The notes beneath the pieces are model-generated. The model worked only from the letters and a program-made list of their open reading frames with translations, had not been told where the DNA came from and searched no databases. 40,547 nt of DNA from Nioella sp. MMSF_3534 (GTDB lineage Bacteria > Pseudomonadota > Alphaproteobacteria > Rhodobacterales > Rhodobacteraceae): the NCBI RefSeq assembly GCF_030732985.1, contig NZ_JASHJX010000044.1, forward strand, positions 1 through 40,547, given 5' to 3'. A program made the position numbers and the translations under genes. Positions 1 through 40,547 of this stretch are shown here, in pieces. Positions within the stretch are counted from its first letter, which is position 1. Each line of letters begins with the position of its first letter.

Positions 1-7
1 CAAAAGT

Positions 8-47
8 CGATAACACCCCGATCCAACCCATAACAAACGATAACACC
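8..47. repeat. Pair of 10-bp direct repeats at the left edge
   Basis: The decamer CGATAACACC occurs at 8-17 and again at 38-47, exactly 30 bases apart, in an AT-richer stretch. A related CATAACA lies between them at 29-35. The spacing is close to three helical turns, as in paired regulator sites, but the gene it would serve lies outside the window. No gene is seen from 1 to 137, which is downstream of the leftward Lrp gene. Confidence 0.35.
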
Positions 48-137
48 AAAATACGTGTGAAAATCACGCTTACAGGGCGCGTGTCGTTCGGGGATTCGTG
101 TGTGACGCCCGATCGGACGGCGGGTGATTCCCCGTGC

Positions 138-581
138 TCACCCCTTCACGGATCGCAGAATCACATTGGTCTGCGCGGAGGCCACCGCCGGGATGCGGAA
201 CAGAAACTGTTCGAGAAAGCGGTTATAGGCGTCGATATCCGGGCATGTGACATGCAGATGGTAATCCGCCTGGCCCGTCGTGGCATGGCAGGCGCGCACC
301 TCGTCGCGGTGTTTCACGGCGCGGATGAAGGCGCTCAGCTGTTCCGGGTCGTGGCGGGTCAGCTGCACATGGACGATGGCCTTGAACCCGAGCCCGCGCT
401 TCGCATCATTGATGCGCACCCCGTATCCTTCGATCACACCCGCTTCTTCCAGCGCCCGCACCCGTCGCCAGCAGGACGAGGCAGACAGTCCCACTTTCTC
501 GGCCAGATCGGCATTCGAGATGCGGCTGTCCTTTTGCAGGGCACTGAGAATCTGTTCGTCGATACCGTCCAGTTCTGACAT
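138..581 (-). CDS. Lrp/AsnC family transcriptional regulator
   Basis: A 147-residue DNA-binding regulator of the leucine-responsive/AsnC family. The N-terminal part (about residues 1-60) has the typical opening LDGIDEQILSALQKDSRISN followed by a winged helix-turn-helix (LAEKVGLSASSCWRRVRALEE). The C-terminal RAM-type domain (about 65-147) normally binds amino acids and mediates oligomerisation. I chose the ATG at 581 because AAGGGAAA precedes it at a good distance; an ATG 21 bases upstream lacks such a site. It diverges from the indolepyruvate oxidoreductase gene across a 122-bp AT-rich gap, so it probably senses an amino acid and controls that operon and itself. The family call is firm; target and ligand are inferred. 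Confidence 0.93.
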   Translation of the reverse strand: MSELDGIDEQILSALQKDSRISNADLAEKVGLSASSCWRRVRALEEAGVIEGYGVRINDAKRGLGFKAIVHVQLTRHDPEQLSAFIRAVKHRDEVRACHATTGQADYHLHVTCPDIDAYNRFLEQFLFRIPAVASAQTNVILRSVKG

Positions 582-703
582 GGTATTTCCCTTTATGTTC
601 ATATCTGGCTCAGTATTTCAAAATATAGGCAATCATCCAATATAATTGATCAATCTCGCCACTTCGACCGGGATATCCTGCCGCCACAGGACAGGAGCCC
701 AGA
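582..703. promoter_or_regulatory. Divergent promoter region between lrp and the fused IOR gene
   Basis: This 122-base gap is markedly AT-richer than the flanking genes. It holds the perfect palindrome ATTGATCAAT at 645-654 and a TATTT-CA-AAATA inverted repeat just upstream of it. Lrp-family proteins often bind imperfect AT-rich palindromes between divergent genes, so these are candidate sites for the neighbouring regulator. CAGGAGCC before the ATG at 704 is the ribosome binding site of the rightward gene. No exact -35/-10 pair is claimed. Confidence 0.5.
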
Positions 704-3700
704 ATGACCGTACAGCCCCCGCATTTCGCCACCTATCCTCTGGATGACCGCTATGCCCGGACCGAGGGCCGCGTATTCCTGACCGGGACGCAGGCGCTGG
801 TTCGGGTGATGCTGGACCAGGCGCGGCGCGACCGGACGGCGGGGCTGAAGACCGCCGGGTTCGTCTCGGGCTATCGCGGATCGCCGCTTGGCGGGCTGGA
901 TCAGGAGATGTGGCGGCAGAAGACGCGGCTTGCCGAAAACCGGATCGACGTCCTGCCCGCCGTCAATGAAGACCTCGGCGCGACGGCGGTCTTGGGCGCG
1001 CAACAGGCCTCGCTCGATCCGAATTGCGAGGTCGAGGGCGTGTTTTCCATGTGGTACGGCAAGGGGCCGGGGGTCGACCGGTCGGGCGACGCGCTGAAGC
1101 ATGGCAACGCCTATGGCTCTGCCCCCAAGGGCGGCGTTCTGGTGGTGGCGGGGGATGATCATGGGTGTGTGTCGTCCTCCATGCCGCATCAGTCGGATGT
1201 GGCGTTCATGGCCTGGTTCATGCCGACTCTGAACCCTGCCAGCATCGGGGAATACCTCAGCTTCGGGGCCTATGGTCTTGCCCTGTCACGGTTTTCCGGC
1301 GCTTGGGTCGGGTTCAAGGCAATCTCGGAAACGGTTGAGGCGGGCCAATCGGTTGAGATCCCGGCAGAGCGCGCATTCGTCCAGCCCGTTTTCACACCCC
1401 CGCCGGGTGGCCTGCATGTGCGCGCGTCCGACATGCCAAGCCCCGAGATCGAAACCCGGATCGGGGCCAAACTGGGCGCGGTCGAGGCCTTCGTGGAGGC
1501 CAATCCGATTGACCGGCGGATCTATGACATTCCCGATGCGCGCTACGGGATCGTGACCACCGGCAAGGGGCATCTCGACTTGATGGAGGCGCTGCGGCTG
1601 CTCGGGCTGGATGAGACCGCCTGCCGCCGGCTCGGCATCGACATCTACAAGGTCGGCATGGTCTGGCCGCTGGCGCGCCGCGATGCGCTGGCTTTCGTGT
1701 CCGGGAAGGAAGAAGTGCTGGTCATCGAGGAAAAGCGCGGCATTATCGAAAGCCAGTTCAAGGAGTATTTCTATGACTGGCCCGGTCACAAACCGCAGCG
1801 CATGGTGGGCAAACATCGGGCGGCGGGCGATCCGCTGATCCCCTGGACGGGCGAGCTGAGCCCATTGTTGCTGGTGCCCGTGGTAGCCGAACGCCTGCAC
1901 CCGTTCTTCCCGGATGAGAACCTGCCCGAGAAGGCCCGGGCGCTGACGGAGACCCCGGCCCCGGTTCTGAGCGTTCCGGGCGCAACGCGGACGCCCTATT
2001 TCTGTTCCGGGTGTCCCCACAACAGCTCCACCAAACTGCCCGAAGGCAGCGTCGCCAACTCCGGCATTGGCTGTCACGTCATGGCGGGCTGGATGGACCG
2101 CAATACGCTCGGCTATGCGCAGATGGATGGCGAGGGGGTGCCGTGGTCGGTCGCCTCCCGGTTTACCGGCGGCGGTCACCGGTTTCAGAATCTGGGCGAG
2201 GGGACATGGTATCATTCCGGGTCCCTTGCCATCCGGCAGGCGGTCGCGGCGGGGGCGGATATCACTTACAAGATCCTCTATAATGATGCCGTGGCCATGA
2301 CTGGCGGGCAGCCGGTGGACGGCCCCGTCAGCCCCGCCGCGGTGGCTCAGGCCTGCCGGGCCGAAGGGGTGGACCGGATCGCGGTGGTGTCGGACGATAT
2401 CGGCAAATTCCGGCGCAGCGACTTCCCCGCGCATACCAGCTTTCACGACCGGGCGGATCTGATGCCCGTGCAGCGGGAATTGCGGCAGGTGAAGGGCGTC
2501 TCGGTTCTTCTATATGAACAGGCCTGTGCGACTGAAAAGCGCCGCCGCCGCAAGCGGGGCAAGGCTGAGGACCCCAAGCGCTTTGCCTATATCAACCCGC
2601 TTGTCTGTGAGGGCTGCGGCGATTGCTCGGTTGAATCGAACTGCCTGTCGATCGAGCCGCGTGAAACGGAGTTCGGGCGCAAGCGCAGGGTGAACCTGTC
2701 CAGCTGCAACAAGGATTTCTCTTGCCTTGGTGGATTCTGCCCCAGTTTTGTAACGGTGGAAGGCGGTGCACGGCGCAAACCCGCGCCGGTGGCGTTGGAG
2801 CTTGAGGCGTTGAAGGCCGGGCTTCCGGTGCCAGACGCGCCCGACCTGTTCCGTCCCTTCGATCTGCTGGTCGCGGGCGTTGGCGGCACCGGCGTCGTGA
2901 CCGTGGGCGCGCTGATCACCATGGCCGCCCATCTGGAAGGCAAGGGGGCCAGCGTGCTGGACTTCACCGGCTTCGCGCAGAAATTCGGCACGGTTCTGGG
3001 CTATGTGCGGATCGGAGCCAGCCCCGAATCCATAAACCAGATGCGCATTGAACGCGGATCGGCGGATGCGGTCATCGGCTGTGACGCGGTTGTGTGTTCG
3101 TCACCCAAGGCGTCTGTCCACTACCGGCAGGGCACGCGCGTGGTCCTGAACCGGGCCGAGATGCCAACCGGTGATCTGGTGCTGCACCGGGACGCGCAGT
3201 TGAAGATAGCCGAACGCGAGGCGCTGATCCGGGCCACCGTTGGCGCGGATGTGATGGCCTTCGGCGCCAATCAGGCGGCGGAAAAACTGATGGGGGACAG
3301 TGTCTTCGCCAATATCATGCTGCTTGGCGCGGCCTATCAGCAAGGGCTGGTGCCGGTCAGTGAGCTTGCCTTGAAACAGGCCATCCTGCTCAACGGCGTG
3401 GCGGTCGACAGGAACGCAATGGCCTTCGATCTGGGGCGGGTGATGGCAGTGCGGCCGGAGGTGCTGGAACCCTATCTGGGTGGCACAGCGCCGCGGGCCA
3501 AGACACTGGACGAGGTGATTGCCGCCCGCGCCGACTTCCTCACCGCCTATCAGAACGCCGCCTATGCCCGCCGCTTCACCGACCGGATCGCCGCCTTTCG
3601 CAAGGCCGTGCCCGAGGCCGGGGAGGAGGTTGTCGTGGCGGCTGCGAAATCGCTGTTCAAGCTGATGGCCATAAAGGATGAATACGAGGTCGCGCGGTTG

Positions 3701-4105
3701 TTCACCCAAACCGGTTTCGATCAGGAACTGGCCGAGCAGTTCGAGGGCGATTTCCGCGTTGTCCATCACCTTGCTCCGCCACTCCTGTCGTTTCGCCGGG
3801 ATGATCGGGGGCGCCCCGTCAAGCGCGGGTTCGGTCCCTTGGTGCGGCCGGTGTTCAAAGGTCTGGCCAAGCTGAGACGGGTGCGGGGCACCTGGGCCGA
3901 TCCCTTCCGCTTCAGTGCGGATCGGCGCCTGGACAGGGATTTGCTAACGTGGTTCGAACGCGTCCTGACGCATGTGGAAAGTCACCATGACCCTGAGACG
4001 GCGCTTGATCTGCTGTCCGCCCCGATGGAGATCCGCGGCTATGGCCCGGTGCGGGAGGACGCGGCCATAAAGGTGCGCGCCGGGATGCCCGAGGGCCTGC
4101 GCTGA
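704..4105 (+). CDS. Fused indolepyruvate ferredoxin oxidoreductase (alpha-beta in one chain)
   Basis: An 1133-residue, thiamine-diphosphate and Fe-S dependent 2-oxo acid oxidoreductase. The family oxidatively decarboxylates aryl- or branched-chain 2-oxo acids to acyl-CoA. Visible parts in order: a PFOR-like N-terminal domain with GYRGSPLGGLD near residue 55; a TPP domain with CSGCPHN near 434; a cysteine cluster with CEGCGDC at 635-641 and CNKDFSCLGGFC about 40 residues later; the gamma-type domain starting VAGVGGTGVVTVG near 724; and a C-terminal region of the DUF6537 type (about 930-1133, with KDEYEVARLF). CAGGAGCC supports the ATG start. It leads a probable three-gene rightward operon with an amine oxidase and RidA, opposite an Lrp regulator. 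That suggests oxidation of 2-oxo acids released from amino acids. The true substrate cannot be read from sequence. Confidence 0.93.
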   Translation: MTVQPPHFATYPLDDRYARTEGRVFLTGTQALVRVMLDQARRDRTAGLKTAGFVSGYRGSPLGGLDQEMWRQKTRLAENRIDVLPAVNEDLGATAVLGAQQASLDPNCEVEGVFSMWYGKGPGVDRSGDALKHGNAYGSAPKGGVLVVAGDDHGCVSSSMPHQSDVAFMAWFMPTLNPASIGEYLSFGAYGLALSRFSGAWVGFKAISETVEAGQSVEIPAERAFVQPVFTPPPGGLHVRASDMPSPEIETRIGAKLGAVEAFVEANPIDRRIYDIPDARYGIVTTGKGHLDLMEALRLLGLDETACRRLGIDIYKVGMVWPLARRDALAFVSGKEEVLVIEEKRGIIESQFKEYFYDWPGHKPQRMVGKHRAAGDPLIPWTGELSPLLLVPVVAERLHPFFPDENLPEKARALTETPAPVLSVPGATRTPYFCSGCPHNSSTKLPEGSVANSGIGCHVMAGWMDRNTLGYAQMDGEGVPWSVASRFTGGGHRFQNLGEGTWYHSGSLAIRQAVAAGADITYKILYNDAVAMTGGQPVDGPVSPAAVAQACRAEGVDRIAVVSDDIGKFRRSDFPAHTSFHDRADLMPVQRELRQVKGVSVLLYEQACATEKRRRRKRGKAEDPKRFAYINPLVCEGCGDCSVESNCLSIEPRETEFGRKRRVNLSSCNKDFSCLGGFCPSFVTVEGGARRKPAPVALELEALKAGLPVPDAPDLFRPFDLLVAGVGGTGVVTVGALITMAAHLEGKGASVLDFTGFAQKFGTVLGYVRIGASPESINQMRIERGSADAVIGCDAVVCSSPKASVHYRQGTRVVLNRAEMPTGDLVLHRDAQLKIAEREALIRATVGADVMAFGANQAAEKLMGDSVFANIMLLGAAYQQGLVPVSELALKQAILLNGVAVDRNAMAFDLGRVMAVRPEVLEPYLGGTAPRAKTLDEVIAARADFLTAYQNAAYARRFTDRIAAFRKAVPEAGEEVVVAAAKSLFKLMAIKDEYEVARLFTQTGFDQELAEQFEGDFRVVHHLAPPLLSFRRDDRGRPVKRGFGPLVRPVFKGLAKLRRVRGTWADPFRFSADRRLDRDLLTWFERVLTHVESHHDPETALDLLSAPMEIRGYGPVREDAAIKVRAGMPEGLR

Positions 4106-4159
4106 CTTGACTTCACCGGTCTGCCTGACGCTCATGGGGGGCAGAAGAAGGGGCGCGGG

Positions 4160-5257
4160 ATGCAGGCGGAGTATGCGATCATCGGCGGCGGGGTCGTCGG
4201 GCTGTCCGTGGCCTGGGGGTTGCAACGGCGCGGCTTGCGGGTGGTCGTACTGGACGGCAGCGACGGGGATTTCCGCGCCAGCCGGGGCAATTTCGGGCTG
4301 ATCTGGGTACAGGGCAAGGGCATGTATGCGCCGCGCTATGCGGAGTGGACGAGAGGCTCTGCGGCGCTGTGGGCCGCCTTCGCGTCAGAGTTGGGCGAGT
4401 GCACGGGGCGCGATCTCTGGCTCAGGCAGGATGGCGGCTACGAGGTGTTTTTCGATGATGCCGAAATGGCCCGGACCGCTGCCGCCTATGAGGGCCTGAA
4501 AGCGCGGCTTGGGGGCGACTACCCCTACGAGATCCTGGGGGGCAATGCGCTGCGCCGTGAAGAACCTGCGATCGGTCCCAGGGCGGTTGGCGCGATTCTG
4601 CATGGCGAGGATGGCCATACCAGCCCGCTGCTTCTGCTGCGCGCGCTGGCAGATGATTTCCGTCGCCTTGGCGGGCGGGTGCTGACCGGCAGGCAGGTGA
4701 TTGCGGTGGACCGGCCCGACGGGTTCCGCATGACCTGCGCGGATGGCGAAACGGTGGAGGCGGGCAAGATCGTGCTGGCAGCGGGGCTTGGGGCCGCAAC
4801 GCTTGGGCCGATGCTGGGGTTTCGGGCCCCCGTCCGGCCACAGCGGGGGCAGATCCTGATCACCGAGAAATTGCCGAAACTGCTTCGCCGTCCCACGGTC
4901 GATCTGCGCCAGGTGGAGGCGGGCGGGGTTCAGATTGGGGCCACGAACGAGGAGGTGGGCTTTGACGATCATTCGACGCAGCCGGCCATGGCCCGGCTGG
5001 CGGCGCGGGCGGTCGAGACGGTCCCGGCACTGGCAAAGGCCCAGATTGTGCGGTCCTGGGCGGCACTTCGGGTCATGACCCCGGACGGGCTGCCGATCTA
5101 TCAGGAAAGCGCCGCAATGCCCGGTGCCTTTCTGGTCACCTGCCATAGCGGCATTACCCTTGCTGCGGCCCATGCGCTGCGCCTGCCGGACTGGTTGGAA
5201 GCCAAGCGCGGCGCGCCGGACCTTGCCGCGTTCTCCGAGGATCGCTTTTCGCGCTAG
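4160..5257 (+). CDS. FAD-dependent amine/D-amino acid oxidase-like protein (DadA/DAO family)
   Basis: A 365-residue flavoprotein of the glycine/D-amino acid oxidase family. The N-terminus YAIIGGGVVGLSVAWGLQRR is the dinucleotide-binding beta-alpha-beta fold. Near the C-terminus, SWAALRVMTPDGLPIYQES followed by a CHSGITLAAA segment is the usual FAD-contacting end of the family. It is cytoplasmic, with no signal peptide. These enzymes oxidise an amine or amino acid to an imine, which hydrolyses to an oxo acid. The gene lies 54 bases after the IOR gene and 110 before ridA, in the same direction. The context fits imine production consumed by RidA and oxo acids consumed by IOR. It could equally be a secondary-amine (sarcosine- or octopine-like) dehydrogenase subunit; the substrate is unknown. 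Confidence 0.85.
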   Translation: MQAEYAIIGGGVVGLSVAWGLQRRGLRVVVLDGSDGDFRASRGNFGLIWVQGKGMYAPRYAEWTRGSAALWAAFASELGECTGRDLWLRQDGGYEVFFDDAEMARTAAAYEGLKARLGGDYPYEILGGNALRREEPAIGPRAVGAILHGEDGHTSPLLLLRALADDFRRLGGRVLTGRQVIAVDRPDGFRMTCADGETVEAGKIVLAAGLGAATLGPMLGFRAPVRPQRGQILITEKLPKLLRRPTVDLRQVEAGGVQIGATNEEVGFDDHSTQPAMARLAARAVETVPALAKAQIVRSWAALRVMTPDGLPIYQESAAMPGAFLVTCHSGITLAAAHALRLPDWLEAKRGAPDLAAFSEDRFSR

Positions 5258-5325
5258 CGCTGCTTGTCGCGCGTCTGGGGCATGGCTATGCAGGCAGAAC
5301 GCGTCGGCCCGCCATGGTGGCGGTG

Positions 5326-5346
5326 CCAACACCCAACACCCAACAC
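5326..5346 (+). repeat. Three tandem copies of a heptamer before ridA
   Basis: CCAACAC is repeated three times head to tail (5326-5332, 5333-5339, 5340-5346), followed by a partial CCA. It lies just upstream of the ribosome binding site (AAGGAC) and ATG of ridA. An in-frame ATG at 5314 would place the array inside the coding sequence, so copy-number changes of a 7-base unit would shift frame relative to that upstream start. I take the ATG at 5368 as the real start, so the array is probably 5' leader. Confidence 0.6.
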
Positions 5347-5367
5347 CCAGCATCAAGGACACTCCCC

Positions 5368-5706
5368 ATGATCGAACGTTTCGAAACCGGCACCCGCATG
5401 AGCCAGTTCGTCAAGCATAACGGCACCGTCTATCTGGCCGGTCAGGTCGGCGAGGGTGCCACGGTGGCCGATCAGACCCGCGATTGCCTGGCGCAGGTGG
5501 AGCGGCTGCTGGCCGAGGCAGGGTCCGGCACCGACAAGATGCTGCAAGCCATCATCTGGCTGGCGGATATGGCAGATTTCGCCGAGATGAACGAGGTCTG
5601 GGATGCGTGGGTTCCCGCGGGTCACGCCCCGGTGCGCGCCTGTGGCGAGGCCAAGCTTGCGGCGCCGAAATACCTGGTGGAAGTCATCGTTGTGGCGGCC
5701 TGCTGA
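5368..5706 (+). CDS. RidA family protein (YjgF/UK114), imine/enamine deaminase
   Basis: A 112-residue protein of the Rid superfamily. Family members hydrolyse reactive 2-imino or enamino acids, such as 2-aminoacrylate, to oxo acids and ammonia. The order of family segments is clear: an N-terminal strand with NGTVYLAGQVGEGATVADQT, a helix with CLAQVERLLAEAGSG, and a C-terminal YLVEVIVVAA strand. An arginine in APVRACGEAKLA occupies the place of the conserved active-site Arg. The ATG at 5368 is chosen over one at 5314 because AAGGAC precedes it and homologues begin near this point. It is last in the IOR/amine oxidase group and is followed by a double hairpin. It likely removes imines made by the neighbouring flavoenzyme; the exact Rid subfamily is uncertain. 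Confidence 0.9.
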   Translation: MIERFETGTRMSQFVKHNGTVYLAGQVGEGATVADQTRDCLAQVERLLAEAGSGTDKMLQAIIWLADMADFAEMNEVWDAWVPAGHAPVRACGEAKLAAPKYLVEVIVVAAC

Positions 5707-5740
5707 AGCGCTGCGAGGCCTCCTGCCCTGATCGGGTGAA

Positions 5741-5783
5741 AAGGCGCTTCGAAGCGCCTTGTGACGGGCCTTCGAAGGCCCGT
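5741..5783. terminator. Twin 20-bp palindromes forming a bidirectional terminator
   Basis: Two perfect 20-base palindromes lie three bases apart at 5741-5760 and 5764-5783. Both are centred on TTCGAA and both have GC-rich arms (AAGGCGC and ACGGGCC). They sit between convergent ridA and tamB. Read rightward, the second hairpin is followed by TTTCC. Read leftward, the first hairpin is followed by a T-run (TTTTCACC). Each direction thus has a distal hairpin with a short U-tract, fitting a shared bidirectional terminator. Confidence 0.72.
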
Positions 5784-5817
5784 TTCCACCGCCCTGCGGC
5801 CGATCGCATTCCAGACC

Positions 5818-8800
5818 TCAGTAATCGCGCTCGAAGAACACGCCGATGCTGCTGTCGCCATCGGTGGCAAAGGCGCCACGTGCCGTGATGTTCGGGGTGA
5901 GATCGAGGTTCAGGGAAACCTCGGCCTCGCCATTCGCGCCGATCTCTGCGTCGGTATAGAGATTGTCCGAGATATAGCGCCCGACGCGCAGGCTGGCATT
6001 GCCCTCGGAATCGGTCGAAAGGTCCAGATCGTCCACGCCGAGGCTGTCACGCAGGCCCCCGATGATCCCCTGTCCGCCCGCCACCCCCGACACCGCATCG
6101 ACCAGTTGCAGCGCCTGTACCGGCGACAGGCTGGTCGCGCTGCGGCCAAAGAAGAGCCGGGCGAGGATCTCGTCCTGCGGCAGATCGGGGACGGAGCTGA
6201 TGGTCAGTTCGGGGGCCGAGGCCGGACCCTCGATGGTGATCAGTGCCGTGATCTCACCGGTCTGGGTGCCTGCGACCACGCGCAGGTAAGGGTCGAAACC
6301 GCCCTGGAGGCTGGCCGTCGCCTCGGAGATATCGAAGCGCTGACCAAGGAAGGACAGTCGCCCGCGGATCAGCTCGAACTGGCCCGATGGCGCGACGGCG
6401 GCGCTGGTGCCGCCAAGGCGGATGCTGCCGCCAAGTTCCGCGTCCAGACCGGACCCGCGCAGGAAGATCCGTGCGGGGGCGTTGATGGTCAGGTCCAGCG
6501 ACACCGGCGCGCTGCTGCCGCCATTGCCCGATGCGATCAGACCGGCCCGGTCGCGGGTGGCATATTGCGCGCCGGACGCCCCGATATGGGCGATCTCGGG
6601 GATCGGTTCGGAGGCGCCGAAGCTGAGATCGTCCAGCAGAACATTGGTCTCACCCAGGGTGATCAGGCCAGAGACATGGGGGCCCGCGGCCAAGGCGCCA
6701 TCGACGGTGATCGTGCCGGTGTCGATCGCGGTCTGGAACAGGTCTTCCTCGGTCACCTGAACGGCGGACAGTGTCACCTCGACCCGGCCGGGAAGGCCGG
6801 GGGCCGTCAGGTCCAGCGCCCCGTCGAATGTCATTCGTCCGCCCGGCTGAATGCCGCTGCTGCCCGACAGGTTCAGCCGGCTGCCTGCGATGCTTGCGGT
6901 CAGGTCCAGCCCCTCCAGCACCATGCCGAGAGAGGGAAGCGACACGCGCGCGCCGCCGGTGGACAGGGTGCCGGCAAGAGAGGAGAGCGCCGGGGCACCG
7001 TTGACCGTCAGGTCGAACCGCGCGGTGCCGCGCACGGAACGCGGGGTGATGAACGGATCGGCCAGCGCCAGCGGCAGGCTGCCCGACAGGGCAAGCTCCA
7101 CCGCGCCACCGGGCAGGCCGATCCGGCCGGTCACGTCGCTTGCCAGCCCGCCTTGCCCGCTGGCCTCGCCAGACAGGGTCCAGGGCATCGTGTCATTGGC
7201 GCGCGTCAGGGTCAGGCTGGCGTCCACGGGGCCGGATATGGCCGAGGTCAGCAGCCCCGCATTGGCCAGCCGTGCGGTCGCCGCGAGCGTGCTGCTGCCC
7301 GATGAGAGCCGTCCCTCTGCACTGGCGGACAGGGCCGATCCGGTCAGTTCGAACCGGTCCAGATGCAGCCCCTCACCATCGCGGCGCATTGCGGTTTCGA
7401 TCCGGGTTTCCCCCGCGATCAGGGCGGGCGGTATCGCGTCGCCCGCGCGCAAATCCTGTGCGGTCAAATCGGCGGTTGCGTCGAATGCACCCGATAACAG
7501 GTCTGCCTCTGCCAGCAGCGTCATCTGCGCGGACCCTTCCAGATCCTGCCCCGCAAGCCCCGCGAAGGCAGACAGATCGGGCATTGCTGCGCGCAGGTCC
7601 AGTTCGGCCAGAAGGGCGCTCTCCCCGGTGCGGAACCGGGCCGCCCCGAGCAGCGTGGCGGTGTCGCCGGTCATGGCGATCCGGGTCAGGTCCAGCGGCT
7701 CCCCCGTCTGCCAGTCGGCGCGCAGGGACAGGCGCGCGGCGCGGCCCATGGCGGCTTGCAGGTCGGGCTCGGAATGCGACAGCCCTTCCAAAGCAGCCAG
7801 CAGATCGGCGGTGACGGCGAAGTCCCCCGCATCTGGCGGGGTGATGCTGCCAGACAGGGTCAGCTCGGCGCGGTCAACGCCGATGTCACCGGCGCGCAGG
7901 TCGGAAATCGCGGCCTCGCCGGTCCAGCCATTACCGGCAGCGCGGTCATAGCCGAGCGTCAGGTTTGCCTCGGTCAGGGTGACGGGCGGACCGGCAATCG
8001 GCAGGCGCACGGGGCCGCCGCTGGCATCCGAGATGAGACCGGCCACCTGAAATCGCAGGGGCGTGTTGTCGGCGGCGAGTGCGGCAGAGCCTTCCAGCGA
8101 CAGCGAATGACTGGTCAGGGCAAAGCTTTCCAGCACGGTGCCGCCAGCCGTGGGGCGGGTCAGAACCGCCTCCAGCCCTGTGCGCGATCCGAAGAAGGCC
8201 TGATATTCGGGCAGCACCAGATGCGCCAGATCACCGGTCAGTGCGGCGCTGATCTGCGCGGTTCCGTCCTCTGACCGGGCGGATATCAGCGTTCCGCTGA
8301 CCCTTGGTTCACCGTCGGTGGCCAGGGTCAGGTCAATCGCCAGATCGTCCAGCGGCCCGGCCCCGGCAATGTCCATCGCGACCGAGGGGGCGTCGGGGAT
8401 GCCCAGAAGCGTGACCGCGATGCCTCCGGGGTCTTCCGCCAGCTCCAGCGACAGGTCCAGTTGCCGGGTCTGGTTCTGAAAGCCCGCCCGGAGGGCAAAG
8501 CGCCCCTCTGGTCCGTCCAGCCGGGCAAGCGTCAGCTCCGCCGCGCCGGTGCCTTCGGCAAGGCTGGCCGCGCCGGAAAGGGTCGCGGTGACGGGGAACC
8601 CCACAAGCGATGCGCCAAGCTCTATCCTGTCAATGGCAAGCGCCCCGAGGGCAATGGACACCGGCAGGTCCGGCAGCTCGAATGGCGTTGCTTCCGGTGC
8701 GGCGGGGTCGGTCTCGCCCGTGGGCAGACGGTCCAGCACGATGCGCGCGGCGGCCAGCCGGTCCACTTCCAGCGCGCCCCGCAGAAGGGCCGAGCGGGTC

Positions 8801-9039
8801 CATGTCAGCTCTGCGTCCTCGATGGTCAGCCAGACGCCGTCCGCATCCGAGATCGTCAGCAGATCCAGCGTTGCGGTAGAGCTGAGTGCACCCTGAAAGC
8901 CTTCGATCCGCACCTGACGGGCATTGCCATCGGACAGCGCCCCCTCGATCAGCTGCACCAGCCGCCCGCGGTCATCCTCTTGCGCGTGGAGCGGCAAGGC
9001 GATCAGCAGCGCCAGCGATATGATCAGCGCCCGGATCAA
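5818..9039 (-). CDS. tamB: TamB, translocation and assembly module inner-membrane component
   Basis: A 1073-residue AsmA-like protein that works with TamA to deliver proteins or lipids to the outer membrane. A hydrophobic N-terminal signal/anchor (about residues 1-19, RALIISLALLIALPLHA) precedes a long periplasmic stretch of repeated, alternating beta segments. The C-terminal TamB/DUF490 domain (roughly 700-1073) includes the region ending in IGVFFERDY. It is somewhat shorter than enterobacterial TamB (about 1260 residues), as is common in alphaproteobacteria. The start is a TTG at 9037-9039 that overlaps the tamA stop as TTGA, indicating translational coupling. The domain and its pairing with tamA make the call firm; the cargo is unknown. 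Confidence 0.93.
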   Translation of the reverse strand: MIRALIISLALLIALPLHAQEDDRGRLVQLIEGALSDGNARQVRIEGFQGALSSTATLDLLTISDADGVWLTIEDAELTWTRSALLRGALEVDRLAAARIVLDRLPTGETDPAAPEATPFELPDLPVSIALGALAIDRIELGASLVGFPVTATLSGAASLAEGTGAAELTLARLDGPEGRFALRAGFQNQTRQLDLSLELAEDPGGIAVTLLGIPDAPSVAMDIAGAGPLDDLAIDLTLATDGEPRVSGTLISARSEDGTAQISAALTGDLAHLVLPEYQAFFGSRTGLEAVLTRPTAGGTVLESFALTSHSLSLEGSAALAADNTPLRFQVAGLISDASGGPVRLPIAGPPVTLTEANLTLGYDRAAGNGWTGEAAISDLRAGDIGVDRAELTLSGSITPPDAGDFAVTADLLAALEGLSHSEPDLQAAMGRAARLSLRADWQTGEPLDLTRIAMTGDTATLLGAARFRTGESALLAELDLRAAMPDLSAFAGLAGQDLEGSAQMTLLAEADLLSGAFDATADLTAQDLRAGDAIPPALIAGETRIETAMRRDGEGLHLDRFELTGSALSASAEGRLSSGSSTLAATARLANAGLLTSAISGPVDASLTLTRANDTMPWTLSGEASGQGGLASDVTGRIGLPGGAVELALSGSLPLALADPFITPRSVRGTARFDLTVNGAPALSSLAGTLSTGGARVSLPSLGMVLEGLDLTASIAGSRLNLSGSSGIQPGGRMTFDGALDLTAPGLPGRVEVTLSAVQVTEEDLFQTAIDTGTITVDGALAAGPHVSGLITLGETNVLLDDLSFGASEPIPEIAHIGASGAQYATRDRAGLIASGNGGSSAPVSLDLTINAPARIFLRGSGLDAELGGSIRLGGTSAAVAPSGQFELIRGRLSFLGQRFDISEATASLQGGFDPYLRVVAGTQTGEITALITIEGPASAPELTISSVPDLPQDEILARLFFGRSATSLSPVQALQLVDAVSGVAGGQGIIGGLRDSLGVDDLDLSTDSEGNASLRVGRYISDNLYTDAEIGANGEAEVSLNLDLTPNITARGAFATDGDSSIGVFFERDY

Positions 9040-10814
9040 AACGCCTGTCCGATGCCGATGTAGAAATACAGGTCTTCACCCACTCCATCGCCGCTCACCG
9101 GTGTCGCCAGATCCAGCCGGATCGGCCCCACCGGGGTGTCATAGCGCACCCCGATCCCGGCGCCCGAATGCCAACTGCCGCCCGCGTCCCAGTACGGGCC
9201 GGAGGAGACATAGCCGGTATCTGCGAACAGCACCGCGCCGAAATTGCCGAACAGATCCTGCCTGATTTCCAGCGATGAGCCGAAGAAACTGCGCCCGCCG
9301 GTCAGCACGCCGCCCTGCATCGCACCGAGCGACTGGTAACCTTGGCCGCGCACGGTATCGGCCCCGCCGGAAAAGAACAGCCAGTCGGGGGGAAGGGTAT
9401 TGATCGCACCGCCATCCAGTGTGCCCAGTTGCAGGCGCGCGGCCAGACGGGTGCCGCTGGTCTGCCCAAACGCCCAATAAGCCCGCGCATCGGCCGTGAA
9501 CCGCGCGCCGCCCGACCCTTCGGCCATGGCAAAGGGGGTCAGGGTTGCGTCGACATACCAGCCGCTGCGCGCGTCGAAAGCGTTGTCGCGGCTGTCCCAT
9601 GTCAGGCCCACGGGCAGCGACAGCATGGTCACATCGCGGGCCGAAAAGGCGTCGGTGATCTGCCCATAGCTGAGTTCCGCGAAAACCGACCCGCTGAGGG
9701 TATCGGAAAACCGGTGTTCCAGCCCGGCCTCCAGGTCGATCCTGTCGAGCGTGTAGGTCACCTCGTCGAGATGTTCCACGCTCACGCCGAAGCTGAGCCT
9801 TGTGTCGGGGGTCAATACAGCCGGAATGGAGTAAACGGACGAGGCAAGCGCGTCGAAGCCGCCGTTTTCGCCGCCAAGCCCGCTGATTTCTCCATCCAGC
9901 CGCAGCCGCTCGGCCCCGCCAAAGAGGTTGCGATGCAGCCAGTAGGTGGACAGCGTCACGCCCTCGGTCGAGGACAGTTCCGCGCCGAAGCCAAGCCTGC
10001 GCAGGGGGGCCTCGACCAGATCGGCCTCGATGGGCAGGCTGTTGTCGGGGGCAAGATTGCCTTCCGTTAGGGCCACAGAGGTAAAGGCCCCGGTGTCGCG
10101 CAGCCGCCCGGCCACGCGGTCCAGCGTTTCGGGGTCGAAGCGATTGCCAGTGGGAAGCCCTGCGATGCGGGCGATGGCCTCTGGCCGCATCCGTTCCTGC
10201 CCTTGCGGGATCAGTTGGCCAAAGAGCGCGACGGGGCCGGGATCGAGCGTGATCTGCGCGTCAAGTTCCGCCTGTGCGTGGCGCGCGGTGATCTGTTGGC
10301 TCGCGATGGCGGCGGTTGCATGCCCTTCGGCCCGCCAGCCATTGATGCCCGCCTCGGCGGCCTGCCGTAGAACGCGGGTGCCTGCGGTTGCGCCGGGGGC
10401 GAACCCCTCAGGCAGGTCCGTGCCGGGGGCCAGTGGCCCGATTTCGGTCCGGCCAAGGCGGAAGGCGGCGCCGGGGGTGACGGTGATCACCACGTCCTGA
10501 ATGGGGGCAGGGGCGCGGAACGGGGAAATGTCGGCGGCCTCGCGCCGGTCAAGTCGAATGGAAATCTCGGGTCCGAAATAACCGCGTTCATAAAGCGCCG
10601 CGAGCAGACGGGAATAGTCGGACCGGGCGCTGGCAATCACGTCCTGCGCGGGCAGCGCGGCAGGGTCTTCGATGGCCATCAGGCGCGAGGCGGCGGTCAG
10701 ATCGTCCTGCAATGCGCTGTCCGCGCCGATCACCTGAAGCGATACATCCGCGCGGGCCGGACCGGTCATGGTCAGGGCGGCAGCGGATAGCAGGAGAATC
10801 GGCAGGCAGCGCAT
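9036..10814 (-). CDS. tamA: TamA, Omp85-family outer-membrane assembly factor
   Basis: A 592-residue BamA/TamA-type protein. Residues 1-22 form a signal peptide (MRCLPILLLSAAALTMTGPARA, cut before DVS). They are followed by POTRA-like periplasmic domains (about 25-270) and a C-terminal 16-stranded barrel of the bacterial surface antigen family (about 280-592). The end, LYFYIGIGQAF, has the terminal phenylalanine typical of outer-membrane barrels. The ATG at 10814 is preferred over one 45 bases upstream because the signal peptide starts there. The ribosome site is weak (AAGTTAAC). The stop overlaps the tamB TTG start, so the two partners are made together. Confidence 0.93.
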   Translation of the reverse strand: MRCLPILLLSAAALTMTGPARADVSLQVIGADSALQDDLTAASRLMAIEDPAALPAQDVIASARSDYSRLLAALYERGYFGPEISIRLDRREAADISPFRAPAPIQDVVITVTPGAAFRLGRTEIGPLAPGTDLPEGFAPGATAGTRVLRQAAEAGINGWRAEGHATAAIASQQITARHAQAELDAQITLDPGPVALFGQLIPQGQERMRPEAIARIAGLPTGNRFDPETLDRVAGRLRDTGAFTSVALTEGNLAPDNSLPIEADLVEAPLRRLGFGAELSSTEGVTLSTYWLHRNLFGGAERLRLDGEISGLGGENGGFDALASSVYSIPAVLTPDTRLSFGVSVEHLDEVTYTLDRIDLEAGLEHRFSDTLSGSVFAELSYGQITDAFSARDVTMLSLPVGLTWDSRDNAFDARSGWYVDATLTPFAMAEGSGGARFTADARAYWAFGQTSGTRLAARLQLGTLDGGAINTLPPDWLFFSGGADTVRGQGYQSLGAMQGGVLTGGRSFFGSSLEIRQDLFGNFGAVLFADTGYVSSGPYWDAGGSWHSGAGIGVRYDTPVGPIRLDLATPVSGDGVGEDLYFYIGIGQAF

Positions 10815-10903
10815 GTCTGTTAACTTATAGGGCCGCCCGGCAAAGCTGAATGGAAACAACGCGGGCCGTGCGCCTGACGGGCAACATTTCGCCCGCGCCC
10901 ATG

Positions 10904-10939
10904 AAAAAGGCCGCGCGTCGCGGGAAACGACGCGCGGCC
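10904..10939 (-). terminator. Intrinsic terminator of katG
   Basis: A perfect 12-bp stem (arms at 10909-10920 and 10928-10939, sequence GGCCGCGCGTCG and its complement) encloses a 7-base loop. Read leftward it is followed directly by TTTTT (10908-10904). It starts 21 bases after the katG stop codon. This is a textbook rho-independent terminator. Confidence 0.9.
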
Positions 10940-10960
10940 CATTCGTGTCAGCCGGTCAGA

Positions 10961-13195
<2,235 letters not shown>

Positions 13196-13261
13196 TCAAG
13201 ACGGCCAGACGTTTCCGGCGTCCTTGAAGGGCAGGGCGTCTTCCTCCCGATGCGCATATTC

Positions 13262-13332
13262 TGGAATGGTTCTAACAAATGCAATCCATTTGTTTAAGTT
13301 GCATTTTCTGATTGTTGCAATAACTTAAAACT
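13262..13332. promoter_or_regulatory. katG-oxyR divergent control region with nested inverted repeats
   Basis: A sharply AT-rich stretch in an otherwise GC-rich region. Two perfect inverted repeats are present. AACAAATG/CATTTGTT (13274-13281 and 13287-13294, 5-base spacer) and TTTAAGTT/AACTTAAA (13293-13300 and 13322-13329, 21-base spacer) share their boundary. The second ends three bases before the oxyR ATG. OxyR tetramers cover about four helical turns between divergent genes, so this is the expected binding region. Neither repeat is a strict match to the E. coli OxyR consensus. Confidence 0.6.
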
Positions 13333-14259
13333 ATGGACAACTTCACTCTCCGCCAACTTCGCTATTTCGAGGCGCTTGCGCAGCATGGTCACTTCGGTCG
13401 CGCGGCAGAGGCTTGCGCCATCTCTCAACCCGCCTTGTCCGTGCAGATCAGAGAACTGGAAGAAACGCTTGGCGCGGCGCTTTTCGAACGCAACGCAAGG
13501 CAGGTGCGGCTCACTGGCTTTGGCGAGGATGTTGCGGCGAAGGTGCGGGACATCCTGCTTAGTGCGGATGAGCTGGCCGATTTTGCCCGTCTGTCGCGCG
13601 ACCGGTTGACCGGGCGTCTGCGCATCGGGGTCATTCCGACCATAGCACCCTATCTGTTGCCCACCATCATCGGCGACCTGACGCGTCGCTACCCCGGTCT
13701 CGACATGCGGCTGCGCGAAACGCTGACACCGCGCCTGATACAGGAACTTGCCGAGGGGCGGCTTGATACCGCCATCGTGGCGCTGCCAGTGTCCGAACCC
13801 TCCTTCACCGAGGTGCCGCTGTTTTCGGAAGAGTTCGTTCTGGTCCGCCCAAGCGCCGATGCGGACAAACCCGTGCCCAATGCGGAAACCCTGCGCGAGA
13901 TGCGGCTGCTGCTGTTGGAAGAAGGACACTGTTTTCGCGATCAGGCGCTGTCCTTTTGCAACATGAACTCCTCGCTGCCGCGTGAATTGCTCGATGGCAG
14001 TTCCCTGTCCACGCTGGTGCAGATGGTGGGGGCAGGGATCGGGGTGACGCTGATCCCGGAAATGGCGGTGCCGGTGGAAACCCGTTCGGCATCGGTGTCG
14101 CTGGCCCGGTTCGACGCGCCGCGCCCGTCCCGGCGGATCGGCATGATCTGGCGCAACACGACGCCGCTGGCCGATCAGTTGCAGGAGGTGGCGGAGGTGG
14201 TGCGCCAATCGGCGGAAACCCTGGCCGGACGGGCAGCCGGCGCAACAGCGCGTACCTAG
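13333..14259 (+). CDS. oxyR: OxyR-type hydrogen-peroxide sensing LysR regulator
   Basis: A 308-residue LysR-family protein. The N-terminal helix-turn-helix (about residues 1-60, LRQLRYFEALAQHGHFGRAA) is followed by the sensing domain. The segment GHCFRDQALSFC carries Cys200 and Cys209, matching Cys199 and Cys208 of E. coli OxyR, which form the peroxide-induced disulfide. With katG divergently placed this makes the OxyR call strong. The ATG at 13333 has no recognisable Shine-Dalgarno sequence: the eight bases before it are part of an AT-rich inverted repeat. The message may therefore be leaderless, or its translation may be affected by that structure. The product likely activates katG and limits its own expression. 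Confidence 0.95.
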   Translation: MDNFTLRQLRYFEALAQHGHFGRAAEACAISQPALSVQIRELEETLGAALFERNARQVRLTGFGEDVAAKVRDILLSADELADFARLSRDRLTGRLRIGVIPTIAPYLLPTIIGDLTRRYPGLDMRLRETLTPRLIQELAEGRLDTAIVALPVSEPSFTEVPLFSEEFVLVRPSADADKPVPNAETLREMRLLLLEEGHCFRDQALSFCNMNSSLPRELLDGSSLSTLVQMVGAGIGVTLIPEMAVPVETRSASVSLARFDAPRPSRRIGMIWRNTTPLADQLQEVAEVVRQSAETLAGRAAGATART

Positions 14260-14342
14260 ACCCTGCCGGAGGAGCATTGCCGTGGGCCGGTGGTTCGTGC
14301 AAAACTCCGCCAACAGACAGCTATTCTTTCGGAGACCTTAAC

Positions 14343-14699
14343 GTGAAGATTTCAAAGCTCATTCCGGTCGCGCCCGCCTTGCTCTTCCTGACCGCCTGCG
14401 CCGAGCCGGTGCCGGAAGACGATGGCCTGCCGGGACTGCCGGTCGAGGTGACCGAGGAACTGATCGCGATGGTGGAGCCGACGCAGAGCCTGTCTTCCGT
14501 CCGCATCCTGCCCGAGGATGGCTGCTACTGGTATCGCTATTCCGGTCCCGTTGAGACGACCTACCTGCCGCTGCGCACCACGGAAGGGCGCCGCATTTGC
14601 AGCGAACAGGCGGCAGAGATCGCCGCCGCCGCAGAAGCCGAACGGCTGGCAGCAGAGGCCGCCGCCGCGGATGCAGAGGCGGCGGGTCTGGGAACCTGA
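14343..14699 (+). CDS. Small putative lipoprotein, function unknown
   Basis: A 118-residue protein that I do not recognise as a named family. It starts at a GTG (14343) preceded by GGAGAC. It opens with a lipoprotein signal, positive MKISK then a hydrophobic run ending in the lipobox LTAC, with the lipid-modified cysteine at residue 19. The mature part has one short cysteine-containing core (DGCYWYRYSGPVETTYLPLR and then RRICSEQ). It ends in an alanine/glutamate-rich segment (about residues 90-116, AAEAERLAAEAAAADAEAA) likely to be helical. It follows oxyR in the same direction by 83 bases and converges on the L,D-transpeptidase gene, with 12 bases between stops. A cell-envelope location is well supported; any role is not. 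Confidence 0.75.
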   Translation: MKISKLIPVAPALLFLTACAEPVPEDDGLPGLPVEVTEELIAMVEPTQSLSSVRILPEDGCYWYRYSGPVETTYLPLRTTEGRRICSEQAAEIAAAAEAERLAAEAAAADAEAAGLGT

Positions 14700-14711
14700 T
14701 GTCGGACAGGC

Positions 14712-15365
14712 TCAGCTTTCGGCGGTGACCCAGTCATCGGCGGGGTAGAGCGTCGCGGTCACGCCCACATCGACATTGTCGTAAAGTCCGATGATATGGG
14801 CCATCACCATCCGCACACAGCCGGAACTGGCGCGGCGGCCGATCGACCAGGGCTGCGGTGTGCCGTGAATGCGCAGATAGGTGTCGCGGTTGCCCACATA
14901 GAGATAAAGCGCCCGCGCGCCGAGCGGGTTTTCCGGCCCGCCGGGCATGCCATCGGCATATTGCTCATACACGCCCGGTTCCCGCGCGATCATGTTCGCG
15001 GTCGGCGTCCACGAGGGCCAGCGCGCCTTGCGCCCGACCGTGTAGGTGCCGGGCTCATAAAGATCGTTGCGGCCAATGGCGACGCCATAGCGCATCGCGG
15101 TGCCGTCATCCTGAATGTGGTAGAGATAGCGCGCCACGGCATCCACATGGATATCGCCCGGCGTCAGGCCGGCATTCGCCTCCACCCGCGTGGGCAGAAA
15201 TCGCGGCTCGATCCCCCAGGGGTTACTGACGGCGGGATCGTAATTGGCGGGTGTAACCAGCGCATCCCATCCATCCCAATTGGCCGGCGTTGCCAGGGCC
15301 GGTCCGGCAATGGGGGCCGAAAACAGGGCGGCAGTCGTCATGATGAAATGGCGCCTGCTGAGCAT
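14712..15365 (-). CDS. L,D-transpeptidase (YkuD family), exported
   Basis: A 217-residue cell-wall enzyme of the ErfK/YbiS/YkuD family, which links peptidoglycan stems (3-3 bonds) or attaches proteins to them. The catalytic region is visible as RIHGTPQPWSIGRRASSGCV: His167, Ser181, nucleophile Cys183 and Arg185. The N-terminus, SRRHFIMTTAALFSAPIAG, has paired arginines before a hydrophobic stretch and an ALA cleavage site near residue 25. It is therefore exported, possibly by the Tat route, although the twin-arginine motif is incomplete. It converges with the lipoprotein gene and is not part of a larger operon. The family is certain; which cross-link it makes is not known. Confidence 0.92.
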   Translation of the reverse strand: MLSRRHFIMTTAALFSAPIAGPALATPANWDGWDALVTPANYDPAVSNPWGIEPRFLPTRVEANAGLTPGDIHVDAVARYLYHIQDDGTAMRYGVAIGRNDLYEPGTYTVGRKARWPSWTPTANMIAREPGVYEQYADGMPGGPENPLGARALYLYVGNRDTYLRIHGTPQPWSIGRRASSGCVRMVMAHIIGLYDNVDVGVTATLYPADDWVTAES

Positions 15366-15495
15366 GTCGCGTCTCCGATTCGAAATAGTCCGGGTTTCAG
15401 CCCGTTAATTTGGGTGTCATCGGTCCAATAGGCAAGCATTGCAAGAGCTTCACAGCCTCACATCTGCGTGTGGCATGTCTTCGCCGATGTGCGGA

Positions 15496-17931
15496 TCAGC
15501 CGCTGACGCGATGATTTTGCGGATCATATGGGCAGGGGGCGATGACCTCTGCCGCGATCCGGTCGCCGATCAGGTCAAGATGCAGGTTTGTGCCGGGTGC
15601 GGCAAGTGCGGGCTCTACGAAGGCATAGGCGAGATTCATCCCGACCCGGTGGCCCCAATCGCCGGAGGTGACAGTGCCTGCCACCCGGTCACCCGCCAAG
15701 ACCGAGGAACCGGGCGTTGCCGGGCGGTCGGTGGCATCAATCCGCAAGGTGACCAGCCTGCGGGCAGGCCCCTTTGCAACGCGCGCCTCCAACGCTGATT
15801 TGCCAATGAAATCAGCTTTGTCGAGCTTAACAAACCGCTCCAGCCCGGTTTCGAACGGGTCGAATTCGGTCAGCAGATCGGCCTTCCAGTGCAGGTATCC
15901 CTTTTCCATCCGCATGGACTCGATGGCGCGCGCGCCGAAAAGGTGCAGGCCATGCGCCTTGCCCGCCTTTCGCAGTGCCAGATAGGCGGCGTAGAGCTGG
16001 TTGTTTGGCACATGGATTTCATAGGCGAGTTCGCCCGAGAAGCTGACGGACATGACCGTGGCGGGGGCGATGCCGACAAGGCCTTCCCGCACCGAAAGCC
16101 ACGGGAAGGCATCCGCCGACCAGTCGCCACGGGACACGGCGGACAGCACGTCGCGCGCTTTGGGGCCTGCAAGGACCAGGATCGTCATGTCATTGGTGAG
16201 TGAGCGGATCTGCACGTCCTCGCCAGGTCGCAGATGGTGCGTCAGCCAGTCCATATCATGTTGTTCCGCCGCCGCCGCAGACCCGTACCAGATGCGATCC
16301 GGGCCACGGTGGGAGGCGGGCAGGTTGGCGATGGTGGCCTCTGACTTGATCATACCGTGGTGGTTCAGCAGATAGCCAAGCCCCACCTTTCCGGGCTTGC
16401 GCGTCACCCGCCCGCAGATCATCCGGTCGAGGAAACCATGGGCATCCGCGCCGGTGATCTCATAGCGATTGAAGCCGTTCACCTCCGCCAGCCCCACGCC
16501 CTCGCTGACCGCTTTCACGTCCCGCGCGACAATGTCGAAGACCTCGTTGAAGCGGAAGCCGAGCGTTTCGTGGAAATCGGGCGCGGGTTTGAGGAACTCC
16601 ATCCGTTCCCATCCATTCACGACCGTGAACTCCGCGCCTTCCGCCGCCAGAACCGGCGTCAGCGGCGTCGTCTTGGCGGGGCGGCCAGCGGGGCGGTGTT
16701 CATGGGGGAAGTGAAAGCGGAACTCGTTCTGGTAATCCTCGATCGCCTTCAGCGCGCATAGTTCCACGTTGCCGTGCCCGGTGAACCGGCGCGGGTCCAG
16801 CACCCAGGTGTCGTAGCAGGCCTCGCCATGGACGATCTGCTGCGCCAGCAACCAGCCATGCCCGCCGCCTTCGCCAAGACCGGCCCGCAAGCCTATGATG
16901 CAAAACGCATTTCTCTTGCCGGGGATGGGGCCGACCAGTGGCGCGCCATCAATCGTATAGGTGATGGGACCATTGACCACGGTCTTGATCCCCACCTCTG
17001 TCAGCGCGGGCATCCGCTCGAACGCGCCTTCCAACACGTCGGTGATGCGGTCGAGATCGTCGGGGCAGAGATCCATGGTGAAATTGGGGTCGATCCCGTC
17101 CATGCCCCATGTCTTGCAATCCTGTTCATAGAACCCGATCAGCAACCCGGTCTTTTCCTGTCGGCAATAATAGTCGCTGATCGGGCAGCGCAGCAGGGGC
17201 ATCCGGTGGCCCGCCTGAACGATGCCGGGGATTTCCTCGGTGATGAAATACTGATGCTCCATCGACATGACGGGGTGATGCACCCCCATCATCGCGCCCA
17301 CCTCATTCACCCGGTAGCCGCAGGCGTTGATCACAACATCGGTGTGAATCTCGCCCTTGGACGTTTCCACGATCCAGGTGTCATCCTGAAGCTGCCGCAG
17401 CCCCGTGACCGGGGTAAACCGATGCACCTCGGCCCCCGCCCTCCGCGCCCGCCGCGCCAGTGCCTGACACAGCTGCGCGGGGTCGATATCGCCATCCATC
17501 GGATCCCAGAGCCCGCCAATCAAATTGTCAGTCGAAATCAACGGATGCCGCCGCGCACATTCCTCTGCGTCGATCACCTCGAAATGCACCCCCATTCCCC
17601 GCGCCATCGAGGCGAAATGGCGGTAGCCGTCCATCTGCGCCTCGGTGTTGGCCAGCCGGATGCCGCCATCGCCGTGGTGGTAGTTGATGGGATAGTCCGG
17701 GTCTTCGGCCAGTTCCTTGTAAAGCGCGATGGAATGGCTTTTCAGCCCCACCATCGTCTGGTTCATCCCGAAATTCGTGACCTGCGCCGCCGAATGCCAT
17801 GTGGTGCCAGAGGTCAGCTCGTCCCGTTCCAGCAGCATGACATCGGTCCAGCCCTCCTGCGTCAGGTGGTAGAGCGTGGAGCATCCGGCGATGCCGCCGC
17901 CGATCACGACGGCCTTGGTGCGGGTTTTCAT
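15496..17931 (-). CDS. Dimethylglycine/sarcosine dehydrogenase-like flavoprotein with GcvT folate domain (first copy)
   Basis: An 811-residue two-part enzyme. The N-terminal DAO-type domain (about 1-370) starts AVVIGGGIAGCSTLYHL and contains TSGTTWHSAAQV. His46 there aligns with the histidine that covalently holds FAD in dimethylglycine dehydrogenase. A linking FAO-M region and a C-terminal GcvT-like domain (about 430-811) follow; in known enzymes this passes the formaldehyde-level carbon to tetrahydrofolate. The likely reaction is oxidative N-demethylation of a secondary or tertiary amine. AAGGACACAG precedes the ATG. It is divergent from the mttB-like gene over a gap with a strong palindrome, which suggests joint control. 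The substrate could be dimethylglycine, sarcosine or a product of the MttB-like enzyme; sequence alone does not decide. Confidence 0.88.
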   Translation of the reverse strand: MKTRTKAVVIGGGIAGCSTLYHLTQEGWTDVMLLERDELTSGTTWHSAAQVTNFGMNQTMVGLKSHSIALYKELAEDPDYPINYHHGDGGIRLANTEAQMDGYRHFASMARGMGVHFEVIDAEECARRHPLISTDNLIGGLWDPMDGDIDPAQLCQALARRARRAGAEVHRFTPVTGLRQLQDDTWIVETSKGEIHTDVVINACGYRVNEVGAMMGVHHPVMSMEHQYFITEEIPGIVQAGHRMPLLRCPISDYYCRQEKTGLLIGFYEQDCKTWGMDGIDPNFTMDLCPDDLDRITDVLEGAFERMPALTEVGIKTVVNGPITYTIDGAPLVGPIPGKRNAFCIIGLRAGLGEGGGHGWLLAQQIVHGEACYDTWVLDPRRFTGHGNVELCALKAIEDYQNEFRFHFPHEHRPAGRPAKTTPLTPVLAAEGAEFTVVNGWERMEFLKPAPDFHETLGFRFNEVFDIVARDVKAVSEGVGLAEVNGFNRYEITGADAHGFLDRMICGRVTRKPGKVGLGYLLNHHGMIKSEATIANLPASHRGPDRIWYGSAAAAEQHDMDWLTHHLRPGEDVQIRSLTNDMTILVLAGPKARDVLSAVSRGDWSADAFPWLSVREGLVGIAPATVMSVSFSGELAYEIHVPNNQLYAAYLALRKAGKAHGLHLFGARAIESMRMEKGYLHWKADLLTEFDPFETGLERFVKLDKADFIGKSALEARVAKGPARRLVTLRIDATDRPATPGSSVLAGDRVAGTVTSGDWGHRVGMNLAYAFVEPALAAPGTNLHLDLIGDRIAAEVIAPCPYDPQNHRVSG

Positions 17932-18000
17932 GGGGCTGTGTCCTTAGGCTTTTGCGGAACTGTCAGTGCAGATGCGCCATGCGGCAAGGGCCGTGTCGTG

Positions 18001-18019
18001 GTTTCGAGAAAGTCGAAAC
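18001..18019. promoter_or_regulatory. Perfect 7-bp-arm palindrome, candidate LysR operator
   Basis: GTTTCGA-GAAAG-TCGAAAC lies in the 181-base gap between the divergent flavoprotein and mttB-like genes. The inner part, TTCGA-N5-TCGAA, fits the T-N11-A layout of LysR-type sites. The same core appears at 20622-20636 in front of the nearby LysR gene, suggesting one regulator for both promoters. Confidence 0.6.
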
Positions 18020-18112
18020 TGATCTGAGAAATCCTCCAGCCCATGCGGTTTGAGTTGCCAGACCGTCCGCAACGAGGCTTTGCTCGTGTCAGGCGGGACA
18101 GGAGCGGATGAC

Positions 18113-19636
18113 ATGCAGCCAGCGGGCAGGCGATCAGGCGGGCGGCGCGACCGGTTGGCGGCGCGGGCGAGGGGCCCTGTGAACCCCTGTCCTCCGGGGC
18201 AGCGCGGCGGGCAATATGCGCCGCTGACGGGGCAGGAGTTGCGGGCGATCCATGACACCGCCCTGCGCCTGCTGGCAGAGCTCGGCATGGGCGAGGTGCC
18301 CGACCGTCTGCGCCGCGATCTGCTGACAGCGGGCGCGGTCGAGGCTTCAAACGGCCGCGTTCTGATACCCCGTTCGCTGACGGAGGACGCCATTGCCCGC
18401 GCCGCCAAACGCTTTGTCCTGCACGGTCAGGACGAGGCGCGATCCATCGAGGTGGGGGGCGATGCCGTCCATTTCGGAACCGGCGGCGCGGCGGTTCAGA
18501 CGCTGGATTTGGAGACCGGGCTCTATCGTCCCTCCACCTTGCAGGACCTGCGCGATTTCACCCGTTTGCAGGACACCCTGCCCAATGTCAGCTGGTTCAC
18601 CCGCTGCTGCATCGCGACCGATATGCCCGACGAGTTTTCGCTCGATGTGAACACGGTGCATGCGTTGGTCAGCAATACCACGAAACCGGTGGCAACCGCG
18701 TTCACGCTGGCCCATCACGTGGCCCCGATCGTGCAGATGCTGGATGTGGTGGCAGGCGGGGAGGGCGCATTCAGCAAGCGACCTTTCGTCAAGGCGCATA
18801 TCAGCCCGGTGATTTCGCCCATGCGGTTCGGCGAGGACGCGGTGGATGTGGTCTATGAGTGTATCGCCCATAACATCCCCATGTCCTGCATCACCGCCGC
18901 GCAATCGGGGGCGACAGCCCCGGCGACGCTGGCGGGGTTTCTGGCGCAGTCGCTGGCCGAAACGCTGGCGAGCCTCGTCATGGTTCACGCGCTGAAACCC
19001 GGTCATCCCATGGTGTTTTCCAACTGGCCACTGGTCATCGACCTGCGCACCGGGGCGTTTGCGGGCGGCGGCGGAGAGATTGCGGTGATGAACGCGGCCT
19101 CGGCGCAGTTGTCGAACTGGCTTGGCTTGCCGTCGGGCGTGGCGGCCTCGATGACAGACGCCAAGGCCATCGACGCGCAATATGGGGTGGAAAAGGGGCT
19201 GACGGCGCTGGCGGCGGGGCTGGCGGGGGGCAACCTGATCTACGAAAGCTCGGGCATGACGGCCTCGCTGCTTGGCGCAAGTTTCGAGGCGTTCGTGATC
19301 GACAATGAAATGCACGCCGCCATCTACCGGATGCTGCGCGGGGTGGAGGTCAGCGAAGAGACGCTCGGCTTTGACACGATCTGCGACGTGGTGTTGGGCG
19401 AGGGGCATTTTCTGGGTGCCGACCAGACCCATGCGGCGATGGAACGGGACTATTTCTACCCAAAGCTTGCCGACCGCGATGCGCCGATGACCTGGGCGGA
19501 CAAGGGCGCGCCGGATATGTGGGCGCGGGCCAGGGCCCGTGTTAGGACGATCCTTTCCGACCACGATCCGCAATACCTTTCGCCCGCATGCGACGCAGAG
19601 ATCAGGGCGCTGTTTCCCGGCGTCATCCGCAACTGA
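18113..19636 (+). CDS. MttB-like trimethylamine methyltransferase family protein, non-pyrrolysine
   Basis: A 507-residue member of the MttB/MtgB superfamily (COG5598). Characterised members transfer a methyl group from quaternary or tertiary amines to a corrinoid protein. After a basic, low-complexity N-terminus (QPAGRRSGGRRDRLAARAR), the family core begins LRAIHDTALRLLAELGMG and runs to the C-terminus, including SGVAASMTDAKAIDAQYG and DQTHAAMERDYFYP. There is no in-frame amber codon, so it is not pyrrolysine-dependent, in line with glycine-betaine-type MtgB proteins. AGGAG before the ATG at 18113 fixes the start. No corrinoid-binding protein or reductive activator lies nearby, so its methyl acceptor is unclear. 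It diverges from the DMGDH-like flavoprotein and ends one base before the convergent LysR gene. Confidence 0.88.
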   Translation: MQPAGRRSGGRRDRLAARARGPVNPCPPGQRGGQYAPLTGQELRAIHDTALRLLAELGMGEVPDRLRRDLLTAGAVEASNGRVLIPRSLTEDAIARAAKRFVLHGQDEARSIEVGGDAVHFGTGGAAVQTLDLETGLYRPSTLQDLRDFTRLQDTLPNVSWFTRCCIATDMPDEFSLDVNTVHALVSNTTKPVATAFTLAHHVAPIVQMLDVVAGGEGAFSKRPFVKAHISPVISPMRFGEDAVDVVYECIAHNIPMSCITAAQSGATAPATLAGFLAQSLAETLASLVMVHALKPGHPMVFSNWPLVIDLRTGAFAGGGGEIAVMNAASAQLSNWLGLPSGVAASMTDAKAIDAQYGVEKGLTALAAGLAGGNLIYESSGMTASLLGASFEAFVIDNEMHAAIYRMLRGVEVSEETLGFDTICDVVLGEGHFLGADQTHAAMERDYFYPKLADRDAPMTWADKGAPDMWARARARVRTILSDHDPQYLSPACDAEIRALFPGVIRN

Positions 19637-19637
19637 C

Positions 19638-20606
19638 CTATTGGTTCAGAATCCTGAATTCATCTGCCAGCCAGGGATGCGCGGCCACCATCGGCGCGAT
19701 GATCCGGTCTTGGAGCAAGGGGCGAAGCGTGCGATCCAGTGTCTCGAACAGGCTTTGGGGCAGATCCTCGGCCCGAAAGATCGACAGCCGCCGAGCAAAG
19801 CCCGGACCCGGCAGCGGCATGATGGCGATCCGGTCGTGATGGCGGTCGGAACTGGCCACGTTCAGGGCTGTGGTGACGGTCCAGGCCTCGCCTTCGGCGA
19901 TCAGCGACAGGATGGCCGGTGTGCTTTCAAACTCCAGCCGCGAGGGCAGGTCGATCCTTTGCCGCCGCAACTGTGCCTCGATCCGGCGGCCCATGAGCTG
20001 TTTGCGCGAATAGCGCAGGAAGGGCAGATCGACCCGCGCCCCCAGATATTCCCCGGCCGAGTCCTTGCGCCCCTTGGGCACGACCAGCACATAGGGGTCG
20101 CGCAACAGCGGCGCTTCGGTCAGGCGCATCACGCGGAATTCGGCGGCGGAGGCAATGCCAAGGTCGATTTCGTCGCTTTGCAGAAGCGTCAGGATGTCAT
20201 GGCTGGGGCGCGACAGGAACGAGAAGGAACAGGCGGGCAGGGCGGCAGACAGGCTGGCGGCAAGCGCGGGGGTGACCTCGGTGTCCAGATCCTCGATCAT
20301 CGCGATGCGCAGCGACCGGATCAGCGCGGCGGGGTCCTTGGACCAGACCTCGGAAATCCCCTTGCGCAGCAGCATCAGCGAGTCATCGACACGGGCCAGC
20401 AGGATGTCGCCCTCTTGCGTCAGTTTCATCGGGCGCTTGCCATGGTCGATCAGGGCAACACCTACGGCGTCCTCAAGGCAGGCCAGGTGGTGCGACACGG
20501 TGCTGATCGAGATTTCCAGCCGCCGCGCCGCCGCCTGAACAGAGCCGCTGCGAGCCACCGCCTGAAAGACCTCCAGCCATTTGAGGCTGAGCTTGCTACG
20601 TTCCAT
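19638..20606 (-). CDS. LysR family transcriptional regulator
   Basis: A 322-residue LysR-type regulator. The N-terminal helix-turn-helix reads LKWLEVFQAVARSGSVQAAA, then RRLEISISTVSHHLACLEDAVG. The periplasmic-binding-like effector domain covers about residues 90-300. The reading frame stays open far upstream, but the ATG at 20606 begins exactly where the family begins, and GGGGACCG precedes it. It converges with the mttB-like gene and diverges from the carboxymuconolactone-decarboxylase-like gene. Its own upstream region holds TTCGA-N5-TCGAA, also found before mttB, so it probably controls both and itself. The inducer is unknown; a methylated amine is a reasonable guess from context. Confidence 0.92.
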   Translation of the reverse strand: MERSKLSLKWLEVFQAVARSGSVQAAARRLEISISTVSHHLACLEDAVGVALIDHGKRPMKLTQEGDILLARVDDSLMLLRKGISEVWSKDPAALIRSLRIAMIEDLDTEVTPALAASLSAALPACSFSFLSRPSHDILTLLQSDEIDLGIASAAEFRVMRLTEAPLLRDPYVLVVPKGRKDSAGEYLGARVDLPFLRYSRKQLMGRRIEAQLRRQRIDLPSRLEFESTPAILSLIAEGEAWTVTTALNVASSDRHHDRIAIMPLPGPGFARRLSIFRAEDLPQSLFETLDRTLRPLLQDRIIAPMVAAHPWLADEFRILNQ

Positions 20607-20621
20607 TCGCGGTCCCCGACA

Positions 20622-20636
20622 TTCGAATATGTCGAA
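20622..20636. promoter_or_regulatory. TTCGA-N5-TCGAA palindrome upstream of the LysR gene
   Basis: The perfect inverted repeat TTCGA-ATATG-TCGAA lies 15 bases before the LysR start, inside the 252-base divergent gap (20607-20858). It matches the core of the site at 18001-18019, including the 5-base spacer. Its closeness to the start codon suits negative autoregulation. Nothing else structured is seen in the rest of the gap. Confidence 0.58.
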
Positions 20637-20858
20637 GCTAGAGAGGCATTGCGCATTCGGCAATGGCAGAGTTTCACCAGTGATCGGGGTCGGGTCCATT
20701 TCCGTCTGATCTCGGACGCCGACTGCGCGGGAAGGCGGGCACAATACAGTCGACGCGGTTCGGGACATGGGGGAGATGAAGGATATTCGCCTTGTGGAAT
20801 CGCCGTTCTGCGGGCTGAAGTGGCCGGATCCAAAGTGCCTCAAAACAAGGACGAGAGA

Positions 20859-21248
20859 ATGAGCGTTTTTGACGAAGACCTGTTCCTGAAAGGACTGGAA
20901 CAGCGCAAGGCCACGGTCGGGGCGGAGTATGTGGACAGGAACCTTGCCGCTGCCGACGATTTCACCCGGCCCTTTCAGGAGGCGATGACCGCGTGGTGTT
21001 GGGGTTTTGGCTGGGGCGATGATGCGATCGACCCCAAGACGCGCAGCATGATGAACCTCGCCATGATCGGGGCGCTCGGCAAGATGCATGAATGGGAACT
21101 GCACTGCCGGGGGGCGCTGAACAACGGTGTCTCGAAAGAAGAGATCCGCGCCATCATCCACGTGGTCGCGATCTATTGCGGCGTGCCGCAGGCGCTGGAA
21201 TGCTTCCGCGCTGCCCGCAAGGTTCTGGAAGAGGCGGGCGAGCTTTAG
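20859..21248 (+). CDS. Carboxymuconolactone decarboxylase (PcaC/AhpD-fold) family protein
   Basis: A 129-residue protein of the carboxymuconolactone decarboxylase family. Typical segments are visible: a helical DDFTRPFQEAMTAWCWGFGWG, DPKTRSMMNLAMIGALGKMHEWELHCRGALNNGVSKEEI, and IYCGVPQALECFRAARKV. The EW-LH-RGALNNG core is the usual PcaC pattern. It lacks the AhpD-type CxxC, so a peroxidase role is unlikely. AAGGACGAGAG precedes the ATG at 20859; an open frame continues far upstream without a family match. The stop codon overlaps that of the convergent panE-like gene (TTAG). No other beta-ketoadipate pathway genes are nearby, so a decarboxylase role in aromatic degradation is not supported by context. 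Confidence 0.88.
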   Translation: MSVFDEDLFLKGLEQRKATVGAEYVDRNLAAADDFTRPFQEAMTAWCWGFGWGDDAIDPKTRSMMNLAMIGALGKMHEWELHCRGALNNGVSKEEIRAIIHVVAIYCGVPQALECFRAARKVLEEAGEL

Positions 21249-22174
21249 GCGCGGTATCGGGTGGAGTCTTCGGTCAGGCGGATCAGGTCGGCGACGATCC
21301 GGTTGGCCGGAGTCGGGACGCCAAGACGGTCGCCGATGCGCACCACCGCACCGTTCAGCGCGTCGATCTCGGTGCGCCGCCCGGCCATGCGGTCCTGCAA
21401 CATCGACGGTTCATGATGCAGATGGTGGGCGAAAGCGTGCTCCATCATCGCGGTGACCTTGTCCAGCGAGGCATTGACGCCAGAGGCTTTCGCCACCGCA
21501 ATCGCCTCTGCCGCCACCGACGCGGCCAGCCCGCGCCCCGCCTCTGACGCACCGACCGATCCGGGGGTGCCGCCGGACAGGGCACAGATCGGGTTGAGAG
21601 CACAGTTGAACGTGGCCTTTTCCCAGATCGCAACGTCGATATCGGGTTCCAGCCGCGCGGTGATGCCGCCCCTGTCCATCAGCGCCGCAATCTTGTACAA
21701 GATCGGCAGATCCTGCCCGCTGGCACTGTAAAGGTCGGTCGTGGCCGCGCCATGGGACGCCACCCGACCGGGGCCAAGGTATTCGGCTGGTGTCATCGTC
21801 ATGCCGACCAGAATGCGATCACGGGTCACATGCGCGGCGATCCGGTCCACATTGCCGACGCCGTTTTGCAGGCTCAGAACATGGGCATCGGCCAGCAGAG
21901 GCTTGACCGAGGCCAGCGCATCATCCGTGTGAAAGACCTTGGTGAACAGAAGTACCAGATCGGCGGGGCCTCGAAAGGCTTCGGGCCGCATCGCGGGCAG
22001 GTGGTGGATGCTTTCTCCCTCATCCAGCGCCACATGCAACCCGCCCGCGTTGATGGCTGCGATATGGGCGTCGTTCACGTCGAGCAACGTCACATCCGCC
22101 CCGGCCCGCGCCAGCCGCGCACCATAGACGGACCCCATGGCGCCCGCACCAAGAACCGCGATCCGCATCGTCAT
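21245..22174 (-). CDS. Ketopantoate reductase-like (PanE/ApbA family) 2-oxo acid reductase
   Basis: A 309-residue NAD(P)H-dependent reductase of the 2-dehydropantoate 2-reductase family. The Rossmann motif is at the N-terminus (RIAVLGAGAMGSVYGARLARAG). The catalytic lysine and asparagine regions appear as LLFTKVFHTDDAL, SLQNGVGNVDRI and, later, WEKATFNCALNPICAL. PanE itself makes pantoate for coenzyme A; paralogues reduce other 2-oxo acids. The start ATG overlaps the thioesterase stop (ATGA), so it is translationally coupled to a thioesterase and indolepyruvate oxidoreductase operon. That context favours a role with 2-oxo acids such as aryl-pyruvates or, less likely, CoA supply. I therefore withhold the panE symbol. 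Confidence 0.87.
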   Translation of the reverse strand: MTMRIAVLGAGAMGSVYGARLARAGADVTLLDVNDAHIAAINAGGLHVALDEGESIHHLPAMRPEAFRGPADLVLLFTKVFHTDDALASVKPLLADAHVLSLQNGVGNVDRIAAHVTRDRILVGMTMTPAEYLGPGRVASHGAATTDLYSASGQDLPILYKIAALMDRGGITARLEPDIDVAIWEKATFNCALNPICALSGGTPGSVGASEAGRGLAASVAAEAIAVAKASGVNASLDKVTAMMEHAFAHHLHHEPSMLQDRMAGRRTEIDALNGAVVRIGDRLGVPTPANRIVADLIRLTEDSTRYRA

Positions 22175-22590
22175 CCTCCTGCGGCACCAAAGAGCGCCCG
22201 AACCTCGTCCGGCACCGGGCAGGAGGTGATCCCGCCCTCTTCTTTCCGGCGCACCAGAACCCGTTTTTCAAACCCTTCCACGGCCAGCACATCCCCCCGC
22301 ATCAGCCGGTGTGATACGTCGAAACTGGACCGGCCAAAGCCGGTGATGGTGGTCTCGATCACCACCTCGTCGCCATAGCTGGACGGAACGTGGAATGTCG
22401 CGCGTGTATCGACCATCGGAAAGCCAACCACCTGAAAGCGGCGTAGAAGGTCCGGTTTGGGCAGCCCGGCGGCCTTGAAGTGATGCGCGGTCGAGGCGTC
22501 GAACCAGGCGAAATAGCGCGGGTAGAAGACGATATCGGCGGGGTCGCAATCGCCCCACTCGATCTGAACGGTCCGGCGGCTGGTCAGCAT
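22171..22590 (-). CDS. Hot-dog acyl-CoA thioesterase, 4-hydroxybenzoyl-CoA thioesterase type
   Basis: A 139-residue hot-dog fold thioesterase. The active-site stretch WGDCDPADIVFYPRYFAWFD closely matches the 4-hydroxybenzoyl-CoA thioesterase of Pseudomonas, with the catalytic aspartate at residue 16. Length and later segments (VPSSYGDEVVIETTITGFGRSSFDVSHRL) are normal for the family, which hydrolyses aryl-CoA or short acyl-CoA esters to free acid and CoA. The gene lies 21 bases after iorB and overlaps the panE-like gene by four bases. In this operon a likely substrate is the arylacetyl-CoA made by IorAB. That link is inference; the enzyme class is well supported. Confidence 0.92.
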   Translation of the reverse strand: MLTSRRTVQIEWGDCDPADIVFYPRYFAWFDASTAHHFKAAGLPKPDLLRRFQVVGFPMVDTRATFHVPSSYGDEVVIETTITGFGRSSFDVSHRLMRGDVLAVEGFEKRVLVRRKEEGGITSCPVPDEVRALFGAAGG

Positions 22591-22611
22591 CGGGTTGGTC
22601 CTTTCCTCGGG

Positions 22612-24087
22612 TCAGGCGCTGCGCAGGTTGGGGATGGCGGGCTGTGTCCCCAGGGTCTCGTCCAGCCTGGCATGGCTGTCATCGGCAAGTGCCGCCGCGA
22701 TGGCGCGACGTAAGGTGGGGGCCGCGTCTGACATCTGACCGCTGGCAAGCGCCGGGCGCACAACGCCCGCCATGATCCGCGCATAGGCCGTTTTGCCCCG
22801 CATCAGCGTATCGGAATAGCCTTTCAGAACGCGGGGCAGTTCGGCCAGCGCCTCTGCGAAGTCAGGCGCGTGGGGCAGGGCTTTGTCCATCGCCGCCAAC
22901 CACTCGGCAATTGCCGCCTGTTCCTGCGCGAACCGGTAGGACCGGCGGCGGATACGGCGAAACCCCGCCATCAGGCGCAACATCCAGTAGCCTGCAACAC
23001 CGTTGGACCGGACATGGATGCCGCGCCCCATGAAGGGCAGACCCTTGCCCGCCTCCACCCGCACCATGATGCGCGCGCCAAGGCGGACAGGCAGGATATC
23101 GGCGATCTCCTCGGCGCGGGGTTTGAGGTATTCCGTCACCGTCATCACCTGTCCGGGCTGCATTTGCGCCTCGGCCCGGATGCGCGCGAAACGCTCTGGC
23201 CTTGTTTTCAGATCGGCCACTCGGGCAATGTCCTCATAAGCCATCCACAGCGCCAGACGACGGCAGGCTTCCTTCACCGCATGGGCGGCGCTTGGGATGG
23301 ACAGGTCCGCCGCCGCGATCAGCCTGTCGGCATGGGCGCGGAAGGTCTGGCCATAGGCCGCGTCCTGGTAGTCGGTGCAGCGCTCCACCCCGAGGCGGAT
23401 CACCTCGGCGATATCAGCGGGAATGTCGGATGCCGGGGGCGCGGCGACCGGCGCAGGCGTGTCGCGCAAGTCCTGCACCGCTTGCGCGGCGGCGTCGAAC
23501 CCGGCGCGGCTGGCGGTTGCGGACCGGCCTTCCCCCAGAACCGCGCGAGACCCCGCAATGTCCCATGGCAACACACCACTTCCCGCCAGCGCCCCGAACA
23601 TGGTGGCGCTGACGAAAGTGGCGCTGTCTTCGGCGATCTGGCCCAGATCCAGCAGGTAGGCATCCCGCGCCAGCGCCTCGGCTGTGCGCCGCACGTTGTC
23701 CTCGCTATAGCGCCCGTCACCCAACTGGATCTTTTCCGCCGTCGAATAGGTGCGCGCGGTCGAGGATATGAGCGTCGTCAGCTTGGGCGAGACGAAGCCC
23801 GCCGCCATCACCCGCGCCGTTTCTAGCAGTTCGGATGACACCACCACATCGACCCGCCCCGGCATCGGCACGAGGCTGAGGACGGAGCCAACCGCATCCT
23901 TGCCCGCGATCTCGATATAGTAGCTGGTCGATCCGGTGCGCTGCGCCACGCCGGGCACCGAAGTGGCCTGCGCGACGAAGCCGGCGTCCCGCGCGGCCTG
24001 CACGATCCAGTTCATCAGAACGCCGCCGCCTTCACCGCCAAGCGCCGCCAGCAGAATGCGCAGGGGGGGATTTCCCGCGCGTGTCAT
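22612..24087 (-). CDS. iorB: Indolepyruvate oxidoreductase subunit beta (with DUF6537-like extension)
   Basis: A 491-residue beta subunit. The N-terminal gamma-type domain of 2-oxo acid oxidoreductases (about 1-190) has LRILLAALGGEGGGVLMNWI and RTGSTSYYIEIA. The C-terminal half (about 240-460, LALWMAYEDIARVADLK) resembles the DUF6537 region of fused IOR proteins. This longer form is seen in proteobacteria, whereas archaeal IorB is only about 200 residues. The ATG at 24087 overlaps the iorA stop as ATGA; the frame is open upstream but only shadows iorA. Together with IorA it should convert an aryl-pyruvate plus CoA to an arylacyl-CoA and CO2. It is translationally coupled to iorA and followed by a thioesterase. 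Confidence 0.92.
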   Translation of the reverse strand: MTRAGNPPLRILLAALGGEGGGVLMNWIVQAARDAGFVAQATSVPGVAQRTGSTSYYIEIAGKDAVGSVLSLVPMPGRVDVVVSSELLETARVMAAGFVSPKLTTLISSTARTYSTAEKIQLGDGRYSEDNVRRTAEALARDAYLLDLGQIAEDSATFVSATMFGALAGSGVLPWDIAGSRAVLGEGRSATASRAGFDAAAQAVQDLRDTPAPVAAPPASDIPADIAEVIRLGVERCTDYQDAAYGQTFRAHADRLIAAADLSIPSAAHAVKEACRRLALWMAYEDIARVADLKTRPERFARIRAEAQMQPGQVMTVTEYLKPRAEEIADILPVRLGARIMVRVEAGKGLPFMGRGIHVRSNGVAGYWMLRLMAGFRRIRRRSYRFAQEQAAIAEWLAAMDKALPHAPDFAEALAELPRVLKGYSDTLMRGKTAYARIMAGVVRPALASGQMSDAAPTLRRAIAAALADDSHARLDETLGTQPAIPNLRSA

Positions 24088-26231
24088 GCCACCGCCCCCA
24101 ACGTGAATATCCGGCGCAACCGGCTGCGTGTTCTGTCCCACCAGCCGGGATTGCTGATCACTTCGGCCCGCCAGAAGGAGGGACAGAGCGTCGCCGCATG
24201 GGCGACCTCGCCGCACAGGCCGCAGCCGACGCAGCCATTGGTGACATGGGCGACGGGATCGGTTTTCAGGGGATCGGTTGCGGTTTTCACGGTCAGGGTC
24301 GGGCAGCCGGACAGGCGAATGCAGGAATGATCGCCGGTGCAGGTGTCTTCATCGACGCCAAAGCGGGTGCGCACGACGCGCTCCCCTTCGGCCAGAGCCT
24401 TGGCGCGGATCGGTTTCACGCGCCGCTGCCGTTCCAGCTGGCATTCGCCCTCGGCCACGATCACCTTCAACCCGCTGAACTTGGTCGAGAACGCCTCGCG
24501 CAGCGTGTCGCGCATTTGCGAGACCTTATAAGTATGCACCGTGCGCAGCCATTTGACACCGACGCCCTTCAGCGCATCCTCGATCGTGGTCTCGCCATGG
24601 GTCGCGCTTTTCTCGGCCGCCGCCAGTTTCAGCGCCGGATCGGGCGAGGAGATGACCTCCTGCGTTCCGGTGGCCGAGGTGTAGCCGTTCTTCATGATCA
24701 CCAGCACCCCGTCGCCGCCGTTCAACAGCCGAGAGGTGACGCCGGACAGCAAGCCATTGTGCCAGAAGCCGCCATCGCCCATCACGGCGAGCGGGCGCTT
24801 TTGCTGAAAACTGGCGACCGAGGCGTTGGAGGCAAGGCTCATCCCATAGCCAAGAATGGAGTTGCCGAAGTTGAATGGCGCGAAGGTTGCGAAGGCGTGG
24901 CAGCCGATATCGGCAGAGTAGTGAACCGGCCCGATCTCCTGCTGGGTCAGCTTCAGCGCGGCGAAGAAGGGGCGTTCCGGGCAGCCAGTGCAAAAGCTTG
25001 GCGGGCGTGGGGGGACAGGGGCGGCCAGCAACCGCTGCGCCTCTGCCCGGAGCGCCTCGCTCTCCTCGGCATAGGCGGTGTCGCCCAATTGGTTGCCGAT
25101 GCCCGGCAGATGGTCGCGCAGGAAGGTGCCGACGCCCTTGGCCATGACCTCGGACGTGTATTCACCCGCCATTGGCAGGATGTCCTTGCCCGCCAGCACC
25201 ACCGGCGATTTCGCGCGGCGCAGGATCGTTCCGATCTCATTCTCGATATATTCCGGCTGGCCTTCCTCCAGCACCAGAACCGCACGTTTGCCTTCCGCAA
25301 AACCCAGGATCTCTTCCGGTACCAGAGGATAGACGACGTTCAGCGCCATGATCGGCAGGTCACAGTTGCCTTCCGCATCGGCCAGCCCCAGTTCCGCCAA
25401 GGCCCGGATCAGCGCGTTATACAGCCCGCCCTGAACGACGATCCCCACATCGCCCTGCGCGCCGTCGAAGACCTCATTCAGACGGTGCTCGCGAATGAAT
25501 GCCCGCGCGGCGGTCATGCGCTCGCTGCTCTTCTTGCGCTCATGTCCGAAGGTCACGGGCGGATGCGCCAGTTGTTCATATTGGTGAGGCGCAGGCTCCG
25601 CCAGCAACCGCCGCCCCGAAATCGCGGGCGCGATATTGTCCTTGGCCTCGAACGCCCCCTGCACATGGCAGGCGCGGATGCGCAGTTCCATGATCACCGG
25701 CGTGTTCGATGCCTCTGACAGCTCGAACGCCCGTTCCACGCATGTCACGATAGAGGGCAGGTTCGGGCGCGGGTCCATCAGCCACAGGGTCGATTTCATC
25801 GCATAGGCATGGGTGCGTTCCTGGATGACGCTGGACCCTTCACCGTAGTCCTCGCCCACGATGATCAGCGCGCCGCCCATGACGCCGGGCGAGGCGAGGT
25901 TCGACAGCGCGTCCGCCGCCACATTGGTGCCGACGATGGATTTCCATGTTACCGCGCCGCGCACCGGATACATGATCGACGCCCCCAGCATTGCCGCGGC
26001 AGAGGCCTCGTTCGTACAGGGTTCCACATGGACGCCAAGTTTGGCCATGTCAGGTGCGGCTTGCACCATGACGTCAATCAGGTGCGAGACCGGTGCGCCC
26101 TGATAGCCGCCCACATAGGACACGCCCGATTGCAGCAGCGCCTTGGTGACGGCCAGAATACCTTCGCCATGAAAGGTCTCACCTGCACCGAGCTTCAGCT
26201 TTTCGATTTCCCTGGCGAATGAGACTTCCAT
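24084..26231 (-). CDS. iorA: Indolepyruvate oxidoreductase subunit alpha
   Basis: A 715-residue thiamine-diphosphate and Fe-S subunit. In order: the pyrimidine-binding domain (GGYQGAPVSHLIDVM near residue 42, where many relatives have GYPGTPS); a middle domain with EEGQPEYIENEIGTIL; the TPP domain with FCTGCPERPFF, then MGDGGFWHNG and NGYTSATGTQE; and a C-terminal ferredoxin-like domain with CTGDHSCIRLSGC and CVGCGLC. The ATG at 26231 is chosen because GGGAGGGGCC precedes it and the family starts there. A longer in-frame start at 26309 would run into the divergent promoter. It leads the leftward operon iorA-iorB-thioesterase-panE-like. The electron acceptor in aerobes may not be ferredoxin. 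Confidence 0.93.
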   Translation of the reverse strand: MEVSFAREIEKLKLGAGETFHGEGILAVTKALLQSGVSYVGGYQGAPVSHLIDVMVQAAPDMAKLGVHVEPCTNEASAAAMLGASIMYPVRGAVTWKSIVGTNVAADALSNLASPGVMGGALIIVGEDYGEGSSVIQERTHAYAMKSTLWLMDPRPNLPSIVTCVERAFELSEASNTPVIMELRIRACHVQGAFEAKDNIAPAISGRRLLAEPAPHQYEQLAHPPVTFGHERKKSSERMTAARAFIREHRLNEVFDGAQGDVGIVVQGGLYNALIRALAELGLADAEGNCDLPIMALNVVYPLVPEEILGFAEGKRAVLVLEEGQPEYIENEIGTILRRAKSPVVLAGKDILPMAGEYTSEVMAKGVGTFLRDHLPGIGNQLGDTAYAEESEALRAEAQRLLAAPVPPRPPSFCTGCPERPFFAALKLTQQEIGPVHYSADIGCHAFATFAPFNFGNSILGYGMSLASNASVASFQQKRPLAVMGDGGFWHNGLLSGVTSRLLNGGDGVLVIMKNGYTSATGTQEVISSPDPALKLAAAEKSATHGETTIEDALKGVGVKWLRTVHTYKVSQMRDTLREAFSTKFSGLKVIVAEGECQLERQRRVKPIRAKALAEGERVVRTRFGVDEDTCTGDHSCIRLSGCPTLTVKTATDPLKTDPVAHVTNGCVGCGLCGEVAHAATLCPSFWRAEVISNPGWWDRTRSRLRRIFTLGAVA

Positions 26232-26267
26232 CTGTGGCCCCTCCCTGTGCGTCCTGAACATCCGGTG

Positions 26268-26281
26268 CGAAAACCCTTTCG
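26268..26281. promoter_or_regulatory. Small inverted repeat in the iorA-LysR divergent gap
   Basis: CGAAA-ACCC-TTTCG lies in the 80-base gap (26232-26311) between iorA and the divergent LysR gene. It is the only dyad I see there and a modest candidate for the LysR operator. The arms are short, so this is weak support. Confidence 0.3.
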
Positions 26282-26311
26282 TCAAACGGATAGGCGCAAT
26301 AATCTTCATTC

Positions 26312-27220
26312 ATGAGATCAATAAAGCTACGCAATCTCGATCTGAACCTGCTGCGAATGCTGGTGACGCTGGATGACACGCGCTCGGTGTCGCTTGCGGG
26401 CGAGAGGCTGGGACTCAGCCAGCCTGCCGCTTCCAATGCGTTGGCCCGATTGCGGCAGGCGCTGAACGACCCGCTGTTCCTGCGTACACGGGATGGGATG
26501 GTGCCCACGGGCTATTGCGAAACCATCCTTCCCGACATTCGCGCCCATCTTGGGGGGCTCTTTTCCGCCCTCGAACAGGGCACGCGTTTCGATCCGGGCC
26601 GCAGCACGCGGGTTTTTCGCCTGTCGCTGTCCGGTCTGGGTGAGGCGGTGTTTCTGCCCCGCCTTGCGGTGCGGGTGTTTCAGGCGGGGCCGGGGCTGCG
26701 ATTGATCAACACGGCAACGCCCACTGCGGCGCTTGGCCAGGCGCTGGAACTGGGGGAGGTAGACCTGGCCATCGGGATGCTGGGTCTGTCGGGGCGCGGT
26801 GTCCGCTCTGCCAGTCTCTTCGATGAGGACTATGTCGCGATCGCAGGGGCCGGGCTGAGCGACCCGCCGCAAGACCTCGCGACCTTGTTCCGGGCAAAGA
26901 TCATGGTGCCCGCCCCGGCCACGACCTTTGGCGGGGCGGTGGACAGGGCGTTGGAGGCGAGGGGGCTGGCCGGGCAGGTGGTGCTGCGGCTTGGTCATTT
27001 CGGTGCCTTGCCGCAGCTCTTGGCGGATCTCGATCTGGTGGCCGTGGTGCCGCGGCAGTTGGCCGACCAACTGGTCGCGGCGGGGCAGGCGCGGCTGCTG
27101 CCGGTAAGGATTTCTGAAAGTGCCAGTCCGATCCGCATGATCTGGCACAGCCGATCCGACAGCGATCCCGCCTGCATCTGGCTTCGAGAACTGGTTCAGT
27201 CGCTTTTCGCAGGTTGCTAG
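26312..27220 (+). CDS. LysR family transcriptional regulator, probable iorAB regulator
   Basis: A 302-residue LysR-type protein. Its N-terminus, LRNLDLNLLRMLVTLDDTRS, followed by SLAGERLGLSQPAASNALARLRQALNDPLF, is the helix-turn-helix of the NodD/SyrM-like subgroup. The effector domain spans about residues 90-300. The ATG at 26312 has no clear Shine-Dalgarno sequence (CAATAATCTTCATTC before it). Divergence from iorA over only 80 bases makes it the likely controller of the iorAB-thioesterase-panE-like operon, perhaps responding to an aromatic amino acid product. The downstream hydratase gene, 79 bases later in the same direction, may belong to the same transcript. Confidence 0.92.
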   Translation: MRSIKLRNLDLNLLRMLVTLDDTRSVSLAGERLGLSQPAASNALARLRQALNDPLFLRTRDGMVPTGYCETILPDIRAHLGGLFSALEQGTRFDPGRSTRVFRLSLSGLGEAVFLPRLAVRVFQAGPGLRLINTATPTAALGQALELGEVDLAIGMLGLSGRGVRSASLFDEDYVAIAGAGLSDPPQDLATLFRAKIMVPAPATTFGGAVDRALEARGLAGQVVLRLGHFGALPQLLADLDLVAVVPRQLADQLVAAGQARLLPVRISESASPIRMIWHSRSDSDPACIWLRELVQSLFAGC

Positions 27221-27299
27221 CCTCGCGTGCGCCTTGCGCCTTGCACCTTGCGGCGGGGCCGGGGATATGATTGCGGCGACCATAGCGAGGCGAGGAACG

Positions 27300-28136
27300 A
27301 TGCAGGACGCTGTGACAGTTCAGGATTGGATCGGCCGCAGCGAAACGGCAACGGATGTGTTGCGCGCGCAACCGGCCCGTTTCATGCAGGCCACGCTGGA
27401 CCGTGATCCCGGTCTGGTCGACGGGGACGCCCTGCCGCCGCTCTGGCATTGGCTCTATTTCCTCGATGCGCGCCGCGCCAGCGAGCTTGGCCGCGATGCC
27501 CATCCCCGCAAGGGCGGGTTCCTGCCCCCCGTCGATCTGCCACGCCGCATGTGGGCCGGGGGCCGTGTCCGTTTCCATGCGCCCCTGATCCTCGGGCAGG
27601 AGGCCAGCAAACGGTCCACTATTCTTTCGGTCAGGGAAAAACAGGGGCGCAGCGGCAGGCTTTGTTTCGTGACAGTGGAACATGCGCTGTTTCAGAACGG
27701 GGAACCGGCCCTGACCGAGGAACATGACATCGTCTACCGGGAAGATCCCGCGCCGGACGCGCCCCTGCCGACGCCGGTCATGGCCCCGGTCGATGCCGAG
27801 ATTTCTGAACCTGTGACGCCGACCGAGGTCATGCTGTTCCGCTATTCGGCGCTGACCTTCAATGGCCACCGTATCCATTACGATGTGGATTACGCCCGCG
27901 AGGTGGAGGGATATGAGGGCCTCGTTTTTCACGGACCGCTGACCGCGACCCTGCTGATCGACCTTGCCTGTCGCCATCGCCGCCAGCCCCCAAAGACGCT
28001 GTCCTATCGCGGTGTCGCGCCGCTGGCGGGGCTGGCGCCGTTCCGCATCGAGGCGGCGACCGAGGGCGAGGTCAGCTCGGTCTGGGCGAAACGGCAGGAC
28101 GGCTCGCTCGCCATGAGCGCGGAAGTGACGTTCTGA
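27300..28136 (+). CDS. MaoC/HTD2-like hot-dog hydratase (itaconyl-CoA or mesaconyl-C4-CoA hydratase type)
   Basis: A 278-residue double hot-dog protein of the MaoC dehydratase superfamily. The N-terminal half contains LPPLWHWLYFLD and RRMWAGGRVRFHAPLILGQ. The C-terminal half has YSALTFNGHRIHYDVDYA, then EGYEGLVFHGPLTATLL, typical of fungal Htd2, itaconyl-CoA hydratase and mesaconyl-C4-CoA hydratase. His and Asp in the HRIHYD stretch are the probable catalytic pair. GAGGAAC before the ATG at 27300 fixes the start; a longer in-frame start at 27234 has no such site. It hydrates an enoyl-CoA or dehydrates a hydroxyacyl-CoA. The exact substrate is not decided by neighbours, since no CoA-transferase or citramalyl-CoA lyase is present. 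Confidence 0.85.
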   Translation: MQDAVTVQDWIGRSETATDVLRAQPARFMQATLDRDPGLVDGDALPPLWHWLYFLDARRASELGRDAHPRKGGFLPPVDLPRRMWAGGRVRFHAPLILGQEASKRSTILSVREKQGRSGRLCFVTVEHALFQNGEPALTEEHDIVYREDPAPDAPLPTPVMAPVDAEISEPVTPTEVMLFRYSALTFNGHRIHYDVDYAREVEGYEGLVFHGPLTATLLIDLACRHRRQPPKTLSYRGVAPLAGLAPFRIEAATEGEVSSVWAKRQDGSLAMSAEVTF

Positions 28137-28180
28137 ACCTGCCCCGGAGGCCCCGTGCACGGGCATCCGGTGGCGATGGG

Positions 28181-28993
28181 TCAGGCATCCTGCCAGGCGG
28201 GCTGCCGTTTCTCGATGAAGGCGCCAATGCCTTCCTGCGCGTCCAGGGCCATCATGTTGTCGACCATCACCCGAGAGGCGTAGTCGTAGGCCTCGGCCAG
28301 CGGCATCCCGCGTTGCGCATAGAAGGCACGCTTTCCGGTGGCGAGCGTCAGGCTGGATTTGGAGGCGATTTTTCTGGCCACGTCCATGGTGACGGCCTGT
28401 AGCTCGTCAGAGGCGACCACCTGATTGACAAGCCCGATCTCCATGGCGCGGGTTGCGGGCGTCATGTCTCCGGTCAGAAGCATCTCCATCGCGTGCTTGT
28501 CGGCGACATTGCGCGACAGGGCCACCATGGGCGTGGAACAGAACAGGCCGATATGCACACCGGGTGTGCTGAACCGGGCGCTGTCCGCCGCATAGGCCAG
28601 ATCGCAGCTTGCGACCAGCTGACAGCCCGCTGCCGTGGCCGTTTCCGCCACCTCTGCGATCACCGGTTTGGGACAATTGACAATCGCCTGCATGACCCCG
28701 GAACACATGGCCATGACCTTGGAAAAATAGGCGCGTCCGTTGTCTTCGGCGTCCCGCCCCGCGGTCATTTCCTTCAGGTCGTGCCCCGCACAGAAGGCCG
28801 GCCCGTGAGCCGCCAGAACAATCACCCGAACCTGTGGATTGGCACCCGCCTCGGCGAAGGCGGTTCCCAGTTGGGTCAGCATCGCTTCGGACAGGGCATT
28901 GCGACGGTGGACGTCATTCAGGGTCAGTCGCAGGATGCCATCATGGTCAAGCACATGATCCAACAGGTCGGTTGATTGCTCGGGTTGCTGCAC
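28181..28993 (-). CDS. Enoyl-CoA hydratase/isomerase family protein (ECHDC3-like)
   Basis: A 270-residue crotonase-fold protein. Oxyanion-hole segments appear as FCAGHDLKEMTAGRD and AETATAAGCQLVASCDLAYA. The region that usually supplies catalytic glutamates reads FSTPGVHIGLFCSTPMVALSR, so the second glutamate of classic hydratases is absent, as in ECHDC3-like members. A hydratase activity is therefore doubtful; hydrolysis, decarboxylation or isomerisation are alternatives. It ends 45 bases from the convergent MaoC-like gene and lies 21 bases downstream of osmC in a leftward group with the DmdA-like gene. The crotonase fold is certain, the reaction is not. Confidence 0.88.
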   Translation of the reverse strand: MQQPEQSTDLLDHVLDHDGILRLTLNDVHRRNALSEAMLTQLGTAFAEAGANPQVRVIVLAAHGPAFCAGHDLKEMTAGRDAEDNGRAYFSKVMAMCSGVMQAIVNCPKPVIAEVAETATAAGCQLVASCDLAYAADSARFSTPGVHIGLFCSTPMVALSRNVADKHAMEMLLTGDMTPATRAMEIGLVNQVVASDELQAVTMDVARKIASKSSLTLATGKRAFYAQRGMPLAEAYDYASRVMVDNMMALDAQEGIGAFIEKRQPAWQDA

Positions 28994-29014
28994 GGGTTCA
29001 GTCCTTCGGAGACG

Positions 29015-29464
29015 TCAGAGAATGTTGATTTCCACGCTGTCGGCCAGCGAGTTGGCAATGAAGCAGTAGCGATGCGCGCGGTGCTGCATCTGCTCCAGTT
29101 CGGCGTCCGACACAGAGAAACCGGTGTCGAACCGCACCACCGGATGCAGGTCGATCCGGGTGACCGACATCTGCCCCTTCGGGTTCTTGCCCAGATGCGC
29201 CACCGCGTAGTCGTGGTAGCTGGCCACCGGCCAGTCGGCCTTGGCGCAGAGCGCCAGGAAGGTCATCATATGGCAACTGGACAGGGCCGAGGCGAGCGCC
29301 TGTTCGGGGTTGGTGTTGGCGGGATCTCCGCCCCAGTCGGGGGCGGAGTCGACGTCAACCTCGTAGCTGTTGTTGAACTGAACGCGATGCGCGTTCGAGT
29401 ATTTCCCGGTTTGCAGTACGGGCTCGGCACGATGCCAGTGCAACTGGATCGAAAGATCGGACAT
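29015..29464 (-). CDS. OsmC family peroxiredoxin-like protein
   Basis: A 149-residue protein of the OsmC/Ohr family, thiol-dependent peroxidases of organic hydroperoxides. The two redox cysteines are visible: Cys64 in LASALSSCHMMTFL and Cys134 in HRYCFIANSL. The N-terminal beta domain includes VDVDSAPDWGGDPANTNPEQ, a common OsmC element. Length and spacing between cysteines are normal. It lies between the DmdA-like gene (25 bases upstream) and the crotonase-like gene (21 bases downstream), so it is probably co-transcribed. The pairing with a folate/methyl-sulfur type enzyme may mean protection from reactive sulfur or peroxide by-products; this is inference. Confidence 0.93.
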   Translation of the reverse strand: MSDLSIQLHWHRAEPVLQTGKYSNAHRVQFNNSYEVDVDSAPDWGGDPANTNPEQALASALSSCHMMTFLALCAKADWPVASYHDYAVAHLGKNPKGQMSVTRIDLHPVVRFDTGFSVSDAELEQMQHRAHRYCFIANSLADSVEINIL

Positions 29465-29489
29465 GGATCAGGTCTCTCAGAAAGGGCGC

Positions 29490-30632
29490 TCAGGCGGCGG
29501 CGATGGACTTCTTGGGGTCGTAGAAAGGGAATTCGACCATGGTGGCGCGGGTCGGGCCCGACTTGGTCACCACTTCGACGTCCGATCCTAGAACGGCGTG
29601 CTCCACCGACACCATCGCCAGCGCGATATTCTGTTTCAGGCGCGGCGAATAGACGGCCGAGGTCACCTTGCCGATGGTCTCGCCACCCTGGTTGATCGGC
29701 CAGAAGGTGGTGTTCGGCCCCTGCAGCGGGTCGCAGTCGATGACCAGACCGATCTGCTTGCGGGTGATGCCCTCTTCCTTGATGCGCTTCAGCGCGGCCT
29801 TGCCGATGAACTCCGCCTCCATGTCGAGATTGACCAGACGGTCGAAACCAAGCTCGAACGGGTTGGTGTGAATGTCGGCGTCGGCGTGATAGCTCAGCAT
29901 CCCGCCTTCGATCCGGCGGATCGACGAAGTGTGGCCCGGCTTCAGACCGTGCTCCATGCCGGCGGCCATGATCCGTTCCCACAGCGCATCGCCCTGAGTG
30001 CCGTCACGCAGGTAGAGTTCATATCCCAGTTCGCTGGACCAACCGGTGCGCGACACGATCAGCGGGATGCCGTCGAGATCGACTTCACGCAGCCAGTAGT
30101 ATTTCAGGTCCATGATCTCTTCGCCGAACAGCGCCTGCATGATCAGCCCCGATGTCGGACCCTGAAGCTGCAGCGGCGACACGTCGGGTTCGCAGATCGT
30201 CACGTCCATCCCCGAATGAACCGCCACACCCTGCGCCCAAAGCAGGATGTCGCTGTCAGCCAGCGAGATCCAGAAGTGGTTTTCCGCCAGGCGCAGCAGG
30301 ATCGGATCATTCAGAATGCCGCCATCGGCATTGGTGATCAGGATGTATTTGCACTGGCCCACGGCCATCTTGGACAGATCGCGCGGGGTCAGCATCTGAA
30401 CGAAGCGCGCCGCATCCGGTCCGGTGATCTCGACCTGACGTTCAACAGCCACGTCACACAGGATCGCGTCGTTCACGAGGTTCCAGAAATTCTGTTCCGG
30501 ATCGCCGAAATCACGAGGGATATACATATGATTGTAAACGGAAAAACCCTTTGCACCCCACCGGACGGTGGCATCGAAATAGGGAGATTTGCGGATCTGG
30601 GTGCCAAACCCGAAGTCGTCTGCTTGTGTCAT
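29490..30632 (-). CDS. DmdA-like GcvT-family folate-dependent demethylase
   Basis: A 380-residue aminomethyltransferase-fold protein. The N-terminal part (IRKSPYFDATVRWGAKGFSVYNHMYIP) and the following VAVERQVEITGPDAARFVQMLTPRDL and ISLADSDILLWAQGVA resemble dimethylsulfoniopropionate demethylase DmdA more than GcvT of the glycine cleavage system. The C-terminal barrel domain covers about 280-370. DmdA moves a methyl group from DMSP to tetrahydrofolate. The middle segment SRTGWSSELGYELYL differs from the SGYSKQGGFE type I recall for proven DmdA, so the substrate may be another methylated sulfur or nitrogen compound. GAGGGCGAAC precedes the ATG. It heads the leftward osmC/crotonase group and follows an Lrp gene. 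No glycine cleavage genes (gcvH, gcvP) are nearby. Confidence 0.78.
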   Translation of the reverse strand: MTQADDFGFGTQIRKSPYFDATVRWGAKGFSVYNHMYIPRDFGDPEQNFWNLVNDAILCDVAVERQVEITGPDAARFVQMLTPRDLSKMAVGQCKYILITNADGGILNDPILLRLAENHFWISLADSDILLWAQGVAVHSGMDVTICEPDVSPLQLQGPTSGLIMQALFGEEIMDLKYYWLREVDLDGIPLIVSRTGWSSELGYELYLRDGTQGDALWERIMAAGMEHGLKPGHTSSIRRIEGGMLSYHADADIHTNPFELGFDRLVNLDMEAEFIGKAALKRIKEEGITRKQIGLVIDCDPLQGPNTTFWPINQGGETIGKVTSAVYSPRLKQNIALAMVSVEHAVLGSDVEVVTKSGPTRATMVEFPFYDPKKSIAAA

Positions 30633-30651
30633 GTGTTCGCCCTCATAACTA

Positions 30652-30668
30652 CTGACCTTTCGGGTCAG
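30652..30668. other. Hairpin in the leader of the DmdA-like gene
   Basis: CTGACC-TTTCG-GGTCAG forms a 6-bp stem with a 5-base loop, ending 20 bases before the start codon of the DmdA-like gene and next to its ribosome binding site. There is no U-tract, so it is not a plain terminator. It could affect translation or be a protein binding site. Confidence 0.35.
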
Positions 30669-30754
30669 GGCATCGTTGAAGCTGGCGATCTTTTAGGGCC
30701 GATTCCCACGAAGATGCGGTCCGAAAACGCGGGGTTTTCAGCCCGTTCCGTCCG

Positions 30755-30783
30755 AAAAAATTTCCAAAACAGACCGTTCGGTC
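30755..30783 (-). terminator. Weak terminator candidate after the second lrp gene
   Basis: Reading leftward after the lrp stop at 30790, a short hairpin GACCG-AA-CGGTC (30783-30772) is followed by a T-rich run ending in six T (30760-30755). Stem length is small, so partial read-through into the DmdA-like gene is plausible. Confidence 0.35.
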
Positions 30784-30789
30784 GCGATG

Positions 30790-31281
30790 CTACCTATTGG
30801 CCTGTGCAATCAGTTTGGCAAGGTTCGGGCGGCTGACCTTGACCTGCCGGGTGGCGATATAGGTCATGTATCGATTGATCTCGACTTCGGAGGAGAGCAG
30901 CACCTCGATCACCGCCTGGAATGCCGCCAGATTCGGGGTGGCGGTCTTGATCACGTAATCCATCCCGCCCCCGGTCGCGATGCATTCGGTGATCTCGTCC
31001 AGCGAGTTGATCAGCGCTTCGAAGCGTTCGAAATCGGCCTTGCGGTGATTGGTCAGCGATATGGTCACCACGACCTGGGTGAAATCTACGATCCGCTCCA
31101 GCGCAATGTCCGCGTGATAGCCCCTGATATATCCAGCCGCCTTCAGCCGGTCGAGGCGGGCCCAACACGGGGTAGGGGACAGGTGCACAAGCTCGGCAAG
31201 GCGGGTCTTGCTCAGTTGCCCATGCTGCTGAACCGCGCTGAGAATACGGATATCCGTGATGTCGAGTCCGGTCTTTTTCAT
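30790..31281 (-). CDS. Lrp/AsnC family transcriptional regulator (second copy)
   Basis: A 163-residue Lrp-type regulator. The winged helix-turn-helix is at the N-terminus (LDITDIRILSAVQQHGQLSK, then LAELVHLSPTPCWARLDRLKAAG). The C-terminal ligand domain spans about 70-150. The ATG at 31281 is preferred, with AAGAG seven bases away; a GTG 33 bases upstream is an alternative. It lies in the same direction as, and 157 bases before, the DmdA-like gene, and 149 bases from the MarR gene. It may regulate the DmdA-like/osmC group. The family call is certain; ligand and targets are inferred from position only. Confidence 0.92.
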   Translation of the reverse strand: MKKTGLDITDIRILSAVQQHGQLSKTRLAELVHLSPTPCWARLDRLKAAGYIRGYHADIALERIVDFTQVVVTISLTNHRKADFERFEALINSLDEITECIATGGGMDYVIKTATPNLAAFQAVIEVLLSSEVEINRYMTYIATRQVKVSRPNLAKLIAQANR

Positions 31282-31430
31282 GGTGAGCTCTTGCGGCGTT
31301 TCTGATTCGCGCACGAAGCAGCAATTTCAAGCGTGCGCACCGCAGGATAGGCGAAGAAGCCGCCTCGATCTCGGGGGATTCCGACCCCTGCCGCTATCGC
31401 TGCGTCACTTCGGGCGCAGGCGGGGTCGTA

Positions 31431-31916
31431 TCACTCGCCGGAGCCGGTCTTCTGGAACTCGCCGCTTTCCAGGACCGGCGAGGCATCAATGTCTTCGGCG
31501 TCCAGCATCGACGCGACACGCTCCAGCGCCGCGATCAGGGCGGCCTGTTCCCAATCTTCCATGGCCGAGAACTTGCGCACGAAACGCTGTTGCAGCGGGT
31601 CGGGGGCGTCGGCAAGGGCGCGAATGCCTTTTTCGGTGATCACGATATTGGTTTGCCGCCGGTCGGTCTGGGACCTCTCCCGGACCACCATTTCCTGTCG
31701 CACGAGCTTGTCTACCAGTGACGTCACCGTGGCCTGCGAAATCCGCATCTGCTGTGAAATGGCCGTCGCGGTGCACTGACCTTTCTCCGACACGATCTGC
31801 AAGACCCGCAACTGCGCCGCCGTCAGGCCGACGGATTGTGCGAGGTTGCGGCTGAACTGGTTCGTGGCCAGCAAAATGCGGCGCAGGGCGATTAGACTGG
31901 TATCGACGCGATCCAT
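31431..31916 (-). CDS. MarR family regulator, EctR/CosR-like position
   Basis: A 161-residue winged-helix MarR protein. The core reads LTAAQLRVLQIVSEKGQCTA, ISQQMRISQATVTSLVDKLVRQ and then ERSQTDRRQTNIVITEKG, with the DxR wing motif. A C-terminal tail (ASMLDAEDIDASPVLESGE) is acidic. It diverges from ectA across 212 bases. In methylotrophs and vibrios the MarR-type proteins EctR and CosR repress ect operons from a similar place, so a role as salt-responsive repressor of ectABC-ask is likely. I give no symbol because orthology was not tested. Confidence 0.9.
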   Translation of the reverse strand: MDRVDTSLIALRRILLATNQFSRNLAQSVGLTAAQLRVLQIVSEKGQCTATAISQQMRISQATVTSLVDKLVRQEMVVRERSQTDRRQTNIVITEKGIRALADAPDPLQQRFVRKFSAMEDWEQAALIAALERVASMLDAEDIDASPVLESGEFQKTGSGE

Positions 31917-31972
31917 GCCCGGATGCTGGCACAGGCGATTTCATGAATCAATGTGCTGGGAGAGGCGGTAAG

Positions 31973-31987
31973 CTTTGGTATGCAAAG
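31973..31987. promoter_or_regulatory. Inverted repeat in the marR-ectA divergent region
   Basis: CTTTG-GTATG-CAAAG lies in the AT-richer 212-base gap (31917-32128) between the MarR gene and ectA. It is a candidate MarR operator or part of the ect promoter. Nearby, GGTATATAGGCCG and GGTATCGGCC form a loose repeat (32009-32040). GAGGTAAAAAGCAA before the ectA ATG is its ribosome site. No exact promoter boxes are claimed. Confidence 0.4.
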
Positions 31988-32128
31988 TATTAACGGCGGG
32001 TTGATCACGGTATATAGGCCGCTTCATGCCAGGTATCGGCCAATATGTCGCGGAATATCCTCAAAGCTTGAAAACGCGGCCCAGACTTGATACTTAGCCA
32101 ATCAAAGCAATCATGAGGTAAAAAGCAA

Positions 32129-32659
32129 ATGCGACATGCGCTCGAGTTTTTTCGCAAGAACACACCCACGCTGCGGGAACCCGCCGCCGAGGATGGTGCG
32201 GAGATCTGGGACCTGGTGCGCGCGTGCAAGCCGCTGGACGAGAACTCCATGTATTGCAACCTGATCCAGTGCGATCACTTCCGCGATACCTGCGTCGTGG
32301 CCGAGCTTGACGGCAAGGTTGTCGGCTGGGTGTCGGCCTATGTGCTGCCCTATGACCCGGAAACCCTGTTCGTCTGGCAGGTGGCCGTGTCCGAGACGGC
32401 GCGCGGTACCGGCTTGGGCTCGCTCATGCTGTCGAGCCTGCTGGAACGTCCGGCCTGTGCCGATGTCCATCGCCTTCAAACCACGATCACGGCCGATAAC
32501 GAGCCGTCCTGGGCGCTGTTCCGCAAATTCGCCGGGCATCGCGACTCCAAGCTCGACGTGCAGGCGCATTACACGCAGGCGCTGCATTTCCGGGACCGCC
32601 ACAGCACCGAGCACATGGTCACAATCGACCTGCAGGAGCGGTTGCGCAACGCGGCCTGA
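32129..32659 (+). CDS. ectA: L-2,4-diaminobutyrate acetyltransferase EctA
   Basis: A 176-residue GNAT acetyltransferase that acetylates L-2,4-diaminobutyrate at the gamma-amino group, the second step of ectoine synthesis. The acetyl-CoA loop is VAVSETARGTGLGSLML near residues 85-105. The N-terminal LREPAAEDGAEIWDLVRACKPLDENSMY stretch and the C-terminal STEHMVTIDL are typical of EctA. GAGG ten bases before the ATG supports the start. It is first in ectA-ectB-ectC-ask, divergent from a MarR regulator, and so is the promoter-proximal gene of a salt-induced operon. Cytoplasmic. Confidence 0.97.
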   Translation: MRHALEFFRKNTPTLREPAAEDGAEIWDLVRACKPLDENSMYCNLIQCDHFRDTCVVAELDGKVVGWVSAYVLPYDPETLFVWQVAVSETARGTGLGSLMLSSLLERPACADVHRLQTTITADNEPSWALFRKFAGHRDSKLDVQAHYTQALHFRDRHSTEHMVTIDLQERLRNAA

Positions 32660-32713
32660 GCCCCGCGTCGCGACCGCCTGCACCTTCCCCATAAAAACCC
32701 AAAAGGACCCATT

Positions 32714-34003
32714 ATGCCGACTGCCAAGTCAGCCGAAATTTCCGTATTCAAACGCCGCGAGTCCGAGGCGCGCAGCTATTGCCGCAGCTTCGACAAGCTG
32801 TTCACCAGTGCCGCGGGATCGGAACTCACCGATTCCAAGGGGCGCAGCTATATCGACTTTCTGGCCGGGTGCTCGTCGCTGAACTACGGCCACAACGACC
32901 CTGACATGAAACAGGCCCTGATCGACCATATCGCGTCGGACGGTCTGGCGCATGGGCTCGACCTGCATACCGATACCAAGGCCGCGTTCCTGGAGGCCTT
33001 CGATACCCATATCCTCAATCCGCGCGGCATGGATCACAAGGTGATGTTCACCGGTCCGACCGGGGCCAACGCGGTCGAGGCGGCGATGAAACTGGCCCGC
33101 AAGGTGACCGGGCGCACCAATATCATTGCCTTCACCAACGGCTTTCATGGCGTGACACTCGGGGCGCTCGCGGCGACCGGCAATGGCTATCACCGCGGTG
33201 GCGCGGGCATGACGCTGCACGGCGTCACGCGCATGCCCTATGACGGCTATTTCGGCGCGGCGACGGATTCCGCCGATTTCCTGGAGGCGATGCTGACCGA
33301 CAGCTCCAGCGGCATTGACGCGCCTGCGGCGATCCTGCTGGAAACGGTGCAGGGCGAGGGCGGCCTGAACGCGGCCAGCCCGGAATGGCTGCGGCGCGTG
33401 GCGGATCTTGCCCGCGAGCATGGTGCGTTGCTGATCGTTGACGATATCCAGGCCGGCTGCGGCCGGACCGGCACCTTCTTCTCCTTCGAGAATATGGATG
33501 TCATGCCGGATATCGTGACCATGGCAAAATCCGTGTCAGGCTTTGGCCTGCCAATGTCATTGCTTCTGGTGCGTCCCGAATACGACGTGTTCGGCCCGGC
33601 CGAACATAACGGCACCTTCCGTGGCAACACCCATGCCTTCGTGACCGCCCGCATCTCGATCGAGAAGTTCTGGAGCGATCCGGGCTTCGCGAACGACATC
33701 TCGCACAAGGCACGCCTGCTGACCGACGCGCTGCAAGGCGTGGCCGATCTGGTGCCCGGCGCGACGCTGAAAGGCCGTGGCATGATGCAGGGTTTGGATG
33801 TGGGGTCTGGCGACCTCGCCGCCGATATCTGCGCGCGCGCCTTCCAGAAGGGCCTGATCATCGAAACCTCGGGCAACGAGGATCAGGTGGTCAAGGTTCT
33901 GGCCCCGCTGACCACGCCCGAGACGCTGTTCCGCAAGGGGTTGAACATCCTTCTCGACGCGTCGCGCGATGCGACGCTCGGCACCAAGATAGCGGCGGAG
34001 TAA
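32714..34003 (+). CDS. ectB: Diaminobutyrate-2-oxoglutarate transaminase EctB
   Basis: A 429-residue class-III PLP aminotransferase that makes L-2,4-diaminobutyrate from aspartate semialdehyde with glutamate as donor, the first committed ectoine step. The cofactor region includes TGPTGANAVEAAMKLARK (about 113-130) and DDIQAGCGRTGTFF. The Schiff-base lysine is Lys272 in MAKSVSGFGLPMS. Length is normal. AAAAGGACCC precedes the ATG, 54 bases after ectA, and three bases separate its stop from ectC. The aspartate semialdehyde it uses would be fed by the aspartokinase at the operon end. Confidence 0.97.
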   Translation: MPTAKSAEISVFKRRESEARSYCRSFDKLFTSAAGSELTDSKGRSYIDFLAGCSSLNYGHNDPDMKQALIDHIASDGLAHGLDLHTDTKAAFLEAFDTHILNPRGMDHKVMFTGPTGANAVEAAMKLARKVTGRTNIIAFTNGFHGVTLGALAATGNGYHRGGAGMTLHGVTRMPYDGYFGAATDSADFLEAMLTDSSSGIDAPAAILLETVQGEGGLNAASPEWLRRVADLAREHGALLIVDDIQAGCGRTGTFFSFENMDVMPDIVTMAKSVSGFGLPMSLLLVRPEYDVFGPAEHNGTFRGNTHAFVTARISIEKFWSDPGFANDISHKARLLTDALQGVADLVPGATLKGRGMMQGLDVGSGDLAADICARAFQKGLIIETSGNEDQVVKVLAPLTTPETLFRKGLNILLDASRDATLGTKIAAE

Positions 34004-34006
34004 GCC

Positions 34007-34408
34007 ATGATTGTCAGGGATTTCAACAAGATCATCGAAGAAGAGCGCGACCGCGTCGTTTCGGATGCCGAATGGTCCTCGGTGCGCATGCTGCTGGCGG
34101 GTGACGGGATGGGGTTTTCCTTTCATATCACCTTTCTCAATGCCGGTTCCGAGCATGTGTTCGAGTACAAGAACCATTTCGAAAGCGTCTATTGCATGCA
34201 AGGCAAGGGCTCGATCACCGATCTCGCCACCGGCGAAACGCACGAGATCAGGCCCGGTGTCATGTACGCGCTGAACGAACATGACCGTCACGTGCTGCGT
34301 GCCGAGGAAGAACTGGCGATGGCCTGCGTGTTCAATCCGCCGGTGACCGGCAAGGAAGTGCATCGCGAAGACGGCTCCTACGCTGCTGCGGAAGAATTGG
34401 CTGACTGA
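34007..34408 (+). CDS. ectC: Ectoine synthase EctC
   Basis: A 133-residue cupin enzyme that cyclises N-gamma-acetyl-diaminobutyrate to ectoine. It opens with the standard MIVRDFNKIIEEERDRVVSD. The cupin core runs through GFSFHITFLNAGSEHVFEYK, SVYCMQGKGSITDLATGE and GVMYALNEHDRHVLRAEEE, giving the metal-binding face. It starts three bases after ectB and ends three bases before ask, so the operon is tightly packed. No ectoine hydroxylase (ectD) follows, so 5-hydroxyectoine is not expected from this locus. Confidence 0.97.
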   Translation: MIVRDFNKIIEEERDRVVSDAEWSSVRMLLAGDGMGFSFHITFLNAGSEHVFEYKNHFESVYCMQGKGSITDLATGETHEIRPGVMYALNEHDRHVLRAEEELAMACVFNPPVTGKEVHREDGSYAAAEELAD

Positions 34409-34411
34409 CCC

Positions 34412-35839
34412 ATGACCCATACTGTCGAGAAAATCGGCGGCACGTCCATGTCGAGACTGGACGCGCTGCGCGATACCCTGTTCATCGGTGACCGGAACGG
34501 TGCCGACCTCTATGGTCGCATGTTCGTGGTTTCGGCCTTCGGGGGCGTGACCGACCTGCTCCTGGAGCACAAGAAATCCGGCGATCCCGGCGTCTACGCC
34601 CGCTTTGCCGGGGCAGAGTCCGATCATGGCTGGCACGGCGCACTGGACCGCGTCGCAGACGCGATGACAGACGCGCATGGCGCGGTGCTGGATCATCCCG
34701 CCGACCGGGAGCAGGCGGATGCCTTCGTTCTTGAACGGATCGAGGGCACCCGCAATTGCCTTGTGGATCTGCGCAGGCTTTGTTCCTACGGCCATTTCCG
34801 CCTGTCCGAGCATCTGTTACAGGTGCGCGAATTGCTGTCGGGCCTTGGCGAAGCGCATTCGGCCTTCACCGCGACCCTGTTGTTGCAACGCGCCGGGGTG
34901 AATGCCCGGCTGGTGGACCTGACCGGCTGGCGCGATGAGCAGACGGTCGATCTTGAAAGTCGCATCAAGGGCGGCATTGAAGGGATTGATATTAATTCGG
35001 AAATGCCGATTGTCACCGGCTATGCGCAATGCGCCGAGGGTTTGATGCGCGAATTCGATCGCGGCTATTCCGAGATCACCTTTTCGCGCCTCGCGGCCCT
35101 TTCCGGCGCGCGGGAGGCGATCATTCACAAGGAATTCCACCTGTCATCTGCCGACCCGCGCCTTGTCGGGGCGGACAAGGCGCAGAAGATCGGCCACACC
35201 AACTATGACGTGGCCGACCAGCTGTCGAACATGGGGATGGAGGCGATCCACCCGAAGGCGGCCAAGACCCTGCGGCAGGCGGATGTTCCGCTGCGCGTCA
35301 CCAATGCGTTCGAACCGGGCGATCCCGGCACGCTGATCGACGACCGTCCGGCGGAAACGCCCGAGGCCGAGATCGTGACCGGTCTCGATATCATCGCGCT
35401 GGAAGTGTTCGAACAGGACATGGTCGGGGTGAAGGGCTATGATGCCGCGATCCTCGACGTGCTGACGCGTCACAACGTGCGGATCGTGTCGAAGCTGTCC
35501 AATGCCAACACGATCACCCATTACGTGGACGCCTCGCTGAAGATCATGCGGCGCGTGGAGAAGGACCTTGAACGGCTCTATCCGGCGGCGCGCATCACCT
35601 CGCGAAAACTGGCCATCGCCTCGGTCATCGGCCGGGATCTGAGCGGGCTGTCCATCCTGAGCCGCGGCTTGCAGGTCATTGCCGAAGCCGGGCTTGAGGC
35701 CGTGGGCGCCTTGCAGGGACCGCGCAGCGTCGATGTTCAGTTCGTCATGGAATGCGGCGATCTGGACAAGACGATCGGCGTCCTGCACGCGTCCCTGATC
35801 CCGGCGGCAGGCGACGGCACCCTGTCAAGGGCCGCCTGA
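34412..35839 (+). CDS. ask: Ectoine-specific aspartate kinase (Ask_Ect)
   Basis: A 475-residue aspartokinase that phosphorylates L-aspartate, feeding aspartate semialdehyde to EctB. The kinase domain begins VEKIGGTSMSRLDAL and includes FVVSAFGGVTDLL. TGYAQCAEGLMREFDRGYSE and the NTITHYV segment of the C-terminal ACT domains follow. Specialised Ask_Ect enzymes in ect operons are typically less inhibited by lysine and threonine than housekeeping LysC; feedback behaviour here is inferred from operon position. It ends 16 bases from the convergent Rieske gene, with no obvious terminator between them. Confidence 0.95.
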   Translation: MTHTVEKIGGTSMSRLDALRDTLFIGDRNGADLYGRMFVVSAFGGVTDLLLEHKKSGDPGVYARFAGAESDHGWHGALDRVADAMTDAHGAVLDHPADREQADAFVLERIEGTRNCLVDLRRLCSYGHFRLSEHLLQVRELLSGLGEAHSAFTATLLLQRAGVNARLVDLTGWRDEQTVDLESRIKGGIEGIDINSEMPIVTGYAQCAEGLMREFDRGYSEITFSRLAALSGAREAIIHKEFHLSSADPRLVGADKAQKIGHTNYDVADQLSNMGMEAIHPKAAKTLRQADVPLRVTNAFEPGDPGTLIDDRPAETPEAEIVTGLDIIALEVFEQDMVGVKGYDAAILDVLTRHNVRIVSKLSNANTITHYVDASLKIMRRVEKDLERLYPAARITSRKLAIASVIGRDLSGLSILSRGLQVIAEAGLEAVGALQGPRSVDVQFVMECGDLDKTIGVLHASLIPAAGDGTLSRAA

Positions 35840-35855
35840 CAGGGGTGGGGGCGGG

Positions 35856-36947
35856 CTACGGCGTCTTGCCGTCGCTGGCCGCCTCGCGCATCCAGCGTTG
35901 CAGATGCAGGATGGAATGCTCGGAATTCACGCCGCAGGCGGGATCGACGACAAGCGGCCCCGGAACATAGCCGCGCGATTTCAGGCCGCGCTGGACGCTT
36001 TCGACAAGGTGAATGTCTTCCTCCACCGTGGTGGCGCGGTCCTGCTGTGCCATGCGGCGGACGGTTTCGTCGTCGAAGCCGCCAACCGAATACCAGCCGC
36101 GCCAGACAACCACGTGATCGGCATCCACCGCGCGCCAGTGATAGGTGTTCAGCAGGTTTCCGGGATAGACCTGAAAGCTGAACATCGGCCACAGGAACCA
36201 GCTTGAATACCTGTCGTTATTCGCGAACCCGCTGTCGATGTCATAAGTCATCTGGCTGAGATCGTTGCATTCTGTCGTGTGACGCAGGCAATAGCCCTGG
36301 GGCTGGATATCGTAGGTTTCGGGCCGGATCACGCCGGTGGAGAAGGTGGGGTGGTTCAGACTGCAATGATAGCATTCGGAATAGTTCTCCACCGAAACCT
36401 TCCAGTTGCAGTTTTCCGGGATTTCCACCCATTCCAGCGGTTTGAGTTCCGCCCAGTTGGGCACGAAGGTCTCCAACTCGGCGCGGGCATTCGGAAACCA
36501 CTCCTCCATCGGTTTGGCCTGCGGGTGGAGATTGACGAAGACGAAGCCCAGGAACACCTCGGTGCGCACTTCCGTCAGGCAGATTTTCGACGCGTCGAAT
36601 CCGGGCACCGATTTCGCGTTCGGCGCGGCGCGCAACCCGCCGGTCAGTTCATAGGTCCAGGCGTGGTAAGGGCAGACGATGACGCGGGTCGAGCCCGCAC
36701 CGCTGACAAGCTGATGCGCCCGGTGCTGGCAGACATTGTAGAAACTGCGAATTTCCCCGTCGCGCCCCTTGATCGCGAACAGGCTTTCATCGCCCAGATC
36801 GAAGGCGACGTAATCGCCGGGGTTTTCCAACTGGCTGGCATGGCAGGCGAATTGCCAGGTGCGGGCAAGCAGCCCGGTCTTTTCCACTTCGAAGACCTGC
36901 GGGTCGGTGTAGAATTTCGCATCGAGCGAACGGGTGGGATCGGTCAT
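35856..36947 (-). CDS. Rieske non-haem iron oxygenase, quaternary-amine type
   Basis: A 363-residue oxygenase alpha subunit. The Rieske [2Fe-2S] site is CQH-x16-CPYH: Cys73, His75, Cys92, His95. The mononuclear iron site has His194 and His199 in ENYSECYHCSLNHP and Asp311 in EEDIHLVESVQRG. A glutamate (Glu191) stands where ring-hydroxylating dioxygenases have the bridging aspartate. This feature is shared by carnitine monooxygenase CntA and by the glycine betaine and stachydrine demethylases. The likely reaction is oxidative demethylation or C-N cleavage of a betaine. No reductase partner gene lies in the window. It is followed in the opposite sense by the ectoine operon and flanked upstream by RpiR and a DMGDH-like gene, which fits stepwise removal of N-methyl groups. 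No clear Shine-Dalgarno sequence precedes the ATG. Confidence 0.85.
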   Translation of the reverse strand: MTDPTRSLDAKFYTDPQVFEVEKTGLLARTWQFACHASQLENPGDYVAFDLGDESLFAIKGRDGEIRSFYNVCQHRAHQLVSGAGSTRVIVCPYHAWTYELTGGLRAAPNAKSVPGFDASKICLTEVRTEVFLGFVFVNLHPQAKPMEEWFPNARAELETFVPNWAELKPLEWVEIPENCNWKVSVENYSECYHCSLNHPTFSTGVIRPETYDIQPQGYCLRHTTECNDLSQMTYDIDSGFANNDRYSSWFLWPMFSFQVYPGNLLNTYHWRAVDADHVVVWRGWYSVGGFDDETVRRMAQQDRATTVEEDIHLVESVQRGLKSRGYVPGPLVVDPACGVNSEHSILHLQRWMREAASDGKTP

Positions 36948-37040
36948 GTGATCAGTCCACTGAGAAGTTGAAACGATGATGCCAGCAGGGCAGGGTGGAA
37001 GGCCTGCGCGCCAAAGCGGATTGTTCGATGGGCGTCAGGG

Positions 37041-37952
37041 TCATTCGTTGCCTTCGGTGTAGATGCCAAGCTGGTGGCGCCGGTCATGGAATCTTTCGAC
37101 CCGATCCACGATCTCCTCGGAGGCAACCGCGATGACGAAGCTCAGCAGGGTTTCCAGAAGCGCGATGGTCGGCACCGACGAGGGGAAGAATTGCGGCGTG
37201 TCGACGGCGACGACAAAGCCGTGATCGGCAGCGCGGATGATCGGGCTGGCGGGGCTGTCGGACAGGCCGATGATCGTCATGCCCTGTTCGCGGGCGACCT
37301 CGATGGCGGCCACCACCTCGCTGCGGTAGGGGCGCATCGACATGGCGATCAGCACGTCGCGGCTGTCGGCCCAGGCCAGATCGTCGACGGCGGTCGATCC
37401 GGGGCGGGGTATGGCGTGGAACTGCGTCATTCCGGTGGAGGCCAGATAGGTGAAGTTGCGCGCATTGGCATTGTTCACGCCGACGCCAAGGGTAAAGACC
37501 TGACGGCTGGCCCAGATCGCGTCTGCCGCCGCTTTCATCGCCTCGGCACTGGTGGCGGCAAAGCTTTCCTCGACATTGCGGATCGCGGCCTCGGCCATGT
37601 CGGCATACAGCCCGCCAAGATCGCCGGATTTGCGGATATCCTGCAACCAGCGGGCCCGGTCGGGAAAGCTGATCGCCCCCTTGCGGATCGCCTCGCGGAA
37701 GGGGGCGCGGAAATCCTCGTAGCCCTCGAATCCGGCTTGCCGGGCCATGCGCACAACGGTGTTGGGCTTGACCTTGGCGGCCTCGGCAATCTCGCGCACG
37801 GTCGAGACGCCGACATCCTGCGGGTTTTCCAGAACGTAGCGCGCGGCTTTCTGCGCCTCTGGCGTCAGGGCGTCCCATTCCTCGGTCAGCCGGTCGAGGA
37901 TGGCATGGGTCGAGGCCGTGTTTGCGGAGTTTGGTATGTTTGTATCATTCAT
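37041..37952 (-). CDS. RpiR/MurR family transcriptional regulator
   Basis: A 303-residue regulator with an N-terminal helix-turn-helix of the RpiR type (about 1-85, LTPEAQKAARYVLENPQDVG, then VSTVREIAEAAKVKPNTVVRMARQAGF). A C-terminal SIS domain (about 125-265, FTLGVGVNNANARNFTYLAS and VLIAMSMRPYRSEVV) usually binds a sugar phosphate or similar ligand. The ATG at 37952 is preferred; a TTG at 38009 would extend into the promoter, and neither has a strong ribosome site. It lies 93 bases before the Rieske gene in the same direction and diverges from the DMGDH-like gene, so it probably controls both. RpiR proteins beside betaine-type demethylases are plausible but the ligand is unknown. Confidence 0.9.
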   Translation of the reverse strand: MNDTNIPNSANTASTHAILDRLTEEWDALTPEAQKAARYVLENPQDVGVSTVREIAEAAKVKPNTVVRMARQAGFEGYEDFRAPFREAIRKGAISFPDRARWLQDIRKSGDLGGLYADMAEAAIRNVEESFAATSAEAMKAAADAIWASRQVFTLGVGVNNANARNFTYLASTGMTQFHAIPRPGSTAVDDLAWADSRDVLIAMSMRPYRSEVVAAIEVAREQGMTIIGLSDSPASPIIRAADHGFVVAVDTPQFFPSSVPTIALLETLLSFVIAVASEEIVDRVERFHDRRHQLGIYTEGNE

Positions 37953-37978
37953 GATTGACGATGGTATATTTGTGCGAT
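37932..37978. promoter_or_regulatory. Two direct repeats at the RpiR start, candidate operator
   Basis: TGGTATGTTTGTATCAT (37932-37948) and TGGTATATTTGTGCGAT (37962-37978) agree at 13 of 17 bases and start exactly 30 bases apart. They straddle the RpiR start codon and lie within 100 bases of the divergent DMGDH-like start. Equal spacing near three helical turns suits binding of an RpiR dimer pair and autoregulation. Confidence 0.5.
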
Positions 37979-38023
37979 TAGCCTGTCTACAGGAAAAGTG
38001 ACTCGCCAACAGGATTGCCCCAA

Positions 38024-40480
38024 ATGTCGCAAAAGGAATTCCCGACCCACGCCCGCGTTGTCATCGTCGGCGGCGGCGTCATGGGATGTGGCCTCGCCTA
38101 TCACCTTGGCCATGAAGGATGGGGGCCGGACACGGTTCTGCTGGAAAAGGCCGAACTGACCAGCGGCAGCACCTGGCATGCGGCGGGGCAGATCACCCAC
38201 TCGACCAGCTCTTACGGGCTGGGGCGGATGGTCGATTACAATATCGGGCTTTATTCCAGGGTGCTGGAGGAGGAAACCGGCCAGGCCGTCACCTGGCATG
38301 GCTGTGGGTCGTTCCGGCTGGCCTATACGGAAGACGAGATGGACTGGCTGCGCCACACCCTGTCCGTCGGGCGCGCGCTTGGCTTTAACATTGAACTGGT
38401 AGATACTGATTTCATAGCAAAAAAACATCCTTTCTACAATCTCGACGGGGTTTTGGGCGCGCTCTACACCCCCGATGACGGCCATGTGGACCCGTCGAAC
38501 GTGACCATGGCCATGGCCACCGGTGCCCGCCAGAACGGCGTGCGCATCATCCGCCGTTGCCGGGCCACGAACATCACTCAATTGCCCTCCGGCGAATGGC
38601 TGGTCGAGACGGAGCAGGGCGCGATCACCTGCGAACATGTGGTCAATGCAGGCGGCACCTATGCGCGGCAGATGGGCGAATGGTCGGGCTTGCAACTGCC
38701 CATGACCTCGATGACCCACCACTATCTTGTGACCGAAGATGTGCCTGAATTCAAAGATTTGGAAGCCGAACTTCCCGTGGTCCGCGATGACAGGATGGTG
38801 TCTGGCTATATCCGAATGGAGCAGAAGAAGGGCCTTATCGGCATCTATGAGAAGGAGAACTCCAACTCCGTCTGGGAAGATCATTGCCCTTGGGAGGCGG
38901 AGAATGAGCTCTTCCAGGCCGATTACGACCGCATCATGCCCTGGCTGGAAAACGCGATGGAGCGGATGCCGATCTTCGCGGAACTGGGCATCACCCGAGA
39001 GGTCCATGGCGCGATCAGCCATCCACCCGACGGCAACCCGATGGTCGGCCCCGCCCCGGGCGTGACAAACTACTGGTGCTGCTGCGGCACCCAGATCGGC
39101 ATTGGCTGGGGGCCGGGCCTGACCCGCGAATTGGCGAAATGGATGGTGCATGGCGCGGCGGACATCAACATGCGCGACTACGATCCGCGCCGGTTCGGCA
39201 GCTACGCCACCAAGGATTGGCAGGTGATCAAGGCGCATGAGGATTACAAGCTGCGCCACGAAATTCCCTTCCCCCATTTCAACCGGCTGGAAGGTCGCCC
39301 GATCAAGCCCTCGCCGCTCTATGACCTTCTGAAGGGCAAGGGCGCGGTTTATGAGGAGGTCTACGGGTTTGAACGCCCCCGCTGGTTCGCCCGCGACGGT
39401 GTGGAGCAACGCGACCACTATTCCTTCCGCCGCACACCTGTCTTCGAGATGGTGGCCGAGGAATGCCAAGCGGTGCGCGAACGGGTGGGCATCATGGATG
39501 TGACCGCCTTCGCAAAGGTCGAGGTCGCGGGCCCCGATGCCTATGTGCTGCTCGACAGGCTGGTCGCCAACCGGATGCCGCAAAAGGATGGCGGCATCAT
39601 CCTGACCCATATGCTGAACCGCCGAGGCCGGATCGAGCTGGAATGCACCATCGTGCGAATGGCGGCTGATCGCTACTACCTCGTCTGTGCCGCCTTCTTC
39701 GAACAGCGCCTGCTGGATCACCTGGCCCAGAACAAGGGCAGTGAAAACGCGACCATCACCGCCCTGTCTTCCACTTGGTCCGCCCTGTCATTGAACGGCC
39801 CTAGATCGCGCGACGTGCTGGCCGCCTGCACCGATGCCGATCTCTCCAACGCGGGCTTCCGCTGGCTCAGCGCGCAGGAAATCGCCGTTGCAGGCCACAA
39901 GGTCTGGGCCTTCCGCATGTCCTATGCGGGCGAGCTGGGGTGGGAGCTGCACATGCCCGATGCCGCCTGCCTCGACGTCTACACCGCGCTTTGGGCAGCG
40001 GGCGAGGCCCATGGCATCGCTGATTACGGCAGCTTCGCCATGAACGCGCTTCGGATGGAAAAGGCCTTCCCCGGCGCGGGTGAACTGACCAACGAAGTCA
40101 CCTTGCCCGAGGCCAATGTCATGCGCTTCGTCAGGCTCGACAAGGACTACCTGGGGGCCGAGGCCACACGCGTGAGCGCGGAGAGCGGCGAACAGCCCTG
40201 GATCTGCACCTATCTGGAGATCGCGCCCGACGGCATCGAAGACGGGCATGGTGGCGAAGCGGTCCGGCTGGATGGCAAAGTCGTGGGCGCCACCGCCTCC
40301 GTCGCCTATGGCCATACGGTCGGAAAAATCCTCGCCTTCGCCTATCTCAAACCCCTTGCCACCGCCCCCGGCACCGCGCTGGAGGTGCTGATTGCCGGCA
40401 AACCCCGTGCGGCCCGCGTTCTGGGTGCCCCGGCCCATGACCCCGACAACCTGCGTCCTAGAACAGACAGCGCCGCATGA
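38024..40480 (+). CDS. Dimethylglycine/sarcosine dehydrogenase-like flavoprotein with GcvT folate domain (second copy)
   Basis: An 818-residue enzyme with the same layout as the protein at 15496-17931. The DAO domain begins RVVIVGGGVMGCGLAYHLG. TSGSTWHAAGQI contains His52 at the covalent FAD position of dimethylglycine dehydrogenase. The C-terminal GcvT-type folate domain (about 440-818) includes FRMSYAGELGWELHMP and FAMNALRMEKAFPGAGELTNEV. It should oxidise an N-methyl group and pass the carbon to tetrahydrofolate. The ATG at 38024 has AGGATT upstream; a TTG nine bases earlier is less likely. It diverges from RpiR and the Rieske gene, so it may handle the tertiary amine (for example dimethylglycine) released by that oxygenase. 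The two copies differ clearly in sequence and so probably in substrate. Confidence 0.9.
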   Translation: MSQKEFPTHARVVIVGGGVMGCGLAYHLGHEGWGPDTVLLEKAELTSGSTWHAAGQITHSTSSYGLGRMVDYNIGLYSRVLEEETGQAVTWHGCGSFRLAYTEDEMDWLRHTLSVGRALGFNIELVDTDFIAKKHPFYNLDGVLGALYTPDDGHVDPSNVTMAMATGARQNGVRIIRRCRATNITQLPSGEWLVETEQGAITCEHVVNAGGTYARQMGEWSGLQLPMTSMTHHYLVTEDVPEFKDLEAELPVVRDDRMVSGYIRMEQKKGLIGIYEKENSNSVWEDHCPWEAENELFQADYDRIMPWLENAMERMPIFAELGITREVHGAISHPPDGNPMVGPAPGVTNYWCCCGTQIGIGWGPGLTRELAKWMVHGAADINMRDYDPRRFGSYATKDWQVIKAHEDYKLRHEIPFPHFNRLEGRPIKPSPLYDLLKGKGAVYEEVYGFERPRWFARDGVEQRDHYSFRRTPVFEMVAEECQAVRERVGIMDVTAFAKVEVAGPDAYVLLDRLVANRMPQKDGGIILTHMLNRRGRIELECTIVRMAADRYYLVCAAFFEQRLLDHLAQNKGSENATITALSSTWSALSLNGPRSRDVLAACTDADLSNAGFRWLSAQEIAVAGHKVWAFRMSYAGELGWELHMPDAACLDVYTALWAAGEAHGIADYGSFAMNALRMEKAFPGAGELTNEVTLPEANVMRFVRLDKDYLGAEATRVSAESGEQPWICTYLEIAPDGIEDGHGGEAVRLDGKVVGATASVAYGHTVGKILAFAYLKPLATAPGTALEVLIAGKPRAARVLGAPAHDPDNLRPRTDSAA

Positions 40481-40511
40481 TCGGTCTTCTTGGTCCAAAT
40501 ATTCCGGGGGA

Positions 40512-40542
40512 GTCGGCGTCAGCCGACGGGGGCAGAGCCCCC
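40512..40542. terminator. Double GC-rich hairpin at the right edge
   Basis: GTCGGC-GTCA-GCCGAC (40512-40527) is followed directly by GGGGGC-AGA-GCCCCC (40528-40542), 31 bases after the DMGDH-like stop. This resembles a repeated GC-rich intergenic element of Rhodobacteraceae genomes and may end transcription, though no U-tract is visible before the window ends. Confidence 0.5.
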
Positions 40543-40547
40543 ACCCG

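Follow-up and report, generated by a model that had tools for sequence, protein, structure and literature searches.

A candidate LysR operator common to a divergent DMGDH/mttB promoter region and the regulator's own gene in Nioella sp. MMSF_3534

We propose that an autoregulated LysR-type regulator of Nioella sp. MMSF_3534 acts through a common T-N11-A operator on its own gene and on a demethylation relay formed by a dimethylglycine-dehydrogenase-like (DMGDH) enzyme and an MttB homologue, a reading to which we assign a probability of about 0.8. All coordinates refer to the window, that is, the whole stretch of DNA that was analysed, with a length of 40,547 nucleotides. The operator, its tie to the LysR of the window and the common regulon are well supported by the comparison of related sequences, and the direction of LysR control is what we infer.

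Genes of the locus and copies of the palindrome

The DMGDH-like gene (15496–17931, minus strand) encodes an FAD oxidoreductase with folate-binding GcvT domains, whose DAO, FAO_M, GCV_T and GCV_T_C Pfam domains make up the architecture of dimethylglycine dehydrogenase and which matches the solved dimethylglycine dehydrogenases with 508 bits (E 2.8e-151). It is followed by a divergent MttB-superfamily methyltransferase gene (18113–19636, plus strand; PF06253, 366 bits). The preliminary description took the latter for a non-pyrrolysine homologue, and this is borne out, since the gene has no in-frame stop; its product scores 341.8 bits with the pyrrolysine MttB equivalog TIGR02369, below the cut-off of 525, and 197 bits with the solved glycine betaine methyltransferase 9yce. 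Its closest named relatives are those of Nioella sediminis (97%) and N. ostreopsis (95%), and a near-full-length DNA match to positions 17700–20900 is present in three of six genomes of the genus, the genome of the window included.

The regulator gene (19638–20606, minus strand) encodes a LysR-type protein with an N-terminal HTH_1 domain (66 bits), a C-terminal LysR_substrate domain (75.5 bits), both above cut-off, and the recognition helix EISISTVSHHLACL; among the 25 NCBIfam families listed of 47 matches, none reached its cut-off, and no named equivalog was obtained among them. Divergent from lysR lies a carboxymuconolactone-decarboxylase-family (CMD) gene (20859–21248, plus strand; PF02627).

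The same palindrome, TTCGA-N5-TCGAA, had been claimed for two promoters of this locus, and it was located at both of them. Operator A (18001–18019, given no strand), in the DMGDH/mttB divergent promoter region, reads GTTTCGA-GAAAG-TCGAAAC, that is, the core TTCGA-GAAAG-TCGAA at 18003–18017 with flanks that extend the arms to 7 bp (GTTTCGA/TCGAAAC), and it is 71 bases from the DMGDH start (17931, minus strand) and 95 bases from the mttB start (18113). Operator B (TTCGA-ATATG-TCGAA, 20622–20636, likewise strandless) is immediately upstream of lysR, beginning 16 bases upstream of the LysR start (20606, minus strand) and 222 bases from the CMD start (20859, plus strand). A T-N11-A dyad of the LysR type is thus found in the sequence both near the regulator gene and in the promoter region of its presumed targets, as the preliminary description held. 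A consensus scan for promoters and terminators detected nothing, a sigma-70-like promoter included.

The window contains four exact copies of the palindrome, compared with 0.05 expected from dinucleotide shuffles. The other two are intragenic, one in the DMGDH coding sequence (15850–15864) and one in an Lrp-type coding sequence (31018–31032), and in view of their strong coding scores we rejected a regulatory role for them. In the whole genome (4.15 Mb) we counted 37 exact copies, with three for the reversed control pattern, so that the palindrome by itself cannot serve as a rare genome-wide mark. According to a gene caller built as a codon-usage model from 20 window genes, 32 of the 37 lie within called genes (30 of 33 outside the window and two of four inside it). 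Two more (C27:40294 and C50:107626) are outside called genes but within open frames whose coding scores are positive, and only three (18003, 20622 and C11:15560) are non-coding, with coding scores below zero in all six frames. Since the pattern reads well as codons, it is no rarity in itself; what is rare is its non-coding occurrence. The objection that it is frequent genome-wide, which would have told against a regulatory role, therefore fails, as nearly all of the many copies are coding. The wider pattern TTTCG-N7-CGAAA has eight genomic copies against three for its control, and of these only 18002 and C11:15559 score as non-coding.

Conservation of the site at loci with a linked LysR

We compared 110 loci with MttB homologues, obtained from two homology searches (30 and 80 loci) and reduced to 97 by removing near-duplicates at 98% MttB identity. 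The 110 include the cassette of a culturable roseobacter, Roseovarius mucosus DSM 17069 (L075). Excluded were 25 of the 97 in which the DMGDH start was absent from the locus or the downstream sequence was too short, and seven with a LysR between DMGDH and mttB were set apart; among these seven, an exact site occurs in none and a site with at most one mismatch in one. The remaining 65 non-redundant loci have a divergent DMGDH/mttB pair and were split according to the presence of a linked convergent LysR. Counted as linked were L112, in which LysR overlaps the end of mttB, and L035, in which it is one inserted gene away; for loci without LysR, the sequence inspected extended 900 bases or more beyond mttB, and a LysR farther away could have been missed.

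We observed a strong association between the site and the linked regulator: a site with at most one mismatch is present in the DMGDH/mttB region of 25 of 40 LysR-linked loci versus one of 25 unlinked loci (p = 1.2e-6), and an exact site in 13 of 40 versus one of 25 (p = 0.011), where the counts are raw counts of related sequences that ignore phylogeny. The other 15 LysR-linked loci have no site at this threshold in the DMGDH/mttB region. The 25 sites keep a nearly constant position, with a median distance of 71 bp from the DMGDH start (range 66–100). For ten loci that carry exact sites, the sequence beyond the site shows an identity of 0.62, compared with 0.60 for shuffled sequence; the flanks are no more alike than shuffled sequence, and therefore the conserved part is the site.

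The same motif was obtained when the search was made independent of it. In an enumeration of inverted repeats (1024 five-mers with 16 spacers), TTCGA-N5 ranked first in both promoter sets, which were scored separately, with 16 of 89 DMGDH/mttB intergenic regions and 15 of 45 LysR-upstream regions when duplicates were included, and 13 of 40 and 12 of 40, respectively, without them. First-order Markov shuffles gave an expectation of 1.5 DMGDH/mttB regions and 0.4 LysR-upstream regions with a site of at most one mismatch, whereas 31 of 89 and 23 of 45 were observed. Expectation-maximisation on the 40 DMGDH/mttB regions, with no motif supplied, returned tAgTTTCGAaTTTtTCGAA. The resulting matrix, whose training included no LysR-upstream sequence, reached at least 12 bits upstream of LysR in 25 of 40 regions, where shuffled sequence gave 0.4, and the other 15 regions scored below this value; in DMGDH/mttB regions without a linked LysR it did so in four of 25. 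Operator A scores 24.9 bits with this matrix, its region being part of the training set.

It should be noted that conservation within Nioella says little, because the intergenic regions of the genus are 97% identical overall, and we rejected the within-genus footprint as proof. Across related genomes, the site is kept at orthologous DMGDH/mttB and lysR promoters, and the prediction that it should be conserved there has held. These data also bear on whether two copies of a word common in the genome merely happen to be intergenic. The 37 genomic copies speak for such a coincidence, but most of them lie within called genes while operators A and B are non-coding, and both operators recur at corresponding places across genera in intergenic DNA that is otherwise unalignable; chance, already disfavoured, is an extremely improbable explanation.

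The CMD homologue was found in only six of the 110 loci (L034, L064, L065, L074, L088 and L106), three of which are the window and two Nioella loci. The CMD-family gene is thus a possible further target of the regulon, weakly linked to it.

The regulator subgroup and a third non-coding copy

For the count by recognition helix, 69 LysRs were taken, 66 after clustering at 95% identity and 65 after L051, for which the upstream sequence is missing, was excluded. A site of at least 15 bits stands upstream of the regulator's own gene in 26 of 47 LysRs with an SHH helix versus one of 13 with an SQQ helix (p = 0.003); in the remaining 21 SHH-helix LysRs no such site was found upstream. The five LysRs with neither helix, set apart from the p value, have none. 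The p values are optimistic because the LysR sequences are related. From their place in the helix-turn-helix, the SHH and SQQ residues may set the DNA preference. The only other LysR homologue in the genome at E ≤ 1e-50 (C20, 39%, SQQ helix) was rejected as the binder, as it has no site in the 200 bases upstream.

In a search for the LysR family in 295 genomes, several LysR homologues outside the mttB cassette were seen to carry the site upstream of their own genes, one beside a hisD-family gene (G080) and three beside a divergent ABC transporter (G168, G096 and G173). The best match of the G168 binding protein is taurine-binding TIGR01729, at 154 bits and below the cut-off of 304. By eye, the G096 and G173 transporters resemble that of G168. 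G080 and G096 have MttB matches only at the E-values of 41–46% paralogues, the genomes listed with an MttB match do not include G168, and in G173 a close mttB relative is present, elsewhere in the genome from the site-bearing LysR. Because LysR relatives carry the palindrome beside a taurine-type transporter or a hisD-family gene, it follows the LysR subgroup and not methylated amines as such. Of the single candidate methylated-amine regulon put forward in the preliminary description, the LysR-linked operator common to the DMGDH/mttB and lysR promoters is supported, and the tie of the palindrome to methylated amines as such is corrected.

The same observations weigh on the view that a different regulator binds the palindrome and that its tie to LysR reflects mere gene neighbourhood. 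Many LysR-linked loci lack a clear site, and L082, the single unlinked locus with one, has no LysR nearby. In favour of the LysR reading, LysR homologues are found elsewhere in the L082 genome, although the best of them (42% identical) has no site upstream of its gene. Against a different regulator, the site also stands upstream of LysR homologues that have unrelated neighbours, in genomes that yielded no close mttB relative (G080, G096 and G168), and its presence tracks the type of recognition helix, so we regard a different regulator as improbable.

We tentatively extend the LysR reading to a wider picture, which may well prove too broad: a LysR subgroup with helices of the STVSHHL type, together with TTCGA-N5-TCGAA, would be reused across Rhodobacterales and some other alphaproteobacteria to control how osmolytes of the phytoplankton type are taken up and degraded, with MttB/DMGDH acting on betaines at some loci and a taurine-type transporter or a hisD-family dehydrogenase as the target at others. 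The DNA code would be kept and the targets and ligands swapped, and in Nioella the regulator would extend to choline-O-sulfate utilisation as well.

The third non-coding copy in the genome, on C11, is flanked by a choline-sulfatase gene (697 bits, cut-off 433) and the gene of an ABC substrate-binding protein. The 21-base site is identical in the window genome and two Nioella genomes, in which about 200 surrounding bases are equally unchanged. None of 23 other choline-sulfatase loci reaches 15 bits, and with only three of 26 doing so (the window genome and the two Nioella genomes), we rejected the choline-sulfatase site as a general target. No LysR gene was seen near the site, as judged from the first residues of the called proteins in stretches of 19 kb and 13 kb, five of the proteins having been scanned against families. 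If the LysR of the window does bind here, the regulon would begin at choline-O-sulfate and reach dimethylglycine by way of choline and glycine betaine, an extent of which this copy is a hint only.

Taken together, the comparisons are consistent with the following model. The LysR would bind the palindrome as its T-N11-A operator, and a single bound site in the 181-bp DMGDH/mttB intergenic region would serve both divergent genes, while the second site, directly upstream of lysR, would provide autoregulation. The ligand-bound regulator is expected to activate the DMGDH/mttB pair and to repress lysR. The non-pyrrolysine MttB may remove one methyl group of a quaternary amine, which would be glycine betaine or a betaine close to it, and load that group onto the single MtgC-like corrinoid protein of the cell, after which the flavin- and folate-dependent enzyme of the DMGDH family may pass the next methyl group of the dimethylamine product to folate C1 metabolism; we infer the order of these steps.

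Substrate of the pathway and comparison with known systems

The genome encodes nine MttB homologues and, as expected for the hub of an MtgC-type pathway, one corrinoid-binding protein with PF02607; its best family match is MtgC NF047996 (191.8 bits, below the cut-off of 370), and a betaine–homocysteine S-methyltransferase family gene (PRK07534, above cut-off) is near its gene. The MttB/DMGDH pair of the window thus probably feeds this single MtgC-like protein. For neighbouring genes, clustering of all open reading frames was dropped because shadow frames dominate, and the codon-model gene caller was used instead. A 19-kb stretch was examined for each of the other eight MttB homologues; DMGDH homologues occur in four of these stretches (C50, C72, C30 and C9), and C72 and C30 also hold a LysR homologue (tblastn), so the grouping of MttB, DMGDH and regulator recurs within the genome. 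With 594 versus 508 bits, the DMGDH of C50 resembles the solved dimethylglycine dehydrogenases more closely than that of the window does, and the C50 MttB is about equally close to the solved glycine betaine methyltransferase (203 versus 197 bits); the pair in the window is therefore best termed a paralogous demethylation pair.

Glycine betaine is the substrate we favour for this pair on the basis of sequence. With the operator and LysR acting just as in the main reading, it is nevertheless quite possible, if short of probable, that the pair acts on a different quaternary amine, such as proline betaine or a betaine resembling carnitine, whose N-methyl product is taken by the DMGDH-like enzyme. 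The nine MttB homologues and the C50 grouping, with its DMGDH closer to the solved enzymes, would fit this, and members of the MttB superfamily for carnitine, proline betaine and gamma-butyrobetaine exist, according to titles cited by PMC12478193. However, the DMGDH-like enzyme of the window strongly matches dimethylglycine dehydrogenases, and the third non-coding copy in Nioella is beside a choline-sulfatase gene, a single step removed from choline and glycine betaine; both observations speak for glycine betaine.

In the sea, glycine betaine and osmolytes related to it are important nutrients. With a defined operator and regulator, it becomes testable which betaine induces which of the nine MttB homologues in one cell, and the operator offers a DNA signal for placing unassigned MttB and transporter genes into regulons. 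The type of pathway is known, and the regulon is new by the literature searched: in the open literature searched, we found no description of the LysR, the operator or the regulon, nor of the control of MttB homologues of the window group.

In the sections of PMC12478193 used here, demethylation by MttB-family (MtgB) proteins with MtgC and MtgD is already described for Ruegeria pomeroyi; in that organism MtgC and MtgD function in methionine synthesis as well as in glycine betaine demethylation, and genes of the MtgBCD type are reported to be widespread in the ocean and highly expressed there. The MtgBCD system of R. pomeroyi DSS-3, with its named MtgB1 (SPO2108) and MtgB2 (SPO2134), is alike in that non-pyrrolysine MttB-family proteins of an aerobic roseobacter feed a common MtgC, which corresponds to the single MtgC-like PF02607 protein here (PMC12478193, same sections). 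A difference is that the MttB gene of the window has a DMGDH-like gene as its divergent neighbour on one side and lysR after it on the other; the main text of PMC12478193 makes no mention of a LysR or a promoter. Among roseobacters, R. pomeroyi likewise has transcriptional regulation dedicated to the catabolism of a methylated amine, TmaR/TmoR for trimethylamine, but, according to the abstract of PMC13390433, the targets named are tmm, tdm and downstream genes and not genes of the MttB/DMGDH type.

At the level of the enzymes, MtgB (9yce, 2qne) and the window MttB belong to a common superfamily, lack an in-frame stop and match over residues 35–500, but the score is only 197 bits and a paralogue in the genome reaches 203. 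Mammalian dimethylglycine dehydrogenase (4p9s, 4pab, 5l46) matches the window DMGDH over its full length with an identical domain order, but is matched more closely by the C50 paralogue. A T-N11-A operator in a divergent promoter and a further site at the regulator's own gene are typical of LysR-type regulation, from which the present case differs in its target genes and, per the literature searched, in its operator and regulator subgroup.

Recurrence and variation of the MttB–DMGDH arrangement

The grouping of MttB and DMGDH homologues is found again in the same genome as paralogous cassettes: four of the eight other MttB homologues have DMGDH homologues inside their 19-kb stretches (contigs C50, C72, C30, and C9; loci L154, L159, L160, and L161), and two of these four stretches carry a LysR homologue as well.

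At locus L153 of genome G163, an extra gene, judged by eye to be PLP-dependent decarboxylase-like, lies between mttB and lysR (L153:8195–9628). Despite this insertion, both predicted LysR operators are kept, with scores of 25.6 and 22.3 bits for the matrix learned de novo from the DMGDH/mttB intergenic regions. Seven other MttB loci (L078, L081, L118, L124, L129, L137, and L036) have a distinct LysR gene between DMGDH and mttB, with 32–35% identity, and in at least two of them, L081 and L137, dyad variants of the TTCGG-N5-CCGAA/ACCGAA-like type are located close to the DMGDH end; these dyads may be the operator of the distinct LysR.

Other genes in the window

The window also contains two indolepyruvate-ferredoxin-oxidoreductase-like systems (704–4105 and 22612–26309), one being a single gene of 1133 aa (1610 bits) and the other distributing POR, DUF6537, and TPP domains across two genes.

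Positions 32129–40480 hold an ectoine cluster (EctA, 183 bits, and EctB, 594 bits, both above cut-off), followed by a Rieske oxygenase and a further DMGDH-like gene, which scores 525 bits against the solved DMGDH. The top NCBIfam match of the oxygenase is the glycine betaine monooxygenase GbcA, at 152 bits, far below the cut-off of 670. The two genes could possibly form an oxygen-dependent demethylation set alongside the MttB-type set.

A GcvT-family gene at positions 29490–30632 matches the DMSP demethylase family with 370 bits, slightly below the cut-off of 410, and its predicted product is a DmdA-like enzyme of uncertain substrate.
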